From Methylogaea oryzae (GTDB lineage: Bacteria > Pseudomonadota > Gammaproteobacteria > Methylococcales > Methylococcaceae), in assembly GCF_019669985.1 (NCBI RefSeq), contig NZ_AP019782.1, positions 1,108,501 through 1,172,500 on the forward strand: DNA of 64,000 nucleotides, read 5' to 3'. The notes under the pieces were generated by a model. It was not told the DNA's origin, ran no database searches, and saw only the letters and a program-made list of their open reading frames with translations. Numbering within the stretch: position 1 is the stretch's first letter; each line of letters opens with the position of its first letter. The translations under genes were made by a program, and so were the position numbers. Positions 1-64,000 of this stretch are shown one piece after another.

Positions 1-681
1 TTGGACTACGAGAACACCGCCAAGGACTTGTTGGACATCGTCAAAACCAAGAAAACCGAGCTGCTGTTCCTCGCTCTGTTCCTGCGCCTACTCAAGCCCG
101 GCGGGCGGGCGGCGGTCATCGTGCCGGACGGCGTGCTGTTCGGCTCGTCCAAGGCCCACAAGGAACTGCGCCGCCTGCTGGTGGAGGAACAGAAGCTGGA
201 CGCCGTCGTCTCCCTGCCCTCCGGCGTGTTCAAGCCCTACGCCGGCGTCTCCACCGCCATCCTGCTGTTCACCAAGACCAACTCCGGCGGCACCGGCCAC
301 GTCTGGTTCTACGACATGCAGGCCGACGGCTGGAGCCTGGACGACAAGCGCCAGCCTTTGCTGCCGGAAGACAAGCTGGGCTTCGCAACCCTGCACATCC
401 TCAGCGCCGAAGAACACGCCAAGAACAACCTGCCGGACGTGCTGGTGCGCTGGGGGCTGCGCGACACCTCGGAACGGCAACGCGCCCGCACCGAACAAAG
501 CTTCTGCGTGCCGAAAGCAGACATCGCCGCCAATGGCTATGACCTGTCCATCAACCGCTACAAGGAAGTGGTGCACGAGGCAGTGGAACACCTGCCGCCC
601 AAGGAGATACTGGCGAAGCTGGCCCGGCTGGAGGACGAGATTCAGGCGGGGATGAAGGCGCTGGAGGGGATGCTCGGATGA
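1..681 (+). CDS. hsdM: Type I restriction-modification methyltransferase subunit HsdM (3' part)
   Basis: This is the C-terminal 226 residues of the N6-adenine methyltransferase subunit of a type I restriction-modification system; the gene begins before the window, so the TTG at position 1 is not a real start. The N6_Mtase fold is visible in [18 protein letters not shown] followed by [19 protein letters not shown]. The SAM-binding and NPPF motifs lie upstream, outside the window. The C-terminal tail ([12 protein letters not shown], then a helical segment) is the usual HsdM region that contacts HsdS. hsdS follows after 100 bp holding a palindromic repeat. HsdM would methylate host DNA and forms M2S with HsdS. 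Confidence 0.93.
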
Positions 682-695
682 GCGGCCATGGCCTT

Positions 696-760
696 GTAGG
701 ATGCGCTGAGGCACGAGGCGCATCAATCGCGAACGATGCGCTTCCTTCGTCAGCGCCTAC
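696..760. repeat. Interspersed palindromic repeat between hsdM and hsdS
   Basis: The 65-bp element starts with GTAGGATGCGCTGA and ends with the near-inverse TCAGCGCCTAC. Internal GGCGCATC and GATGCGC form a second pair. Elements of this GTAGGATGCG type are common intergenic repeats in Gammaproteobacteria. It has no coding capacity and could fold into a hairpin in the hsdM-hsdS transcript. Confidence 0.6.
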
Positions 761-781
761 GAGTTCTAGGATATAAAGAGG

Positions 782-1948
782 ATGACTGAATATCCGACGG
801 CTAAGCTTGGCGAGTTTTGCAAGACAGGCAGTGGCGGAACCCCATCTCGTAACCAAATGGAACGTTACTACGAAGGTGGTACTATCCCATGGGTAAAATC
901 TGGCGAGCTTCGTGAAGGGCTGATTGCTACGACAGACGAATACGTTACTGAAATTGCCATTAAAGAAAGCAGTGTTAAGCTCGTCCCTGCTGGCGCGATA
1001 TTGCTTGCCATGTATGGAGCTACAGTTGGTCGGCTTGCAATTCTAGGTGTTGAGGCTACAACAAACCAAGCCGTATGCCACATCGTTCCAGACCCCAACA
1101 TAGCGGATACACGCTATCTCTATCATGCGATTTCGGCCCAAGTGCCAACGATAGTTGCGATGGGTGTCGGCGGTGCTCAACCGAATATCAGTCAGGGCCT
1201 TATTAAAGACCTGAGGATTTCCCTTCCACCCCTCCCCGAACAACGCCGCATCGCCGCCATTCTGGACCAAGCCGACGCGCTCAGAGCCAAGCGCCGGGAA
1301 GCCTTGGCGGACCTGGAGAGCCTCACTCAGTCCATTTTCATTGAAATGTTTGGGGACCCGGTAAGGAACCCCAAGGGTTGGCCGTTGAGTAAATTAGGCA
1401 ATGTCGGCTCACTCAATAGAGGGGTGTCGAAACACCGACCAAGGAATGCACCAGAACTCCTGGGTGGAGAATATCCGCTCGTCCAAACCGGAGAGGTTGC
1501 AAACTGTGACGGTTACATTCGGAGTCACAATAGCAGCTATTCCGAACTTGGGCTGCGTCAAAGCAAAATATGGCCCGCCGGAACCCTATGCATCACAATT
1601 GCGGCAAACATAGCCAAGACCGGAATTCTGACATTTGACGCTTGTTTTCCAGACAGCGTTGTTGGCTTTCGTGCGGATAGCCAAGAAATCGCTGAGTACG
1701 TTCGGGTTTGGCTTTCCTTCCTCCAGCAGTCGTTAGAAGCCGCAGCGCCAGAGTCAGCTCAAAAGAACATAAATTTGGCAATTCTCCGTGGTCTTGATAT
1801 TCCATTACCTCCTATGCCGCTAAAAAGAAAATTCGCCCTGCAAGTACACGCGGTGGAAAAACTGAAGACATCTCAACGAGAAGCGCTGGCCGAACTCGAC
1901 GCCCTCTTCGCCTCCCTGCAACACCGCGCCTTCCGAGGAGAGCTGTAG
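782..1948 (+). CDS. hsdS: Type I restriction specificity subunit HsdS
   Basis: This 388-residue protein is the DNA-recognition subunit of the type I system and sets the bipartite target. It has the usual two target-recognition domains: TRD1 at about residues 1-145 (TKLGEFC-like start, GGTPSR, IPWVKSGEL) and TRD2 at about 205-350. Each is followed by a conserved helical spacer, LPPLPEQRRIAAILDQADAL near 150 and MPLKRKFALQVHAVEKLK near 350. The ATG at 782 follows an AAAGAGG ribosome site. Base composition is mosaic: both TRDs are clearly AT-richer than the spacer near 1230-1330 and than hsdM and hsdR, as expected if TRDs are swapped by recombination. The target sequence cannot be read from the protein. 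Confidence 0.93.
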   Translation: MTEYPTAKLGEFCKTGSGGTPSRNQMERYYEGGTIPWVKSGELREGLIATTDEYVTEIAIKESSVKLVPAGAILLAMYGATVGRLAILGVEATTNQAVCHIVPDPNIADTRYLYHAISAQVPTIVAMGVGGAQPNISQGLIKDLRISLPPLPEQRRIAAILDQADALRAKRREALADLESLTQSIFIEMFGDPVRNPKGWPLSKLGNVGSLNRGVSKHRPRNAPELLGGEYPLVQTGEVANCDGYIRSHNSSYSELGLRQSKIWPAGTLCITIAANIAKTGILTFDACFPDSVVGFRADSQEIAEYVRVWLSFLQQSLEAAAPESAQKNINLAILRGLDIPLPPMPLKRKFALQVHAVEKLKTSQREALAELDALFASLQHRAFRGEL

Positions 1949-1971
1949 TGCGCCTCCGCGCTTTTACGGCG

Positions 1972-2211
1972 TCAAGGCAGTTCGTCCCCTTCCGTCGGCT
2001 TGGCATCCGGGCTGGCGGCCAGCCAGGCATCGAAGGCGACGGGTTCGCCGCGCGCTTGGCGCTCCTTGAAATAGGCTTCGGTCTTGAGGGCCGAGACTTT
2101 CTCAGCGATGGCTGTGACGAAAAACTGGTTCATGGACACATGTTCCTCCTCCGCCACTTTGCGGGCATAGGCGAACAGCGATTCGGGTACGCGCAGGGCA
2201 TAATTGGCCAT
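1972..2211 (-). CDS. Ribbon-helix-helix (HicB/Arc-like) small protein inside the hsd locus
   Basis: This 79-residue protein starts MANYALRVPESLFAYARKVA and continues EEEHVSMNQFFVTAIAEKVS, the pattern of a ribbon-helix-helix DNA-binding domain: a short beta strand (YALRVPE), helix A, then SMNQF leading into helix B. It is typical of antitoxins annotated as HicB-family or Arc-type. I chose the ATG at 2211 because GGAG lies just upstream and the conserved domain begins there. It is transcribed opposite to hsdS and hsdR and lies between them. No toxin gene sits beside it. It may be an orphan antitoxin-like repressor, possibly acting on the 105-bp gap it shares with the hsdR start. Confidence 0.8.
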   Translation of the reverse strand: MANYALRVPESLFAYARKVAEEEHVSMNQFFVTAIAEKVSALKTEAYFKERQARGEPVAFDAWLAASPDAKPTEGDELP

Positions 2212-2316
2212 CGGTTTTGCTCCTGTAGCAGACGGCGCAACCATGCGCCGGGGCGGCGGCAACCTCGCTGATAATATTGCAAACAACTTGACCCACAGTC
2301 CAGGACGGAGCCCGCC

Positions 2317-5300
2317 ATGACATCCCCCCTCTTCCAATTCCTGCAAGCTGAGTGGCCGACGGTGTTCGAGGCGGCCGTCAAAGCGGAAAGCCTTGTCACC
2401 AGCGATGCGCGCACTTCGTGCTTCTACGCCCGGCGCAGTTTGGAACTGGCGGTGGATTGGCTCTACAAACACGACCCTTCGCTGCGGCTGCCCTACCAGG
2501 ACCAACTGAGTGCGCTGCTGCACGAACCCAGTTTTCGGCGCGTTGTCGGCGATGCGGTGTTCACCAAGACCAAATTCATCAAGGACTCGGGCAATCGTGC
2601 GGTGCATAGCCATCAGGCCATCACGCCGCTCGATGCGCTGCATACGACGCGGGAGCTGTTTCACGTCTGCTACTGGTTGGCCCGCACTTACGGCCGCAAG
2701 GAACGCCCGGCTCCCAATCTGGCTTTTTCCGCCGAGCGATTACCCCGGCTGTCCGCCGTTCCGGCGCAGTCTCTGGCCCAATTGCAGAAGCTGGAAGCGC
2801 AGCTGCACGAACGGGACGAGAAGCTTTCCGCCCTGTTGTCGGACAAGGCCGCGCTGGATGAGGAACTGCAACGGCTGCGCGAGGAAGTCGCCGCCGTCAA
2901 GAAAGCCAACGCGGCTCAGCCGGACACCCACGACTATTCCGAAGCGGAAACGCGCGAAGCCTTCATCGACCTGTTGCTGAAGGAAGCGGGCTGGCTGCTG
3001 GATAAGCCGCAGGACACCGAATTCGAGGTGACAGGCATGCCCAACGCCGAGGGCAAGGGCTATGTCGATTACGTGCTGTGGGGTGACGATGGCAAGCCGC
3101 TGGCGGTGGTGGAAGCCAAGCGCACCCGCAAGGACGCCACCGTCGGCCAGCAACAGGCCAAGCTATATGCCGACTGCCTGGAGCAGATGTACGGTCAGCG
3201 ACCCGTCATTTTCTATTCCAACGGCTATGACCATTGGCTGTGGGACGATGCCAGCTACCCGCCGCGCGCCGTGCAGGGCTTTCTCAAGAAACCGGAGCTG
3301 GAGCTGCTGATTCAGCGCCGCGCCACCCGCAAGCAGCTGCGCGATGCGGTCATCAACTCCGACATCGCCGGGCGTTACTACCAGACTCGTGCCGTGCGCC
3401 GCATCGGCGAAACCTTCGAGGTGGACAACCAGCGCAAGGCGCTGGTGGTGATGGCCACCGGCGCGGGCAAGACGCGCACGGTCATCGCCCTGGCTGACTT
3501 GTTGATGCGCTGCAATTGGGTCAAGCGGGTGCTGTTCCTGGCCGACCGAGTTGCGCTGGTCAATCAGGCGGTGAACGCCTTCAAGAAGCACCTGCCGGAT
3601 TCCTCGCCGGTCAACCTGGTGACAGAAAAAGACACCGAGGGGCGCGTCTTCGTTTCCACCTATCCCACCATGATGGGGCTGATAGATGATGCCAGCGACG
3701 GCCAGCGCCGCTTTGGCGTGGGCCATTTCGACCTCATCGTCATCGACGAGGCCCACCGCTCCGTCTATCAGAAATACCGGGCCATCTTCGAATACTTCGA
3801 CTGCCTGCTGGTGGGCCTGACCGCCACGCCCAAGGACGAAATCGACCGCAACACTTACGGCCTGTTCGACCTGGAAACCGGCGTGCCGACCGACGCTTAC
3901 GGTCTGGATGAAGCCGTGGCCGACAAGCATCTGGTGCCGCCCAAGGCAGTGTCGGTGCCGCTGAAGTTCCAGCGGGAAGGCATCAAGTACGACGACCTGT
4001 CCGAAGAAGAGAAAGAACAGTGGGACGCCCTGGAATGGAGCGAGGACGGCACCACGCCCGACGCCGTGGAAGCCGCCGCGCTGAACAAGTGGCTGTTCAA
4101 CACCGACACGGTGGACAAGGTGCTGGCCCACCTGATGACCCAAGGGCAAAAGGTGGCCGGCGGCGACCGGCTGGGCAAGACCATCATCTTCGCCAAGAAC
4201 AACGAGCACGCCGATTTCATCGCCGACCGCTTCAACGCCAATTACCCGCACTACAAGGGCGAATTCGCCCGCGTGGTGACCTACAAGACGACCTATGCGC
4301 AGAGCCTGATTGACGCCTTCTCCCACAAGGACAAGCCGCCACACATCGCCATCTCAGTGGACATGCTGGATACCGGCATCGACGTGCCCGAGGTGGTCAA
4401 TCTGGTGTTCTTCAAGGTGGTACGCTCGAAGACCAAGTTCTGGCAGATGCTGGGACGCGGCACGCGGCTGTGCCCGGACTTGTTCGCGCCGGACGAGGAC
4501 AAACAGTTCTTCTACCTGTTCGACTACTGCCAGAACCTGGAATTCTTCAGCCAGAACCCGGCGACTGTTGATGGCTCGGCCAGCGAACCCTTAAGCACAC
4601 GGCTATTCAAGGCTCGTGTGGAAATGCTTGCCGAGCTAGACAAGCAACTGGCAACGGAACCGCGAATTGCCGATGCCGGCGAGCCATATAAGCCCGATGC
4701 CGCACAGTTACGGACGGAGGTGGCGGATTTCCTCCATCGGCAGGTGGCGGCCATGAACCTGGACAACTTCATCGTCCGGCCACAACGCAAGTCCGTGGAG
4801 AAATACGCCAAGCAGGAGGCTTGGCAATCGCTGGGAAGCGATGATTTCAGCGAGCTGTCGCAGAAGCTGGCCGGTTTGCCTAGCGAGCTGGTCGATGACG
4901 ACGAACAGGCCAAGCGCTTCGACCTGCTGGTGCTGCGCACGCAACTCGCCATCCTGCAAGCCAGGCCGGACTATGCCAGCCTGCGCGACCAGGTTCGCGC
5001 TATTGCCGGCGCCTTGGAGGAGCAGGAAAGCATTCCGGCCATCAAGGCGCAGATGGTGCTGATTCAGTCGATTGCAGGGGAAGAATGGTGGGAGGATGTC
5101 ACCATCGCGATGCTGGAAAACGCCAGAAAGAAGCTGCGAGCGCTGGTGAAACTGATTGAGAAGGGCAAGAAGAACGTTGTCTATACCGACTTCGAGGACG
5201 AACTCGGCATCGAAACGACCGTAGACCTGCCGGAAGTGGTCGCCGGCATGAACATGGCCAAATTTCGCGATAAAGCCAGGCAGTTCCTCAAGGCGCACGA

Positions 5301-5718
5301 AAGCCATCTTTCCCTGCAACGCCTACGCCGCAATCAGCCCCTGACAGCGGCCGACCTATCCGAGCTGGAGCGCATGCTGGTCGAGGCCGGAGGGTCCCCG
5401 GAGCTCATCAATCAAGCCAAAGAGCAGAGCCACGGCCTGGGCTTTTTCATCCGCGCGCTGGTCGGTCTGGACCGCGAAACAGCCAAGCAAGCCTTCAGCG
5501 AATTCATCACCGGCACCACGGTCACACCCAACCAGATTGAGTTCATTGACCTGGTGGTGCAATACCTGACCGAGAACGGCGTGATGGAGCCGGACAGGCT
5601 CTATGAGTCGCCCTTTACGGACATCAGCCCGCAGGGGCCGGAAGGGGTGTTCCCGTCAGCGAAGGTGGACCAATTGGTCGGCGTGTTGACGGAAATTCGC
5701 CAGAGGGCGGTGGCTTAG
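2317..5718 (+). CDS. hsdR: Type I restriction endonuclease/translocase subunit HsdR
   Basis: This 1133-residue motor and nuclease subunit is of the EcoEI/EcoAI-like form. Residues 1-130 form a DUF4145-like N-terminal domain, followed by a coiled coil (about 150-200). The HSDR_N nuclease has D251, then E266 and K268 in VVEAKRT. The SF2 helicase follows with Walker A ATGAGKT at 380-386, DEAH at 477-480 and LTATP at 501-505, and motif VI lies in MLGRGTRLC. The last third is the HsdR C-terminal domain that joins the M2S complex. It has its own spacing from hsdS, because the ribbon-helix-helix gene lies between them on the other strand. All core motifs look intact, so an active enzyme is likely if HsdM is complete. 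Confidence 0.95.
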   Translation: MTSPLFQFLQAEWPTVFEAAVKAESLVTSDARTSCFYARRSLELAVDWLYKHDPSLRLPYQDQLSALLHEPSFRRVVGDAVFTKTKFIKDSGNRAVHSHQAITPLDALHTTRELFHVCYWLARTYGRKERPAPNLAFSAERLPRLSAVPAQSLAQLQKLEAQLHERDEKLSALLSDKAALDEELQRLREEVAAVKKANAAQPDTHDYSEAETREAFIDLLLKEAGWLLDKPQDTEFEVTGMPNAEGKGYVDYVLWGDDGKPLAVVEAKRTRKDATVGQQQAKLYADCLEQMYGQRPVIFYSNGYDHWLWDDASYPPRAVQGFLKKPELELLIQRRATRKQLRDAVINSDIAGRYYQTRAVRRIGETFEVDNQRKALVVMATGAGKTRTVIALADLLMRCNWVKRVLFLADRVALVNQAVNAFKKHLPDSSPVNLVTEKDTEGRVFVSTYPTMMGLIDDASDGQRRFGVGHFDLIVIDEAHRSVYQKYRAIFEYFDCLLVGLTATPKDEIDRNTYGLFDLETGVPTDAYGLDEAVADKHLVPPKAVSVPLKFQREGIKYDDLSEEEKEQWDALEWSEDGTTPDAVEAAALNKWLFNTDTVDKVLAHLMTQGQKVAGGDRLGKTIIFAKNNEHADFIADRFNANYPHYKGEFARVVTYKTTYAQSLIDAFSHKDKPPHIAISVDMLDTGIDVPEVVNLVFFKVVRSKTKFWQMLGRGTRLCPDLFAPDEDKQFFYLFDYCQNLEFFSQNPATVDGSASEPLSTRLFKARVEMLAELDKQLATEPRIADAGEPYKPDAAQLRTEVADFLHRQVAAMNLDNFIVRPQRKSVEKYAKQEAWQSLGSDDFSELSQKLAGLPSELVDDDEQAKRFDLLVLRTQLAILQARPDYASLRDQVRAIAGALEEQESIPAIKAQMVLIQSIAGEEWWEDVTIAMLENARKKLRALVKLIEKGKKNVVYTDFEDELGIETTVDLPEVVAGMNMAKFRDKARQFLKAHESHLSLQRLRRNQPLTAADLSELERMLVEAGGSPELINQAKEQSHGLGFFIRALVGLDRETAKQAFSEFITGTTVTPNQIEFIDLVVQYLTENGVMEPDRLYESPFTDISPQGPEGVFPSAKVDQLVGVLTEIRQRAVA

Positions 5719-5739
5719 GCCAACGACGGCATGCTGGAT

Positions 5740-6183
5740 TCAGGCCCCCCAGGCTTCCGACATGGGGCGGTAGTCGTGCCGCAGGCAGTGGTCCAGCCAT
5801 TTTTCCAGGAAGTAGTTCAATCGCCATTTGTAGTCGAGCACGGCTTTGGCCGAGGGGTTGTGGCGCAGTGCGTCGCGTACCGCCGGTTTGGAGTCGGCGC
5901 ACATCACTTCGGCCAGCTTGGCGTCCAGGAAAACGCGCACTTGCACGGCGGGTTCGGGGCTGTACTCGCCGTCCGCCGGGAAGTGGTGGGTGAGTTCCAC
6001 CGTCACCGTATAGGGGGTGCGTTCCAGCAAACGCGCGTGCAGGGCCGGTTGGCCGCTTTCGTCTTCCAGCACGGCTTGTTCCAGGCTGGCCAGGTCCGGC
6101 AGCAGGCGCTGGAGTTTGTCGTAGTTGGCTTCGCAGACGCGTTGCAGCCAATAGGATTTGTTGACGGGCAGCAGGGCGCTCAT
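5740..6183 (-). CDS. yqiB: DUF1249 (YqiB-like) protein
   Basis: This 147-residue protein of the DUF1249 family resembles E. coli YqiB in length and in landmarks such as NKSYWLQRVCEANYDKL at the start, VRVFLDAKLAEVM in the middle and a YKWRLNYFLEKWLDHCL block near the C-terminus. The biochemical function of the family is not established. It lies 7 bp downstream of queD and is probably cotranscribed with it and the PilZ gene. Its C-terminus points at hsdR, which ends 21 bp away on the other strand. Confidence 0.8.
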   Translation of the reverse strand: MSALLPVNKSYWLQRVCEANYDKLQRLLPDLASLEQAVLEDESGQPALHARLLERTPYTVTVELTHHFPADGEYSPEPAVQVRVFLDAKLAEVMCADSKPAVRDALRHNPSAKAVLDYKWRLNYFLEKWLDHCLRHDYRPMSEAWGA

Positions 6184-6190
6184 GGCGGGC

Positions 6191-6592
6191 TTATTCGCTG
6201 TAGCTGGCGTGGGCGGTGGCGGTTTCCCAGATGGCGACTTGCACGACCCGGTAGCCTTGGGCTTGCATGTGGCGGTAAATCATTTTCGCCAGGGCTTCGG
6301 CGGTGGGGTGTTCGTCCAGCACCAGGTGGCGTTCGTTGTTTTGCCGCAGCCAGGGCAGGGCGGGGTCGTCCCGGTGCAGGAGCATGTTGTGGTCGAATTG
6401 TTCGTCGATCAGTTGCCGCGCGGCGGCGTCGATGTCGGAGAAGTCGCACACCATGCCTTGGCGGTCCAGTTCGTCGGCGGCGATGGTGATGGCGGCGCGG
6501 GCGCTGTGGCCGTGCAGGTGGCGGCATTTGCCGGCGTGGTGCATCAGCCGATGGCCGTAGCAGAAGGAGATTTCTTTGGTGACTTTGTACAT
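6191..6592 (-). CDS. queD: 6-carboxy-5,6,7,8-tetrahydropterin synthase (QueD/PTPS family)
   Basis: This 133-residue PTPS-family enzyme would convert 7,8-dihydroneopterin triphosphate to 6-carboxytetrahydropterin, the second step to queuosine and other 7-deazaguanines. The zinc histidines are visible as H14 (CYGHR) and H27/H29 in the CxxxHGH motif at residues 23-29, the arrangement typical of QueD with its catalytic Cys. It also has DFSDI and an FDHNMLL segment with the conserved D-H. It lies between a PilZ gene (15 bp upstream) and a DUF1249 gene (7 bp downstream). No other queuosine gene is in the window. Confidence 0.88.
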   Translation of the reverse strand: MYKVTKEISFCYGHRLMHHAGKCRHLHGHSARAAITIAADELDRQGMVCDFSDIDAAARQLIDEQFDHNMLLHRDDPALPWLRQNNERHLVLDEHPTAEALAKMIYRHMQAQGYRVVQVAIWETATAHASYSE

Positions 6593-6607
6593 GGACTCGA
6601 TAGTGGG

Positions 6608-6904
6608 TTAACTGCCTTTGATGCCTTTTATGTCGGCGGCGATTTCGAAGCTGTCCCCGTCGGGGGTGCAGCGGATCACTTCGACGAAGGCGTCCAGCGG
6701 CGGTGTCAGGCGGTTGTCCGGTAGCACCGATACTTCCAAAGCGTAGCCGATTTCCACGGCGGCCGGTCCTTTGAACAGCAGGCCGCCGCCGCTCAGGTTG
6801 AGGCAGCGGCCTTCGTGGACGGCGCCGTCGGCCAGCGAGCGGTAGCTCAGGCGGCAGTCGGTGGCGATGCGCTGGAATTTGCGCTTGTTGTGGTTGTCCA
6901 GCAT
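6608..6904 (-). CDS. PilZ-domain protein (candidate c-di-GMP receptor)
   Basis: This 98-residue stand-alone PilZ domain has the c-di-GMP-binding arginine motif as KRKFQR at residues 7-12 and the NLSGGG motif (the D/NxSxxG element) near 37-42, so binding residues appear intact. PilZ proteins bind c-di-GMP and alter motility, polysaccharide export or pili through partners. It is the first gene of a three-gene minus-strand group with queD and DUF1249. The window also encodes an EAL enzyme and a GGDEF-EAL enzyme that could control its ligand. Confidence 0.85.
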   Translation of the reverse strand: MLDNHNKRKFQRIATDCRLSYRSLADGAVHEGRCLNLSGGGLLFKGPAAVEIGYALEVSVLPDNRLTPPLDAFVEVIRCTPDGDSFEIAADIKGIKGS

Positions 6905-7170
6905 CGACGGCCTCCTCCGAACAGTTGCTTATGGACGTTTCCGGGTGGAATTTTGCCGCCTAGTATAAACGCGCAACGGTCCGCTGGGCGCGCGCCCGGT
7001 GCCCGGTCTGGCTTGGGTGGGGCTTTTATGTCATATTTCGCGGGCTTTTCCGGGCGGTGGCGCCGGTTAGATTCTGCGCCGATTTCCACGCCCCCGGTCG
7101 TGGATATTTTCCCCAATTTCAGCGGCGGGCCGTATAGGACGGCTGCGCCCAGCATCCGACAGGTTATCGA

Positions 7171-8184
7171 ATGAACAAAGCCATCGTACTCACAGGCATC
7201 ACCACCACCGGCACGCCCCATTTGGGCAATTACGTGGGCGCTATCCGTCCGGCCATCGAACATAGCCGCGATGCCGATGTGCAGCCTTATTACTTCCTGG
7301 CGGACTACCACGCGCTGATCAAGTGCCGCGATCCGGAGCGGGTGCGCCAGTCGTCCCTGGAAATCGCCGCCACCTGGTTGGCCCTGGGGCTGGATACGGA
7401 GAATGCGGTGTTTTATCGCCAGTCGGACGTGCCGGAAATCGCCGAGCTGACTTGGCTGCTGACTTGCGTGACCGCCAAGGGGCTGATGAATCGCGCCCAC
7501 GCCTACAAGGCGGCGGTGCAGGCCAACGAGGAGGCCGGCGAGAGCGACCCGGACAAGGGCGTGACCATGGGGTTGTTCAACTATCCCATCCTGATGGCGG
7601 CGGACATTCTCATGTTCAATGCGAGCAAGGTGCCGGTGGGCAAGGACCAGGTGCAGCACATCGAAATGGCGCGGGACATCGGCCAGCGCTTCAACCATTT
7701 GTACGGCGAGCATTTCGTGTTGCCGGAAGCGGTGGTGGGCGAAGAAACGGCGGTGCTGCTGGGGATGGACGGCCGCAAGATGAGCAAGAGCTACGACAAC
7801 ACCATTCCCTTGTTCGAGCCGGAAAACCGCCTGCGCAAGCTGATCATGAAGATCAAGACCAATTCCTTGCAGCCGGGCGAACCGAAAGACCCCGACACTT
7901 GCACGCTGTTTTGCATCTACCGGGCTTTCGCTACGCCGGAAGAGGTTGCGCAAGTCCGCCAGCGTTATGCCGAAGGCATCGCCTGGGGCGAGATGAAGCA
8001 GTTTTTGTTCGAGTATCTCAACGAACACCTTAAGGCGCCGCGCGAGCGTTACGTGGCGTTGCTGGAGTCGCCGGAACAGATCGAGAAGGCCTTGCAGGAC
8101 GGCGCCCAGCGGGCGCGCGCGGTTGCGGCGCCGTTCGTGCAGCGGCTGCGCGCCAGCGTCGGCATTCGCCCTCTGGTCGGATAA
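7171..8184 (+). CDS. trpS: Tryptophan--tRNA ligase
   Basis: This 337-residue class I aminoacyl-tRNA synthetase has the HIGH-like motif TPHLGNY at residues 15-21 and KMSKS at 203-207. Its length and the GLFNYPILMAADILMF and VGKDQVQHIEMARDI segments are characteristic of bacterial TrpRS. It charges tRNA-Trp in the cytoplasm. It is transcribed away from the PilZ gene across a 266-bp gap, in which I see no T-box or obvious leader peptide. A GC-rich hairpin follows the stop. Confidence 0.97.
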   Translation: MNKAIVLTGITTTGTPHLGNYVGAIRPAIEHSRDADVQPYYFLADYHALIKCRDPERVRQSSLEIAATWLALGLDTENAVFYRQSDVPEIAELTWLLTCVTAKGLMNRAHAYKAAVQANEEAGESDPDKGVTMGLFNYPILMAADILMFNASKVPVGKDQVQHIEMARDIGQRFNHLYGEHFVLPEAVVGEETAVLLGMDGRKMSKSYDNTIPLFEPENRLRKLIMKIKTNSLQPGEPKDPDTCTLFCIYRAFATPEEVAQVRQRYAEGIAWGEMKQFLFEYLNEHLKAPRERYVALLESPEQIEKALQDGAQRARAVAAPFVQRLRASVGIRPLVG

Positions 8185-8207
8185 AGATCGCGTCCCGCTT
8201 TTGTGAC

Positions 8208-8231
8208 GGGGGCGGTGGATTCGCCGCCCCC
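8208..8231 (+). terminator. GC-rich hairpin after trpS
   Basis: GGGGGCGG at 8208-8215 pairs with CCGCCCCC at 8224-8231 across an 8-nt loop, 24 nt after the trpS stop. No U-tract follows, so intrinsic termination is not assured; it could instead protect the 3' end. Confidence 0.35.
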
Positions 8232-8339
8232 GCTTTGCCCGGCGCACCGCCGCTGGGCCGTAACTATTCACGCGCGGCGCAAAACGTGCTTGAATTGAAT
8301 TCGGATTAGGCCTTATCAGGTTTTTATTGGGGGATGATG

Positions 8340-9017
8340 ATGAAAAAGACAGCCACAGCCGTCGCCGCAGCGGCGCTGATTTCCGTGGGAGCGGCGGGTT
8401 GCGCGCAACGGCAAGTGCCGGCGGCGACCGCTTACCCGACCAGCGAACAGCAGAAAATGCAGGCGTCTCACCACTGGGACGTGCTGGCGGAAAATCTGGC
8501 GGCGGGGATCGCCGGCAAGGTTTCGGCGGTTCCCGGCAATCGTCCGGTTTACATCGCGCCCTCCAAGCAAAATACCGATTTCAGTCAAGCGCTGCACGGC
8601 CTCTTGACCAGCCGTCTGGTTGAAAAAGGCGTGGCGGTGACCACCTCGGAGGCGGGCAATCCGCTGGTGCTGAATTACGACAGCCAAGTGGTGAGCTTCC
8701 GCGATCGGGAAGGGCTGCACCCCCTGCCCGGCGATTTCACCCTGATGAAAGGCATTTCCTACCTGATCTATCGGGTCGGCGATTTGTGGACCGCGCCGGC
8801 TTGGGCCATCCTGCCCTTGTCCGAATACCAGGAAAATTATTTCCCGGACGGCACCAACAGCGAAGCCATCGTCAACGTCACCATCAACGACGGGGCCAAG
8901 GTGGTTTACAGCGGCAGCCGCATGTACTACATCAACGACGGCGAAAAAAGCCATTATTCCGGCGCCGCGCTGCCGTTCGCGCCGCACACCAAGAATTACA
9001 AGGCGGTGGACCAATGA
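8340..9017 (+). CDS. Lipoprotein of unknown function upstream of a FlgO-like lipoprotein
   Basis: This is an exported lipoprotein of about 225 residues. Three ATG codons in a row begin at 8334; I chose the third because the only ribosome site (GGGGG at 8329-8333) touches the first. The signal sequence ends in a lipobox with Cys (VGAAGC). The rest is soluble, with PVYIAPSKQNTDFSQALHGL and a later LNYDSQVVSFRD segment that recalls bacterial lipoproteins assembled at a surface structure. I cannot name the family. Its stop overlaps the start of the next gene (ATGA), so both are translated from one transcript. Confidence 0.75.
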   Translation: MKKTATAVAAAALISVGAAGCAQRQVPAATAYPTSEQQKMQASHHWDVLAENLAAGIAGKVSAVPGNRPVYIAPSKQNTDFSQALHGLLTSRLVEKGVAVTTSEAGNPLVLNYDSQVVSFRDREGLHPLPGDFTLMKGISYLIYRVGDLWTAPAWAILPLSEYQENYFPDGTNSEAIVNVTINDGAKVVYSGSRMYYINDGEKSHYSGAALPFAPHTKNYKAVDQ

Positions 9018-9577
9018 ACATGAAGCAGACGCGCAATTGGGTCGCCGTCGGCGTGTTGGCGGCAGTGGCCGCCGGCTGCGGCAAGCAGGCGGTCAAGGAC
9101 GTCGACATCATCAAGGAAAGCTACCAGGCCGGCGAGGTCTTGCAAGCCGCGGCGGAGAGCCCGAAAGGGGTGCACGCCTCCCTGGAACGCCACCGCCCCC
9201 TGATGATCGCCAGCTTCGTCAATATCGACAATGTGCAGGGATCCTCCACCCTGGGCCGCATGCTGGGAGAGCAGGTGGGATCCTACTTCAGCCAGCACGG
9301 TTACGACGTGATCGAGTTGAAGCTGCGCAACGAACTGTTCATCAAGGAGGAAACGGGCGAGCTGATGCTGTCGCGGGAGTTGAAGGATTTGACCCAGGAG
9401 CACGACGCCCAGGCCGTGATCGTCGGCACGTATGCGGTGGCGGCGGACACGGTGTTCGTTACCAGCAAGGTGATTCGCGCGCTGGACGGCGTGATTCTGG
9501 GGTCCTACGACTACAAGCTGCCCATGGGACCCAATGTGAAGGCGCTGTTGCAGAACGACCGCTACAAGCATCGCTGA
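9014..9577 (+). CDS. FlgO-domain outer-membrane lipoprotein
   Basis: This 187-residue lipoprotein has a signal peptide ending in AVAAGC. The mature part matches the FlgO domain: PLMIASFVNIDNVQGSSTLG, then LGEQVGSYFSQHGYDVIELK and a VGTYAVAADTVFV block. FlgO proteins were described as outer-membrane lipoproteins needed for flagellar function in Vibrio, but the domain also occurs away from flagellar loci. It overlaps the preceding lipoprotein gene by 4 nt and ends at a strong bidirectional terminator. Start MNMK was chosen from the ATGA overlap. Confidence 0.8.
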   Translation: MNMKQTRNWVAVGVLAAVAAGCGKQAVKDVDIIKESYQAGEVLQAAAESPKGVHASLERHRPLMIASFVNIDNVQGSSTLGRMLGEQVGSYFSQHGYDVIELKLRNELFIKEETGELMLSRELKDLTQEHDAQAVIVGTYAVAADTVFVTSKVIRALDGVILGSYDYKLPMGPNVKALLQNDRYKHR

Positions 9578-9612
9578 GGCGCGGCTAGCCGAGGACCGGT
9601 TGTTCTCGGCGC

Positions 9613-9653
9613 AAAAAAAAAACAGGCTGTCCGGTTGGACAGCCTGTTTTTTT
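9613..9653. terminator. Bidirectional rho-independent terminator
   Basis: A perfect 10-bp stem, CAGGCTGTCC at 9623-9632 and GGACAGCCTG at 9637-9646, has a GGTT loop. An A-tract of ten lies on the left and a T-tract of seven on the right, so it works for either strand. It separates the convergent FlgO-like and DUF4440-like genes. Confidence 0.9.
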
Positions 9654-9662
9654 AGGGGAGGG

Positions 9663-10121
9663 TTAGTTCCAGCGTTGCACTTCGGTTTTCCAGCTGCCGT
9701 CCTTCTGGCGCTTGAATACGTTGAACAGCTCGCCGTCGTAGTGGTAATGCATGGTCTGGGCGGAATGCGCCAACTTCTGGTTGTTGGACAGCACCGCCTT
9801 GGTCACCACGGTGTCGCCTTTGTCATCGCGGGCTTCCACCACGTTGAAACGATACTCGCCGGCGCGGCGCTCGAGCAAGGCTTGCCAGAACGCGCGGATT
9901 TCCGCCGGGTTTTTGGAGACTTGGCCGTTTGGGGCCAGCAACATGGCGTTGTCCGTGTAGAGGGCGACGATTTCATCCACGCGGCCGCGTTGAACGACTT
10001 CGTTCCATTTGGCGATGGTGGCTTCCGCCACTTGGCGCGGGGTGTCCGTGTTGGCGGCCAGCGCCTGTCCAGCCAAGCCCGCGAACACGATGCCGATCAA
10101 ACCCATGGGTAATTTAGCCAT
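9663..10121 (-). CDS. Secreted SnoaL/DUF4440-like (NTF2-fold) protein
   Basis: This 152-residue protein has a Sec signal peptide (MAKLPMGLIGIVFAGLAGQALA) followed by an NTF2-like cone fold typical of the DUF4440 / SgcJ-type family: a helix ATIAKWNEVVQRGRVDEIVA, then LYTDNAMLLAPNGQ, IRAFWQALLER, and a final strand ending in QRWN. Such domains bind small hydrophobic ligands or act as isomerases; the substrate here is unknown. The periplasm is its likely site. It is transcribed away from the LysR gene. Confidence 0.75.
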   Translation of the reverse strand: MAKLPMGLIGIVFAGLAGQALAANTDTPRQVAEATIAKWNEVVQRGRVDEIVALYTDNAMLLAPNGQVSKNPAEIRAFWQALLERRAGEYRFNVVEARDDKGDTVVTKAVLSNNQKLAHSAQTMHYHYDGELFNVFKRQKDGSWKTEVQRWN

Positions 10122-10222
10122 GATGCTGCTCCTTTTCCTTCGTCTTTGGTTGCCTTGAGTACGGCTTTACTATAAGGCGCGGTATGATGGTGTACAATGG
10201 CCTTGCGATTTCATAGATTGTT

Positions 10223-10242
10223 TCTGTAAAAGAAATTACAGA
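10223..10242. promoter_or_regulatory. 20-bp perfect inverted repeat upstream of the LysR gene (candidate operator)
   Basis: TCTGTAA at 10223-10229 and TTACAGA at 10236-10242 form a perfect dyad around AAGAAA, ending 14 bp before the LysR-gene ATG. A TACAAT -10-like hexamer lies 25 bp upstream at 10193-10198. The position fits an autoregulatory operator, and LysR regulators recognise dyads of this general kind. Confidence 0.55.
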
Positions 10243-10256
10243 CTGAGAGGAGCGTC

Positions 10257-11222
10257 ATGGACAAACTCGCCAGCATGAATGTTTTCACCAAGGTGGCGAA
10301 GGCCGGCAGCTTCGCCGCGGCGGCCAAGGAGCTGAACATTTCCCGCGCCATGGCCACCAAGCACGTGATGCAGTTGGAGAACAGCTTGGGGATCCGCCTG
10401 CTCAACCGCACCACGCGGCAATTGAGCTTGACCGAAGTGGGCAACGTCTATTTCGAGCGCTGTCTGCAAATCCTCGACGATATCGAGGAAAACGAGCTGG
10501 CCGTCACCCACATGCAGACCGAGCCGCGCGGCACGCTCAAGGTCGCCAGCCCGCCGTTTTTCGGCACCTACCACTTGGCGCCGGCCATTTCGGAATATTT
10601 GCGACAGTATCCCGACGTGAACGTGGAACTGTTGCTGCAAGGCGGCACGGTGGACGTGATCGAGGCGGGGCTGGATTTGGCCATTCACCTGGGGCAGCTG
10701 GCCGAGTCCAGCCTGATCGCCCGCAAGCTGGCCACGTCCCGGCAGGTGGTGTGCGGCGCGCCGGATTATTTCGTCGGCCACGGCGTGCCGAAGACGCCCA
10801 ACGACTTGAAAGTCCACAATTGCCTGTTCAACTGGAGCTGGCCGCAGAAAGACCATTGGCAGTTCCGCGATCCGGAAGGCAAGAAAATTATCATCCGGGT
10901 CGGCGGCAACTTGCAGGCCAACGTGTCCGGCGCGCTGCGGCTGGCCGCCATCAACGGACTGGGGTTGGTGATGCTGCCCACCTACATGGCCGGCCACGAT
11001 TTGCGCAAGGGCCGGCTGAAAGCGGTGATGACGGAGTACGAGCCGGCCACGCTGGATATCAACGCGGTTTACCCGCACCGCAAGAATTTATCCGCCAAAG
11101 TACGCACGTTCGTGGATTTTCTGTACGATCGCTTCCAGCCGCGCCCCTATTGGGACGACTGGATGGACGCGCACAATCCCCAATCCGACGTGACCGAGGA
11201 ACATTTGTACGGCGAGGACTAG
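10257..11222 (+). CDS. LysR-family transcriptional regulator
   Basis: This 321-residue regulator has the N-terminal winged helix-turn-helix at residues 1-60 (FTKVAKAGSFAAAAKELNIS, then LGIRLLNRTTRQLSLTEVG) and a type 2 periplasmic-binding-like effector domain at about 88-295 beginning GTLKVASPPFFGTYHLAP. The closest subgroup by eye is the CrgA/AaeR-like one. It has a clear GAGAGGAG ribosome site. The effector is unknown. It lies 61 bp upstream of the acyl-activation fusion gene on the same strand, so it may control that gene as well as itself. Confidence 0.9.
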   Translation: MDKLASMNVFTKVAKAGSFAAAAKELNISRAMATKHVMQLENSLGIRLLNRTTRQLSLTEVGNVYFERCLQILDDIEENELAVTHMQTEPRGTLKVASPPFFGTYHLAPAISEYLRQYPDVNVELLLQGGTVDVIEAGLDLAIHLGQLAESSLIARKLATSRQVVCGAPDYFVGHGVPKTPNDLKVHNCLFNWSWPQKDHWQFRDPEGKKIIIRVGGNLQANVSGALRLAAINGLGLVMLPTYMAGHDLRKGRLKAVMTEYEPATLDINAVYPHRKNLSAKVRTFVDFLYDRFQPRPYWDDWMDAHNPQSDVTEEHLYGED

Positions 11223-11283
11223 TCCGCTTGGCGGCGGCGGTGTTCGCGCCGGATAATAGCCGGCCACCGATTCCGCCGATGCG

Positions 11284-14148
11284 ATGCCGATGATGTCCAC
11301 ACCGATCCCCAGCGCCGAACAGTCGGCCGCCCAGTTGTTGGAACTGGTGCGGCGACTGGGGGGCGAGTTGAAAATCCGCCCGTCGCGTTTGCAGGCTTTG
11401 CAGCTGGACAGCCATTTCGATCGCGACCTGGGGCTGGACAGTTTGACGCGCATGGAGCTGTTGGCGCGGGTGGAGGCGGGCTTCGGCGTAAGGCTGGCGG
11501 AGGCGGTGTACGCCAACGTGGAGACGCCGCGCGACTTGCTGCGGGCGGTGCTGGCGGCCCACAGCGCGGGCACCGGCCAGGCCGTGGAAGTGAGCCATGT
11601 CCGCCTGGAACATACCCAGTCGGCGCCCGACGATGCGCGGACCTTGTTGGAAGTGCTGGATTGGCACGCCGAGCGGCATCCCGACCGTCCCCATATCCAG
11701 TGTTACCAGGACGAGGGCGACGGCGAGGCGATCACTTACGGCCAGTTGCGCCGGCGCGCGGAAGCGGTGGCGGCCGGCCTGCAGCGGCAAGGGTTGAGGC
11801 CGCGCCAAGCGGTGGCCATCATGCTGCCCACCAGCCCGGAATACTTCTACGCCTTTTTCGGCGCTTTGCTGGCCGGCGGCGTTCCCGTGCCCATCTATCC
11901 GCCGGCGCGGCCCTCGCACCTGGAGGATCACCTGCTGCGCCATCGCGCCATCCTGGACAATTGCCAGGCGGCGGTGCTGGTGACGCTGCCCGAGGCGATC
12001 AAGGTGGCGCGTTTGCTCAAGTCCCATGTGGCGAGCCTCGGCGTCATCGCGACGGTGGACGAATTGGCTCAAAGCGGCGGCAGCCTGGTTCGGCACAAGG
12101 TGGAGGCCGGCGACATCGCTTTCCTGCAATACACTTCCGGCAGCACCGGCACGCCCAAGGGCGTGATGCTGACCCACGCCAACCTGCTGGCCAACGTGCG
12201 CGCCATGGGCGAGGCCACCGGGGCCGATTCGTCCGACGTGTTCGTCAGCTGGCTGCCGCTATACCACGACATGGGCCTGATCGGCGCCTGGCTGGGCAGC
12301 CTGTACCACGCCATGCTGATGGTCAACTTCTCGCCCCTGGCGTTCCTGGCCCGGCCCAGCCGCTGGCTGTGGGCCATCCACCGCTACGGCGGCACGCTCA
12401 CCGCGGCGCCCAATTTCGCCTACGAGCTGTGCTTGAAGCGGCTCAAGGACGAATCCCTGCAAGGGCTGGATTTGAGCCGCCTGCGGCTGATGTTCAACGG
12501 CGCCGAGCCGGTCAATCCCGATACCCTGGAACGCTTTTGCGAGTATTTCGGCCGCTTCGGTTTCAGCCGCACCGCCATGACGCCGGTGTACGGGCTGGCG
12601 GAAAACTCCGTCGGGCTGTCTTTTCCGCCCCTGCGGCGTGGGCCGTTGTTCGACTGTGTGGATCGGGGGGCGTTGGCTTCCTCAGGGCGCGCCGTCCCCT
12701 CGCCCGCAGGCGGGAGAGGGGGAGAGGGTGGTGGTGACACTATCCGCTTCCCCGCCTGCGGTATGGCCTTGCCCGGCCACGAAATCCGCATCGTCGACGC
12801 CGCCGGCCGCGAAGTGCCGGAGCGGGAGCAGGGCAGCCTGGAGTTCCGCGGCCCTTCCGCCACTTCAGGCTATTATCGCAATCCGGAAGCCACCCGCGCA
12901 CTGTTCCGCGACGGCTGGATCAAGTCGGGCGACCTGGCCTATATGGCCGGCGGCGAGGTGTACATCACCGGCCGGGTCAAGGACGTCATCATCCACGCCG
13001 GCCGCAACATCTATCCCCACGAGCTGGAAGGGGCGGTTGGCCAATTGCCCGGCATTCGCGCCGGCTGCGTGGCGGTGTTCGGTTGCAGCGACGCGGCCAG
13101 CGGCACGGAAAAGCTGGTGGTGATGGCCGAATCGCGGGAAAGCGAGCCGGATGCCCGCGAAGCCCTTTGTTTGCAGGTAAACGAAGCCGCCGTGGAGTTG
13201 GTGGGCATGCCGCCGGACGAGGTGGTGCTGGTGCCGCCCCACACGGTGTTGAAAACGTCCAGCGGCAAAATCCGCCGCGCCGCTTGCCGCGAGTTGTACG
13301 AAAGCGGCCTGGCCCTGGCCGGCCCGCGCAGCGCCAAGGCGCAGATGCTGCGGTTGATGCTGGCCGCGGGCTTGCCGCAGCTGTCCCGTTGGCTGCGGCA
13401 GTTGGGCGCTGCGACTTTCGCGGCTTACGCTTGGCTGGTGCTGCTGTTCGCGGCCTTGTCGGGCTGGCTGGCGGTGGTTCTGTGCCCGCTGGCCCGCTGG
13501 CGGTGGCCGTTGCTGCGGTTGGCGGCGAAAGCGGTGGTCGGGCTGACCGCCACGCCGGTGAGCGTGCGCGGCTTGGAAAATCTGCCGCCGCAAGGCCGCC
13601 CGGCCATCTATGTGTGCAACCACGCCAGCTATCTGGACGGCCTGGCCCTGGCCTGCGCCATGCCGCGCCCGCTGGCCTTCGTTGCCAAGGTCGAGTTGTC
13701 CAAGCAGTGGCTGGCTGGCTTGTTCCTGCGCCGTATCGGTACCGAATTCGTCGAGCGTTTCGACCGCCAGCAAGGCCTGGGCGATGCCCGGCGCCTGGCC
13801 GAGTCCGCGCGGCAGGGGCGTTCCCTGCTGTATTTCCCCGAGGGCACTTTCACCCGCGCCGCCGGCCTGTTGCCGTTCCGCATGGGCGCCTTCCAAGCCG
13901 CCGCCCAAGGCGGCTTGCCGGTGGTGCCCGTCGCCATCAAGGGCACGCGCGACATGCTGCGGGACGGTACGTGGTTCCCGCGTAGGGGAACCCTCACCGT
14001 CACCGTCGGCGAGTCCATCGATACTCCGGCGTTGCGTGAGCGGGAAGGTTTGGCGGACGAGTGGCAGCTGGCGCTGCGGCTGCGCGATCTGTCCCGCGAG
14101 CAGGTGCTGCGCCATTGCGGCGAGCCGGATACGGGGCAGGAGGGGTAG
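11284..14148 (+). CDS. Three-domain fusion: acyl carrier protein, AMP-ligase and PlsC-type acyltransferase
   Basis: This 954-residue protein fuses an acyl carrier domain (residues about 15-95, phosphopantetheine Ser53 in LGLDSL), a fatty acyl-AMP ligase/CoA-ligase domain (P-loop YTSGSTGTPKG at 283-293; C-terminal KTSSGKIRR), two hydrophobic segments near 710-750, and a PlsC acyltransferase domain (HX4D as H780..D785; FPEGTFTR near 852). Family knowledge predicts that it activates a fatty acid with ATP, loads it on its own carrier and transfers it to a glycerophosphate or related acceptor at the inner membrane. The start is uncertain among ATGs at 11284, 11290 and 11293, with no good ribosome site. 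A palindromic repeat is embedded in frame near residues 470-482. A LysR gene lies just upstream. Confidence 0.88.
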   Translation: MPMMSTPIPSAEQSAAQLLELVRRLGGELKIRPSRLQALQLDSHFDRDLGLDSLTRMELLARVEAGFGVRLAEAVYANVETPRDLLRAVLAAHSAGTGQAVEVSHVRLEHTQSAPDDARTLLEVLDWHAERHPDRPHIQCYQDEGDGEAITYGQLRRRAEAVAAGLQRQGLRPRQAVAIMLPTSPEYFYAFFGALLAGGVPVPIYPPARPSHLEDHLLRHRAILDNCQAAVLVTLPEAIKVARLLKSHVASLGVIATVDELAQSGGSLVRHKVEAGDIAFLQYTSGSTGTPKGVMLTHANLLANVRAMGEATGADSSDVFVSWLPLYHDMGLIGAWLGSLYHAMLMVNFSPLAFLARPSRWLWAIHRYGGTLTAAPNFAYELCLKRLKDESLQGLDLSRLRLMFNGAEPVNPDTLERFCEYFGRFGFSRTAMTPVYGLAENSVGLSFPPLRRGPLFDCVDRGALASSGRAVPSPAGGRGGEGGGDTIRFPACGMALPGHEIRIVDAAGREVPEREQGSLEFRGPSATSGYYRNPEATRALFRDGWIKSGDLAYMAGGEVYITGRVKDVIIHAGRNIYPHELEGAVGQLPGIRAGCVAVFGCSDAASGTEKLVVMAESRESEPDAREALCLQVNEAAVELVGMPPDEVVLVPPHTVLKTSSGKIRRAACRELYESGLALAGPRSAKAQMLRLMLAAGLPQLSRWLRQLGAATFAAYAWLVLLFAALSGWLAVVLCPLARWRWPLLRLAAKAVVGLTATPVSVRGLENLPPQGRPAIYVCNHASYLDGLALACAMPRPLAFVAKVELSKQWLAGLFLRRIGTEFVERFDRQQGLGDARRLAESARQGRSLLYFPEGTFTRAAGLLPFRMGAFQAAAQGGLPVVPVAIKGTRDMLRDGTWFPRRGTLTVTVGESIDTPALREREGLADEWQLALRLRDLSREQVLRHCGEPDTGQEG
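12696..12728. repeat. Palindromic repeat embedded in frame in the fusion gene
   Basis: CCCTCGCCCG at 12697-12706 pairs with CGGGAGAGGG at 12711-12720 (one mismatch) across CAGG, and GGAGAGGG follows. This is the intergenic repeat type CCCTCTCCCGCAGGGAGAGG seen again at 43239-43331. Here it is translated as a Pro/Gly-rich linker (PSPAGGRGGEGGG) without breaking the frame. Confidence 0.75.
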
Positions 14149-14152
14149 GGAG

Positions 14153-14257
14153 GTAGGAGGGGGCTTAACCCCGACGACTCGGCGAGGTTTGCGGAATACG
14201 CGTATACGCTTCGCGCAAACCCGTCTGCGAGTCTTCGCGGCTAGGAGCCGCTCCTAC
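14153..14257. repeat. GTAGGAGCGGC-type interspersed repeat
   Basis: The element begins GTAGGAGGGGGCTTAACCCC and ends with GCGGCTAGGAGCCGCTCCTAC, so its outer ends are inverted copies. This is the familiar GTAGGAGCGGCT-type repeat of gammaproteobacterial intergenic DNA. It fills most of the 126-bp gap between the convergent fusion gene and pgm and may serve as a transcript end. Confidence 0.65.
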
Positions 14258-14274
14258 CCTTTGCCGATGTCGGC

Positions 14275-15954
<1,680 letters not shown>

Positions 15955-16014
15955 CTACAGCAATAAGCTGATAAACGACTTTGACTGTGGCAAGGTTGAG
16001 GGGAGGAGTTGACG

Positions 16015-16584
16015 ATGCTAGATGTTCGTAAAGGCGGTTTCGTACTGGCCACGCTGTTGGCGGCGTTCGCGGCCGAGGGCAACGAAAAGGATATTTGGCT
16101 GTTGGTGGAGACCAAGCCCCATGTGATGAAGGTAATGGAAGGCGAGGCGGGGCGTGACGGCCGGACGCTGGAAGTATTCGACCATATCGCCATCGGCCGT
16201 AACGGTGTGGGCTACGACAAGCAGCGGGGCGACGATAAAACGCCGCTGGGTTCTTACCATATCGGTTGGGTTAACGAGAAAAGCCGTTTCGGTAGTTTTT
16301 TCGGCTTCAATTTCCCTAACCACGACAATGCCAAGCGCGCATACGACGGCGGCTTGATCGACGCCCATACCTATCGCCGCTTGCTTAGCTACCAGCCCGA
16401 GGCGGAAGTGCCGCCGCAGGATACCCCGCTGGGGGGGCAGATTGGTATTCACGGCATCGGCCAGGGCAGCCTGCAAGTGCATAGGCACTTCGATTGGACT
16501 CATGGCTGTATCGCCGTCACCAATGAGCAGCTGGATCGCTTGAAACAGTGGATTAAAAAGGGCACCCTAGTTGTGATACGATAA
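16015..16584 (+). CDS. L,D-transpeptidase (YkuD domain), short form
   Basis: This 189-residue exported protein has a signal peptide (RKGGFVLATLLAAFAA) and a YkuD catalytic domain with the HGIG motif and DWTHGCIAV, nucleophile Cys165. It would form or use 3-3 peptidoglycan links, anchor lipoproteins, or cleave such bonds. I chose the ATG at 16015 over an upstream TTG at 16009 because GGGAGGAG at 16001-16008 gives proper spacing only for the ATG. The Braun lipoprotein gene follows 121 bp downstream, which suggests it is a substrate. Confidence 0.88.
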   Translation: MLDVRKGGFVLATLLAAFAAEGNEKDIWLLVETKPHVMKVMEGEAGRDGRTLEVFDHIAIGRNGVGYDKQRGDDKTPLGSYHIGWVNEKSRFGSFFGFNFPNHDNAKRAYDGGLIDAHTYRRLLSYQPEAEVPPQDTPLGGQIGIHGIGQGSLQVHRHFDWTHGCIAVTNEQLDRLKQWIKKGTLVVIR

Positions 16585-16635
16585 GTGCAACCGAAAATTC
16601 CGCTGGAAAGCTGGCGCGATTCGGTGCAAACTTTT

Positions 16636-16662
16636 ACACGGGATGTTGATGTCATCTCGTGT
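16636..16662. promoter_or_regulatory. Imperfect inverted repeat upstream of lpp
   Basis: ACACGGGATG at 16636-16645 and CATCTCGTGT at 16653-16662 pair with one mismatch across a 7-nt loop, 44 bp before the lpp start. It could be an operator, an mRNA-stabilising hairpin or the end of the upstream transcript; no T-tract follows. Confidence 0.35.
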
Positions 16663-16705
16663 TTAGATGATTTAAGTGTCAATTAGTCAGACGAAGGAAA
16701 TAAAG

Positions 16706-16966
16706 ATGATCAAGAAGTCTTCCAAAATTGCAGTTGCTCTGTTGTCCGCTGGCCTGATGGTTGGCTGCGCATCCAAGTCCGACCTGAACGCCCTGAAGGG
16801 CCGCGTTGACGACCTGGAAAACAGCGTTAAGGCTACCAGCGCTAAGGCTGACCAGGCTCTGGCTGCTTCCCAGTCCGCTGAAGCTGCTGCAAAGCGCGCT
16901 GCTGCTTCCGCTGACGAAGTGAACGCTAAGCTGGACCGCATGTTCAAGCACTCGATGAAGAAATAA
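16706..16966 (+). CDS. lpp: Braun-type murein lipoprotein (Lpp)
   Basis: This 86-residue lipoprotein has a signal peptide ending in lipobox LMVGC (mature Cys20). A continuous alanine-rich coiled coil with heptads (LNALKGRVDDLENSV onward) follows, and the C-terminus ends MKK, the terminal Lys being the residue that Lpp uses to join peptidoglycan. It would tether the outer membrane to the wall. Codon choice is unlike its neighbours, with many GCT alanine codons and T-ending codons, as in very highly expressed genes. It has an AAGGA ribosome site and a strong terminator. L,D-transpeptidase genes flank it on both sides, and this enzyme class makes the Lpp-wall bond. Confidence 0.92.
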   Translation: MIKKSSKIAVALLSAGLMVGCASKSDLNALKGRVDDLENSVKATSAKADQALAASQSAEAAAKRAAASADEVNAKLDRMFKHSMKK

Positions 16967-16985
16967 GCTTCATCGTAAGTGAAAA

Positions 16986-17017
16986 AGCCCTGCCGGCTCA
17001 GCCGGCAGGGCTTTTTT
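16986..17017 (+). terminator. Rho-independent terminator after lpp
   Basis: A 12-bp perfect stem, AGCCCTGCCGGC at 16986-16997 and its complement at 17001-17012, has a 3-nt loop (TCA) and a run of six T. An A-tract on the left side lets it also serve the minus-strand gene that ends at 17075. Confidence 0.93.
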
Positions 17018-17074
17018 AATGGGCGAAGGTCAGCCGGCGCGGTAAGTAAGGGCCGGCTGCGCCGTTAACTGCGG

Positions 17075-18094
17075 TTACTGCCCGCTGATGGCTTCGCCGG
17101 CCGCCGGCGTTTCCGTTCCCAGCACTCCCGCTCCCTTGGATTGCTGCGCCGCGATGGGCTTGCTGATCAGCACGGGCACGCCGGTGGGGTCTTTCAGCGC
17201 GGCTTTCAGCGCCTGCCCGTCGATTTCCGGCACGGCGTGTTTCTCCACTTTTTTCTGCAGCAGGTTCATGGCCTGCGCCAGCAACTGGTCGTAATCGAGG
17301 TTGTCTTCTTCCAGCGGAGGATGCACTTCGATATAGAGGTCTTGCCCGTTCCAGCCCACTTTCACCGGTTGGTTGACGATTTGCACGGGCGAGCCGGCCG
17401 GCACCACGGGGAATAGCTGGGCGATGTCTTCCGGGTACATGCGCACGCAGCCGTGGGTCACGCGCATGCCGATGCCGTACTCCTTGTCGACGCCCGTGCC
17501 GTGGATCAGGTAGCCGGGAATGCCCAGCTTCATGGCGAACTTGCCCAAGGGGTTGTTGGGGCCCGGCGGCACGACATCCGGCAGAATGTCGCCGTCGGCC
17601 GCGTGTTCGCGCTTGATGGTTTCCGGCGGACGCCACGACGGGTTGGTCACTTTTTCCACCACGCGCGTCATGCCGCGCGGTGTTTTCCAATCCATGCGTC
17701 CGATGCTGACCGGATAACTTTCCACCGTGCCTTTCTTGGGCTGGAAATAGTAGAGCCGCATTTCCGGCACGTTCAGCACAACGCCGTTGCGTTGCGCGTC
17801 CGGCAGGACGAATAGCTTCGGCAGCAACACTTGCGTGCCTTCGCGGGGATACCAGCGATCCACTTTAGCGTTGGCGAGGACGATTTCGTCCTGGCCCAGG
17901 CTGAACCGGCGCGCCACATCCAGCAAGGTGTCTTCCTGCAGTGCTTTGGTGTATGCGATTTCGCCGATGGTGTCGCTGTTGGGCGCGGGCATCGTAAACG
18001 TTTCCGCCGCCGCGCCCGACGAAGCGAGGGCGAGCGCCAAGCCGAGCAGCGAGGTGTAGCGGGATGTTTTGCAAGGGAGGGGGCAAAGCTTCAT
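17075..18094 (-). CDS. L,D-transpeptidase, ErfK/YbiS type with LysM-like N-domain
   Basis: This 339-residue periplasmic enzyme has a signal peptide (about residues 1-30), a LysM-like wall-binding region (about 48-93: LQEDTLLDVARRFSLGQDEI, then VLLP) and a YkuD domain (about 104-250) with IHGTG and catalytic H214-G215-C216 in THGCVRM. The layout matches E. coli ErfK/YbiS/YcfS, the enzymes that attach Braun lipoprotein to peptidoglycan. A C-terminal extension of about 80 residues is rich in helices. It converges on lpp and is therefore its likely partner. Its ribosome site is weak. Confidence 0.92.
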   Translation of the reverse strand: MKLCPLPCKTSRYTSLLGLALALASSGAAAETFTMPAPNSDTIGEIAYTKALQEDTLLDVARRFSLGQDEIVLANAKVDRWYPREGTQVLLPKLFVLPDAQRNGVVLNVPEMRLYYFQPKKGTVESYPVSIGRMDWKTPRGMTRVVEKVTNPSWRPPETIKREHAADGDILPDVVPPGPNNPLGKFAMKLGIPGYLIHGTGVDKEYGIGMRVTHGCVRMYPEDIAQLFPVVPAGSPVQIVNQPVKVGWNGQDLYIEVHPPLEEDNLDYDQLLAQAMNLLQKKVEKHAVPEIDGQALKAALKDPTGVPVLISKPIAAQQSKGAGVLGTETPAAGEAISGQ

Positions 18095-18406
18095 GGAGAT
18101 ACTTGATGACCGTTATGGGGAGTTGGATTGTGGCGATTCGGAGCCTGAGCTGGGCGGAAAGCGTCGCTATTCGAGAGGCTCTAATTACGGCGCCGGGCTC
18201 CAAGTTAGGCATGGGCGGCGCGGAATTTCGCACTGGGCATTGTACCGAAATAGCCACGGAGTTGCCCGGGGTTCCCCGATAAAATGACGATTTTGCTCCC
18301 GTTTTACGGTGACGGGCTTGCCAGAACGCAAGCGCTGCAATGGATAAGCGCGGAATGAATGTGCATACTTTGCCCTGATAGTCGTTTGTTTTGAGTGGTT
18401 GTGGTT
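18095..18406. other. 312-bp divergent intergenic region
   Basis: This gap separates the divergent transpeptidase and response-regulator genes and must hold both promoters. I see only a weak CCCGT/ACGGG hairpin at 18298-18316 and no clear -35/-10 pair. A 72-codon plus-strand frame at 18069-18287 overlaps the transpeptidase start and lacks recognisable features, so I do not call it a gene. Confidence 0.5.
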
Positions 18407-20023
18407 ATGGAAATTTGGTCGCTGCGCGGGAAGAAAATCTTAATCGTCGACGATCTGCCGGACATGCGCACCATGATGCGCACCTTGGTGGCCTCGCTGG
18501 GCGCGGAGGATATTCACACCGCCAAGGACGGCGATCAGGCCATGGCGGCGATGATTATTCACAAGTTCGACGTGGTGTTGTGCGATTACGCCTTGGGCGA
18601 GGGGCGGGACGGCCAGCAGGTGCTGGAGGAGGTCCGGCATCGCGGATTGCTGCCCTATTCGGCGATTTTCGTGATGGTGACGGCGGAAACGTCGACGCCC
18701 ATGGTGATGGGGGCGGTGGAGTATTCGCCCGACGACTACCTTTCCAAGCCGATTCCCAAAGCGACCTTGCAGACCAGGCTCCGCAATCTGCTGGGAAAAA
18801 AAGAAAAGCTGCATCCCATCCTGAACGCCATGCAGCAGCACAATTACACCGTGGCGTTGACGCAGTGCGATTATTTGATGGAGCGGGAGCCGGCCAGCCG
18901 CTTCGAATTGTTGCGCCTGAAAGGCGAATTGCTGTTGACCACCGGCGCCTACGAGAAGGCCCGGGATCTATATGCGGGCATACTCGAGCTGCGGGAGTTG
19001 CCGTGGGCGATGCTGGGATTGGGCAAAGCCTTATACCGACTGCAGCAATATGATGCGGCGGTGGAGGTGTTGCGCCGACTGATCGACAGCCACCCGATGG
19101 TGGTGGCGGCATACGACTTGTTGTCGTTGGCGCTGGAAGGGCAGGGGCAATTGCAGGAAGCCCAGGAAGTGACCGCCCAAGCGCTGCAGCGTTCGTGGAA
19201 GTCGGTTTCGCGCCAGCGTCGTTATGGCGAACTGGCTTTTCGCAACGAGGACTACGAATCGGCGGAAAAGGCCTTCAAGCAAGCCTTGCGTGTGGGCAAG
19301 GGGTCTTGTTTGCGCGGCCCCGCCGAGTTCGCCGGCTTGGCTCTGACGATGGTCAAGCGAGGGGTGCCGGTGGAAGCGATCAAAACGGTGGAAACCATGG
19401 CGCGCGAATTTCGCGAGGACACCGGCGCCCAAGTCCATGTCGCTCTGGTGGGCGCTCAGGTGCAGCAGGGTTTAGGCAATGCCGCTTTGAGCCAAGAGTC
19501 CACCAAGCGGGCGGTCCAGCTGTTTCAGGAGCATCCGGAGACGGTGACTGGCGATGTGGCCATGGATGTGGCGCAACTGTGTTTTCAGCAGGGGGATGCC
19601 GACGCGGCGCGGGACTTGCTGCGGTACGCCTTGCGCAACCAGCACGAAGATGCGGCGACCCAGCAGCGGGTGCTCCATCTATTCAACGAGGCTGGGTTGG
19701 CATCGGAAGGCCAGTCTTTCATCGACGCGACGGTGGAGGAAGTGGCGGAAATCAATAACCAGGGGGTGCGCTTGGCGCAGGAAGGCCGGCTGGAAGAATC
19801 CATCAGTTTTTTCGAAAAAGCCGCGCGCGGCATGCCGGGCAACGTGGTGATCAATTTGAACGCCGCCCAGTCGCTGGTGATGTTCATGCGCAAGCAGGGC
19901 GCAACCCGCGCCGATGTGCAAAAAGCCGAACTCTATCTCGGCCGGGTAAGGGACTTGGACGCCGCCAATTCGAAGTATCAAAAGCTCAAGGAGCTTCTCA
20001 ACCAAATGTCCGTGAGCCATTGA
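18407..20023 (+). CDS. Response regulator with TPR output domain
   Basis: This 538-residue protein has a CheY-like receiver at residues 8-130 (acidic pair D15/D16, phosphoacceptor D60 in VVLCDYALGEG, Lys in YLSKPI). A long array of TPR-like helical repeats (about 140-530) takes the place of a DNA-binding output, so it would act through protein contacts. I chose the ATG at 18407; a GTG at 18395 is an in-frame alternative. A small histidine kinase gene follows after 15 bp and is the likely partner. Receiver-TPR proteins of this type are known in Pseudomonas and relatives, but their outputs are mostly undefined. Confidence 0.85.
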   Translation: MEIWSLRGKKILIVDDLPDMRTMMRTLVASLGAEDIHTAKDGDQAMAAMIIHKFDVVLCDYALGEGRDGQQVLEEVRHRGLLPYSAIFVMVTAETSTPMVMGAVEYSPDDYLSKPIPKATLQTRLRNLLGKKEKLHPILNAMQQHNYTVALTQCDYLMEREPASRFELLRLKGELLLTTGAYEKARDLYAGILELRELPWAMLGLGKALYRLQQYDAAVEVLRRLIDSHPMVVAAYDLLSLALEGQGQLQEAQEVTAQALQRSWKSVSRQRRYGELAFRNEDYESAEKAFKQALRVGKGSCLRGPAEFAGLALTMVKRGVPVEAIKTVETMAREFREDTGAQVHVALVGAQVQQGLGNAALSQESTKRAVQLFQEHPETVTGDVAMDVAQLCFQQGDADAARDLLRYALRNQHEDAATQQRVLHLFNEAGLASEGQSFIDATVEEVAEINNQGVRLAQEGRLEESISFFEKAARGMPGNVVINLNAAQSLVMFMRKQGATRADVQKAELYLGRVRDLDAANSKYQKLKELLNQMSVSH

Positions 20024-20038
20024 CCAAGGAGGTTCGCT

Positions 20039-20737
20039 ATGGATAAGTCAAACAGCGCCCCCGAGGTTCTCGATTTCGCTACCGTGTTGGCGAGTTCCCT
20101 GCACGACATGAAAAATTCCCTGTGTATTTTTCTCGGCATGCTGGATGAAGTGGTCGAGGAAACGTCGGACGAAGACCCCCGTTACGGCCGAATGGTGAAG
20201 CTGCGTTACGAGGGGCAGCGCATCGGTAACGATATGATGCAGTTATTGGGGATTTATCGGAGCAGCCAGGCGCGGTTTTCGCCCAACATTGCCGAAGTCG
20301 ACGTGACGGAATTCCTGATGGAGCAAATGCAGGTTCACCAATTGATGCTGGAGCACAAGCAGATCGCCGCGGAAGTCGTGTGCGATTCCGGTTTGGTGTG
20401 GTTTTTCGACCGGGAGATGGTGGCGGGCATTTTGACCAACGTCATTAATAATGCCTATAAATACGCTCGCGGCCGGTTGCGCATCATCGGGCAGGAGCGG
20501 GACGGCGGGCTGGTGCTGTCCATCGCCGACGACGGTCCCGGATATCCGCCGCACATGCTGGCCGATGGTCGCGAGGGCTTGCCTCCGGTCGATTTTCAAA
20601 ACGGCAGCACCGGGTTGGGATTGTACTTCGCTAGGCTGGTGGCGGGGCTGCATAAAAACCGTGACAAGGCCGGTCACATCGCCATCACCAACGACGGAAT
20701 CGACTCCGGCGGATGCTTCAGCGTATGGCTGCCTTAG
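20039..20737 (+). CDS. Small soluble histidine kinase
   Basis: This 232-residue kinase has no sensor or membrane segment. The H-box is degenerate-looking but has SSLHDMKNSL with H22, and the GHKL ATPase is complete: N-box LTNVINNAYKY, G1 ADDGPGY and G2 GSTGLGLYFAR. It has a strong AAGGAGG ribosome site and lies 15 bp after the TPR response regulator. The H-D-x-K-N pattern resembles the HisKA-like dimerisation helices of some chemosensory or HWE-unrelated kinases. Input is probably delivered by another protein, since the whole chain is dimerisation plus ATPase. Confidence 0.87.
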   Translation: MDKSNSAPEVLDFATVLASSLHDMKNSLCIFLGMLDEVVEETSDEDPRYGRMVKLRYEGQRIGNDMMQLLGIYRSSQARFSPNIAEVDVTEFLMEQMQVHQLMLEHKQIAAEVVCDSGLVWFFDREMVAGILTNVINNAYKYARGRLRIIGQERDGGLVLSIADDGPGYPPHMLADGREGLPPVDFQNGSTGLGLYFARLVAGLHKNRDKAGHIAITNDGIDSGGCFSVWLP

Positions 20738-20930
20738 CCATTTTTTAGGCGGTGATAAGCAGTTGCCGAAGCTCTCCGACTTTGACTACAATTGGTCCGC
20801 TTGCAGAGATTTAGGTTACAGTGAGTCTGGTAGATTGTCGGGCGGCATGATGAGTTGGCGGCCACATTCAGAAACCCGGAGGGCGGGAACAGTCACTGAA
20901 ACACGCTACCGCAGCAAAGGACGTTAGTAT

Positions 20931-21287
20931 ATGGCCATCAGGCTATTCGTAGGCAATCTGCCGTTCACCGCAACCAGCAATGAACTGCTCGACCTGTTTT
21001 CCCAAGCCGGTAGCGTGAGTGCATGCGAAGTGGTTATGGACAAAATGACCAACCGTTCGCGTGGTTTCGCCTTCGTCGAAATGACCGATCGCGCCGACGC
21101 CGAAAAGGCGATCGAAATGTTCCATAACAAAGACTTCAATGGCCGTTCCCTCACGGTGAACGAAGCCCGTCCCCGCGAGGAACGCCCGCGCCGCGAAGGC
21201 GGCTTCCGTTCCGGTAACGGCGGTGGCGGCGGTCGTCGCGACTTCGGCGGCGGTGGTGGCGGTTTCGGCGGCGGCGGCCGTCGTTAA
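20931..21287 (+). CDS. RRM-type glycine-rich RNA-binding protein
   Basis: This 118-residue protein has one RNA-recognition motif, with RNP2 LFVGNL at residues 5-10 and RNP1 RGFAFVEM at 44-51, followed by an Arg/Gly-rich tail (from about residue 80, with GGGGG and RR clusters). Such bacterial RRM proteins resemble cyanobacterial Rbp and cold-induced glycine-rich proteins and bind single-stranded RNA. The gene stands alone, with a 193-bp leader region upstream and a very strong terminator downstream. A role in cold or stress RNA handling is inference. Confidence 0.92.
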   Translation: MAIRLFVGNLPFTATSNELLDLFSQAGSVSACEVVMDKMTNRSRGFAFVEMTDRADAEKAIEMFHNKDFNGRSLTVNEARPREERPRREGGFRSGNGGGGGRRDFGGGGGGFGGGGRR

Positions 21288-21333
21288 TCCCGTCAGGCGG
21301 GTGCGCTAGCCGGCCCGTCCGCGTCCGCTGTAG

Positions 21334-21371
21334 AAAATGGTTTCCGCCCCGCTGGGGCGGGAACCATTTTT
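21334..21371 (+). terminator. Rho-independent terminator after the RRM gene
   Basis: A 17-bp stem (one G-T wobble) runs from 21334 to 21350 and from 21354 to 21370 with a GCT loop and a T-run. AAAA at the left base allows function on either strand. Confidence 0.93.
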
Positions 21372-21529
21372 CGTTTTAGGCGACCGATCTTGTTTCGGTG
21401 GCTCCTTACGGTAATTGCGTAAGGACTGTGTGGGGCTGGGCGCGCGCCCGGACGCGATGGCGCCGTTGCTCCGGGCTGTTTTCGTTGTCGTTCGCTGTTG
21501 TTCAATATTTGCCGTCGAGGAGGCCTTCC

Positions 21530-22069
21530 ATGGGTGATTTGTTGCTAGAAAGTTTTCCCGGCCTAGCCTCCATGCCCAACTGGCATCCGCTGTTGGTGCA
21601 TTTCCCCATTGCTTTATTGACCTGTTATCTGTTGCTGGACGTGGCGGGGGCTGCGCTGCGCAACGCCGCTTGGAGGCGAATGGCCGGCGGTTTGCTGTAT
21701 TTGGGAACATGCTTCGCCGCCGTGGCCGTGGTTTTGGGCGTACAAGCCGCGCAGTCGGTCTCCCACGGCGGGGATGTCCATGGGATCATGCTCAGCCATG
21801 GTAAACACGGTTTGGTGGTGTTGGGCATGGCCTTGCTGTTGTCCCTATGGCGGCGCTTTCAGGGCGAGCGATGGTCGATGGTCGGCACGACGCTGCACTT
21901 GGCGCTTGCCGGCGTCATGGTGCTGGTGATGGCCCATGGGGCCGATTTGGGCGGTTTGATGGTGTATGGTCACGGGGTCGGCGTGCATGGCGTGGCGGTT
22001 CCCCCCCACGACCACGACCATGATCATGCGCACGAGCATGACGATGGCGCCGAGGATCACCATCACTGA
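21530..22069 (+). CDS. DUF2231 membrane protein with His-rich C-terminus
   Basis: This 179-residue integral membrane protein begins with the DUF2231 signature WHPLLVHFPIALL, has about four transmembrane helices (near 22-42, 52-75, 90-107 and 118-137), and ends in a cytoplasmic or periplasmic tail of repeated His-Asp (HDHDHDHAHEHDD, HHH) suited to binding metal ions. GAGGAGG lies 7 bp before the ATG at 21530. The biochemical role of DUF2231 proteins is not settled; some are linked to haem or metal handling. The tail suggests metal binding, by inference. Confidence 0.83.
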   Translation: MGDLLLESFPGLASMPNWHPLLVHFPIALLTCYLLLDVAGAALRNAAWRRMAGGLLYLGTCFAAVAVVLGVQAAQSVSHGGDVHGIMLSHGKHGLVVLGMALLLSLWRRFQGERWSMVGTTLHLALAGVMVLVMAHGADLGGLMVYGHGVGVHGVAVPPHDHDHDHAHEHDDGAEDHHH

Positions 22070-22163
22070 AGCCATCGCGCGCGGCCTTTGCTAGCGCCGC
22101 GTCTTTCGCCCGCCCTCTGCTACACTCAAAGCCGGAAGTTTCCTCGCCTTTCAGGAGGGTGTC

Positions 22164-22592
22164 ATGGCTAGAACGCATTGGTTCTGGGGTGGCTTGACCG
22201 CCGTCGCCATCGTCGGACAGTCGGGGATCGCCATCGCCGGCGATTGTTGGCTGGATATCTATTCCGAGATCGGTTTCAAGGGCGAACACGCCCGTATCGA
22301 AGGCCCGGCGCAGTTGCCCAACCTCCGCAGCGTGGCGGGGGCGGATTGGAGCAACCGGATCGACAGTCTTGCCGTCGGCCCGAAAGCCGTCATTCAAGCT
22401 TACCGCAAGGAGAGCTTTCGCGATCAGCCGACCGCCAATCCCAATCACCCCGACGCATTAAGAAACTGGGGCGAAAAACCCTCGGACAGCGGCGACGAAG
22501 TCAGCTTCGGGCCTGGACAGAAGCATCACCATCTGGGGGAGCTGGATTTCCACCACAATATCAATTCCCTCAAAATCGATTGCGCCAAGTAA
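22164..22592 (+). CDS. Secreted beta/gamma-crystallin-fold protein
   Basis: This 142-residue exported protein has a signal peptide ending near AIAG and a mature part starting CWLDIYSEIGFKGEHARIEG, a Greek-key pattern with the aromatic/Gly spacing of beta/gamma-crystallin motifs. A second motif may follow (SNRIDSLAVGP, then AVIQAYRKESF). Two Cys (near residues 28 and 140) may form a disulfide. A His cluster QKHHH lies near the C-terminus. Microbial members often bind calcium. Function here is unknown. The gene lies between DUF2231 and polyphosphate:AMP phosphotransferase on the same strand but has its own start region. Confidence 0.75.
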   Translation: MARTHWFWGGLTAVAIVGQSGIAIAGDCWLDIYSEIGFKGEHARIEGPAQLPNLRSVAGADWSNRIDSLAVGPKAVIQAYRKESFRDQPTANPNHPDALRNWGEKPSDSGDEVSFGPGQKHHHLGELDFHHNINSLKIDCAK

Positions 22593-22624
22593 TCGGCTTT
22601 GCGTAACCACAGTAAGGACCGGTA

Positions 22625-24103
22625 ATGTTCGAGTCTGCCGAATTGGGCCACAAAATCGACAAGGCAACCTTCGAGGCGGAGGTGCCGATTTTGCGGGAAG
22701 CCTTGCTTCAGGCGCAGTACGAGCTGATCGCCCGGGCCAAATTCCCTGTGGTGATTCTGGTGGGAGGGGTGGACGGCGCGGGCAAGAGCGAAACCGTCAA
22801 TCTGCTGAACGAGTGGATGGACCCGCGCCATATCCAGACCCACGGATTGGGCGAGCCTTCCCCGGAGGAGTTGCAGCGGCCCCTCATGTGGCGCTTCTGG
22901 CGAGTGCTGCCGCCCAAAGGCAAGATCGGCATACTGTTCGGTTCCTGGTACACCAAGCCTATCGTCGACAAGGTGTTGGGCAAGTCTAAGGGGGCCGAGC
23001 TGGACCAGCACATGGAAGAAGTGGTGCGCTTCGAAAAAATGCTGACGGATGAAGGGGCTTTGATCCTTAAATTTTGGATGCATTTGTCCAAAAAACAGCA
23101 GCTCAAGCGGCTGAAGGCGCTGGAAGCGAATTCCGCCACGAAATGGCGGGTGACGCCGGAGGATTGGGAGCGTTTCGAGTTGTACGACAAGTTCCGCAAG
23201 GCTTCCGAGCGGGCGCTGCGCCACACCAGCACCGCCGAGGCGCCCTGGCTGGTGGTGGAGGGCAACGACCATCGCTACCGCAGTCTCACCGTGGGTAAAA
23301 GCATCCTGCAGGCGGTGCGAGCTTTCCTGGACGACGCCACGCCGCCGCGGCGCAATTTGGCGCCGCCACTGGTTCCCGCCATCGACAATTTGCACATTCT
23401 CAAAACCCTGGATTTAAGCCAGGCACTGTCGAAGAAAAGCTACGAAGCGCAGTTGGAAAAATATCAGGGCCGTCTCAATATGCTGACCCGCGAGGCGGGG
23501 TTCAAGAACATTTCGGTGATGGCGGTGTTCGAAGGCAACGACGCCGCCGGTAAAGGCGGCGCCATCCGCCGCGTTACCGGTGCTTTGGACGCGCGCCGCT
23601 ACCAGATCATTCCCATCGCCGCGCCGACCGAAGAGGAGCGGGCGCAGCCCTATTTGTGGCGTTTCTGGCGCCACGTTCCGGCTCACGGCCGTTTCGTCAT
23701 CTTCGATCGGTCTTGGTATGGGCGCGTGCTGGTGGAGCGGGTCGAGGGGTATTGCTCGGAATACGACTGGATGCGCGCTTACAGCGAAATCGTCGACTTC
23801 GAAGAGCAGCTCTCCCGCAACAAGGCGGTGGTGGTCAAGTTCTGGCTCAGCATCAGTCCGGACGAGCAGCTCAAGCGCTTCAAGGAACGCGAGCAAATCG
23901 CCTTCAAGCAGTTCAAGCTGACCGAGGAAGATTGGCGCAATCGCGAAAAATGGGGCGCTTATGAGGCGGCCGTGTGCGATATGGTGGAACGCACCAGCAC
24001 CCGTTACGCGCCTTGGACCCTGGTGGAGGCCAACGACAAATATTTCGCCCGAATCAAAGTGTTGAAGACTTTGTGCAAACGCATCGAGCAAGCCTTAGGC
24101 TAA
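22625..24103 (+). CDS. pap: Polyphosphate:AMP phosphotransferase (two-domain PPK2)
   Basis: This 492-residue protein has two PPK2 kinase domains and should make ADP from AMP using polyphosphate. Domain 1 (about 1-230) has Walker A GGVDGAGKSE at 47-56, but the Walker B segment reads LFGSWYTKP, lacking the Asp-Arg. Domain 2 (about 265-492) has GNDAAGKGG near 303-311 and FDRSWYGR near 360, both complete. Catalysis therefore probably rests on domain 2, as reported for other two-domain class II PPK2 enzymes. It stands 33 bp after the crystallin gene. Confidence 0.94.
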   Translation: MFESAELGHKIDKATFEAEVPILREALLQAQYELIARAKFPVVILVGGVDGAGKSETVNLLNEWMDPRHIQTHGLGEPSPEELQRPLMWRFWRVLPPKGKIGILFGSWYTKPIVDKVLGKSKGAELDQHMEEVVRFEKMLTDEGALILKFWMHLSKKQQLKRLKALEANSATKWRVTPEDWERFELYDKFRKASERALRHTSTAEAPWLVVEGNDHRYRSLTVGKSILQAVRAFLDDATPPRRNLAPPLVPAIDNLHILKTLDLSQALSKKSYEAQLEKYQGRLNMLTREAGFKNISVMAVFEGNDAAGKGGAIRRVTGALDARRYQIIPIAAPTEEERAQPYLWRFWRHVPAHGRFVIFDRSWYGRVLVERVEGYCSEYDWMRAYSEIVDFEEQLSRNKAVVVKFWLSISPDEQLKRFKEREQIAFKQFKLTEEDWRNREKWGAYEAAVCDMVERTSTRYAPWTLVEANDKYFARIKVLKTLCKRIEQALG

Positions 24104-24121
24104 GCCGGCCGTAGACCCCAG

Positions 24122-24152
24122 TATAATGCCGTGGTTTTGAGCCACGGTTTTT
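24122..24152 (+). promoter_or_regulatory. Perfect -10 hexamer and hairpin with T-tract ahead of uppP
   Basis: TATAAT stands at 24122-24127, just after the pap stop. Directly after it CCGTGG (24129-24134) pairs with CCACGG (24142-24147) and TTTTT follows, ending 3 bp before the uppP ATG. It can be read as the pap terminator or as a hairpin in the uppP leader. No convincing -35 is seen. Confidence 0.45.
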
Positions 24153-24154
24153 CT

Positions 24155-24979
24155 ATGGACGCGACCCAATTCATCGATGCCCTCATCCTCGGCATCGTCG
24201 AAGGACTCACCGAATTCCTGCCCATCTCCAGCACCGGCCATTTGATCCTGGTGGGCGAGTTGCTGGGCTTCAATAGCGAAAAAGGCAAGCTGTTCGAAAT
24301 CGCCATCCAGACCGGCGCCATCCTGGCGGTGTGCTGGGAATATCGCCGCAAGATCGGCACGGTGGTCGGCGGCTTGCGCGGCGATCCGGCCGCCCGGCGC
24401 TTCGTGTTCAACCTGCTGGTGGCCTTCATGCCGGCAGCGGTGTTCGGCCTGGCTTTCGGCAAGGCGGTGAAAGCCCATTTGTTCAACGCCACGACGGTGG
24501 CCAGTGCCTTTATCGTCGGCGGCATCGTCATCTGGTGGGCGGAAAGGCGCGAGCACCGTATCCGCGTGCAAGAGGTGGACGCCATGACCTGGCAGGACGC
24601 CCTCAAGGTCGGCCTGGCGCAGACGTTGGCGCTGATCCCCGGAACGTCCCGCTCCGGCGCCACCATCATCGGCGGCTTGTTGTTCGGCTTGTCGCGCAAG
24701 GCGGCCACGGAGTTTTCCTTTTTCCTGGCGATTCCGACGCTGTTCGCCGCTACGGCCTACGATGTGTTCAAGCACCGCGAGCTGTTGTCCCTGGACGATC
24801 TGCCTTTGTTCGGCATCGGCTTTGCCGCCGCTTTCGTCAGTGCCTTCGCAGCGGTAAAAGGACTGCTGCGTTATATCGGCGGCCACGACTTCACCCTGTT
24901 CGCCTGGTACCGCGTCTTGTTCGGCGTCCTGGTGCTGGCCACCTCCTATTTCGGCTGGGTGCAGTGGGCGGCGGAGTGA
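24155..24979 (+). CDS. uppP: Undecaprenyl-diphosphatase UppP (BacA)
   Basis: This 274-residue integral membrane enzyme dephosphorylates undecaprenyl pyrophosphate to recycle the lipid carrier for peptidoglycan and other envelope polymers; it gives bacitracin resistance when abundant. Both family signatures are intact: [18 protein letters not shown] near residues 18-35 and [15 protein letters not shown] near 158-172, with about eight hydrophobic helices. I chose the ATG at 24155; a GTG at 24131 would put the hairpin in the coding region. Confidence 0.96.
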
Positions 24980-25092
24980 TTCACCGGATCGGCCTTTCCT
25001 TTTGGCTTGACGCCGCCGGGGCGGTAAAATTCCGCCTTGTTTCCTGGCCTCGGGGCCGTTTTCTGAGCAGACACTAGGGCCTTGAGGTACAC

Positions 25093-26310
25093 ATGAACGA
25101 GCAATTTGATGTCGTCATCGTCGGCGGCGGCATGGTGGGGGCGGCCCTGGCGTGCAGCCTGGGCAATTCGGCCTTGCGGGTGGCCGTGATCGAGGAGGCT
25201 CCGCCGCAGCCCTATTCCCCGGAACAGCCGCAGGACCTGCGCGTCTCGGCCTTCAGCATGGCGTCGCGCAACATCCTGAACATGGCCGGCGCTTGGCAGC
25301 GCATCACGGAAATGCGTTATTGCCCTTACGCCCGTATGCGGGTGTGGGAGTCCTCCGGCGAGGTGGAGTTCAAGGCCGAAGAGATCGACGAGAATTATCT
25401 CGGCTACATCGTCGAAAACCGCCTGGTGCAGTTGGCGTTGCTGGAACGCCTGCCCGCCTTCGACAACGTCACCTTGCTGTGCCCGGCCAAAATCAAGCGT
25501 ATGGATTATCGGCCGGAAGGCAGCCGCATCGAACTGAATGACGGCGTCGTGCTGGAAGGCCGGCTGCTGGTGGCGGCGGACGGCGCCCGTTCGGCGGTAC
25601 GGCAGGCGGCGGGGCTCGGCGTGAGCGGCTGGGATTACGAGCAGCACGCCCTGGTGTTGTCGGTGGAAACCGATTACCCGCAGCAGGACATCACTTGGCA
25701 ACGCTTTACCGTCCACGGTCCGCAGGCGTTCCTGCCCATGCCCGGCAACCACGCGTCCTTGGTTTGGTACGAAGCCCCCTTGGAAGTGAAGCGCTTGCAG
25801 TCGTTGGACAACGACGCGTTGCTGGCGGCGCTGGAGGCGGCTTTCCCGCCCGGCTTGGGCAAGATCAACAGCATTCTCGCCAAAGGCAGTTTTCCCCTGC
25901 GGCGGCAGCACGCCCAGCGTTACGTGAACGAGGGCGTGGCCCTGGTGGGCGACGCCGCCCACACCATCCATCCGTTGGCCGGGCAGGGCGTCAACATCGG
26001 TTTGCTGGACGCGGCGTCTTTGGCGGAAGTGTTGTTGCAGGCCAAGGGTTACGGCAAGGACATCGGCTGCTACAAAGTGCTGCGCCAATACGAGCGGATG
26101 CGCCGCTCGGAAAACCTGATGATGATGACCAGCATGGACCTGTTTTATCGCGTGTTCGGCGTATCGGCCCAGCCGGTGAAGTTCTTGCGCAACCTGGGCC
26201 TGGAGGTGGCGGAGCATTTTGGTCCGGCGAAAAACAAAGTAATGCGTTACGCCATGGGATTGGACGGCAATCTGCCGCGCTTGGCCCGGGGCGAGTCCTT
26301 GGGTAAATAA
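25093..26310 (+). CDS. UbiH/UbiF/COQ6-family FAD-dependent hydroxylase (ubiquinone biosynthesis)
   Basis: This 405-residue class A flavoprotein monooxygenase has the N-terminal dinucleotide motif VIVGGGMVGAALAC, the ADGARSAVR (DG) motif and the FAD/ribityl motif LVGDAAHTIHPLAGQGVN. It would hydroxylate the ring of a polyprenylated ubiquinone precursor at the membrane. Which position (UbiH, UbiF or UbiI role) cannot be decided from sequence alone, and there is no other ubi gene in the window. An acyl-CoA ligase gene follows after 16 bp with its own AGGAGAGC site. Confidence 0.9.
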   Translation: MNEQFDVVIVGGGMVGAALACSLGNSALRVAVIEEAPPQPYSPEQPQDLRVSAFSMASRNILNMAGAWQRITEMRYCPYARMRVWESSGEVEFKAEEIDENYLGYIVENRLVQLALLERLPAFDNVTLLCPAKIKRMDYRPEGSRIELNDGVVLEGRLLVAADGARSAVRQAAGLGVSGWDYEQHALVLSVETDYPQQDITWQRFTVHGPQAFLPMPGNHASLVWYEAPLEVKRLQSLDNDALLAALEAAFPPGLGKINSILAKGSFPLRRQHAQRYVNEGVALVGDAAHTIHPLAGQGVNIGLLDAASLAEVLLQAKGYGKDIGCYKVLRQYERMRRSENLMMMTSMDLFYRVFGVSAQPVKFLRNLGLEVAEHFGPAKNKVMRYAMGLDGNLPRLARGESLGK

Positions 26311-26326
26311 TCAGGAGAGCAATGGA

Positions 26327-27883
26327 ATGGCACCGCACGACATCGAAGCCTCGTTACCCCGGTTGTTGCGCGCCGCTGCGCAGCAATATCCCCAGCACCC
26401 GGCCGTCATCCTTCCCGACAAGCGCATCGACTTCGCCGCTTTCGACCGGCTGTCCGACCGGGCGGCGGCGGGCTTGGCCGCCAAGGGTGTGGCCAAGGGC
26501 GACCGGGTAGGGCTTTACTGCGCCAACAGCGCTGATTTCGCCGTGGCCTATGCCGGCATCCTCAAGGCGGGGGCGGTGGTGGTGCCGTTGAACCTGTTGT
26601 ACAGCCCGGCCGAAGTGGCTTACATGCTGAACGACTCCGGCGCCAAAGGCCTTATCTACCACGGTCCGTTCCAGGACATGGCCGATTACGCGCGGGGAGC
26701 TGTGGCGGGGCTGGAATTTTTCGTTGCCGTGGACGATCGCTCCGGCCCGGAAGGCTGGGGCGCTTTCCTGGCCAATGAAGGGCCCGTGCCTGACCCCGTG
26801 TTCGATACCGGCGAGGATTTGGCCGTCATCCTCTACACCTCCGGCACCACCGGCCATCCCAAGGGCGCCATGCTCACCCACCGCAACCTGGCGGCCAACA
26901 CCGCCAGCGTGCGGCAGGCCCTCGATTGGCGCGCCGGGGAGGACGTGGTGCTGCTGGTGCTGCCCATGTTCCACGCTTTCGCCGCCACGGTGGGCATGCT
27001 GACGCCGCTGGTGTGCGGTTGCGCTTTCGCGCCGGTGGCCCGGTTCGAGCCCGACACCGTGGTGAAAACCATGGCGGCCGCCAAGGCCACGGTATTCCTG
27101 GGCGTGCCCAGCATGTACAGCGTGTTGCTGCGCATCAAGGACGAACTGGCGTCCGTGGTCAGCGGCTTGCGCCTGTGCGTGTCCGGCGGCGCCGCCTTGC
27201 CGGTGGAGGTGCTGCGGGGATTCGCCGAGCGTTTCGGCGTGACGATCTACGAAGGCGACGGTCCCACCGAATGCTCGCCGGTAACCTGCGTCAATCCTAT
27301 CGGCGGTTTGGTCAAGCCGGGGACGGTGGGATTGCCGGTGCCCATGGTGGAAATGCGCATCGTGGACGAGGCGGGCGAGCCGCTGCCCCTGGGCGAAGTG
27401 GGCGAGATCGCCGTGCGCGGCCCCAACGTGATGAAAGGGTATTGGCGCTTGCCGGAGGCCACCGCGGAGTCGTTCCACGACGGTTGGTTCCTCACCGGCG
27501 ATTTGGGGACGGAAGACGAAGACGGCTATTTCGCCATCGTCGACCGGAAAAAGGACATGATCATCGTCAACGGCATGAACGTTTATCCTCGCGTCATCGA
27601 GGACGCCCTCTACAGCTTGGCCGGGGTGCGGGAAGCGGCCGTGGTGGGAGAACTGCACGATTTGCACGGGGAAATTCCCGTGGCGTACGTGTCGCTGCAC
27701 GAGGAAAGCAACCTGAGCGGCGCCGAAGTTCGCAACTGGTGCAAGGAACGCCTGGGCCGCCACGAAATTCCCCGCAAAGTGGTGGTGTTGCCGGAGCTGC
27801 CCAAGAACGCCACGGGCAAGATACTCAAGCGCCAACTGCGAAAGCACGGCGAAGTGGAGCGGGGCGTGGTCGGGCTGGAGTGA
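26327..27883 (+). CDS. Long-chain fatty-acid--CoA ligase (AMP-forming)
   Basis: This 518-residue ANL-superfamily enzyme activates a carboxylic acid with ATP and CoA. It has the P-loop YTSGTTGHPKGAMLTH near residue 170, the A5-type motif YEGDGPTECSP near 307, the hinge DLGTEDEDGYFAIVDRKKDMI near 393 and the catalytic Lys in NATGKILKR near 504. The closest relatives appear to be medium/long-chain acyl-CoA ligases. It ends 56 bp from convergent bepA and is probably in one transcript with the Ubi hydroxylase. Confidence 0.9.
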   Translation: MAPHDIEASLPRLLRAAAQQYPQHPAVILPDKRIDFAAFDRLSDRAAAGLAAKGVAKGDRVGLYCANSADFAVAYAGILKAGAVVVPLNLLYSPAEVAYMLNDSGAKGLIYHGPFQDMADYARGAVAGLEFFVAVDDRSGPEGWGAFLANEGPVPDPVFDTGEDLAVILYTSGTTGHPKGAMLTHRNLAANTASVRQALDWRAGEDVVLLVLPMFHAFAATVGMLTPLVCGCAFAPVARFEPDTVVKTMAAAKATVFLGVPSMYSVLLRIKDELASVVSGLRLCVSGGAALPVEVLRGFAERFGVTIYEGDGPTECSPVTCVNPIGGLVKPGTVGLPVPMVEMRIVDEAGEPLPLGEVGEIAVRGPNVMKGYWRLPEATAESFHDGWFLTGDLGTEDEDGYFAIVDRKKDMIIVNGMNVYPRVIEDALYSLAGVREAAVVGELHDLHGEIPVAYVSLHEESNLSGAEVRNWCKERLGRHEIPRKVVVLPELPKNATGKILKRQLRKHGEVERGVVGLE

Positions 27884-27900
27884 TTCCAGCCGCTTGTTCA

Positions 27901-27931
27901 GCCGGCGGAACGGGAAAACGGTTCCGCCGGC
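27901..27931. terminator. Hairpin between convergent acyl-CoA ligase and bepA
   Basis: GCCGGCGGAAC at 27901-27911 pairs perfectly with GTTCCGCCGGC at 27921-27931. No T-tract follows on either side, so it is terminator-like rather than certain. Confidence 0.5.
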
Positions 27932-27939
27932 CGCTTAGC

Positions 27940-29412
27940 TTAGTAGCGGTCCTCTTCCCGCTTCGCCCTCTCTTCTTCCATCAGCTCGCCGAGCCGCTGG
28001 TCGATCATGGTGGAGAGGTAGAAGTTGCCTTTGGCGGCTTGCAGCGCCAGTTTCAGCTGCAGAATCGCGGCCCGGTTGTGGCCGGCGTGGTAGTAGTATT
28101 CCGCCATGTAGCGATGGCCTTCCGCTTCGTTGCCCAGCTTGGTGTAGGCCTCGGCCAGCATTTGGTTGATTTCCGGCGTCGCTTTGGCGTGGCGCAAATA
28201 ATCCGTCAGCAGCTTGCGCGTCCGTTCCGGCTTTCCGGCCAGCAGCTGCGCTTGGCTGGCTTCCAGCAGCAAGGACCGGTTTTCCGGGAAGCGGGTCAAA
28301 GCTTGGTCGAACAAGGCCAATGCCTCGTTGTAGCGGCCGGCGGCGATTTCGGCCTGGGCCAGGGCGTTGATGAAGTGGGATTGCTCCGGATATTTGCGCA
28401 CCAGCTTGGTTAGGGTGTCGCGGGCTTCGGCGGTTTTGTTCTGCTTGATTTGAACGAGGGCCAAGCCGTAGCGGGCGATGTCTTGCTGCTGCTCCGTGCC
28501 TTGCTTTAGCACGGCCTTGAAATATTGCGTCGCCTCGCCGGTGTCGTTGATGGTGTGGGCGCGCAGCTTGGTGCGGATGATTTGGAAGGCGGCGGTATCC
28601 GGGTATTGCTTATAGGGGAATACTTCGGCGCGGGCGCGGGTTTCGGAAATACGGGACACGGTCACGGGGTGGGTGCGCAGGAATTCCGGCAGGTTGCGCC
28701 CCTCATAGCGGTTGGATTGCTGCAGTTTTTCGAAGAAAGATGGCATGGCGCGAGGGTCGAACTCCGAGCGCGACAGGGTTTGCATGCCGACGCTGTCCGC
28801 TTCTTGTTCGTTGTCCCGGGTGAAGTTGATCTGGAACTGCGTTGCGCCGGCTTGCAGGGCGACCAGCGCCGCCTGTCCGGCCTGGGGCGATTTGGTGCCC
28901 AGCAGAATGGCGCCCAGCATGGCGGCGGCGGAAGGGATGCTCAACCGCTTGCTGGCTTCCAGCGACTGGTAAAGGTGGCGCTGGGTGACGTGGGCGATTT
29001 CGTGCGCCAGCACGGAGGCCAACTCGCTTTCCTCGTCGGCCATTAGGATCAGCCCGGAATTAACGCCGATTTGCCCGCCGGGGCCGGCGAAAGCGTTGAT
29101 ATTGGGATCGGCCACGACGAAGAAATTGAAGCTCTGGCGCGGGTTGTCGCTGTTCGCCGCCAGCTTCTGGCCGATGGTTTGGATATAGTCGGAAATTTCC
29201 GGGTCGTCGTCGATGGTGGCTTGGCTGCGCACTTGGCGCAGAAACATTTCGCCGAACTCCCGTTCTTGCTCGGGCGTGAACAGGGTGCCGGTGGAATCGC
29301 CGATGTCGGGCAATTGGATACTGTCGCTCATGCCAGCCGGCGCGGCGAGTATCAGTATCAACGGCAACACCAAACGGCGGAGCGGGCGGCGGGGGATTTT
29401 CAAGCAAGGCAT
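27940..29412 (-). CDS. bepA: BepA-type periplasmic M48 metalloprotease with TPR domain
   Basis: This 490-residue protein (start at 29412, chosen because the signal peptide RRLVLPLILILAAPAGMS begins there) has an M48 zinc protease domain with HEIAH at 137-141 and the distal Glu in EQEADSVGMQ. The C-terminal half is TPR repeats (about 300-480). BepA (YfgC) is a periplasmic chaperone/protease that helps or degrades LptD and other outer-membrane proteins. It is divergent from the sulfur-relay operon. Confidence 0.92.
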   Translation of the reverse strand: MPCLKIPRRPLRRLVLPLILILAAPAGMSDSIQLPDIGDSTGTLFTPEQEREFGEMFLRQVRSQATIDDDPEISDYIQTIGQKLAANSDNPRQSFNFFVVADPNINAFAGPGGQIGVNSGLILMADEESELASVLAHEIAHVTQRHLYQSLEASKRLSIPSAAAMLGAILLGTKSPQAGQAALVALQAGATQFQINFTRDNEQEADSVGMQTLSRSEFDPRAMPSFFEKLQQSNRYEGRNLPEFLRTHPVTVSRISETRARAEVFPYKQYPDTAAFQIIRTKLRAHTINDTGEATQYFKAVLKQGTEQQQDIARYGLALVQIKQNKTAEARDTLTKLVRKYPEQSHFINALAQAEIAAGRYNEALALFDQALTRFPENRSLLLEASQAQLLAGKPERTRKLLTDYLRHAKATPEINQMLAEAYTKLGNEAEGHRYMAEYYYHAGHNRAAILQLKLALQAAKGNFYLSTMIDQRLGELMEEERAKREEDRY

Positions 29413-29548
29413 ACGCGCTACGACCTTCGGCCGAGGGTAAAGTTCGGGATGGCATAGTGTAACAGGGCCATCGACGCCGCATGGGCAATCCGTCGCACAA
29501 CTCGCCTTGATGAGGTCCGGGGCCGACAAGCGCCGGCGGGAGTCGTTC

Positions 29549-29554
29549 TATAAT
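29549..29554 (+). promoter_or_regulatory. -10 hexamer directly before the sulfur-relay operon
   Basis: A perfect TATAAT ends 7 bp before the tusD/dsrE ATG. If used, transcription would start at or next to the A of the ATG, giving a leaderless mRNA; no ribosome site is visible before this ATG. Confidence 0.45.
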
Positions 29555-29561
29555 AGCCGCC

Positions 29562-29948
29562 ATGAAATTCGCACTGATGGTCAACGGCAGTCCTTATCGT
29601 TCGCAAGGCGCGTTAAGCGCGTGCCGCTTCGCCATGGCCGCGGTGGAGCAGGGCCACCAGGTGCTGCGGGTGTTTTTCCACGGCGACGGGGTCTATAACG
29701 CCGTCAGGGACGCCGTTCCGCCTGCCGATGAAATTCAATTGCCGCAACTATGGCGCGATTTGGCGCGGGACCACGGCGTGGATTTGGCGGTATGCAGCGC
29801 GGCGGCGGAACGGCGCGGCGTGCTGGGCGAGCAGGGCGAGGACATGGAGGCTTTTCCCGCCGTGGCGGACGGGTTCCGCGTGGCCGGCCTGGGGCTATGG
29901 ATGGACGCCTGTTTGGCGGCGGACCGGGTCATCGTTTTTCACGGTTGA
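29562..29948 (+). CDS. tusD: Sulfurtransferase subunit TusD/DsrE
   Basis: This 128-residue DsrE-family protein has the persulfide-carrying Cys at residue 78 (LAVCSAAAERRGV), the same number as in characterised TusD and DsrE. It would form a hexamer with the next two proteins and accept sulfur from TusA-like donors for tRNA 2-thiouridine synthesis or for sulfur oxidation. It is first in a compact four-gene operon. Confidence 0.92.
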   Translation: MKFALMVNGSPYRSQGALSACRFAMAAVEQGHQVLRVFFHGDGVYNAVRDAVPPADEIQLPQLWRDLARDHGVDLAVCSAAAERRGVLGEQGEDMEAFPAVADGFRVAGLGLWMDACLAADRVIVFHG

Positions 29949-29951
29949 AAT

Positions 29952-30311
29952 ATGACGGGCAAACGATTTTTGTTTTTGCTGCGGCGCACGCCCATGGGCG
30001 GCCAGCAAGCGCAGGAAGCGCTGGATGCGGCGCTCACGGCGGCCGCTTTCGACCAGTCGGTGCGGCTGCTGTTTTTGGACGACGGCGTCTGGCAGCTCAA
30101 AGCAGGGCAGCAGACCGCCGCCGGCCGCAATCCGGCGGCGTTGTTCCGCAGCTTGGCGCTGTACGACGTGGAGACCCCGCCCCTGGTTGAGCGGGAGTCT
30201 TTGCAGGAGCGCGGCTTGCGCGAGGAGGATTTGCTGATCCCCGTGGCCCTCGTGCCGCGCGGCCAGGTGCCGTCCTTGCTGCGCGACTGCGACGTATTGC
30301 TGAGCTTGTAA
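29952..30311 (+). CDS. tusC: Sulfur relay subunit TusC/DsrF
   Basis: This 119-residue DsrE/F-fold protein (FLFLLRRTPMGGQQAQEALD at the start, VRLLFLDDGVWQL in the middle) is the structural partner of TusD/DsrE and TusB/DsrH. Its gene begins 3 bp after tusD and ends 4 bp before tusB. It has no cysteine that I can see, as expected for a subunit without a persulfide role. Confidence 0.88.
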   Translation: MTGKRFLFLLRRTPMGGQQAQEALDAALTAAAFDQSVRLLFLDDGVWQLKAGQQTAAGRNPAALFRSLALYDVETPPLVERESLQERGLREEDLLIPVALVPRGQVPSLLRDCDVLLSL

Positions 30312-30315
30312 GCCC

Positions 30316-30612
30316 ATGGCCGTTTTACACATCGTCAATCGCAGTCCCATGGCCGCGCCGGCCTTGCGCCAATGCTTGGCGCGCTTGGGCGAGGACGACA
30401 GCCTGTTGCTGATCGAGGACGGCGTTTACGCGGTGGCGGCGCAGGGGGAAGCGGCCGCGTTGTTGGCGGGGCGCCGGGTATACGCGCTGGAAGCGGATTT
30501 GGCGGCGCGGGGACTGGACCAAGCCGAGCGCTTGGCCGGCGTGGAAACGGTGGACTACGCCGGTTTCGTGCGGATGGCGGCGGAGCACGCCCAGGTGTTG
30601 TCATGGACCTGA
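30316..30612 (+). CDS. tusB: Sulfur relay subunit TusB/DsrH
   Basis: This 98-residue DsrH-family protein begins VLHIVNRSP and has LLLIEDGVYAV and VYALEADLAARGL, all family hallmarks. It carries Cys20 (LRQCLARLG). DsrH of sulfur-oxidising bacteria has a conserved Cys20, whereas E. coli TusB, as I recall its sequence, has no Cys there. The stop overlaps the dsrC/tusE start by 10 nt. Confidence 0.88.
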   Translation: MAVLHIVNRSPMAAPALRQCLARLGEDDSLLLIEDGVYAVAAQGEAAALLAGRRVYALEADLAARGLDQAERLAGVETVDYAGFVRMAAEHAQVLSWT

Positions 30613-30941
30613 TCGTCGTCGGCAATCGCAAAGTGGCCGTTAGGCATGGCGGTTATCTGGTTTACCAGTCGGATTGGGACGAGCGGGTGGCGGAGTTCAT
30701 CGCCGCTTCCGAAGGGGTGTTCTTGACCGGCGCCCACTGGGAGATCATCCATTTTATGCGCGCCTACTACCGGGAATATCAGCACCTGCCCAACAATCGG
30801 CAGTTCACCAAGGCGGTGGAAAAAACGCTGGGGCCGGACAAGGGCAACAGCCGTTATCTCTACGGCCTTTTCCCCAACGGCCCCTTGCGCCTCGCCTGCA
30901 AAATCGGCGGCCTGCCCAGGCCGCCGAGCTGCATCATTTAA
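30603..30941 (+). CDS. DsrC/TusE-family sulfur carrier with both C-terminal cysteines
   Basis: This 112-residue protein begins with the ATG at 30603, inside the tusB 3' end. It has the DsrC fold features DWDERVAEFIAASEG, then LTGAHWEIIHFMRAYYREYQ. The C-terminal arm reads LACKIGGLPRPPSCII with C99 and C110, 11 residues apart. TusE proteins keep only the distal Cys, whereas true DsrC has both. The distal Cys is third from the end rather than penultimate. It should take sulfur from DsrEFH/TusBCD; whether it delivers to MnmA or works in a trisulfide redox cycle is open. Confidence 0.88.
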   Translation: MDLIVVGNRKVAVRHGGYLVYQSDWDERVAEFIAASEGVFLTGAHWEIIHFMRAYYREYQHLPNNRQFTKAVEKTLGPDKGNSRYLYGLFPNGPLRLACKIGGLPRPPSCII

Positions 30942-30956
30942 GCAAAGCTTCCCTGT

Positions 30957-31658
30957 TTACTGCCACGACCCGTCCGCCATGCGGCAGGCGGTTTGGGTGA
31001 CGTTGCTCAACAGCGCGCCGCCCTGCGTCAGCTGGTAGCTGAACTCCCGGCACCAGTTGCCCGCCGGGCTTCTGTAGCTGCGCAAGGGGACGACCCGGTA
31101 CTGGCTGTTGCTGGCCTGGTTGAACCAGGTGACGGGGCGTTGGTCGTAACCGTATTCCAGCGCTTGGCTGAAGCAGGAGCGGTCGCCCGGATCCATGGCT
31201 TGGCCCACCGTGTTGCCCAACATCTGGTTGATGACCGCGCCGGCGATCGCGCCCACCAGCGGGTTGCCCTGCTGGCCCATGGCATTGCCGATGGCGTTGC
31301 CCAAGGCTTGGCCGGCATTGCCGCCGCCCAGGTAGCCGCTGAGTCGCGCGTGGTTGCAAGTGCCGCCGCTGACGCCGTAGTTGTCGCCGCCGTAGCGGCT
31401 GTTGTAGCGGGAGTCGTAGCCGTCCCAGTAGCCTCGTTGCGACCCGCCGCGGCGGGCCTGGTCGTAATCGTCGTCGTCTCCCCGGCGGCGCCCATGACGC
31501 TTGCCGCGTTTTTCGTAACCGTCGTCGTCATAGTCCTGCTTGTCGCGTTTACCGTAGGCCGGCGCCCAGTCCGGCGGATCGGCGGCGGCGGGCTGCACGG
31601 CGAAGGCGAGCGCCGCGGTCAAGGCAATGGCGATAATTGGCGAATATAGGGTGCGCAT
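30957..31658 (-). CDS. Exported glycine-zipper surface-antigen-like protein
   Basis: This 233-residue protein (start MRTLYSP at 31658, with GAGG upstream) has a signal peptide ending in PAAA and a highly charged Asp/Lys/Arg/Tyr region (residues about 35-100). A glycine-zipper segment then follows (GNAIGNAMGQQGNPLVGAIA with AGAVINQML), as in 17-kDa-antigen-like outer-membrane proteins. The C-terminal part resembles the RT0821/Lpp0805 surface-protein family (SYRSPAGNWCREFSYQ), ending with Cys residues that may form a disulfide. Its 3' end lies 15 bp from dsrC/tusE on the other strand. Confidence 0.8.
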   Translation of the reverse strand: MRTLYSPIIAIALTAALAFAVQPAAADPPDWAPAYGKRDKQDYDDDGYEKRGKRHGRRRGDDDDYDQARRGGSQRGYWDGYDSRYNSRYGGDNYGVSGGTCNHARLSGYLGGGNAGQALGNAIGNAMGQQGNPLVGAIAGAVINQMLGNTVGQAMDPGDRSCFSQALEYGYDQRPVTWFNQASNSQYRVVPLRSYRSPAGNWCREFSYQLTQGGALLSNVTQTACRMADGSWQ

Positions 31659-31884
31659 GACAAACCTCGCAGCATAGTGGTGTCTGGGCATTATAGAAAC
31701 GGATGTTGCGCCGATGCCGAGACGAAGCGCACGGAAGGCGAGAAGGGCTGTTTCGAACGCCTCGGTCCATTTGTTTGGCGGCCCCGTCTTGTTATCATGC
31801 CGTCACTTTTCGGCCTATTTCAGGGATGCTTCCCGCCGGCCGCCCGAATCCCATCATCAAGATTTTTCCAGCAAAGGAACCTCT

Positions 31885-33558
31885 ATGTCCGACATCGAAA
31901 TCGCCCAGAAAGCCACCATGCTGCCGATCATGGATTTGGCCGAGCAGAAACTGGGGGTGGATCGCCAGCATTTGGACCCTTACGGCCACTACAAGGCCAA
32001 GCTGTGCCTGGATTACGTCAACTCCTTGGGCGATAAGCCGGACGGCAAGCTGATCCTGGTGACCGCCATCAGCCCGACGCCGGCCGGCGAGGGTAAGACC
32101 ACCACCACCGTGGGCTTGGGCGACGCCCTGAACCGTATCGGCAAGAAAGCCGTCATGTGCCTGCGCGAACCGTCCCTGGGGCCGTGCTTCGGCGTAAAGG
32201 GCGGCGCGGCTGGCGGCGGTTACGCCCAGGTAGTGCCCATGGAGGACATCAACCTGCACTTCACCGGCGACTTCCACGCCATCGGCGTGGCGCACAACCT
32301 GCTGGCGGCGCTGATCGACAACCACATTACCCAGGGCAACCCGCTGCACATCGATCCGCGCCGCATCCAATGGAAACGGGTGGTGGATATGAATGACCGC
32401 GCCCTGCGCAAAGTCGTCATCGGCATGGGCGGCCCCGGCAACGGCTATGTCCGCGAGGACGGCTACGACATCGTGGTGGCGTCGGAAGTGATGGCCATCC
32501 TGTGCTTGGCCACCGATTTGAAAGACCTGAAGGAGCGCCTGGGCCGCATCGTCATCGGTTACAAGGCCGACGGCAAGACGCCCATCTATGCCCGCGACCT
32601 GAAGGCTCACGGCGCCATGGCGGCGCTGTTGAAGGACGCCATCAAGCCCAACCTGGTGCAGACCCTGGAAAACAACATCGCCATCATCCACGGCGGTCCT
32701 TTCGCCAACATCGCCCACGGCTGCAATACGGTGACGGCCACCAAGACGGCTTTGAAACTGGCCGACTACGTGGTGACGGAAGCCGGTTTCGGCGCCGACC
32801 TGGGGGCGGAGAAGTTCCTCGACATCAAGTGCCGCATGGCCGGCCTCAACCCGGCGGCGGTGGTTCTGGTGGCGACGGTACGGGCGCTGAAGTTCCACGG
32901 CGGCGTGAAGAAGGAAGACTTGAACCAGGAAAACCTGGCGGCGCTGGAGCAGGGCCTAGCCAACCTGGAAAGGCATGTCCACAACATCCGGGAGCACTAC
33001 GGCCTGCCTTGCGTGGTGTCCATCAACCACTTCACTTTCGACACGGACGCGGAAATCGCCCTGCTGCAGAAGAAGTGCCAGGAGCTGGGCGTGCAGGCGG
33101 TGGTCGCCAAGCACTGGGCGCAAGGCGGCCAGGGCGCCGAGGAGCTGGCTCGCGTGGTGTCCGGCATTGTCGACAACCAGCCCGGCAAGCACAGCTTCGT
33201 CTACGGCGAAGACCTGAGCCTGTGGCAAAAGATCGAAGCCATCGCCACCAAGATTTACGGCGCCGGCGCCGTCACCGCCGATCCCAAGGTGAAATCGCAA
33301 CTGGCGGCCTGGAACGACGAATACGGCCACTATCCCATCTGCATGGCCAAGACGCAGATGTCCTTCTCCACCGACCCCAACGCCAAGGGTGCCCCCACCG
33401 GCCACACCGTGCACATCCGCGAAGTGCGCCTGGCCAACGGCGCCGGCTTCATCGTCGCCATCGCCGGCGACATGATGACCATGCCCGGCCTGCCGAAAGT
33501 CCCCGCCGCCGAGCACATCGACATCGACGACAACGGGCGGATTACCGGGCTTTTCTAA
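31885..33558 (+). CDS. fhs: Formate--tetrahydrofolate ligase
   Basis: This 557-residue enzyme makes 10-formyl-THF from formate, ATP and THF. The P-loop [18 protein letters not shown], the [20 protein letters not shown] motif and ITGLF C-terminus are all present. I chose the ATG at 31885, with AAAGGA upstream and the family N-terminus ([10 protein letters not shown]). In methylotrophs this enzyme lets formate-derived carbon enter the folate branch and serine cycle; elsewhere it supports purine and Met synthesis. It is divergent from the surface-antigen gene. Confidence 0.97.
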
Positions 33559-33572
33559 GCTGCTGCGTTCTA

Positions 33573-33597
33573 GGAATCGCCGGTCGCCGGCGATTCC
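33573..33597 (+). terminator. Hairpin after fhs
   Basis: GGAATCGCCGG at 33573-33583 and CCGGCGATTCC at 33587-33597 form an 11-bp perfect stem with TCG loop, 14 bp after the fhs stop. There is no T-run. Confidence 0.5.
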
Positions 33598-33605
33598 TCG
33601 ACGGG

Positions 33606-33704
33606 TTAGGCGCCGAAATCTTCAGGCCAGCGGCGGGAGGAATGGACCACCGCCAATATTTGTACTTCGTCGGCTGCAATTCGATCCTTGATTGTCAAAA
33701 ATCC
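33606..33704 (-). pseudogene. Relic of a RelE/ParE-type toxin gene (C-terminal end)
   Basis: Read on the minus strand, 32 codons run from a TGA (33705-33707) to a TAA (33606-33608) and encode IKDRIAADEVQILAVVHSS followed by RRWPED. This is the C-terminal strand pattern of RelE/ParE toxins (a basic residue, charged turn, hydrophobic ILAVVH, then RRWP). No N-terminal part, start codon or antitoxin gene is seen nearby; an interspersed repeat begins 29 bp upstream of it. I read it as a decayed toxin-antitoxin locus. Confidence 0.6.
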
Positions 33705-33732
33705 TCAGTTCGCATATGGGCTGCGTGGAAGT

Positions 33733-33843
33733 CGTCATTCCGGCATGGACTGCCGGAATCCAGGGCCATGGATGGCGCCCACTTCGTACGCGAGCCTGTG
33801 CCCTCCCTGGCCATGGATCCCGGCATTCCCTGCCGGGGTGACG
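33733..33843. repeat. 111-bp interspersed repeat with inverted ends
   Basis: The ends are CGTCATTCCGGCA and TGCCGGGGTGACG, an imperfect inverted pair, and GCCATGGAT occurs inside each arm. This is the CGTCATTCC...GGAATCCAG-type element common in proteobacterial intergenic DNA. It lies in the gap between fhs and the cobalamin cluster. Confidence 0.7.
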
Positions 33844-34092
33844 GTGTATCTAGGTTGGCATAGCTTTCTTCATAATCAGGATTCGATAAGTCACGATGCA
33901 AGGGTAGGGATGGACGAGCAGTTCGCGCGTGCCCGCGCACGGCCTTCTCGCCCGAGTCGCGGATGTTCGGCGAGGTGATCCGTATGGCGGCGAACTGCCA
34001 TGATGACGCGTCGGCCGGCAGGTGCCGGTTTTCGTCCAGCGTAGTAAAGTAGCGTCGCGAATACGCCCCTCCGCCCTTTTCCCTTTGCAGCC
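33844..34092. other. Rest of the 534-bp fhs-cobW intergenic region
   Basis: The fhs-cobW gap runs from 33559 to 34092: hairpin, toxin relic, 111-bp repeat, then this 249-bp stretch. I see no gene here and no complete cobalamin riboswitch: the fragment GGCAGGTGCCGG near 34017-34028 alone is not enough, because the B12 box and GCCACTG core are missing. Confidence 0.5.
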
Positions 34093-35178
34093 ATGACCCG
34101 TATCCCCGTTACTGTTTTCACCGGCTTTCTCGGTGCCGGCAAAACCACCTTGCTTAATCACCTAATCCGCCAGCGCGGCGGGCGGCGTTATGCGGTGCTG
34201 GTCAACGAGTTCGGCGAGGTGCCGGTGGACGGCATACTTGCCCGCCAGGCGGGGCAGGCCGGCGAAGCCATCGAGTTCCACGATTTCGCCCAGGGCTTTA
34301 TCGCTTACGCGGGCGACAGCCGCTTTTTGCCCACCATGCAGGCCATCGCCCGGCGGCGCGGCCAGTTGGACCAGGTGCTGATCGAAACTTCCGGCTTGGC
34401 GCTGCCCACGGCGGTGATGGAAGCCTTGCAAAGCGAGGCCTTGGCGGCGGATTTTGTGCTGGACTCGGTGCTGGCGGTGGTGGATACGCCTTGGCTGCTG
34501 GAGCGGGACTTGGAAGCGGAGGGCGATCCGGTGCTGGAGGTGTTCGACCGACAGTTGGCGGCGGGCGACGTGGTGGTGCTGAACAAAATCGACGACTTGT
34601 CCGAGGATGCGCTGCTGGCGGCCGAAAGCCGCTTGCGCCGACGCGCGCCGGCCTTGCGCTTCATCGAGCCGGCCTACGGCGCCCAGCTGGACGCGCGGGT
34701 GGCCTTGGGCCTGCGATTGCATGAGGCGCGTAGCGAGGCCCACGGGCCCGTCTTCCTGCCGGTGGCCGGCTTGGGGCTGTCGGTGCTGGCCGATCAACGC
34801 CGGCTGGACGGCCACAGCCATTCCGGCCTGGGCAACCACGCCCACGGTCTCGCCACCCACCAGCATTTCCACGAGCAAGACCCCGGCTGGCTGTCCTTCG
34901 TGTTGCGTTCCGAGGCGCCGCAGCAGCCGGGGCGTTTGGCCGAGGCGTTGGCCCAATCGGCGCGTAGCGAGCAGCTGCTGCGGGTGAAAGGCTATGTGGC
35001 GGTGGAGGGCGACGCCCGGCCCTGGCTGGCGCAGGGCGTGCGCGAGCGGGTGGCGGTGCAGCCGGCGGCGGAAGCCGAGCCGGTGCGGCACTCGGAGCTG
35101 GTGTGCATCGGCCACCACCTGAGCCGCAGCCGTTTGGCGCAAACCTTGAGCGAGATAACGGGGACCCCATGGCGCTGA
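34093..35178 (+). CDS. CobW-like G3E GTPase lacking the CxCC motif
   Basis: This 361-residue G3E/COG0523 GTPase has Walker [12 protein letters not shown] at 11-21, ETSGLALP (the E-T-S-G motif) and NKIDDL (NKxD). A His-rich loop follows ([20 protein letters not shown]), then the CobW C-terminal domain. The metal-binding CxCC motif that normally follows NEFGE is absent; the segment reads [15 protein letters not shown]. Such proteins insert or chaperone metals; beside corrin genes, a cobalt role is likely. It overlaps the adenosyltransferase gene by 10 nt. Confidence 0.87.
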
Positions 35179-35774
35179 ACGAGCAGGAAGAGCACCAGCG
35201 CCGCGCCCAGCGCCATAAAGAGGGCTTCGAGCGCAAAGTGGCGGCGGCGCAGAAAGAAAAAGGCCTGCTCATCGTCAACACCGGCCCCGGCAAGGGCAAG
35301 ACCACGGCGGCCTTCGGCATGGGCCTCAGGGTGCTGGGCCACGGCGGCAGGCTGGGCATCGTGCAGTTCATCAAGGGCGCCCTGGACAGCGCCGAGCGAC
35401 GCTTGTTCGAACAGCAGCCGGGCTGCGATTTCCGCGTGGTGGGCGAGGGCTACACCTGGAACACCCAGAGCCGCGAGCGCGACACGGCCACCGCCGCCCA
35501 AGGCTGGGCCGAGGCCATGCGCATGATGGCCGACCCTTCCTATGCCATGGTCATCCTGGACGAGATCAACGTGGTGCTGCACTACGGTTATCTGGATTTG
35601 GATGAGGTGCTGGCCGTTTTCGCCGCCCGCCGTCCCATGCTGCACGTGGTCTGCACCGGCCGCAACGCGCCGCCGGCCTTGATCGAGCAGGCCGATTTGG
35701 TGAGCGAGATGCGCGCCCTCAAGCACCCGTTCCGCGAGCAGGGCGTCAAGGCCCAGCCGGGGGTGGAGTTTTGA
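35169..35774 (+). CDS. cobO: Cob(I)yrinic acid a,c-diamide adenosyltransferase (CobA/CobO/BtuR)
   Basis: This 201-residue enzyme adenosylates the corrinoid cobalt. The P-loop-like [18 protein letters not shown], the RVLGHGG segment and [20 protein letters not shown] are diagnostic. The start ATG at 35169 lies inside the CobW-like gene; the next gene starts by TTG overlapping its stop. The three genes form a translationally coupled corrin operon. Confidence 0.94.
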
Positions 35775-37063
35775 CCAGGCGCTGCCGCGCCCTGTGCCTG
35801 AGCGCGCCGGCCTCCAACCAGGGCAAGACCCTGGTGGCGGCGGCCCTGGCGCGTCATTGGCGCAACCAGGGCTTGCGCGTCAGGGTGTTCAAGGCCGGGC
35901 CGGATTTTCTCGATCCCATGATCCTGGAGCGGGCCAGCGGCGCAACCGTCTACAACCTGGACGGCTGGATGGGCGGCATGGGGCATTGCCGAGCGTTGCT
36001 GTACGAAGCGGCGGCCGAGGCCGACGTGATCCTGCTGGAAGGCGTGATGGGGTTATTCGACGGCCCTTGTTCCAGCGCCGATTTGGCCGCCGCCTTCGGC
36101 TTGCCGGTGGCGGCGGTGATCGACGCCGCCGGCATGGGGCAGAGTTTCGGGGCCGTCGCCTTGGGTTTGGCCCGTTACCGGCCCGAATTGACGTTTCGCG
36201 GCGCGCTGGCCAACGGCGTCGCCAGTCCGCGCCACGAGGCCATGGTCAAGGAGGGTATGCCCGATGGCATCGCCTATCTGGGCGGTTTTCCGCGTCAACC
36301 TCGGTGGCAACTGCCCAGCCGCCATTTGGGCTTGGTGCAGGCGGCCGAACTGGCCGGCCTGGACGAATTGCTGGACGAGGCGGCCGAAGCCGTCGGCAAG
36401 ACCGGTTTGGCCGAGGCGGCGTTGCCGGTGGATTTTTCTTCCGGCGGCTCGGCGCAGCCGCCGGCCTTGCTGCGCGGCGTCCGTATCGCCGTGGCGCGGG
36501 ACGCCGCTTTCGCCTTTCTTTATCCCGCCAACCTGGATTGTTTGCGCGCCTTGGGTGCGGAACCGGCGTTTTTCTCGCCGCTGAACGATTCAAGCCTGCC
36601 GGACGCCGATGCGGTTTACCTGCCCGGCGGCTATCCCGAACTGCATCTGCAAACCCTGGCGGGCAATAGCGCCATGAAGGCCGCGCTGCGCGAGCATGCG
36701 GCGGCCGGCAAGCCGGTCTATGCGGAATGCGGCGGCTTGCTGTATCTGTTGGAGTCTTTAGCCGACGGGGAGGGGCGGGAGGCCGCCATGGCCGGCGTGT
36801 TTCCGGGCCGGGCCGCGGTCGGCCGGCGGTTGGCGGCCTTGGGTTATCAATCCCTGCGATTGGCCGAGGGCGAGCTGCGCGGCCACACTTTCCATTATTC
36901 CACCCTGGCGACGCCGCTGGCGCCGGCGGCCCACGGCGAACCGCTGCGCGGTGCGGGGCCGGGCGAGGCTTTTTACCGTTGCGGCGCCGTGCGGGCCAGT
37001 TACCTGCACTTGTATTTCCCCTGCCGGCCGGAAGCGGCGGCGGCTTTGTTTCTGCCGGCGTGA
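35771..37063 (+). CDS. cbiA: Cobyrinic acid a,c-diamide synthase (CobB/CbiA)
   Basis: This 430-residue glutamine-dependent amidotransferase amidates the a and c carboxylates of (hydrogeno)cobyrinic acid. It has the N-terminal SAPASNQGKTLVAAALARHW nucleotide loop, EGVMGLFDG, and a C-terminal class I glutaminase domain with AECGGLLYL (nucleophile Cys) and a HFHYST-like GHTFHYSTL end. The TTG start at 35771 overlaps the cobO stop by 4 nt. A partial corrin pathway is thus encoded here; the remaining cob genes are outside the window. Confidence 0.93.
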   Translation: MTRRCRALCLSAPASNQGKTLVAAALARHWRNQGLRVRVFKAGPDFLDPMILERASGATVYNLDGWMGGMGHCRALLYEAAAEADVILLEGVMGLFDGPCSSADLAAAFGLPVAAVIDAAGMGQSFGAVALGLARYRPELTFRGALANGVASPRHEAMVKEGMPDGIAYLGGFPRQPRWQLPSRHLGLVQAAELAGLDELLDEAAEAVGKTGLAEAALPVDFSSGGSAQPPALLRGVRIAVARDAAFAFLYPANLDCLRALGAEPAFFSPLNDSSLPDADAVYLPGGYPELHLQTLAGNSAMKAALREHAAAGKPVYAECGGLLYLLESLADGEGREAAMAGVFPGRAAVGRRLAALGYQSLRLAEGELRGHTFHYSTLATPLAPAAHGEPLRGAGPGEAFYRCGAVRASYLHLYFPCRPEAAAALFLPA

Positions 37064-37076
37064 GCCGCGCCCGACC

Positions 37077-38777
37077 TCAGGGCGTTTGCCCCGGCGTGAA
37101 CAATTTTCTCCTGAGGCCGCGAATGATGGAGCTTTTCTCGCCTTCGTGGCGGCCGTCGCCGTCGTGCGGTTCTCCCTCCGCCTGCAGGCGTTCCCGCTCG
37201 CGCGCCAGGTGTTCGCGCAGGGCCTGGCGCTCCGCTTCCGTCATATAGACCTTGCCGATGGTGTCGAGTTTGCGCAGGATGTAGTTGCCCAGCCGGTCCA
37301 GCCAGTCCTCGTCGATTTCCGTGTATTTGTACTCGTGGCGCTGGGTGCTGATGCCTTCCATATTGGTCACGCCCACCACGATTTTCGACTTAGCGATGTC
37401 CGCCTGGCAGATGATGGCCACTTGCACCTGCAGCCGCGCCTGGAAAATCGTTTCCTTCACCTGGCCGGCGACGGTGCGGGAGGGCCAGTCCAGGTGCTTG
37501 ATCTGCTGCGAGATGAAAAACTTGTGGGTGTCGTCCGCCTTGGCGGTTTCCACGGCGTAACGGCGCTCTTCCTGCGCCCGGCAGGTGAAGGTCAGCACCA
37601 CCCGCTTGGGGTGGTCCATGCTGTCGATGTGCACCCGATAATTTTCCTGGGCCAAGCCGCCCACTTTGCCGATGCCGGGGAATTCGTATTCCGTTTCCAC
37701 CGACCATTCCAGGCTTTTGAGCTGTTCCACCAGGTCGAACAAATAGCCGTGGATGGCCAGCAGCCGGGGGCACAATTCGTTGCGGTAGATTTCTTCCAGC
37801 TTCGCCAGGCGCGCCGCTTCGGCTTCCTTGGCCAATCGCGCTTGGTCGGCTTGTTTCTTCAGGTCGCCGAGGATGCCCTTGCGATAGCCGGCCTGGGGCG
37901 GCGGAACCGCCGGAGCCGGGGCGGAGGGCTGGTCGCGCAAGGCTTGCAGCGCCGCCTTGAACTCATCGGCGCTTTGATAGCGGGCCGCGGCGTCCTTGGC
38001 CAGCGCCTTGTCGATGATGGCTTCGCAGCGCGCCGGCAGCTTGGGGTTGAGCTGGCAGGGCGACGGCGGGTCGGCGGTCAGTATATTGTGCATGAGGGCG
38101 GTCAAATTGCCGCCGGTGAACGGCAGTTCGCCGGTCAGCAGTTCGTACAGCACCACGCCCGCCGAAAAGAGGTCGGCGCGGCCGTCCACCGTCCGGCCCA
38201 GCAGTTGTTCCGGCGCCATGTGGGTGGGCGTGCCCATGATGTCGCCGGCTTGGGTCAGCTCCGAGGTGTCGACGCGGGCGACGCCGAAATCGGCGATTTT
38301 CACTTGGCCGCTGCCGTCGATGAGGATGATGTTGGACGGCTTGATGTCCCGGTGAACGACATTATGGCGATGGGAATAGGCCAAGCCGTCCAACAGCTGG
38401 AACATGATGCCCAAGGCGGTGTTCAGGTCGAAGCGGTGCTTTTGCGCGAAGTAGCTTTTCAGCTCCTTGCCGCGCACCAGCTCCATGGCGATGAACACGG
38501 TGTCGCCCGCTTCGGCGTAGTCGTACGCCATGACGATGTTGGGGTGCTGCAGGCGCGCCGCCGCCAGGGCTTCGCGCCGGAAGCGCTGCAGCACATGTTC
38601 GACGTTTTCGCGGGAGCCGGCTTGCAGCAAATCCTTGCGGATGGTTTTCAGCGCGACGCGGCGTTCCAGCACGGGGTCGTAGCCTTCATACACGATGCCG
38701 CTGGCGCCTCTGCCCAGTTCGCGAACGACCTGGTACTTGCCGAGCGTCATGGTGTGTGGAGGGGCTGGATTGGCCAT
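37077..38777 (-). CDS. Eukaryote-like Ser/Thr protein kinase with uncharacterised C-terminal domain
   Basis: This 566-residue Hanks-type kinase has GRGASG in the P-loop, K44, the catalytic HRDIKPSN (D144), DFG at 163-165 and APE at 188-190, so it looks active (about residues 14-275). A Pro-rich linker and a coiled coil (about 310-345, KKQADQARLAKEAEAARLAK) follow, then about 220 residues with no domain I recognise and no membrane helix. It is therefore a cytoplasmic kinase, probably binding a ligand or partner through its C-terminus. It stands alone, convergent with cbiA. Confidence 0.87.
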   Translation of the reverse strand: MANPAPPHTMTLGKYQVVRELGRGASGIVYEGYDPVLERRVALKTIRKDLLQAGSRENVEHVLQRFRREALAAARLQHPNIVMAYDYAEAGDTVFIAMELVRGKELKSYFAQKHRFDLNTALGIMFQLLDGLAYSHRHNVVHRDIKPSNIILIDGSGQVKIADFGVARVDTSELTQAGDIMGTPTHMAPEQLLGRTVDGRADLFSAGVVLYELLTGELPFTGGNLTALMHNILTADPPSPCQLNPKLPARCEAIIDKALAKDAAARYQSADEFKAALQALRDQPSAPAPAVPPPQAGYRKGILGDLKKQADQARLAKEAEAARLAKLEEIYRNELCPRLLAIHGYLFDLVEQLKSLEWSVETEYEFPGIGKVGGLAQENYRVHIDSMDHPKRVVLTFTCRAQEERRYAVETAKADDTHKFFISQQIKHLDWPSRTVAGQVKETIFQARLQVQVAIICQADIAKSKIVVGVTNMEGISTQRHEYKYTEIDEDWLDRLGNYILRKLDTIGKVYMTEAERQALREHLARERERLQAEGEPHDGDGRHEGEKSSIIRGLRRKLFTPGQTP

Positions 38778-38933
38778 CGTCCTAATGAGGGAAAGGGGGC
38801 TGGGATGAGCATCACATTTTATCGTTTTTTTTAAAAGCGGAACGGCGTGCGGGCGCCGTCCTTGGCGCGCAGGGTGTGATGCAGTTAACGGATAAGGCTT
38901 TTCGGCCGGGCCCCGCGCGGCCTTCGCCTGATT

Positions 38934-39725
38934 TTAGGGCGCGCGGCGCAGCGCCTGCTCCACCCGTGCCAGGTCTTCCGCCGTGTCCACACCGGCTTCG
39001 GGCACTTTCTCCACCGGCACCACGTGCACCGCTTCGCCCTGCCAGAGGATGCGCAGTTGCTCCAGGGCTTCCACGCCTTCCAGGGCGGAAGCCGGCCAGG
39101 CCACATAGCGGCGCAGGAACGCCACGGTGTAGGCGTACAGGCCGATATGGCGGTAGTAAGGCATGGCGGCGGTCAAGTTCGCCCCGTCCCCCGCCGGCGG
39201 AGCAGGGGAGGCGAAGCCGGCCCGGTCCCAGGGGATGGGCGCGCGGCTGAAATAAAGCGCGTAGCCGTCCTTGTCCAGCACCACCTTCACGGCGTTGGGG
39301 TTGAACGCCTCGGCCGCCTCGGCGATGGGCGCGCAGAGGGTGGCGATGCCGGCCTTGCTCTGGGCGGCCAGATCCTCGGCGGCGGCGCGCATCAGCGTCG
39401 GCGTGATGAGCGGCTCGTCCCCTTGCAGATTGACCACCACCGTCTCGTCCGGCCAGCCGCAGCGTTCCGCCACCTCGGCGATGCGCTCGGTGCCGCTGTT
39501 GTGGTGGGGGGATGTGAGCATGGCCCGCACCGGCAGGCCCAGCACCGATTCGACGATACGATCGTCGTCGGTGGCTACGATCACTTCCTCGGCCCCGGCT
39601 TCCAACGCCCGGCGGCACACGTGCACGATCATAGGCTCGCCGGCCAGGTGCAACAGCGGCTTGCCCGGCAAGCGGGTGGAGCCGTGGCGGGCGGGGATGA
39701 CGATTTTGAAGGGAACGGCGGACAT
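38934..39725 (-). CDS. kdsB: 3-deoxy-manno-octulosonate cytidylyltransferase
   Basis: This 263-residue CMP-Kdo synthetase activates Kdo for lipopolysaccharide inner-core synthesis. The nucleotide-binding IPARHGSTRLPGKPL at residues 10-24, VVNLQGDEPL and the RAPIPWDR motif are intact. It is the last gene of the exbB-exbD-lpxK-ycaR-kdsB operon and starts 4 bp after the ycaR stop. Confidence 0.96.
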   Translation of the reverse strand: MSAVPFKIVIPARHGSTRLPGKPLLHLAGEPMIVHVCRRALEAGAEEVIVATDDDRIVESVLGLPVRAMLTSPHHNSGTERIAEVAERCGWPDETVVVNLQGDEPLITPTLMRAAAEDLAAQSKAGIATLCAPIAEAAEAFNPNAVKVVLDKDGYALYFSRAPIPWDRAGFASPAPPAGDGANLTAAMPYYRHIGLYAYTVAFLRRYVAWPASALEGVEALEQLRILWQGEAVHVVPVEKVPEAGVDTAEDLARVEQALRRAP

Positions 39726-39729
39726 GGGG

Positions 39730-39918
39730 TCAGGCCAGCGCGTCGTATTCTTCCAGGCTGAGCTTGCGCGCTTCCACTTCCAGCATCACCGGAATGTCGT
39801 CGCGGATGGGGTAGGCCAGGCGATCGGCCTTGCAGACCAGTTCCTGGGCGTCTTTTTGGTAAATGAGCTTGCCTTTGCAAACCGGGCAAACCAGGATTTC
39901 AAGCAGTTTCGCGTCCAC
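39730..39918 (-). CDS. ycaR: Trm112/YcaR-family zinc-ribbon-like protein
   Basis: This 62-residue protein has the family form [20 protein letters not shown] and a C-terminal [11 protein letters not shown]. The CPVC pair is present, but the second pair of a full zinc ribbon is not. Its gene overlaps lpxK by 20 nt and precedes kdsB, as in many Gammaproteobacteria. The role is not well defined. Confidence 0.9.
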
Positions 39919-40900
39919 GGGTCTTTTCCTGTAAGAGTTGCAATAATTGGGGGCCGAAGGCCGGGTCCAGCTCGGCCTGCACCGGCACGCACCAGTGGCG
40001 GGCGTCGGCCAGGGCGGCGCACTTGACGGCGTCTTTTTCGGTCATCAACACGGGGCGCTCGTCGCCGAATTCCAGGTCCGCCGCGCTGAAGGCATGATGG
40101 TCCGGCAACGGCCGCTCGTCCAATATCAGGCCGGCGCGGCGCAAGTGGTCGAAGAACCGGCGCGGATTGCCGATGCCGGCCAGCGCGTGCAGCGGGCCGT
40201 CGAATTCCGCCAGCGGGCGTCGGCTGCCGTCGGCCAGATTCAGCGCCGTATCGCCTTGCAGCGTCATGGCGAACTCGCCGGGCGCCGCGGCGCCGTTGCA
40301 CACCACCAGGTCCACCGAGTCGAGCCGCGCCACCGGCTCGCGCAAGGGGCCGGCCGGCAGGCAGGCGCCGTTGCCGTGGCGGCGCGCGCCGTCCACCACG
40401 GCGATTTCCACGTCCCGCGCCAGCTTGTAGTGCTGCAAGCCGTCGTCGGCGACGATGACGTCGCAATCCGCCAGCAGCAGTTTCGCCGCTTCCGCACGGC
40501 GCGGCGCCACCGCCAGCGGGCAGCCGCAGCGGCGGGCGATGAGCACCGGCTCGTCGCCTACCAGGGCCGGGTCGCTGTCCGCCGTCACCCGCTGCGGCCA
40601 GCTTTGCGCCTTGCCGCCGTAGCCCCGGCTCACCACGCCGGGACGATAGCCGGCGTTGCGCAGGAATTCCACGATCCAGGCGGTGAGGGGCGTTTTGCCG
40701 ACGCCGCCGACGCTGATGTTGCCCACCACCACCACCGGCACGGGCAGGCGTTCGCCGCGCAGCAGGCCGGCGCCATAAAGACGGCGCTTGGTTTCCGCCA
40801 CGCCGCGATATACGCCCGCCAGGGGCAGCAGCCAGACCGGCGGCTTGTCGCCGTACCAGCGGCGCTCGGCGTAGGCCGCCAGCTTGGCGCGCAAGCCCAT
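39899..40900 (-). CDS. lpxK: Tetraacyldisaccharide 4'-kinase
   Basis: This 333-residue inner-membrane kinase phosphorylates the lipid A disaccharide at the 4' position. The N-terminal hydrophobic segment ([18 protein letters not shown]) anchors it, and the P-loop GGVGKT is at 65-70 after [17 protein letters not shown], with the catalytic Asp pair, is also present. It starts 5 bp after exbD and overlaps ycaR. Confidence 0.95.
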
Positions 40901-40905
40901 GGCGC

Positions 40906-41325
40906 TTATTGCGGCCCTTGGGCGGCGAAGGTGATGCGGGTTAGACCCAGCTGGCTGGCCGCGTCCAAGGCGGTGATGACCGCTTGGTGGGGCGTCTTGC
41001 CGTCGGCGCTGATGACGACGGTTTTCTCTTTGTTGTCGCCGGCGGCGTCTTCCAAGGCGCGCTTGAGGGTATCCAGCTGGGTGTTGATGACCTGGTGCTG
41101 GTCCACGGCGTAGCGGCCTTCCGCGTCGATGGCGATTTCCAACGGCTTATTGTCGGATTCGGGCTGTTCGCCGGCCGCTTCCGGCAGGCTGACGTGCAGC
41201 TGGGTTTCGCGGCTGAAAGTCGTTGTGAGGATGAAGAAAATCAGCAGGATCAACAACACGTCGATCATGGAGGTGACGTTCAGCTCCAGGTTGTCGCGGC
41301 CCCGGCTGCGGCGGCGGAAGTTCAC
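40906..41325 (-). CDS. exbD: ExbD/TolR-type biopolymer transport protein
   Basis: This 139-residue protein has one transmembrane segment, starting SMIDVLLILLIFFI with the essential Asp at residue 22, and a periplasmic domain. With ExbB it forms the proton channel that powers TonB-dependent uptake or, at this locus, an envelope transport step. exbD overlaps exbB by 4 nt. The exbBD-lpxK order recalls loci in Pseudomonas and Legionella relatives. Confidence 0.92.
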   Translation of the reverse strand: MNFRRRSRGRDNLELNVTSMIDVLLILLIFFILTTTFSRETQLHVSLPEAAGEQPESDNKPLEIAIDAEGRYAVDQHQVINTQLDTLKRALEDAAGDNKEKTVVISADGKTPHQAVITALDAASQLGLTRITFAAQGPQ

Positions 41326-41969
41326 GGGTGTTCCTCCCCGTCTTCCCGTTCGCCGTGGATCATTTCCACCAGCTTGAGGGCTTCGTCTTCCATGTCGATG
41401 ATCAAGTCTTCGACGCGGCCCACCAGGTAGCGGTGAAACAGCGTGGCGGGGATGGCGACGGCCAAGCCGGCGGCGGTGGTGATCAGCGCCTCGGCGATGC
41501 CGCTCGCCAGCACGGTGGGGTTGGCGCTGTTGCCGTGGGAAATGGCGGAGAACACGTGGATCATGCCGAACACCGTTCCCAGCAGCCCGGTCAGCGGCGA
41601 CACCAGGGCGATGGTGCCGAGCATGCCGAGGTAGCGCTCCAGCTCATGGGCCACCTGGCGGCCGGCGTCCTCCAGGCTTTCTTTCATGATGTCCCGGCCG
41701 TGGCGGTAATTGGCCAGTCCCGCCGCCAATATCATGCCGAGGGGCGACCCCGCCTTGAGTTGGCGCAGATTGGCCCCGGTCAGTTGCTTCTGGCGATACA
41801 TGCCCCACACCTGGGACAACAACGCCGGCGGCAATACCCGCTCCCTGCGCAACGTCCACAGCCGCTCACCGACGATGCCCATGGCGGCCACGGAGCAACC
41901 GATCAACGGCCACATCACCCATCCGCCGGCTTTGATGATTTCCCACACGAGACTGGCGTCCTTTAGCAA
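41322..41969 (-). CDS. exbB: ExbB/TolQ/MotA-family proton channel protein
   Basis: This 215-residue protein has three transmembrane helices (about 10-32, 110-133 and 150-172), with the conserved LVSPLTGLLGTVFGMI motif in the second and ITTAAGLAVAIPA in the third. It is the first gene of the lipid-A-linked operon that ends with kdsB. Confidence 0.93.
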   Translation of the reverse strand: MLKDASLVWEIIKAGGWVMWPLIGCSVAAMGIVGERLWTLRRERVLPPALLSQVWGMYRQKQLTGANLRQLKAGSPLGMILAAGLANYRHGRDIMKESLEDAGRQVAHELERYLGMLGTIALVSPLTGLLGTVFGMIHVFSAISHGNSANPTVLASGIAEALITTAAGLAVAIPATLFHRYLVGRVEDLIIDMEDEALKLVEMIHGEREDGEEHP

Positions 41970-42045
41970 AAAACTGCAAGCATTCTAAACGATACGCCGC
42001 CTGGTCGGCAGCCGGTGTGCGACAAACGGCGTTTCCGTTCCGACT

Positions 42046-43221
42046 TCAGGCCCTGGTGGCGCGGGCGTAAGTCGAACGGATGCCCAGCCAAGCGATCAGC
42101 AAGCCCAGCAAAGAGGCCGCCGCCGCGCCGCTGTAAACCAGCGGGCCGCCCCATTGCGCCCAGAATAGTCCGCTCCAATAACTGCCCAGCATGCCGCCCA
42201 GGCCGTGGCCGGCGCTGTTGTACAGCGCTTGGCCCTTGCTGTGGTGCGCGCCGCCGAAATGGTGGTGCACCAGGTGCACGGCGGTCACGTGGGTGATGCC
42301 GAAAGTGGCGGCGTGCAGGAGCTGCGCCGTCGCCAGCAGCAGCGGCTCGTCCACCGCCTGGGCGATGGCCAGCCAGCGCAGGGTTCCCAACACCAGGCTG
42401 CCCAGCAGCAGTTGGCGCAGGGACAGGCGCCGCTGCAGCCGGGCCAGGCCCATGAACAGCACCACTTCGGCCATGACCCCGAGGCTCCATAGCTGGCCCG
42501 CTTGGGCGCTGCCGTAGCCGTGTTCCTTCAGATACAGGGTGAAAAAGGCGTAATAGGGGCCGTGGGCCAGTTGCACCAGGAACACCACCGTTAGCAGGGC
42601 GAGCACCTCGCCGCGCAACAGCAAGCGCCGGAAGCTGCTGGTAGCCGCTTCCTTGCCGTGGCGCGCGGCGGGCGGCACCAGCAGGCTCAACAGCCACATG
42701 CCGCTCAACAGAGCCGCCACCACATAAGGCAGATGGGCGACGGGATAGGATTCCAGGGCGCGGCCCACCGCCAACACGCCGACGATGAAGCCGATGGAGC
42801 CCCACAGCCGAACTTTGCTGTAGCGCTCCGGCCGGCTGCGCATGTGGTGCAAGGTCACGGCTTCGAACGGCGGAAGGATGGCGTTCCAGAAAAAACTGTA
42901 CAGCAGCGTGCCCAGCGCCATGGCGAGGAAGTCGTCGAAGCGGGCGATGGCGCAGAAAGTCGCCACGGTGCAGATCGAGCCCAGGCGGATCACGGTCAGC
43001 CCGCGGCCGGTGCGGTCGGCGATCCAGCCCCAGATATTGGGCGCGACGATTTTGGTGGCGGCGATGATGGCGATGACGGTGCCGATCTGGCCGTGGTCGA
43101 ACCCCAGGCTTTGCAAATACAGCGGCCAATAGGGCAGCAGGCTGCCCAGGGCGGCGAAATAGAAGAAATAGAAGCCGGACAGGCGCCAGTAGGGGACGCC
43201 TTCGGTTTCACCTTTGTGCAA
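42046..43221 (-). CDS. MFS transporter (HcaT/LacY-like)
   Basis: This transporter of about 391 residues has 12 hydrophobic helices and opens with PYWRLSGFYFFYFAALGSLL, the form of the MFS_1-like/HcaT group. The frame extends back to 43305, but that extension (residues TPTLSRRERG and so on) is translated from a palindromic repeat, so I place the start at a TTG at 43221, the first possible start after the repeat; the true start is uncertain. Substrate unknown. It follows aroC on the same strand. Confidence 0.8.
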   Translation of the reverse strand: MHKGETEGVPYWRLSGFYFFYFAALGSLLPYWPLYLQSLGFDHGQIGTVIAIIAATKIVAPNIWGWIADRTGRGLTVIRLGSICTVATFCAIARFDDFLAMALGTLLYSFFWNAILPPFEAVTLHHMRSRPERYSKVRLWGSIGFIVGVLAVGRALESYPVAHLPYVVAALLSGMWLLSLLVPPAARHGKEAATSSFRRLLLRGEVLALLTVVFLVQLAHGPYYAFFTLYLKEHGYGSAQAGQLWSLGVMAEVVLFMGLARLQRRLSLRQLLLGSLVLGTLRWLAIAQAVDEPLLLATAQLLHAATFGITHVTAVHLVHHHFGGAHHSKGQALYNSAGHGLGGMLGSYWSGLFWAQWGGPLVYSGAAAASLLGLLIAWLGIRSTYARATRA

Positions 43222-43238
43222 GTATCGGCTCTTCGGCC

Positions 43239-43331
43239 CCCTCTCTCTGCGGGAGAGGGTTGGGGTGAGGGAGTTTAATAGCCGTGGCCGTTTTAACTCC
43301 CTCACCCTGCCCCTCTCCCGCAGGGAGAGGG
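43239..43331. repeat. Inverted pair of CCCTCTCCCGCAGGGAGAGG repeats
   Basis: The two arms, CTCTCTCTGCGGGAGAGGGT...GGGTGAGGGAG on the left and CTCCCTCACCC...CTCTCCCGCAGGGAGAGG on the right, form a long imperfect inverted repeat around GCCGTGGCCG. The same unit occurs in coding sequence at 12696-12728. It lies between aroC and the transporter. Confidence 0.8.
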
Positions 43332-43398
43332 AACCGGAACGCGACGCTCATGGGGTTCGTCCTGCATGGCAAGGAGCTTGCCAGGCTTGCCGGCCACT

Positions 43399-44499
43399 TC
43401 AATCCCGGCCGGCGGCGATGGGCTTGAGGGGCGGGACGACGTCGCCGTTCTGGGCGCGGTGGCGCAAATAATGGTCCATCAGCACCAGGGCCATCATGGC
43501 CTCGGCGATGGGGGTGGCGCGGATGCCGACGCAGGGGTCGTGGCGGCCCTTGGTGACGACTTCCGCCGGCTGGCCGTGGATGTCGATGGTCTGCCCCGGC
43601 AGGCGCAGGCTGGAGGTGGGTTTCAGGGCGATGCTGGCGACGATGTGCTGGCCGGTGGATATGCCGCCCAGCACGCCGCCGGCGTGGTTGCTGAGGAAAC
43701 CTTCCGGCGTCATCTCGTCGCGGAATTGCGTGCCCTTGGCCTCCACGCAGGCGAAGCCGCCGCCGATTTCCACGCCTTTGACGGCGTTGATGCTCATCAG
43801 CGCATGGGCCAGGTCCGCGTCCAGCCGGTCGAAGATGGGCTCGCCCAGACCCACCGGCACGCCGGTGGCCACCACGTTGATGCGCGCGCCGATGGAATCG
43901 CCTTCCTTGCGCAGGGCGTCCATATAGGCTTCCAGTTCAGCCACCTTGTCCGGGTCCGGGCAGAAGAAAGCGTTGTTGCCCACTTCTTCCCAGATGAGCT
44001 TTTCCGCCTTGATCGGCCCGAGCTGGGCCAAATAGCCGCGCACCTCCACGCCCAGCCGTTCGCGCAGGTATTTCTTGGCGATGGCGCCGGCCGCCACGCG
44101 CATGGCGGTTTCCCGCGCCGAGGAACGGCCGCCGCCGCGGTAGTCGCGGAAGCCGTATTTCTGTGTGTAGGCGTAGTCGGCGTGGCCGGGGCGGAAGGTG
44201 GCGGCGATGTCGGAATAATCCTGCGAGCGCTGGTCGGTGTTCTCGATCAACAGGCCGATGGGCGTGCCGGTGGTTTTGCCCTCGAATACGCCGGAAAGGA
44301 TTTTGACTTCATCTGCTTCGCGCCGCTGGGTGGTGTGGCGCGAAGTGCCCGGCTTGCGCCGGTCCAGATCGCCCTGGATGTCGGCCTCGGAGAGCTCCAA
44401 TCCCGGCGGACAACCGTCGACGATGGCGCCCAGAGCGAGTCCGTGGCTCTCGCCGAAAGTGGTGACGGTGAACAGTTTGCCGTAGGTGTTTCCAGACAT
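43399..44499 (-). CDS. aroC: Chorismate synthase
   Basis: This 366-residue FMN-dependent enzyme makes chorismate from EPSP, the last common step to aromatic amino acids, folate and quinones. All three signatures are visible: [18 protein letters not shown] near residue 15, [17 protein letters not shown] near 125 and the [16 protein letters not shown] block near 325. In many Gammaproteobacteria prmB lies immediately upstream; here about 2.1 kb of other DNA separates them. Confidence 0.97.
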
Positions 44500-44901
44500 G
44501 GGGGATGACAGCCGAGGGTGGGAGTTAGCTTGGCAATGATACCAGCATTCGTGTCCTTATCGCGGCGGCAGGGCCGCTCGCCGCTGCGGCGTCGGCGCGT
44601 TGCGGCACCGCCGTTACTGGTTGGTTGAGGGCGGCCTGTTGATCGGGTGCGCGCGCAGCAACAGTTTGTCCGGGGCGGCAAATAACCATTTTTTCCTGTC
44701 GGCGTCGTCGTCGCCGGAATTCAGGCTAAATGTGGGAAGTCGCCTGTTTTGTCAATAGGTGAAAACACCAGGTTATGAGCGCGCATAGCCGTTAAAAACA
44801 CCAATTTTTGTCTGGTTTATGGGGTGTTTATTGGGTTGGCTTGCCAATTGCATTGCTTCGCTTGGGGCGGTATCGCCCTGTCGATTGTTTGAGGCACGGC
44901 T
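44500..44901. other. 402-bp intergenic region with repeated AAACACC motifs
   Basis: I see no gene. Composition falls towards AT from about 44680. AAACACC occurs at 44763-44769 and 44796-44802 and inverted (GGTGTTT) at 44823-44829, about 30 bp apart; the first is inside a GGTGAAAACACC palindrome (44758-44769). These could be regulator sites for the gene group that follows. The spacing is irregular and no -35/-10 pair is clear. Confidence 0.4.
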
Positions 44902-45120
44902 ATGGACACTCAAGTATTTATTTGCAGGCGGTCGAAAAAGATTGCGATAAAACGATTTTGCATGGCGAAAGGTCCCGGTATGCATTGCCGCGACAAACAC
45001 GGGATGGGTATTTATTGCGATCCTTGCGCCGACATCGCGGCTTGCAGAAGTTATTCCATGGACGATGTCTTCGGCAGCCTCTGTGTCGAAGAGTTTAAGG
45101 CGGTTTGCGTGGACGATTGA
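44902..45120 (+). CDS. Small cysteine-rich protein of unknown function
   Basis: This is a candidate 72-residue protein with seven Cys, several in the middle (MHCRDKHGMGIYCDPCADIAAC), plus Lys/Arg clusters near the N-terminus and an acidic C-terminus. The pattern suggests a metal- or disulfide-stabilised peptide, but I recognise no family. A GAGG lies 8 bp before the ATG. It is the first of three plus-strand genes ending with the EAL gene. Confidence 0.5.
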   Translation: MDTQVFICRRSKKIAIKRFCMAKGPGMHCRDKHGMGIYCDPCADIAACRSYSMDDVFGSLCVEEFKAVCVDD

Positions 45121-45137
45121 TTTAGTGGGGCCGGCAT

Positions 45138-45614
45138 ATGCATATTTTTAAGCTTGTAAATACCGTGTATAGGATTGAAGCCCCGCGCGACGAGGGGATC
45201 GAGGGGTGCCGCTGTCATTTATGTCGGCCGGCCGCTCGGAAAGCGTTGCCGAATACCGGAAATAGCGCCGCAAGCGGCCCATGGGCCGCGCCTAATCCGC
45301 GGCAGGAGGGGAACGGGCACCGCCGATCGTCGCTCCACATCGTCGCGAGGGCGTTGTTTATCGATGCGGAAAACGACGGCCGCATCAGTCTGCGCGATCT
45401 TTCCTGCGGGGTTGTCCGTTATTTGCAGAAGCCTTCCGACGCGGCGCGTGGCGAGCGCGCGGGGCGGGAGGAGTCGGCCAATGTGGTGCTGATGGACGAG
45501 CGGCTGTCGTCGATTACCGTGACGTCGGATTCCTGCGTCGTCACCGCTCATGCCTCCAAGTTGTTTACCCGCTACGGCATCGATTTCGGCCGAGTGGGCC
45601 GCGTCGGGGCTTAA
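45138..45614 (+). CDS. Hypothetical protein upstream of the EAL gene
   Basis: This is a candidate 158-residue protein that I do not recognise. It starts MHIFKLVNTVYRIEAP, has an early CRCHLC cluster, a Pro/Gly/Arg-rich low-complexity middle, and a better-ordered C-terminal half beginning HIVARALFIDAENDGRISLR. It starts 17 bp after the Cys-rich gene and ends 21 bp before the EAL gene; the arrangement suggests one operon. Ribosome site weak, so the start and even the gene are uncertain. Confidence 0.45.
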   Translation: MHIFKLVNTVYRIEAPRDEGIEGCRCHLCRPAARKALPNTGNSAASGPWAAPNPRQEGNGHRRSSLHIVARALFIDAENDGRISLRDLSCGVVRYLQKPSDAARGERAGREESANVVLMDERLSSITVTSDSCVVTAHASKLFTRYGIDFGRVGRVGA

Positions 45615-45635
45615 TGGAAAATTTAGGGTGAGATT

Positions 45636-46586
45636 ATGCGCGAGTCATTTTATGATTTTATTTTCGAGTACATATTTCAAGAGCTTCCGCAAATAGAGCC
45701 GGCCGGCGACGGGGCGCCCGATCGTTTGGCTTTGCTGCCGGACGGACGGGTGGGAGGGGCGTATCGCGGCTTGACGCTTTATTCCGTGTTCCAGCCGATA
45801 TTCGCCGTGGAGGAGGGCAGCGCGCAGTGTTTCGAGGCGTTGCTGAGGGCGCAAAACGACACCGGAGGAAGGGTGTCGCCGGAACGTGTGTTTTCGTTGC
45901 CCGGCGGTCCCGATGAGCATGTCTATTTGGATCGGGTCGCCAGAATAATGCATGCCATGAATTTTATGATTCAATCCGGGATTTTTCGCGGCAAGTTGTT
46001 TTTAAATATCGATCCGTGCCATTTGACCGCCGTGACCAACAGCCATGGGGAATTTTTCGAAAAGGTGCTCCAGCTTTGCGGGTTTAGCCCGAAAAATATC
46101 GTGCTTGAAATACTCGAGAGCGCCGTCGACGACACGCGTCAGTTGCAAAACGCCGTGGCCAATTACCGAAAACTTGGGTTTGGCATCGCTATCGACGATT
46201 TTGGCCGCGACCATTCCAATTTCGAGCGGTTGTGGCGGCTCGAGCCGGATATCGTCAAGCTGGATCGCAGCCTGATAGCCATGGCGGTGCAAAATCAGCG
46301 AATGCGCAACGTGTTGCGATATATCGTGGAAATCATCCACCAGTTGCACGCCAAGGTGGTTTGCGAAGGTATCGAGACCAGCGACCAAGTATCGGCCGCT
46401 CAGGATGCGGGCGTGGATTTTTTGCAAGGCTATTATTTCGCCAAGCCTAGCCCGAATTTGCAGAGAACCCGGTTGTTTCCGTCCGACGCTTCGATGGATA
46501 GCGCGATACCCGCTTGCGAGCGATTATACGGAAGCGAGATGGCCAAATTGGCCGAGTGGGGGATGGCCCAACCGGCGTACCTATAA
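45636..46586 (+). CDS. EAL-domain cyclic-di-GMP phosphodiesterase
   Basis: This 316-residue cytoplasmic enzyme should hydrolyse c-di-GMP to pGpG. The EAL signature is E67-A68-L69 (FEALLR). The other active-site motifs look intact: FLNIDP (Asn), LEILES (Glu), IDDFGRDHSN (Asp pair), VKLDRSLI (Lys) and CEGIET (Glu). The first 50 residues carry no known sensor domain. It is the last gene of the putative insertion between aroC and prmB and is followed by a strong hairpin. Confidence 0.9.
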   Translation: MRESFYDFIFEYIFQELPQIEPAGDGAPDRLALLPDGRVGGAYRGLTLYSVFQPIFAVEEGSAQCFEALLRAQNDTGGRVSPERVFSLPGGPDEHVYLDRVARIMHAMNFMIQSGIFRGKLFLNIDPCHLTAVTNSHGEFFEKVLQLCGFSPKNIVLEILESAVDDTRQLQNAVANYRKLGFGIAIDDFGRDHSNFERLWRLEPDIVKLDRSLIAMAVQNQRMRNVLRYIVEIIHQLHAKVVCEGIETSDQVSAAQDAGVDFLQGYYFAKPSPNLQRTRLFPSDASMDSAIPACERLYGSEMAKLAEWGMAQPAYL

Positions 46587-46611
46587 TTCGTTGTTTGGGA
46601 AATCAGCGCCG

Positions 46612-46652
46612 GGCACCCCGCAGCGGCGGCGTGCGCGCCGCTGCGGGGTGCC
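46612..46652. terminator. 17-bp perfect hairpin between the EAL gene and prmB
   Basis: GGCACCCCGCAGCGGCG at 46612-46628 pairs perfectly with 46636-46652 over a 7-nt loop. It lies between convergent genes. There is no T-run, so its ending function is inferred from position and stem strength. Confidence 0.6.
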
Positions 46653-46676
46653 TGCGTCGCTCCGGTATGGTGCGGC

Positions 46677-47609
46677 TCAGGCGGCGGCGCGGGCTCGGAA
46701 TACGTCGGCGAATTCGGCCACTTGCTCCGCGGTCAGCAGGAATACGCCGTCGCCGCCCCGCTCGAAATCCAGCCAAGTGAAAGGCACTTCCGGATAGACC
46801 GCTTCCAGCGTTTCCGCACTGCTGCCCACTTCCACCACCAGGATGCCGCCGGCATTCAGGTGGTGGTCCGCGTCGGCCAGGATGCGCCGCACGCAATCCA
46901 ATCCGTCCTCGCCCGATTCCAGCCCCATTTTCGGTTCGGCGTGGTATTCGGCCGGCAGGCTTTCCCATTCGGCGCGATTGACGTAGGGCGGGTTGCTGAC
47001 GATGACGTCGTAACGGGCGTCGCCCAGGCCTTGGAACAAATCGCCCGGCACCAGGCGCAAGCGATCCTCCAACTGGTGCTTGGCCCGGTTGATTTCGGCC
47101 ACCGCCAGCGCGTCGGACGACAGGTCCACGGCGTCTACTCGGGCTTCCGGAAAAGCGTAGGCGCAGCCGATGGCGATGCAGCCGCTGCCGGTGCACAGGT
47201 CCAATACGGCGTTGACTTCGTCCGGATCCACCCAAGGGGCGAATTGCTGTTCGATCAATTCGGCGATGGGGGAGCGGGGTACCAGCACCCGTTCGTCCAC
47301 GTAGAACGGCAGGCCGCAAAACAGCGCTTCTTGGGTCAGGTAGGCGGCCGGCTTGCATTCCTTGATGCGGCGCAGCAACAAGCCGACGACCTGGCGGCGC
47401 TCGTCCGGCGCCAACACCGCATCCATATAAGTGCCGGGCAAGTCCCCGGGCAGGTGCAGCGCGTGCAGCACCAGGGTGGCGGCTTCGTCCAGGGCCGTGG
47501 CGGTGCCGTGGCCGAAAAACAGGCCGGCTTCCTGAAAACGGCTGGCGCCCCAGCGGATATAGTCGCGCAACGTGCGCAACGCCTGTTCGACGGCGGTGGT
47601 ATCGGTCAT
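46677..47609 (-). CDS. prmB: Ribosomal protein L3 N5-glutamine methyltransferase PrmB
   Basis: This 310-residue SAM-dependent methyltransferase modifies Gln150 of ribosomal protein L3. It has the N-terminal helical domain (EQALRTLRDYIRWGASRF), the SAM loop DLCTGSGCIAIG and the catalytic NPPY. It fits PrmB rather than PrmC by the extended N-terminus and the DERVLVPRSPIAELI segment. I placed the start at the ATG at 47609. It is separated from aroC by the EAL gene region. Confidence 0.9.
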   Translation of the reverse strand: MTDTTAVEQALRTLRDYIRWGASRFQEAGLFFGHGTATALDEAATLVLHALHLPGDLPGTYMDAVLAPDERRQVVGLLLRRIKECKPAAYLTQEALFCGLPFYVDERVLVPRSPIAELIEQQFAPWVDPDEVNAVLDLCTGSGCIAIGCAYAFPEARVDAVDLSSDALAVAEINRAKHQLEDRLRLVPGDLFQGLGDARYDVIVSNPPYVNRAEWESLPAEYHAEPKMGLESGEDGLDCVRRILADADHHLNAGGILVVEVGSSAETLEAVYPEVPFTWLDFERGGDGVFLLTAEQVAEFADVFRARAAA

Positions 47610-47751
47610 GGAGATGGAGGGCGGGTGGTGGGGGAAAAACGACGCGCACATGATAGCGTATAGATCGCTGAAATCCGATTATCCTTCCCTTCGCTTCGGT
47701 TTTCCGCTAAAAAAACCGACTGGAAATCTAGGGTTTTCGAAGATCCGAGCC

Positions 47752-48891
47752 ATGCTTGACCGACAGCCGATGTATCTGACAGCCACGGGCGACGATGAGT
47801 TGGACGCCGGCTTGGCCGCGCTGCAAGGCAGCGGCGGCGTGCTGGCCTTGGTGGCGGAAGCCGATGGGGCGTGCATTGCGCGCTTGCAGGCGCTTGCCGG
47901 GGCGAGGGGCATCGTCTTGTGCGGCGGCCTGTTCCCCGAGCTGCTGGCGCACGGCGCTTCCCATAAACGGGGCGTGGTGTTTCTTCCGCTGGATGAGACG
48001 CCGGTGTTGCGGTTGGTCGAAGGCGTCGCCGAGGGCGGCGAAGCGGCGCTGGCGGCCGCTTGCGACGCTTTGGGCGATGCGGCGGACCGATTGGGCGGCG
48101 AAGGCCGCGAGGCCTCCCTGTTGCTGTTGTTCGACGGCATGCTGCCCAACATCAGCACGCTGTTGGACGCGATATATCGCGACGTGGGCGACGAAGTGCG
48201 TTATTTCGGCGCCAATGCCGGCAGCGAAACGTTCCGCTCCGTGCCCTGCCTGTTCGACAACAGCCGTTTTGTCGCCGACGCCGCTTTGCTGGTGTTGCTC
48301 GCCGACCACGCCGGCGCCTGGGCCGAGCACGGTTACGCGACGCCGGACGAAATGCTCTCCGCCACGTCCACGCGCGGCAACCAAATCCAGACCATCGATT
48401 GGCGCCCCGCCTTCGAGGCCTATAGCGAACTGGTCGCCAAGCACCATGGGGTCGGCATTACGCGCGACAATTTTTATCGATGGGCGGTGCACTATCCCTT
48501 GGGCTTGCCGCGCATGGACGGCGGCTTGATCGTGCGCATTCCCGTCGGGCTGAGCGAGGACGGCGCGCTGGTGTGCATCGGTGAAATTCCGGAAAACGCT
48601 TTGCTGTGCGTGTTGCACGCCAGCGACTCGCGCAGCCGCGATACCCTGGACCGCCTCGCCGGCCATGTGGACAAGACGCCATCGGCGGCCGTGGCGGCGT
48701 TTTACTGCGCCGGCCGGCGCATGCAGCTCGGCGAGCAATTCGCCGTGGAGTTGGAGCATTTGGCGCGCCGTTTCGCTCCCAGGCCGATGTTCGGCGCCTT
48801 GTCGCTGGGAGAAATCGGCAGCGCCTGGAATCGCGGCTATCCGCTGTTCCACAACGCCGCCATACTCTGCGCGCCCTGGAGCCGCGCCTGA
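47752..48891 (+). CDS. FIST-domain sensor protein (NosP-like)
   Basis: This 379-residue cytoplasmic protein has the FIST_N domain (about residues 25-190, with LCGGLFPELLAHGAS, SLLLLFDGMLPN and YFGANAG) and the FIST_C domain (about 200-360, ending ALSLGEIGSAWN). FIST proteins are ligand sensors; NosP members bind haem and nitric oxide and control a histidine kinase encoded beside them. Here a hybrid kinase gene starts 1 nt after the stop. I use the ATG at 47752; an ATG at 47770 is possible. Confidence 0.85.
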   Translation: MLDRQPMYLTATGDDELDAGLAALQGSGGVLALVAEADGACIARLQALAGARGIVLCGGLFPELLAHGASHKRGVVFLPLDETPVLRLVEGVAEGGEAALAAACDALGDAADRLGGEGREASLLLLFDGMLPNISTLLDAIYRDVGDEVRYFGANAGSETFRSVPCLFDNSRFVADAALLVLLADHAGAWAEHGYATPDEMLSATSTRGNQIQTIDWRPAFEAYSELVAKHHGVGITRDNFYRWAVHYPLGLPRMDGGLIVRIPVGLSEDGALVCIGEIPENALLCVLHASDSRSRDTLDRLAGHVDKTPSAAVAAFYCAGRRMQLGEQFAVELEHLARRFAPRPMFGALSLGEIGSAWNRGYPLFHNAAILCAPWSRA

Positions 48892-48892
48892 C

Positions 48893-50968
48893 ATGGAACG
48901 CGAACGCATACTGTCCATTTTGTACGAAATGGCTTTGCTGACCGCCTCGGAAACCGAGGTGGGGCCCTTGCTGGAAAAATTCCTGCAACGGCTGATGTTT
49001 CATGCGGATTTTCCCTGCGGCTTGTTCCTGCGCATACCCGAGACCGGCCCCGCCGACGCGACCCGCCGGTCGGTGTTGTTGGAAGCCGTGATCGGCGGCC
49101 GGCGCATCGGGCTTGCCGGCGAATGGTTGTCCTTGCCCGTCGGCTTGCTGGAAGGCGGGGCGGCGCTTAGCACGGACGCGGAAATGATTCAGGCCGCCTT
49201 TCCCGCTGCGCCTTACCGCACCGCGTTGCGGCTGCCGGTGGCGGAGCAAGGGGCGTTCCTGTTGTTGGCGCCGGAGCAACCCGCGTCGCCCTTGCCTCTG
49301 GCCACGGTATTCGAGCCGGTGTTAGCCAATTTCGCCAAGACGCTGCAGTTGTGCCGCGCCAACGCGGAAATCACCGCGGGGTTGCGCGCGGAGGTGGAGC
49401 GCCATCGGCAAACCATGCTGGAGCGGGAGCGGTCGCAGAATTTGCTGACCCTGGTGCTGGACACGATCCCGGCCCGGGTATTCTGGAAGGACCGCGACGG
49501 CGTGTTTCTCGGCTGCAACCGGGCGTTCGCGAGGGACGCGGGGGTCGACGAGCCGTCGCAGCTGGTGGGCAAGACCGATTACGACATGGGGTGGCGGGCG
49601 CAAGCCGAGCGTTACCGCGAGGACGACCGGGCGGTCATCGAGAGTGGCCAGGCCAAACTGTACTTCGAGGAACAGCAGCCGCGCGACGACGGCATCTTTT
49701 GGCTGGAAACCAGCAAGATTCCCTTGACCGGCGCGGACGGCGAGATTATCGGCGTGCTGGGGACTTACGAGGACATCACCGCCCGCAAGCGCATAGAAAC
49801 CGAGCTGGTGAGGGCCAAGGAGCTGGCGGAGCAAGCCAGCCAAGCCAAGTCGGAATTTCTGTCGCGCATGAGCCACGAATTGCGCACTCCGCTCAACGCC
49901 GTGCTGGGCTTCGGCCAGATACTGGCGGACGAGGAGCCGGACCAGCCGCTGACGCTGGATCAAAAGGACTGCGTGGAGCATATCGTCAACGCCGGCCAGC
50001 ACCTTCTTCATTTGGTCAACGACATACTGGATTTGGCCAAGATCGAGGCCGGCGCCATTCATCTCGCGCCGGAGCTCATTGATATCGACGAGCTGTTGCA
50101 GGAATGCCTGGACATCATCCGTCCCCAGGCCGCCCAACGGGGCATCTCCTTGATCGAGCCGGCGCCGGGGGGCGGGACAGTCTCGGCGGATCGCACCCGG
50201 TTGCGGCAAGTGCTGCTCAATCTGTTGTCCAACGCGGTGAAATACAATCGTCCGGAAGGCGCGATCCGGGTTTCCGTGCAGCCGCTAGCGGGCAAGGTCC
50301 GCCTCGCCGTGGAGGACACCGGCCAAGGGATGACGCCGGAACAATTGAGCGGGCTGTTCGAGGCTTTTAATCGTCTGGGCGCCGAACGCAGCGGCACGGA
50401 AGGCGCCGGCATCGGCTTGGTCATCACCAAGCGCTTGGTGGAAGCCATGGGCGGCAGCATCGGCGCCGACAGCCGCGCCGGCGTCGGTTCCACTTTTTGG
50501 TTCAGCCTGCCCGCGGCGGCGGTTCTCGACGAGGGCGACGCCGCCCCTCCGCCCGCGCCGGAACCGGTGCGCTATAGTCCCTTTTCCGGCTTGTCGGAGG
50601 GGAAAACCCTGCTCTATGTGGAGGACAACCCCAGCAACAGGCTGTTGGTGGCGAATATCGTTAAGCGTTATCCCCAATTGCGCCTGGTGACCGCCCAGAA
50701 CGGCAAGGAAGGCCTGCTCGTGGCTCTGGAGACGCGGCCGGATTTGCTCATCCTCGACATCAACCTGCCGGACATGACCGGCTTGCAGTTGCTGCAACGG
50801 CTGCGCGGCCACGCCGAAACCCGCGACATCAAGGCGATCGCCCTTAGCGCCAATTCGCTGCCGGAAGACGTGGGCAAAGGCGTTTCGGCCGGTTTTGCGG
50901 CGTACCTGACCAAGCCGTTGCAAGTGGACATGTTCGTGGACACCTTGGCGCAGTTGCTGCGAAGCTGA
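48893..50968 (+). CDS. Hybrid histidine kinase with GAF-like, PAS and receiver domains
   Basis: This 691-residue soluble kinase has an N-terminal GAF-like domain (about 1-150), a PAS domain (about 180-300, FWKDRDGVFLGCN and the PAC end YEDITARKR), HisKA with H328 in SHELRTP, and an HATPase (N-box LNLLSNAVKYN, G2 GTEGAGIGL). A receiver at about 575-690 carries phosphoacceptor D622. It has no membrane helix. It is translationally close-coupled to the FIST gene, like NahK and NosP, so the FIST protein probably controls its autophosphorylation. No partner HPt protein lies in the window. Confidence 0.93.
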   Translation: MERERILSILYEMALLTASETEVGPLLEKFLQRLMFHADFPCGLFLRIPETGPADATRRSVLLEAVIGGRRIGLAGEWLSLPVGLLEGGAALSTDAEMIQAAFPAAPYRTALRLPVAEQGAFLLLAPEQPASPLPLATVFEPVLANFAKTLQLCRANAEITAGLRAEVERHRQTMLERERSQNLLTLVLDTIPARVFWKDRDGVFLGCNRAFARDAGVDEPSQLVGKTDYDMGWRAQAERYREDDRAVIESGQAKLYFEEQQPRDDGIFWLETSKIPLTGADGEIIGVLGTYEDITARKRIETELVRAKELAEQASQAKSEFLSRMSHELRTPLNAVLGFGQILADEEPDQPLTLDQKDCVEHIVNAGQHLLHLVNDILDLAKIEAGAIHLAPELIDIDELLQECLDIIRPQAAQRGISLIEPAPGGGTVSADRTRLRQVLLNLLSNAVKYNRPEGAIRVSVQPLAGKVRLAVEDTGQGMTPEQLSGLFEAFNRLGAERSGTEGAGIGLVITKRLVEAMGGSIGADSRAGVGSTFWFSLPAAAVLDEGDAAPPPAPEPVRYSPFSGLSEGKTLLYVEDNPSNRLLVANIVKRYPQLRLVTAQNGKEGLLVALETRPDLLILDINLPDMTGLQLLQRLRGHAETRDIKAIALSANSLPEDVGKGVSAGFAAYLTKPLQVDMFVDTLAQLLRS

Positions 50969-51061
50969 ACGCGGCTTCCGGCGGTAAACGTTCAAGTTAG
51001 CCGCCGCTCGGCCGATGCCATACACTAGCCTGCCCAGGCTCGTAATCCGAAAGGGATCGGC

Positions 51062-52594
51062 ATGGATATCAATATTAAAAGCCTAACGAACCTGCTGCCG
51101 CAGTCGTCCCAGGCGTCCCAGGCATCGCAGCAGTTGGCGCAACTGCCGGACAAAGTGGCGGCCAGTACGCTGACCAGCCTTATGCAAACGGGCGTTCAGC
51201 TTACCGCCATGGTGGTCCAGGCGAAGGGCGGCAATCAGTACCTGCTGGAGGTGTTCCAGCCGGGTAGCCAGAACCGCGTTCAGGTGACCGCCGAATCGGT
51301 GACGCCGTTGGCCACCGGCGGCCCGTTGCAGCTGGAGGTGGTCAAGGGGGGCTCACCGCCGCAGGTGCGCGTCATGCAGCAGACCGGGGCGGAGGGAACC
51401 CCGGTGGAAAACGCGCTGCGCCAGTTCCTGCCGAAGCAGCAAGAGTTGTCCAGCCTGATTACCCAGTTGGCCAATTTCGCCAAAAGCGGCGGCGACGCCG
51501 CCTTGCCGGCCGATATCCAGCAATTGGCGCGAAATCTGCTTGCAAGCTTGCCCGATCAAAATACCCTGGCCAACGCGGAAGGCCTGAAGCAGGCGGTAAG
51601 GGATTCGGGCCTGTTTTTGGAGTCCAAATTGGCGCAGTTGGCGCAATCGGATGCCTTGGCGGGCGGAAAGGCCGTGGATCCGTCCTTGCCCAACGACCTC
51701 AAAGCCAAGCTATTGGTGCTGGCGGAGGCCCTCACCGGCCGCGCCGCGTCAACCGGTCAGCCGACGGGACAGGCGGCCGGCGGGCAAGCCGCGGCTAATG
51801 CGCCTAATCCCCAGACGGCGCCCAATGCGGCGCCGGCCAATACGCCGCCGGGGCTGCCGCTGCCGAACCCGGCGGCGGCAGCGGAACCCGCGTCGACATC
51901 GGCATCGGCATCACCCGCCGCCGGCCAGCCAGCGGCAGCGAGCGGCGCGGATCAAAACGCTGCCGCGACCGACTCCGCCGCGGGCAAAGGCCATGGCGCG
52001 GTTGCCGCGGCCCCTACCCAATCCGGCGATCAGGCCGTCGCGGCCAACAAGCCGACGGCGGATTCGGCGCAGCAAGCCGCCGCTGCCGCCCAGCTCGGCG
52101 CCGCGGAGCCGGCGCTAAAGGATCTGACCAGCCAGACGGAGGGCGCTTTGGCCAAGCTCGTCCTGAATCAACTGGCTTCGTTGCCCCAGCCGGATGCCAG
52201 CCAGCAAGTTTGGCGCTTCGATATTCCCTTTACGCTGGCTGGGAATCCCTCGTCGGCCAAGCTGGAAATCGAGCGCGAGGCATACCGGGAAGGGCAGGGT
52301 GAAAGCGATTCCGCCCAGGACAGCGCGCCTTGGACCGTGACCGTGGAATTGAATCCGCCGGGTCTGGGTAAATTTGGCGGCAAGGTCACCTTGCATCAGG
52401 GGGCCATCAACGCGTTTTTCTGGAGCGACGACCCGACCACGGCGGACTTGGTGCGCGATAATTTGCCGTTGCTGGAGGCGCGTTTGGAGGCGGCGGGACT
52501 CAAAACCGGCCGTCTGGATGCCTCGGTGGGGGTGGCGCCCGCCTCAGCCGCCAAGCCCCTGTCTTCCATGCCTTTGTTGGATTTGCACGCATGA
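51062..52594 (+). CDS. fliK: Flagellar hook-length control protein FliK
   Basis: This 510-residue protein has a variable N-terminal half, a long Ala/Pro/Gln-rich linker (about 225-345) and a C-terminal Flg_hook domain (about 400-500) with WTVTVELNPPGLGKFGGKVT and LVRDNLPLLEARLEAAGL. FliK measures hook length and triggers the substrate switch of the flagellar export gate. Its last codons overlap the FlhB-C gene by 4 nt. A flagellar role is expected, although other flagellar genes are outside the window. Confidence 0.88.
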   Translation: MDINIKSLTNLLPQSSQASQASQQLAQLPDKVAASTLTSLMQTGVQLTAMVVQAKGGNQYLLEVFQPGSQNRVQVTAESVTPLATGGPLQLEVVKGGSPPQVRVMQQTGAEGTPVENALRQFLPKQQELSSLITQLANFAKSGGDAALPADIQQLARNLLASLPDQNTLANAEGLKQAVRDSGLFLESKLAQLAQSDALAGGKAVDPSLPNDLKAKLLVLAEALTGRAASTGQPTGQAAGGQAAANAPNPQTAPNAAPANTPPGLPLPNPAAAAEPASTSASASPAAGQPAAASGADQNAAATDSAAGKGHGAVAAAPTQSGDQAVAANKPTADSAQQAAAAAQLGAAEPALKDLTSQTEGALAKLVLNQLASLPQPDASQQVWRFDIPFTLAGNPSSAKLEIEREAYREGQGESDSAQDSAPWTVTVELNPPGLGKFGGKVTLHQGAINAFFWSDDPTTADLVRDNLPLLEARLEAAGLKTGRLDASVGVAPASAAKPLSSMPLLDLHA

Positions 52595-52875
52595 GCGAGG
52601 GTAGGCCGAAGCAGGAGCTGGACCTGGCGGTCGCCCTGCGTTACGAGGGCAGCGGCGTCCCTAAAGTGGTCGCCAAGGGCAAGGGGTTGGTGGCGGAGCA
52701 GATCGTCGCCAAAGCCAAGGAACATAAAGTGCCTTTGAAATCCGATACCGGGCTGGTTAGCTTGCTGTCCAGCGTGCCGTTGGGCGACGAGATTCCCCGC
52801 GAACTTTATTTGGCGGTGGCCGAAGTGTTGGCGTTCGCCTATATGCTCAGCGAAAAAAAGACGCTCCGTCCATGA
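52591..52875 (+). CDS. fhlB: Stand-alone FlhB C-terminal domain protein (FhlB)
   Basis: This 94-residue protein is the cytoplasmic FlhB_C/YscU_C part alone: LAVALRYEGSGVPKVVAKGKG, VPLKSDTGLVSLLSSVPLGD and IPRELYLAVAEVLAFAY. It lacks the membrane domain and the self-cleaving NPTH site. Such FhlB proteins occur beside fliK and can stand in for part of FlhB in export switching. Its gene is overlapped by both neighbours (4 nt each). Confidence 0.93.
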   Translation: MSEGRPKQELDLAVALRYEGSGVPKVVAKGKGLVAEQIVAKAKEHKVPLKSDTGLVSLLSSVPLGDEIPRELYLAVAEVLAFAYMLSEKKTLRP

Positions 52876-53714
52876 GGGCCTTCGTTATGCGCTTGCGCTT
52901 TATCCTGACCGTTGCCTTGGTGTTGTCGAGCCACGCGGTCGCCGCCGCGCCTCCCTTGGAGGTGATTCCGCTCAACCATCGGTTCGCCGAGGAAATGGCG
53001 CCGCTGCTGCGGCCGTTGCTGGCGCCGGGCGATGTGTTGGTGCCCAGCGGCACCCAACTCATCGTGCAAACCAGTCCGGAGCGGCTGGCGCAGATTCGGC
53101 AGCTGTTGCAGTCGCTGGATAAGAGTTCGCACCGGTTGATGATTACCGTCAGGCAAGGCGGCAATTTATCCAGGGAGGCGCTGGATGCGGAGGCGGGGCT
53201 GCAAGGAGGGATGTCCCTGGATGGCTCGGGGCAGCCGTCGTTGCGCGTACGAGGCCATTTCGGCCAGACCGACGGCGAGGAAAGCCGCAACGCCGAACAG
53301 CGCGTGCAGACACTGGAGGGCGCGCCGGCGCAAATCCAGTTCGGCGCAAGCCGGCCGGCGACGGTTCAGGTCATCGATGTCCATGGCAATCGCGTGACGG
53401 CGGCGCCGGGCATCGGATATCAGGATATCACCACCGGCTTTGCCGTGGTGGCGCGTTTGATTGGCGACGGCAACGTGCGGGTGGACGTGACGCCATGGTC
53501 GGCTCGCCCCGATCCGTTCGACAGCCGTAACGTGCGCAATCAGCAGGCGTCCGCCTCGTTGCAGGCCAGACTCGGCGAGTGGGTGATCGTCGGCGGTCAA
53601 AACAACGAGCAATCGGCGCAACAGTCTCAGTGGCTGGGGCATCGCTATGCCACCTGGAGCGAAAGGGATACGGTCGCCATCAAGGTGGAGGATTTGGATG
53701 CGGGAAAGCCTTAG
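52872..53714 (+). CDS. Exported secretin-N-domain-like protein (truncated secretin form)
   Basis: This 280-residue exported protein has a signal peptide (about 1-25), then a secretin N1-like domain: LEVIPLNHRFAEEMAPLLRP with IRQLLQSLDKSSHRLMIT, as in GspD/PilQ N-domains. A C-terminal part (about 175-270) has the look of a secretin beta domain (GFAVVARLIGDGNVRVDVTP, then GEWVIVGGQ), but it is too short to form a full pore. Translation is coupled to fhlB by a 4-nt overlap. Function unknown; perhaps a periplasmic partner for export. Confidence 0.75.
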   Translation: MRAFVMRLRFILTVALVLSSHAVAAAPPLEVIPLNHRFAEEMAPLLRPLLAPGDVLVPSGTQLIVQTSPERLAQIRQLLQSLDKSSHRLMITVRQGGNLSREALDAEAGLQGGMSLDGSGQPSLRVRGHFGQTDGEESRNAEQRVQTLEGAPAQIQFGASRPATVQVIDVHGNRVTAAPGIGYQDITTGFAVVARLIGDGNVRVDVTPWSARPDPFDSRNVRNQQASASLQARLGEWVIVGGQNNEQSAQQSQWLGHRYATWSERDTVAIKVEDLDAGKP

Positions 53715-53729
53715 CTTTCCAGGTCGGCG

Positions 53730-54341
53730 TTAGCGCCCTTCGGCGTATTCGCGGCGCAATCGTTCGCGGTTCAGCGTCAGCCACTGCAAGCCCATGTAGG
53801 GCACGGCGGAGCTGATATCGCCCCGTTCCATCATGTCCAGCAGCTCGGCGTATTCCACCACTTGCACCCGGATATCCTCGTGTTCCTCGGCCAAGCCGTG
53901 GATGCCGCCGATGCCGGTGCTGTCGACGATGCCGCAATAAAGCGTCAGCTTTTCCGAGGAGCCGCCGGGGCTGGTGTAGAACTCGCCTATCCGCAGCAGG
54001 TGCCGGACGGTGCAGCCGGCTTCTTCCAGCGCTTCGCGCCGGGCCACCTGATCGGGGGGCTCGTCTTCTTCGGCGACTCCCGCGATGATCTCCCACAGCC
54101 AGGGGCTCTCTCCCGCCCGCAATGCGCCCACGCGGAACTGCTGAATCAGCACGATCCGGTCTTGGACGGGATCGTAGGGAACCACCGCCACGCTGTCGCC
54201 CCGTTCGAATAGCTCGCGGGTCATCACCTCGCTCCAGCCGCCCCGAAACAGGGCATGGCGCAAGCGCAGCACGGCGATAGTGAAAAAACCTTGGTAGCGG
54301 GGGATTCGCTCGACGATTTCCCAGTCTGTGGGGGCGGGCAT
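53730..54341 (-). CDS. nudF: ADP-ribose pyrophosphatase (Nudix, NudF type)
   Basis: This 203-residue Nudix hydrolase cleaves ADP-ribose and similar sugar nucleotides. The Nudix box is complete: G-x5-E-x7-REALEEAG. It has the NudF-type domain with IVLIQQFRVGALRAGESPWL and YTSPGGSSEK. It is convergent with the secretin-like gene (15 bp apart). Confidence 0.9.
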   Translation of the reverse strand: MPAPTDWEIVERIPRYQGFFTIAVLRLRHALFRGGWSEVMTRELFERGDSVAVVPYDPVQDRIVLIQQFRVGALRAGESPWLWEIIAGVAEEDEPPDQVARREALEEAGCTVRHLLRIGEFYTSPGGSSEKLTLYCGIVDSTGIGGIHGLAEEHEDIRVQVVEYAELLDMMERGDISSAVPYMGLQWLTLNRERLRREYAEGR

Positions 54342-54435
54342 GGAAAGGTGCCGGTCAGCTAAGCGGAAGCGTACGGTGGGAGGAAGGCAGGGCTGGCGCG
54401 TTTCGGCCGCCGGAAAGCCGGCGGCCGCGGGCGGT

Positions 54436-54771
54436 TTAGGTGTTGCCGGTCATCTTCTCCACCGCGTCATACTGTCGTGCGGCGGCGGAGGAGGGGCTTT
54501 GAACTTGTTGGCTAACGTCGTCGTTACGGCGCTGATCGGCCTGGGGCGGTTCGGTGCTTTCGCTGTTCGCGTCGGCCAGGGCCTGTGCCTGGGCGCTGAT
54601 GCTCAGCCCGTTGGCGTCGCCGAGCCTGTTGGCGTTTTGCGTTGGAGCAACCGGACGCTGCGTTTCCGGCGGCGTCTCCGTGCGGGCTTGCGGCGGCGGC
54701 CGCTGCGCCGTGGCAGCGTTATACGCGGCTAAGCTGGCGCTGTTACTTAAAGCATCGCTGACGTTGAGCAT
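54436..54771 (-). CDS. Small Ala/Gln/Pro-rich protein of unknown function
   Basis: This 111-residue protein begins LNVSDALSNSASLAAYNAAT and has an Ala/Pro/Gln-rich disordered middle and SISAQAQALADANSES. It has no signal peptide, membrane helix or known domain. GAGGTGG stands just upstream of the start. The composition resembles small motility-linked or anti-sigma-like proteins, but I cannot assign a family. Confidence 0.6.
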   Translation of the reverse strand: MLNVSDALSNSASLAAYNAATAQRPPPQARTETPPETQRPVAPTQNANRLGDANGLSISAQAQALADANSESTEPPQADQRRNDDVSQQVQSPSSAAARQYDAVEKMTGNT

Positions 54772-55095
54772 GGGCCACCTCGCATTTATCCGTGGGATAA
54801 GTCCTTTAAAACCATGGTAATACTAGCACGCTCCGCCAAGGGACGGGTGGGAAAGGCGGCGAAATTGTGACGCTTCCCGCGGTTTATTTTCCTGGGCCGT
54901 GACCGGCGTTTGGCTCAGGCGGGGCGTGAGTACCCTCAGTATTTGTAAGCTTTTTTGTCGTTCGGGGCTTGTTTATTGCAAGAAGCCTTTGCCATACTAG
55001 CAAACACGCCTTTTGCAACGGGCCGCAGCGTCGCGGCGCGGCCGCAAACAACAAGAAAGACAAAGATTAGAGTTGCCCTGGCTGAGGTGAAATGT
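54772..55095. other. 324-bp divergent intergenic region
   Basis: This gap separates the small Ala/Gln-rich gene from the ODP-GGDEF/EAL operon and must carry both promoters. A short hairpin GGCTTG...AAGCC lies near 54966-54987, and an AT-rich stretch surrounds 54940-54960. I see no confident -10/-35 and no gene. Confidence 0.4.
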
Positions 55096-55872
55096 ATGCG
55101 CAATGTAACGCTCCATGAGTCCCGCGGACACCGGTTTGTTTTACTCAACGAAACCGAATCCGGAGAAGAGGAAGGCGTGCGTTCCAATCAATACCTGGTG
55201 ACGCACGAAGGCTGCGGCGTCCTGTTGGACCCGGGCGGTTTCGGCGTGATGCCCAGGGTGCTGGTGGAGATGCTGCGCTATGTGCAGCCGGATCAAATCA
55301 AGGCCGTGATCCTCTCTCACCAGGATCCCGACATCGTCGGCGGCCTGTCGACCTGGCTGGAGTTGCTGGACTCGCCGGTCTACGTGTCGCGCATCTGGGT
55401 ACGTTTTCTTCCCCATTACGGCATTGCCGGCATCAAGCGCTTTGTCGGCGTGCCGGACGAAGGCATGAGCCTGGACATCGCGCCCGGTTTCCGTCTGGAG
55501 CTGCTGCCGGCTCACTTCCTGCATTCCGAAGGGCAAATCAACGTCTACGATCCCATCGCCCGCGTGTTGTTCACCGGCGATATCGGCGCGGCCATGCTGC
55601 CGGACGACCAGGAGCACGAGTACGTGGACGATTTGGAAAGCCATTTGCCGCACATCGAATGGTTCCATCGCCGCTACATGTGCTCCAACAAGGCCGCCAG
55701 GCTTTGGGCCGAGCGGGTTTCGCGCCTGGACATCGATTTCATCGCCCCCCAGCATGGTCCGATTTACCGCGGCAAGGCGGTCAAGCAGTTCCTCGAATGG
55801 TTCGCCAACCTGCAATGCGGCATCGACCTCATGGAAGCCGCCGGCAGCTTTTCCCTGGAAGCAGCGCCATGA
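55096..55872 (+). CDS. Flavodiiron-like MBL-fold protein (oxygen-binding di-iron domain, ODP)
   Basis: This 258-residue metallo-beta-lactamase-fold protein is of the flavodiiron/ODP type. Metal-site residues are H75, D77 and D79 in SHQDPD, H143 in LHSEG, D162 in FTGDIG and H220 in PQHGPI. Position 80 is Ile rather than the His of the classic HxExDH motif. It has no flavodoxin domain, so it should be an O2 or NO sensor or scavenging partner rather than a complete reductase. The gene has a GAGGTGA site and overlaps the GGDEF-EAL gene by 4 nt (ATGA). Confidence 0.87.
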   Translation: MRNVTLHESRGHRFVLLNETESGEEEGVRSNQYLVTHEGCGVLLDPGGFGVMPRVLVEMLRYVQPDQIKAVILSHQDPDIVGGLSTWLELLDSPVYVSRIWVRFLPHYGIAGIKRFVGVPDEGMSLDIAPGFRLELLPAHFLHSEGQINVYDPIARVLFTGDIGAAMLPDDQEHEYVDDLESHLPHIEWFHRRYMCSNKAARLWAERVSRLDIDFIAPQHGPIYRGKAVKQFLEWFANLQCGIDLMEAAGSFSLEAAP

Positions 55873-58079
55873 TGGTTCCCCATCCCGCGGGAATATTGCC
55901 TTCCATCGATATCCACGGCTTGCCCGCCGAGCTGATCCCCGATCACTTGGAGCAGCTGCGCTTGGCGATGATGGAACGCTTCGCCGCCCTCAGCGAAAGC
56001 CAGAGCCGCACCCGCGCCTTCGGCCAGTACATCACCCACATGATCAACGACATGCACGACGACGTGGTGGGCGAGTTGACGCGGGCCTTGGACCAGGCGG
56101 AGGGTCAGGACGAAGTTTGCGAAATTCTCCAGCAGGTGCTGGTGCGCTGCGAAATGCTGCAGCAAGGCATCGAGCTCTTGTCCAACGAGCGGCAGCGCCA
56201 GTGGCACAAGAACGGCGATTTCATCCGCAAGGCCATGCTGTACTTCAACCAGACGGTGGAGGACCTGGCGTCCACGATCGTCAGCAAAGACCTGCTGGAA
56301 CGGCAGGGCAAAGTGCTGGAAAGCATCATCCTGTCCCACGAGCGCATTTCCCAGTGGAAGGATTTCGTTCAGGAAATCCTCGGTGATTTCCACAGCATTT
56401 TTCCCTTCGACTTTTTCTTCATCGCCTTCGCCGAAGAGAACGGGCTGACGCTGTACGTTTACTACATGGGCGACTACGCCGAGGACGAGCGGCGCGCGGC
56501 GCGGGAATTGTTGTCCGTGGAAATGCTCAATCAGCTGCAGCTGCCGGTGGACGCCGCCCTGGACGTGGAAGAGTTCCAGGTCATGGAAAGGCGCCGCCGC
56601 ACCCAGGTCAGCGATGTGGAGATGATTACCGTGGCGGTGCCGGAGCACGCGCCCAAGCTGGCCGGTATGCTGGGCGTGGCCTACGCCACCAGCATGTCGC
56701 ACAGCCCGCAGGAAGCGGCCATCATTCGCTCGATTCTTTCCGTGATGGTGATGGTGGTGGGCTCCAGCAAGGCCTTGTCGCGCACCATGTCGGAGCTGGA
56801 ATACCACTCGGTGCACGATCCCCTGACGGGCTTGCACAACCGCCGTTATTTCAGCGACATGCTGGAATACGAAATCGGCCGTTCGGAACGCCACGGCCAC
56901 GAGTTCTGCCTGTTGTTCTGCGACTTGGACGATTTCAAGGACATCAACGACTCGTACGGCCACCTGATGGGCGACCAGGCGTTGTGCGCCATCGGCGAAG
57001 CATTGAAGGCGGGGACGCGCAAAGGCGACGTGGTGGCGCGCATGGGGGGCGACGAATTCGCCCTTATCCTCACCGAAACCCGGCCGGAAAACGCGTTGCA
57101 GGTCGGGGAGAAGCTGCGTAGCGCCATTCGCAACATTCGCTTCGACGCGCCCGACGGCAAGCATTTCCACATCACCGTGTCCATCGGACTGATCGCCTAC
57201 CCGCGGGACGCCCAGACCATCACCGACATCATGGCGGGGGTGGACACCGCGCTGTATCGGGCCAAGGGCCTGGGCAAGGACGGCGTGTGCAATTTCGACG
57301 GGCTGGGCGACAACGTGCGCACGGTGCGCGACACCCGCAATTTCGCCGAAACCTTGCGCGAAGCCTTGAGCGACCAGCGCGTCGTGCCTTTCTTCCAGCC
57401 CATACTGGAAACCGCCACCGGCCGCATCCACGGCTTCGAGACGCTGGCGCGCATCTTGAACAAGGACGGCACCACCACGGCGGCGGGCGCGTTCATCGAC
57501 ACCATCAACAAATACGGGTTGGGGCGCGACCTGGATCGTTGCATGATCCACAAGACTTTCGAGGAGATGCGCCGCAAGTTGCACGTTCAGGACGGGCTGC
57601 GGGTGTTTATCAACCTGTCGCCCCAGGAGATCCAGGGGCGCAACATCCTCAGTTTCGCCGAACGCCTGTGCGAGGAAATGGCGCTGTCGCCCAGCCAGGT
57701 GGTGTTCGAAATCACCGAGCAGGACGCCATCAGCGACATGACCCATATGCGCCGCTTCCTCACCAACCTGCGCGCCAGCGGCTTCGCGTTCGCCCTGGAC
57801 GACTTCGGCAGCGGCTACAACTCCTTCCACTACCTGCGCGAACTGCACTTCGAGTACGTCAAAATCGACGGCGCTTTCGTGCGCAACATCATCAATTCCA
57901 AGGTGGATTACGCCTTGGTCAATCACCTTACCCATTTGTGCCGCGACCTGGGCATGCTGACCATCGGCGAGTTTGTCGAGGGTCCGGAGATCTTGGCCGC
58001 CATGCGGGACATCGGCATCGATTTCGCCCAGGGCTATTTCCTGGGCATGCCGTTGCCGGAGATTCGTAAGGAAAATTAG
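55869..58079 (+). CDS. GGDEF-EAL cyclic-di-GMP enzyme coupled to the ODP sensor
   Basis: This 736-residue soluble protein has a long N-terminal region (about 1-310) with heptad-like helices and a possible GAF-like domain near 165-280. The GGDEF domain has the signature at residues 393-397 and looks active. The EAL domain has ETL at 524-526 but keeps FINLSP, FEITEQ, LDDFGSGYNS, VKIDG, EFVEG and AQGYFLG. It could both make and break c-di-GMP. Its start overlaps the ODP gene, so the ODP protein is the probable sensor input. Confidence 0.92.
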   Translation: MMVPHPAGILPSIDIHGLPAELIPDHLEQLRLAMMERFAALSESQSRTRAFGQYITHMINDMHDDVVGELTRALDQAEGQDEVCEILQQVLVRCEMLQQGIELLSNERQRQWHKNGDFIRKAMLYFNQTVEDLASTIVSKDLLERQGKVLESIILSHERISQWKDFVQEILGDFHSIFPFDFFFIAFAEENGLTLYVYYMGDYAEDERRAARELLSVEMLNQLQLPVDAALDVEEFQVMERRRRTQVSDVEMITVAVPEHAPKLAGMLGVAYATSMSHSPQEAAIIRSILSVMVMVVGSSKALSRTMSELEYHSVHDPLTGLHNRRYFSDMLEYEIGRSERHGHEFCLLFCDLDDFKDINDSYGHLMGDQALCAIGEALKAGTRKGDVVARMGGDEFALILTETRPENALQVGEKLRSAIRNIRFDAPDGKHFHITVSIGLIAYPRDAQTITDIMAGVDTALYRAKGLGKDGVCNFDGLGDNVRTVRDTRNFAETLREALSDQRVVPFFQPILETATGRIHGFETLARILNKDGTTTAAGAFIDTINKYGLGRDLDRCMIHKTFEEMRRKLHVQDGLRVFINLSPQEIQGRNILSFAERLCEEMALSPSQVVFEITEQDAISDMTHMRRFLTNLRASGFAFALDDFGSGYNSFHYLRELHFEYVKIDGAFVRNIINSKVDYALVNHLTHLCRDLGMLTIGEFVEGPEILAAMRDIGIDFAQGYFLGMPLPEIRKEN

Positions 58080-58109
58080 GCGGGGAGGTTGCCGGGCGGG
58101 CGCAAGGGA

Positions 58110-58778
58110 TTACGGCGGAGCGTCCCCGGACGCCGCCGGTTTGCGGGCCCGATACAAGCGCAGGGTGCCGGACACCGTTCCGTAACAAGCCGTTTCCTCC
58201 ACCGGCCGAAAGCCGGCTTCTTGCATGAACGCCGGCAACAAACCGTCGACGGCGTCGGCGATTTCCTCGAAGCGGCGCACCAGCAGCGCAATCAGCGCCA
58301 TGCGGCGGTTGTGCGGCCGGCCGAAGTCGGCCACGTGCAGTTCGCCGCCGGGTTTGAGGACGCGAAACGCCTCCCTTAGCGCCCGCTGTTTGTCGTTCCG
58401 CTTCAGGTGATGCAGCATGAGGCTGGCGAAGACCCGGTCGAAAGAGCCGTCCGGATAAGGCAGGCGGACGGCCGTGCCCAAGTCCAGGATGATGCCGGCC
58501 TCCGCCCGCAGGGCCTTGTCGCGGGCAATGGCCAATATCTTCGCGTCCGCGTCCAAGCCGTGGACTTCGGCGTCGGGCTGGGCTTGTTGCAGCAGGAGGG
58601 TGAGGGTGGCCGTGCCGCAACCCATATCCAGCAGCCTTTGGCCGGGCTGGAGGCGGGCCTGTGCCACCAACGCGCCTTTGATGCGGGCCTCGGGATACAG
58701 GCCCGCCATGAAGCGGTCGTACCAGGGCGTCAGCCGGTGGAAATGAAACGCCGGGATGTAATCGCCCTGTTGTTGCAT
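58110..58778 (-). CDS. SAM-dependent class I methyltransferase
   Basis: This 222-residue enzyme has the SAM motif LLDMGCGTATLTLLL near 50-64, the acidic D-x-D at motif II (GLDADAKIL), and LPYPDGSFDRVFASLML with LHHL. It belongs to the UbiE/Methyltransf_11 group and might act on a small metabolite or quinone; the substrate cannot be named. It ends 30 bp from the GGDEF-EAL stop and starts 14 bp after the cusA stop, so it may be the last gene of the cus transcript. Confidence 0.87.
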   Translation of the reverse strand: MQQQGDYIPAFHFHRLTPWYDRFMAGLYPEARIKGALVAQARLQPGQRLLDMGCGTATLTLLLQQAQPDAEVHGLDADAKILAIARDKALRAEAGIILDLGTAVRLPYPDGSFDRVFASLMLHHLKRNDKQRALREAFRVLKPGGELHVADFGRPHNRRMALIALLVRRFEEIADAVDGLLPAFMQEAGFRPVEETACYGTVSGTLRLYRARKPAASGDAPP

Positions 58779-58792
58779 GATCGCCGCTCCCG

Positions 58793-61700
58793 TTAGTCGG
58801 ACAAGCCGGCGTCGCCGGCTCCCTGTCCGTCGTTGCGTAGGCCGTAGCCTTTAATCAAAGCATACAACGCCGGAATCACCAGCAAAGTCAGCAGCGACGA
58901 CGACACCATGCCGCCGATCATGGGCGCGGCGATGCGGCGCATCACCTCGGAGCCTGTGCCTTCGCCCCACATGATGGGCAGCAGGCCCGCCATGATCGCC
59001 ACCACCGTCATCATTTTCGGCCGCACCCGCTCCACCGCGCCTTCCATGACGGCGTCGTACAGATCGGCGGCCGTCGTCCGGCCTTGCGCCTGGCGCTGGC
59101 GCCAGGCCTGTTCCAGGTAAATCAGCATCACCACGCCGGTTTCCGCCGCCACCCCGGCCAGGGCGATGAAGCCCACCCCCACAGCGATGCTGAGGTTGTA
59201 GTCCAGCAGCCACAGCAGCCAGACGCCGCCCACCAGGGCGAAGGGCAGGGACAGCATGACGATGAGGGTGTCCGCGATGTTGCGGAAATTGAGGTAAAGC
59301 AGCAGGAAGATCACCAGCAGCGTCACCGGCACCACCAGCTTGAGCTTGGCCTCGGCCCGCTGCAGGTATTCGAACTGGCCGCTCCACGTCACGTAATAGC
59401 CGGGCGGAAAGGCCACTTGCTCGCTCACGGCGCGCTGGGCGTCGGCCACGTAGCCGCCGATGTCGCGGCCGCGGATGTCGACGAACACATAGGCGGAGAG
59501 CAGGGCGTTTTCCGTGCGGATGGCGGTGGGGCCTTGCGCCAGGGACAACTTCGCCAATTGGCCCAGGGGCAGCATGGCGCCGGCCGGCAGCGGCACCAGC
59601 ACCTGGCTGGCGATCCTATCGGGCGAGTCGCGCAGTTCGCGCGGATAGCGCACGATGACGCCGTAGCGCTCGCGGCCTTCCACCGTGGTGGTCACTTGCT
59701 CGCCGCCCAGGGCGGCGGCTATCACGTCCTGCAACTCGCCTATGCCTAAGCCGTAGCGGGCCAGTTGCAATCGGTCCGGCTCGATGTTGAGGTAATAGCC
59801 GCCGGTGACCCGTTCCGCATAGGCGCTGGCGGTGCCGGGCACGGTTTTCACCGCCGCTTCGACGGCCTTGGCCAAGCGCTCCATTTCCCCCAGATCCTTG
59901 CCGAACACCTTGACGCCCACCGGTGTGCGGATACCGGTGGAGAGCATGTCGATGCGGTTCTTGATGGGCATGGTCCAGGCGTTGCTGACGCCGGGGATTT
60001 GCAGGGCCGCGTCCATTTCGGCGATGAGCCGGTCGGTACTCATGCCGGGTCGCCATTGCTCCCGGGGCTTGAGGTTGACCACCGTTTCGGACATTTCCAG
60101 CGGCGCCGGATCGGTGGCGGTGGCGGCGCGGCCGGCCTTGCCGAACACCGACTCCACCTCGGGGAAGCTCTTGATGATGCGGTCCTGGGTTTGCAGCAGT
60201 TCCGCCGCCTTGGTCACCGACAGCCCCGGCAGGCTGATGGGCATGAACAGCAGCGTGCCCTCGTTGAGGGTGGGCATGAATTCGCTGCCCAGCCGCGCGG
60301 CGGGATAGACGGAGGCCGCCAGGGCCAGGCCGGCCAGGGCCAGGGTGGTTTTCCGGCGCCCCAGCACCCAGCCGATGAGCGGCCGGTAGAGGCGGATCAA
60401 CACGCGGTTCAGCGGATTTTCGCTTTCCGGCACGATGCGGCCGCGGATGAACAGGTTCATCAGCACCGGCACCAGGGTCACGGACAGCAGCGCCGCCGCC
60501 GCCATGGCGAAAGTTTTCGTATAGGCCAGCGGCTTGAACAGCCGGCCTTCCTGCTCTTCCAGGGCGAACACCGGCAGGAAGGACACGGTGATTACAGCCA
60601 AGCTGAAGAACAGCGCCGGCCCCACCTCCTTGGCGGCGGCGATGAGCACGGCCAGCCGGTTGTCGTCCGGCCCGGCCCGTTCCAGATGCTTGTGGGCGTT
60701 TTCGATCATGACGATGGCGGCGTCCACCATGGCGCCGATGGCGATGGCGACGCCCCCTAAGCTCATGATGTTGGCGTTGATGCCCATGGCCTGCATGACG
60801 ACGAAAGCCGCCAGTATGCCCACCGGCAACATCACCACTGCCACCAAGGCGCTGCGCAGGTGGAACAGGAACAGGGCGCAGACCGTAGCCACCACCAGGC
60901 TTTCCTCCAGCAGCTTGCCGCGCAGGTTGGCGATGGCCGCCAGGATCAGCCGCGAGCGGTCGTAGACCGGCTGGATGCTCACGCCCTGGGGTAGGCCGCG
61001 GCCGATTTCCGCCAGCTTGGCCTTGAGGTTGTCGATGACCGTCAAGGCGTTCTGGCCGTAGCGGGCCAGGGCGATGCCCGACACCGCCTCGCCCTCGCCG
61101 TTGAGCTCGGTGATGCCGCGCCGCTCCGCCGGCCCCAGTTCCACCCGCGCCACGTCTTTCAGCAGCACCGGCACGCCGTTCTCGGCTTTCAGCGGCAGGC
61201 TTTCGATGTCTTCCACGCCGCGCAGATAGCCCTTGCCGCGCACCATGTACTCGGTCTCGGCCATCTCGATCACCCGCCCGCCCACGTCGCGGTTGCCGCT
61301 GCTGATCGCCTCGCCCAGGCGCGCCAAGGGAATGCCGTAGGCTTGCAGGCGGCGCGGGTCGGCCACCACCTGGTATTGCTTGACGAAGCCGCCGACGCCG
61401 GCGACTTCCGCGACTCCATGTGCCTTGCTGAGCTGGTAGCGCAGGAACCAGTCCTGGATGCTGCGCAGCTCCGCCAGCGTTTGCCGCGCCCCCAGCACGG
61501 CGTACTGGAACACCCAGCCCACGCCGCTGGCGTCCGGCCCCAGGCTGGGCGCCACGCCCATAGGCAAGCGGCTGGCGGCGAAACTGAGGTATTCCAGCAC
61601 CCGCGAGCGGGCCCAATAGACGTCGGTGCCGTCCTCGAATATGACGTAGACGAAGGACGCGCCGAAGAAGGAAAAGCCCCGCACCACCTTGGAACGGGGC

Positions 61701-61927
61701 ACGCTGAGCATGGCCGTGGTGAGCGGGTAGGTGACCTGATCCTCCACCACCTGCGGCGCCTGGCCCGGATAGTCGGTGTAGAGGATCACCTGGGTGTCGG
61801 ACAAATCCGGCAGGGCGTCCAACGGCGTTTTCAACACCGCATGGATGCCGGCGGCGATGAGCAGCAGCGTGCCCAGCAGCACCAAAAATGAGTTGCGGGC
61901 GGACCATTCGATGAGTCGGCCGAGCAT
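58793..61927 (-). CDS. cusA: CusA-type Cu(I)/Ag(I) RND efflux pump
   Basis: This 1044-residue heavy-metal RND transporter has the usual 12 membrane helices and two large periplasmic domains. Met562, Met612 and Met661 correspond in context (LLFMP, PLEMSE, RIDMLSTG) and in spacing (50 and 49 residues) to the three metal-binding Met of E. coli CusA (573, 623, 672). Cu(I)/Ag(I) are therefore its likely substrates rather than Zn/Co/Cd. It pumps from periplasm or cytoplasm through CusC. It starts 1 nt after cusB. Confidence 0.95.
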   Translation of the reverse strand: MLGRLIEWSARNSFLVLLGTLLLIAAGIHAVLKTPLDALPDLSDTQVILYTDYPGQAPQVVEDQVTYPLTTAMLSVPRSKVVRGFSFFGASFVYVIFEDGTDVYWARSRVLEYLSFAASRLPMGVAPSLGPDASGVGWVFQYAVLGARQTLAELRSIQDWFLRYQLSKAHGVAEVAGVGGFVKQYQVVADPRRLQAYGIPLARLGEAISSGNRDVGGRVIEMAETEYMVRGKGYLRGVEDIESLPLKAENGVPVLLKDVARVELGPAERRGITELNGEGEAVSGIALARYGQNALTVIDNLKAKLAEIGRGLPQGVSIQPVYDRSRLILAAIANLRGKLLEESLVVATVCALFLFHLRSALVAVVMLPVGILAAFVVMQAMGINANIMSLGGVAIAIGAMVDAAIVMIENAHKHLERAGPDDNRLAVLIAAAKEVGPALFFSLAVITVSFLPVFALEEQEGRLFKPLAYTKTFAMAAAALLSVTLVPVLMNLFIRGRIVPESENPLNRVLIRLYRPLIGWVLGRRKTTLALAGLALAASVYPAARLGSEFMPTLNEGTLLFMPISLPGLSVTKAAELLQTQDRIIKSFPEVESVFGKAGRAATATDPAPLEMSETVVNLKPREQWRPGMSTDRLIAEMDAALQIPGVSNAWTMPIKNRIDMLSTGIRTPVGVKVFGKDLGEMERLAKAVEAAVKTVPGTASAYAERVTGGYYLNIEPDRLQLARYGLGIGELQDVIAAALGGEQVTTTVEGRERYGVIVRYPRELRDSPDRIASQVLVPLPAGAMLPLGQLAKLSLAQGPTAIRTENALLSAYVFVDIRGRDIGGYVADAQRAVSEQVAFPPGYYVTWSGQFEYLQRAEAKLKLVVPVTLLVIFLLLYLNFRNIADTLIVMLSLPFALVGGVWLLWLLDYNLSIAVGVGFIALAGVAAETGVVMLIYLEQAWRQRQAQGRTTAADLYDAVMEGAVERVRPKMMTVVAIMAGLLPIMWGEGTGSEVMRRIAAPMIGGMVSSSLLTLLVIPALYALIKGYGLRNDGQGAGDAGLSD

Positions 61928-61928
61928 G

Positions 61929-63224
61929 TCAGTGGCCTCCGTGTTCGCTGTGGTCGGCGTGCGATGCCGGCGCCGCCTTCGTGTCGGCGGCGTTGAAAGC
62001 GCCGAAGGCCCCCTTCAAATTGCTCTCCGCGTCGATCAGGAACTGGGCGCCGACCACCACCTTGTCGCCGGCTTGCAGCCCGTCCAGCACCTCGACGGCG
62101 TCGTCGCCGCGCAGGCCCAGGCGGACCTCCCTGGGTTCGTAGCGCCCGTCGCCCTGGTCCAGCAAAACCGCCGTGCGCCGGCCGCTGTCCAACACGGCGG
62201 ATGTCGGGATCGCCAGCGCTGGCCTGGGTTGGGCGGCCAGCTCCACCTGGGCGTACATCATGGGCTTGAGCAAGCCGTCCGGGTTGTCCAGTTCCAGCCG
62301 CACTTTCACCGTGCGGGTGGCGGCGTCCAGGGCCGGATAGACGAAATCCACCTTGGCGGGGAAGGTCCGGCCGGGATAGGCGTCCAGCTTCACCTCGGCG
62401 GTTTGGCCGGGGGCGATGAGGCCGATTTCCTGCTCGTATACCTGGGCGACGACCCAGATTTTGGACAGGTCGGCGATGTGGAACAGCGTTGCGCCCGCCG
62501 CCGCTTTCATGCCGGCCACGGCGTCTTTTTCCATGACCACGCCGTCCGCCGGTGAGCGCACGGTGAGGGTGCGCAAGGCCGCGCCCCGTTGTTCCAGCGC
62601 GCGCAGGTCCCCGGCGGCGATGCCCCAGTTGCGCAGGCGCTCCAGGCTGCCCTGGGCCAGGTTTTCCATGCCGGCCCGGGCGATCTCGCCGCTTTCCGCC
62701 AGCATGTTTTGGCCGCTGCGGGCGATGAGGTATTCGCGTTGGGCGGCCAGCAGTTCGGGGCTGTACAGTTCGAACAGGGGTTGGCCTTTTTTCACCCGCT
62801 GGCCGGTGGCGTTGACGTGGAGCTTTTCGATGTAGCCGTCGAATTTGAGGGCGACGTTGTACAAGCGCCGTTCGTCCGCTTCCACCACGCCGACGGCGCG
62901 CACCGTGCGGGCCAGGTCGCGCAATTCGGCCAAGGCGGTGGCGACGCCGAGCTTTTGCACCTTGTCCGGGCCGAGGCTTACCGTGCCGGGGGCGGCGGCC
63001 GGCGCTGCCTTCTCCGCGTAGACCGGCGTGTAATCCATGCCCATTTCATCCTTCATCGGCACGGGCGAGGTGACGGCGGGATTCATGGGATGACGGTAAT
63101 AAAGCGGCGTCGGCGCCGCCGCTATGCCCGTCGCGGCGGGTTCCGGCCGGGGCGCGAGCCGGTAGCCGGCGACGGCTCCGATACCCAGGGCGATCAGCAG
63201 CAGCGTCAAGGTTTTAACGCTCAT
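61929..63224 (-). CDS. cusB: CusB-type membrane-fusion protein
   Basis: This 431-residue periplasmic adaptor (start MSVKTLT chosen at 63224, overlapping the cusC stop by ATGA) has an N-terminal anchor helix, a heavy-metal-binding domain YYRHPMNP...MKDEMGMDYTPVY with several Met/His, the lipoyl/barrel and helical hairpin domains, and a short His-rich C-terminus (HADHSEHGGH). It links CusA to CusC and may deliver copper to the pump. The middle gene of cusCBA. Confidence 0.94.
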   Translation of the reverse strand: MSVKTLTLLLIALGIGAVAGYRLAPRPEPAATGIAAAPTPLYYRHPMNPAVTSPVPMKDEMGMDYTPVYAEKAAPAAAPGTVSLGPDKVQKLGVATALAELRDLARTVRAVGVVEADERRLYNVALKFDGYIEKLHVNATGQRVKKGQPLFELYSPELLAAQREYLIARSGQNMLAESGEIARAGMENLAQGSLERLRNWGIAAGDLRALEQRGAALRTLTVRSPADGVVMEKDAVAGMKAAAGATLFHIADLSKIWVVAQVYEQEIGLIAPGQTAEVKLDAYPGRTFPAKVDFVYPALDAATRTVKVRLELDNPDGLLKPMMYAQVELAAQPRPALAIPTSAVLDSGRRTAVLLDQGDGRYEPREVRLGLRGDDAVEVLDGLQAGDKVVVGAQFLIDAESNLKGAFGAFNAADTKAAPASHADHSEHGGH

Positions 63225-64000
63225 AGCCCCTCCTTGCCCACCGCCGCCGCCAGCCGCGCCCACGCTTGCTGGGCTTGGACATAGGCTTGCCAGTAGCGCG
63301 TTTCGTATTCCAGCACGGCGGTTTCGGCCCGCAGCAAGTTGGCGAAATCCGCCTGGCCCACTTGGTAGGCGGACGCCATGGCGGCGGCGGTTTGCTTGGC
63401 CTGGGGCAGGATGGTGGTTTTGACCAGTTGGAACTGCTGCCGGGCGCCGCCGTAGCCGACCCAGTTCTCCGCCACTTCCGCCTGAACTTTGCGCAGGGCG
63501 TCCTGCAAGGCGTATTGCTCCTGCAGGAGTTCGCTATGGCGCTGGTCCACGGCTTTGGCTTGCTTGCCGCCGGCGTAAATGGGCAGGTTCATGCTGACGT
63601 GGAAGTTGGCGAAGTCGCTGCGGGTTAGGCCCGCCGGCGTGTTTTGCCGGGCGGCGTAGTCGGCGCCGACGTTGAAATCGGGATAGTAGCCCTTGTCCGC
63701 CAGCTCCAGCCGGCTTTGCGCCGCCCCCAGGGCTTTCTGCAATTGCGCCAGGGCGGGGCGGTTGCGCTCGGCCAGTTCCAGCAGCTCGCTTTGCTCGGCG
63801 TTTTGCGGCAGGGTGGGTTCGCCCGGCGGAGGCAGGCGCAAGGGCCGGCCGGCCGGCCGGTCGAGCAGGGCGTTGAGGCGGGCGATTTCGCCGTGGTGCA
63901 AGCGCGCGTGTTCCAGCTCCATGTCGCGCAGCTTGGACAGCTCCAGTTGCGCCAGCAGGGCGTCCTGCTGCATGGCTTCGCCGACCCGGTAGCGGGCCAG
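63221..64000 (-). CDS. cusC: CusC/TolC-family outer-membrane efflux protein (3' part)
   Basis: The C-terminal 259 residues of a TolC-family channel; the gene continues past the window end. Helical heptad blocks characterise TolC repeats (LGAAQSRLELADKGYYPDFNVG, then LPIYAGGKQAKAVDQR and a second pair AVLEYETRYWQAYVQAQQAW). It would form the outer-membrane exit of the copper efflux complex and is the first visible gene of the operon. Confidence 0.88.
   Translation of the reverse strand: MARYRVGEAMQQDALLAQLELSKLRDMELEHARLHHGEIARLNALLDRPAGRPLRLPPPGEPTLPQNAEQSELLELAERNRPALAQLQKALGAAQSRLELADKGYYPDFNVGADYAARQNTPAGLTRSDFANFHVSMNLPIYAGGKQAKAVDQRHSELLQEQYALQDALRKVQAEVAENWVGYGGARQQFQLVKTTILPQAKQTAAAMASAYQVGQADFANLLRAETAVLEYETRYWQAYVQAQQAWARLAAAVGKEGL

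What the first reader, a model, noticed from the sequence alone, without database searches (positions are those of the whole stretch)
55096..58079. Flavodiiron-like ODP protein translationally coupled to a GGDEF-EAL enzyme
A stand-alone di-iron MBL-fold protein with H75, D77, D79, H143, D162 and H220 but Ile at position 80 (the classic HxExDH His missing) shares an ATGA overlap with a dual GGDEF-EAL enzyme. ODP domains are known O2-binding sensors in bacterial chemoreceptors. The pair suggests that O2 or NO directly sets c-di-GMP level, which would suit an organism living at an oxygen/methane interface. No flavodoxin part exists, so it is not a normal flavodiiron reductase. The physical coupling is seen; the sensing role is inference.
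Basis: partly seen in the sequence, partly recalled or inferred. Interest (0 to 1): 0.75.

Follow-up and report, generated by a model that had tools for sequence, protein, structure and literature searches.

The report
Oxygen-sensor gene paired with c-di-GMP enzyme
In methane-oxidising, iron-oxidising and related bacteria, a gene for a close relative of a proven iron-based oxygen sensor sits directly in front of a gene for an enzyme that makes and breaks the signal molecule c-di-GMP, which suggests a way by which oxygen could tell a cell to swim or to settle.

Summary
Confirmed and strengthened. Window 55096-55872 encodes a 258-aa ODP-family protein (Pfam E 2.9e-71) whose nearest solved relatives are the T. 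maritima and T. denticola 'chemotaxis sensor ODP' structures. It overlaps by ATGA a GGDEF-EAL gene (55869-58079). The 'missing' histidine (Ile80) is the family rule; in T. maritima ODP a glutamine replaces that ligand (PMC7785958), and the corresponding Gln219 is kept here. The pairing is not chance: in 79 of 80 relatives the partner follows directly (the 80th contig ends there). In 301 genomes of the order, all 61 listed ODP rows at >=52% identity (56 genomes) precede the partner's N-terminal domain; that domain was found away from an ODP only at a contig end and as one weak fragment. The 15 more distant ODPs examined have other partners, 9 of them mini-chemoreceptors. The partner's N-terminus is modelled as a helical hairpin plus GAF domain. 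PAS-receptor or protoglobin genes adjoin some pairs. Best reading: ODP is an in-trans O2 (perhaps O2/Fe(II)) sensor subunit of a c-di-GMP enzyme. Binding, ligand and direction of control are not shown; a linked-chain model gave no confident interface. ODPs beside other signalling genes were reported in 2019: a new variant of a known kind.

The parts
55096..55872 (+). ODP gene, 258 aa: stand-alone metallo-beta-lactamase-fold, predicted di-iron sensor protein
   Evidence: PF19583 E 2.9e-71; 6qrq E 1.7e-80, 6qnm E 2.8e-77
55318..55335 (+). metal motif H75-Q-D77-P-D79-I80 (ODP signature; the host's flavodiiron protein has H in place of I80)
55869..55872 (+). ATGA stop/start overlap of the two genes
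55869..58079 (+). GGDEF-EAL gene, 736 aa
55941..56285 (+). partner residues 25-139: long helical hairpin, inferred ODP docking region
   Evidence: model of residues 1-312, mean pLDDT 88.4; docking is inference
56286..56804 (+). partner residues 140-312: GAF-like domain and signalling helix leading into GGDEF
   Evidence: Z 12.1 to 4g3k; Z 11.0 to DosP 9bgv residues 255-382
56811..57278 (+). GGDEF domain, residues 315-470, with intact GGDEF and an RxxD site (RKGD) five residues before it
57348..58052 (+). EAL domain, residues 494-728, ETLAR in place of EALxR, other EAL-family motifs kept

Best explanation
The pair is a two-subunit sensor-effector. The soluble ODP protein holds a di-iron site that reacts with O2 (as in T. 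denticola ODP, probably forming a peroxo-diiron state, and so also reporting Fe(II)). It acts on the N-terminal helical hairpin/GAF module of the co-translated GGDEF-EAL protein, and the GAF signalling helix shifts the balance between c-di-GMP synthesis (GGDEF) and breakdown (EAL). Oxygen, or the O2/Fe(II) balance at a redox interface, thereby sets c-di-GMP and the choice between swimming and attachment. Shown: ODP homology with the metal ligands kept, intact catalytic motifs, near-obligate gene coupling. Modelled: hairpin plus GAF. Inferred: O2 as ligand, direct contact, and sign of the response.
For: ODP matches the solved sensor ODPs by sequence; a model of the L014 relative matches them at 44-50% identity and TM-score on target 0.89-0.92, among them the peroxo-diiron entry 6r9n. 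H75/D77/D79/H143/D162/H220 and I80 invariant in 82 of 82; Q219 in at least 80 of 82 and in 15 of 15 ODPs of other classes. Partner next to ODP in 79 of 80 loci, the miss being a contig end; a start codon in the partner's frame within 12 nt of the ODP stop in 79 of 80 pairs, L041 being broken in frame. 61 of 61 listed ODP rows at >=52% identity (56 of 301 genomes) precede the partner domain. 3 of 3 carriers found in another class are pairs too, one with a GGDEF-only partner. Catalytic motifs kept. More distant ODPs: 9 of 15 behind mini-receptors. Aer-like PAS region on the same strand beside the pair in 16 of 80 loci and after the host's own second pair; a protoglobin-type ORF is the next gene after the partner in 5 of 80. 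DosP, an O2-sensing c-di-GMP enzyme, has a similar domain in the position before GGDEF.
Against: No biochemistry. The linked-chain model of ODP plus partner N-terminus had pTM 0.50: no confident interface. Distance correlation of ODP with the N-terminal region (0.75) is lower than with the catalytic part (0.88); partial correlation 0.09, or 0.29 without the divergent L009: co-inheritance is seen, but no special co-evolution with the proposed docking region. One partner (second pair of G058, L122) sits behind an ODP that lost metal ligands. The GAF domain could have its own ligand. Foldseek gave no hit at E<=1e-3 for the N-terminal model. Most of the 80 loci (about three in four) and the window pair have no O2-sensor gene found beside them.
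Confidence: 0.7

Rival explanations
1. ODP reports chiefly Fe(II) (or the metal state of the cell) rather than O2: the occupied versus empty di-iron site is the signal.
For: T. denticola ODP is reported as an Fe(II) and O2 sensor (title of Muok 2019, seen in reference lists). Several carriers are iron oxidisers by their record titles (Gallionella, Sideroxydans, Ferrovum; their lifestyle is general knowledge).
Against: The carriers include many methane and methanol oxidisers. Where sensor genes adjoin the pair they are PAS receptors and protoglobins, i.e. O2/redox types.
Confidence: 0.3
2. ODP is a nitric oxide sensor for the c-di-GMP enzyme.
For: Flavodiiron relatives reduce NO (established knowledge). 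A FIST-domain gene before a hybrid histidine kinase, an arrangement known for NO-sensing NosP (recalled), lies about 6 kb upstream in the window.
Against: The nearest solved homologues are O2-binding sensors, not NO reductases. The FIST pair is a separate neighbour, and its link to ODP is untested.
Confidence: 0.12
3. ODP is an enzyme (O2, peroxide or NO scavenger, or a hydrolase) that only shares a transcript with the GGDEF-EAL gene.
For: Metallo-beta-lactamase fold; flavodiiron relatives are reductases.
Against: No flavodoxin electron-transfer part and no sixth His. The genome has a separate flavodiiron protein. 9 of 15 ODPs of the more distant kind follow mini-chemoreceptors, so signalling outputs are a common theme. 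Coupling is near obligate.
Confidence: 0.1
4. The partner's GAF domain is the true sensor and ODP is a structural subunit whose metal site matters little.
For: GAF fold in the model. One natural ODP lacks metal ligands beside an intact-looking partner (L122).
Against: Metal ligands are invariant in 82 of 82 ODPs (loci L009-L089 plus window). The L122 genome (G058) also has a second pair whose ODP is 66% identical to the query over 253 residues, so L122 may be a decaying copy.
Confidence: 0.12

Closest known systems
T. denticola ODP (TDE2498) with chemoreceptor TDE2496; T. maritima ODP (PDB 6qnm, 6r9n, 6qrq, 6qwo)
   Same: Same stand-alone ODP fold (44-50% identity to the L014 relative), same HQDPD[V/I] and PQHG motifs, gene coupled to a soluble signalling protein (PMC7666581, passages).
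   Different: Output is a GGDEF-EAL c-di-GMP enzyme, not a chemoreceptor acting on CheA.
E. coli DosP/DosC (PdeO/DgcO) oxygen-sensing c-di-GMP enzymes
   Same: O2-responsive control of c-di-GMP enzymes (PMC8846402, passages); a domain similar to the GAF-like one precedes GGDEF in DosP.
   Different: Sensor is a heme PAS or protoglobin domain of the enzyme itself, not a separate di-iron protein. NCBIfam DosP model scores 162.3 bits against a cut-off of 857.
Bacterial hemerythrin-DGC and hemerythrin-HD-GYP proteins
   Same: Di-iron site coupled to c-di-GMP enzymes, including one from Ferrovum (PMC8846402, passages).
   Different: Hemerythrin domain on the same chain; ODP is a metallo-beta-lactamase fold on a separate chain.
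Flavodiiron proteins
   Same: Related metallo-beta-lactamase di-iron core.
   Different: They have HxExDH and a flavodoxin domain; absent here.

Membership tests
ODP (oxygen-binding diiron protein, PF19583) | Pfam ODP model above curated cut-off, over the whole model | tested here: met
   239.8 bits against 27.2, positions 1-194 of 194. The model alone does not separate ODP from flavodiiron proteins: L092 also passes it at 75.4 bits
ODP (oxygen-binding diiron protein, PF19583) | H-x-D-x-D with no His after the second Asp, further H, D, H (as in 6qrq and 6qnm) | tested here: met
   HQDPD[IV] in 42 of the 43 ODP rows, the exception being L122
ODP (oxygen-binding diiron protein, PF19583) | Gln before the last His replaces the missing ligand (stated for T. 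maritima ODP in PMC7785958, passage) | tested here: met
   Q219-H220 here, PQHG in both solved ODPs; Q219 in at least 80 of 82 and in 15 of 15 other ODPs; the host's flavodiiron protein reads PAHG
ODP (oxygen-binding diiron protein, PF19583) | No flavodoxin domain | tested here: met
   258 aa, only MBL-type Pfam hits
ODP (oxygen-binding diiron protein, PF19583) | Reversible O2 binding as a peroxo-diiron species | not testable with these tools
   needs purified protein
ODP-chemoreceptor system (T. denticola type) | Gene beside a cytoplasmic chemoreceptor lacking a sensor domain | tested here: not met
   partner is GGDEF-EAL; 9 of 15 ODPs of the 36-43% class do sit behind partial MCP-signal-like proteins
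Flavodiiron protein | HxExDH motif and flavodoxin domain | tested here: not met
   HQDPDI and no flavodoxin hit; compare L092
GGDEF-EAL c-di-GMP enzyme | Both domains above cut-off with catalytic motifs | tested here: met
   ETL replaces EAL in this protein (T in 66 of 81 partners); the motif Glu is kept in 76 of 81 (5 gaps)
GGDEF-EAL c-di-GMP enzyme | Measured cyclase or phosphodiesterase activity | not testable with these tools
   none
DosP equivalog (NF008467) | Score above curated cut-off | tested here: not met
   162.3 bits against 857; best stretch covers residues 311-730 only

The most novel reading that the evidence does not exclude
ODP is an exchangeable stand-alone O2/Fe(II) sensor subunit that has been shared out between two outputs in the same bacteria: chemoreceptors (taxis) and a dedicated hairpin-GAF-GGDEF-EAL enzyme (c-di-GMP). 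In some lineages Aer-like receptors and protoglobin sensors are built into the same gene runs, so that redox-gradient organisms run taxis and attachment from one set of oxygen sensors. This would be a separate-chain, metallo-beta-lactamase-fold gas sensor of c-di-GMP, a class not seen in the 2022 census passages that were read.
Probability: 0.45. Interest if true: 0.68.

Novelty: new variant of a known kind. Interest (0 to 1): 0.52.

Why it matters
c-di-GMP networks are known to read O2 through heme-PAS, protoglobin and hemerythrin domains of the enzymes themselves (PMC8846402, passages). A separate di-iron subunit with a near-obligate c-di-GMP partner would add a sensor class, would suggest how methane and iron oxidisers settle at an oxygen interface, and gives a small two-protein system in which O2, Fe(II) and NO effects on c-di-GMP can be tested directly. 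A relative in the isolate M. buryatense 5G (L051) makes genetic tests possible.

Tried and rejected
Flavodiiron reductase: rejected, since motif and flavodoxin are absent.

Gene fusion in distant carriers: long open frames suggested it, but in L128, L129 and L130 the ODP and the partner are two separate overlapping frames.

Chance overlap or lineage habit: rejected.

Co-evolution of ODP with the N-terminal region: no excess over the catalytic part.

Predicted complex: pTM 0.50, inconclusive; a single linked chain cannot show dimer contacts.

A known fold for the hairpin: the listed matches in that part are generic helical ones; 'no known fold' is not claimed, since the hairpin was not searched alone.

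Promoter/terminator scan around the pair: no promoter-like site; 3 terminator-like sites against 4.4 expected by chance, none at the end of the pair.

Rows dropped or weak: L104 gave no ODP ORF and is in neither the context counts nor the tree. L049 has no downstream DNA. Partners of L062 and L079 are broken in frame, those of L070 and L087 cut by contig ends; these four were left out (77 pairs used). L041 is broken in frame at the partner's start. In one search the script's start choice is wrong for L012, L031, L041 and L075, so 'overlap 37, 0-20 nt 42, 38 nt 1' is approximate; one search replaces it. The tree used 22 of the 80 loci plus L009's and the window's kin as listed there. In one search the match list was cut by the tool; the rows at >=52% identity that it showed were used. 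One search kept the best 80 of 96 relatives. The N-terminal fragment in G180 (E 1.4e-10, 121-aa frame, not behind an ODP) was fetched (L124) but gave no tblastn hit and stays unexplained.

Literature: the primary ODP paper (Muok 2019) is not held; its abstract is recalled only. In the listings shown by searches (10 to 30 rows each at most, of up to 3,995 papers) and in the passages read, no paper named an ODP with a GGDEF-EAL partner; subscription papers and the unlisted rows were not seen.
Full report
OBSERVATION. Window 55096-55872 encodes a 258-aa protein and 55869-58079 a 736-aa protein on the same strand. They overlap by ATGA, with a second in-frame ATG three bases on. The first matches Pfam ODP over the whole model (239.8 bits, cut-off 27.2). 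The second has Pfam GGDEF (residues 315-470) and EAL (494-728), and no family over cut-off in residues 1-309.

WHAT THE FIRST PROTEIN IS. The nearest solved structures are the oxygen-binding diiron proteins 6qrq/6qwo (E 1.7e-80) and 6qnm/6r9n (E 2.8e-77); flavodiiron proteins come far behind (best E 1.4e-11). A model of the L014 relative, linked to its partner's N-terminus, matches them at TM-score 0.89-0.92 on the target and 44-50% identity; entry titles include 'chemotaxis sensor ODP', and 6r9n is 'Peroxy diiron species'. Both solved ODPs have V where this protein has I80, and HQDPD[IV] holds in 42 of 43 ODP rows of the tree set. The missing His is therefore the ODP rule. PMC7785958 (passage) states that in T. 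maritima ODP this His is replaced by a glutamine at motif 5; that fits Q219 in A-P-Q219-H220-G, which is in both solved ODPs, in at least 80 of 82 close relatives and in 15 of 15 ODPs of other kinds, while the host's flavodiiron protein reads PAHG. H75, D77, D79, I80, H143, D162 and H220 are unchanged in 82 of 82. The host genome has three PF19583 matches: this one, a second pair at 1.26 Mb, and a flavodiiron protein with NHLEPDH and a flavodoxin domain.

THE SECOND PROTEIN. The residues GGDE and the two ends of RxxD stand in 80 of 81 partners, the other being an alignment gap; the EAL-motif Glu in 76 of 81 and DDFG in 77 of 81, the rest gaps. The N-terminal 312 residues, modelled from a 43-row alignment, gave pLDDT 88.4 and pTM 0.71: two long helices (25-76, 81-159), an alpha/beta domain, and a helix running into GGDEF. 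VIA-align puts residues 140-312 on GAF domains of many proteins (4g3k: Z 12.1, rmsd 3.2, 142 aligned) and on DosP residues 255-382 (9bgv: Z 11.0, rmsd 2.8, 126 aligned). Foldseek's best E was 2.4e-3, so this is a fold-level statement only.

THE PAIR IS A UNIT. A scan of species genomes kept the best 80 of 96 relatives, at 63-77% identity: by record titles Methylobacter, Methylomonas, Methylotuvimicrobium, Methylotenera, Gallionella, Sideroxydans, Ferrovum, Zoogloea, Rhodoferax, Curvibacter and others. In 79 of 80 the partner, N-terminal region included, follows directly; in L049 the contig ends at the ODP. With the host's second pair counted (80 pairs), a start codon in the partner's frame lies within 12 nt of the ODP stop in 79 of 80; in L041 the frame is broken there.

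INDEPENDENT TEST. In 301 genomes of the order, ODP at E<=1e-20 occurs in 142. The listed rows at >=52% identity number 61 (60 genes, one split in two) in 56 genomes. A separate search with the N-terminal alignment over the same set found 57 genomes. All 61 ODP rows have the domain on the same strand within 400 nt. Three of 63 N-terminal rows are not behind an ODP: G020, a second piece of the G132 gene, and a weak 121-aa fragment in G180, which has a normal pair elsewhere. G020 is a contig end: the match begins at residue 149, about 14 bases from the edge. The G180 fragment stays unexplained. Fisher table 56/0/1/244, p 1.5e-60; genomes are related, so p is only a guide. In 398 genomes of the phylum, 3 besides the host carry the domain, and all 3 are ODP pairs. 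One (L129) has a partner with GGDEF but no EAL.

OTHER ODP KINDS. Of the more distant ODPs, 15 were examined (36-43% identity). 9 follow a ~200-aa mini-receptor: 7 with Pfam or tblastn support (L106, L109, L112, L113, L115, L116, L117) and 2 by resemblance (L110, L114). MCPsignal is over cut-off in 1 of the 4 scanned (L109). 3 follow a Roadblock/LC7 protein (Pfam in L103; L105 and L118 by a shared C-terminus); 3 have no obvious partner. In the tree a branch at 97/91 parts these 15 from the rest; the flavodiiron outgroup is too distant to root it. So the same sensor type goes with a taxis-type or a c-di-GMP output.

NEIGHBOURS. An Aer-like PAS region (51-60% identity to that of the second pair) lies beside the pair on the same strand in 16 of 80 loci: 11 starting 0.8-2.1 kb upstream, 5 with aligned starts 13-66 nt after the partner. 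It also follows the host's second pair after 44 nt and the L122 pair. The three of these proteins scanned whole (L009, L025, L122) are PAS-MCPs. The host has 4 such PAS regions in 4.02 Mb, which would give about 0.7 in the 686 kb of flanks; the loci are related and from other taxa, so this is a guide, not a test. A protoglobin-type ORF is the next gene after the partner in 5 of 80 loci (L021, L027, L028, L038, L045), with Pfam Protoglobin confirmed in the 2 scanned. The window has no match to either.

AGAINST. Distances of ODP and partner N-terminus correlate (0.75; best of 1000 shuffles 0.27; 77 pairs), but those of ODP and the catalytic part correlate more (0.88), and the partial correlation with the N-terminus is 0.09, or 0.29 without L009. 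The linked-chain model had pTM 0.50, so there is no confident interface. L122 has HQHPDI and a deletion over the H220 stretch, beside a partner that keeps its motifs; its genome also has a pair with a full-length ODP.

MECHANISM. ODP, in trans, reads O2 at a di-iron site and alters the hairpin/GAF module, which changes c-di-GMP synthesis against breakdown. The GGDEF-only partner in L129 suggests that synthesis is at least one controlled activity (inference). The host has two PmoA/AmoA-family genes, which fits the methane/oxygen setting.

KNOWN. PMC7319448 (passages) says that Muok 2019 found ODPs in operons with chemoreceptor genes, in operons with other signalling genes, and fused to signalling domains. 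PMC7666581 (passages) describes T. denticola ODP coupled to TDE2496. PMC6978683 (passages) calls ODP an auxiliary sensory subunit. PMC8846402, a census of c-di-GMP stimuli (passages), lists heme-PAS, protoglobin, hemerythrin and flavin-PAS sensors; 'lactamase' and 'diiron' occur 0 times there, and 'ODP' 0 times. Muok 2019 itself was not read. Hence: new variant of a known kind.

Noticed in passing
window 47572-48891 and 48581-50968 (+): FIST-domain protein directly before a PAS-HisKA-HATPase-receiver hybrid kinase; resembles NO-sensing NosP/NahK pairs (names recalled). With ODP this would be two gas-sensing units within about 10 kb.
   Followed up: partly
window 45636-46586 (+): Stand-alone EAL-domain protein, 316 aa, in the same stretch as the FIST pair and the ODP pair.
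   Followed up: no
window 51062-53714 (+): FliK-like, FlhB C-terminal-like and secretin-like genes in a row about 1.4-4 kb upstream of the pair.
   Followed up: no
L009 (own genome C1:1252000-1270000), 5053-9628 (-): Second ODP/GGDEF-EAL pair of the host, ODP 66% but partner N-terminus only 25-29% identical, followed by an Aer-like PAS chemoreceptor.
   Followed up: partly
L122 5179-5859 (+): Natural ODP with lost metal ligands (HQHPDI, deletion over H220) in front of an intact-looking partner and an Aer-like receptor.
   Followed up: partly
L129 1000-2430 (-): Partner with GGDEF but no EAL domain, next to a nucleoside diphosphate kinase-like ORF (named by eye).
   Followed up: partly
L103, L105, L118: ODP genes beside Roadblock/LC7-type sequence (Pfam hit in L103) and two further ORFs: a third ODP context, possibly a small GTPase system (guess).
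   Followed up: no
L106, L109, L110, L112, L114-L117: About 200-aa mini-receptors with only a partial MCP signalling region immediately upstream of ODP, in L109 and L110 behind a CheB-like ORF (by eye).
   Followed up: partly
own genome C1:3384089-3384802 and 3387293-3388006 (-): Two PmoA/AmoA-family genes with the same score about 3.2 kb apart, probably a duplicated methane monooxygenase operon.
   Followed up: no
G180:C120:6552-6902 (+), in L124: Weak match to the partner's N-terminal domain (E 1.4e-10) in a 121-aa frame away from any listed ODP: relic, fragment or chance.
   Followed up: partly
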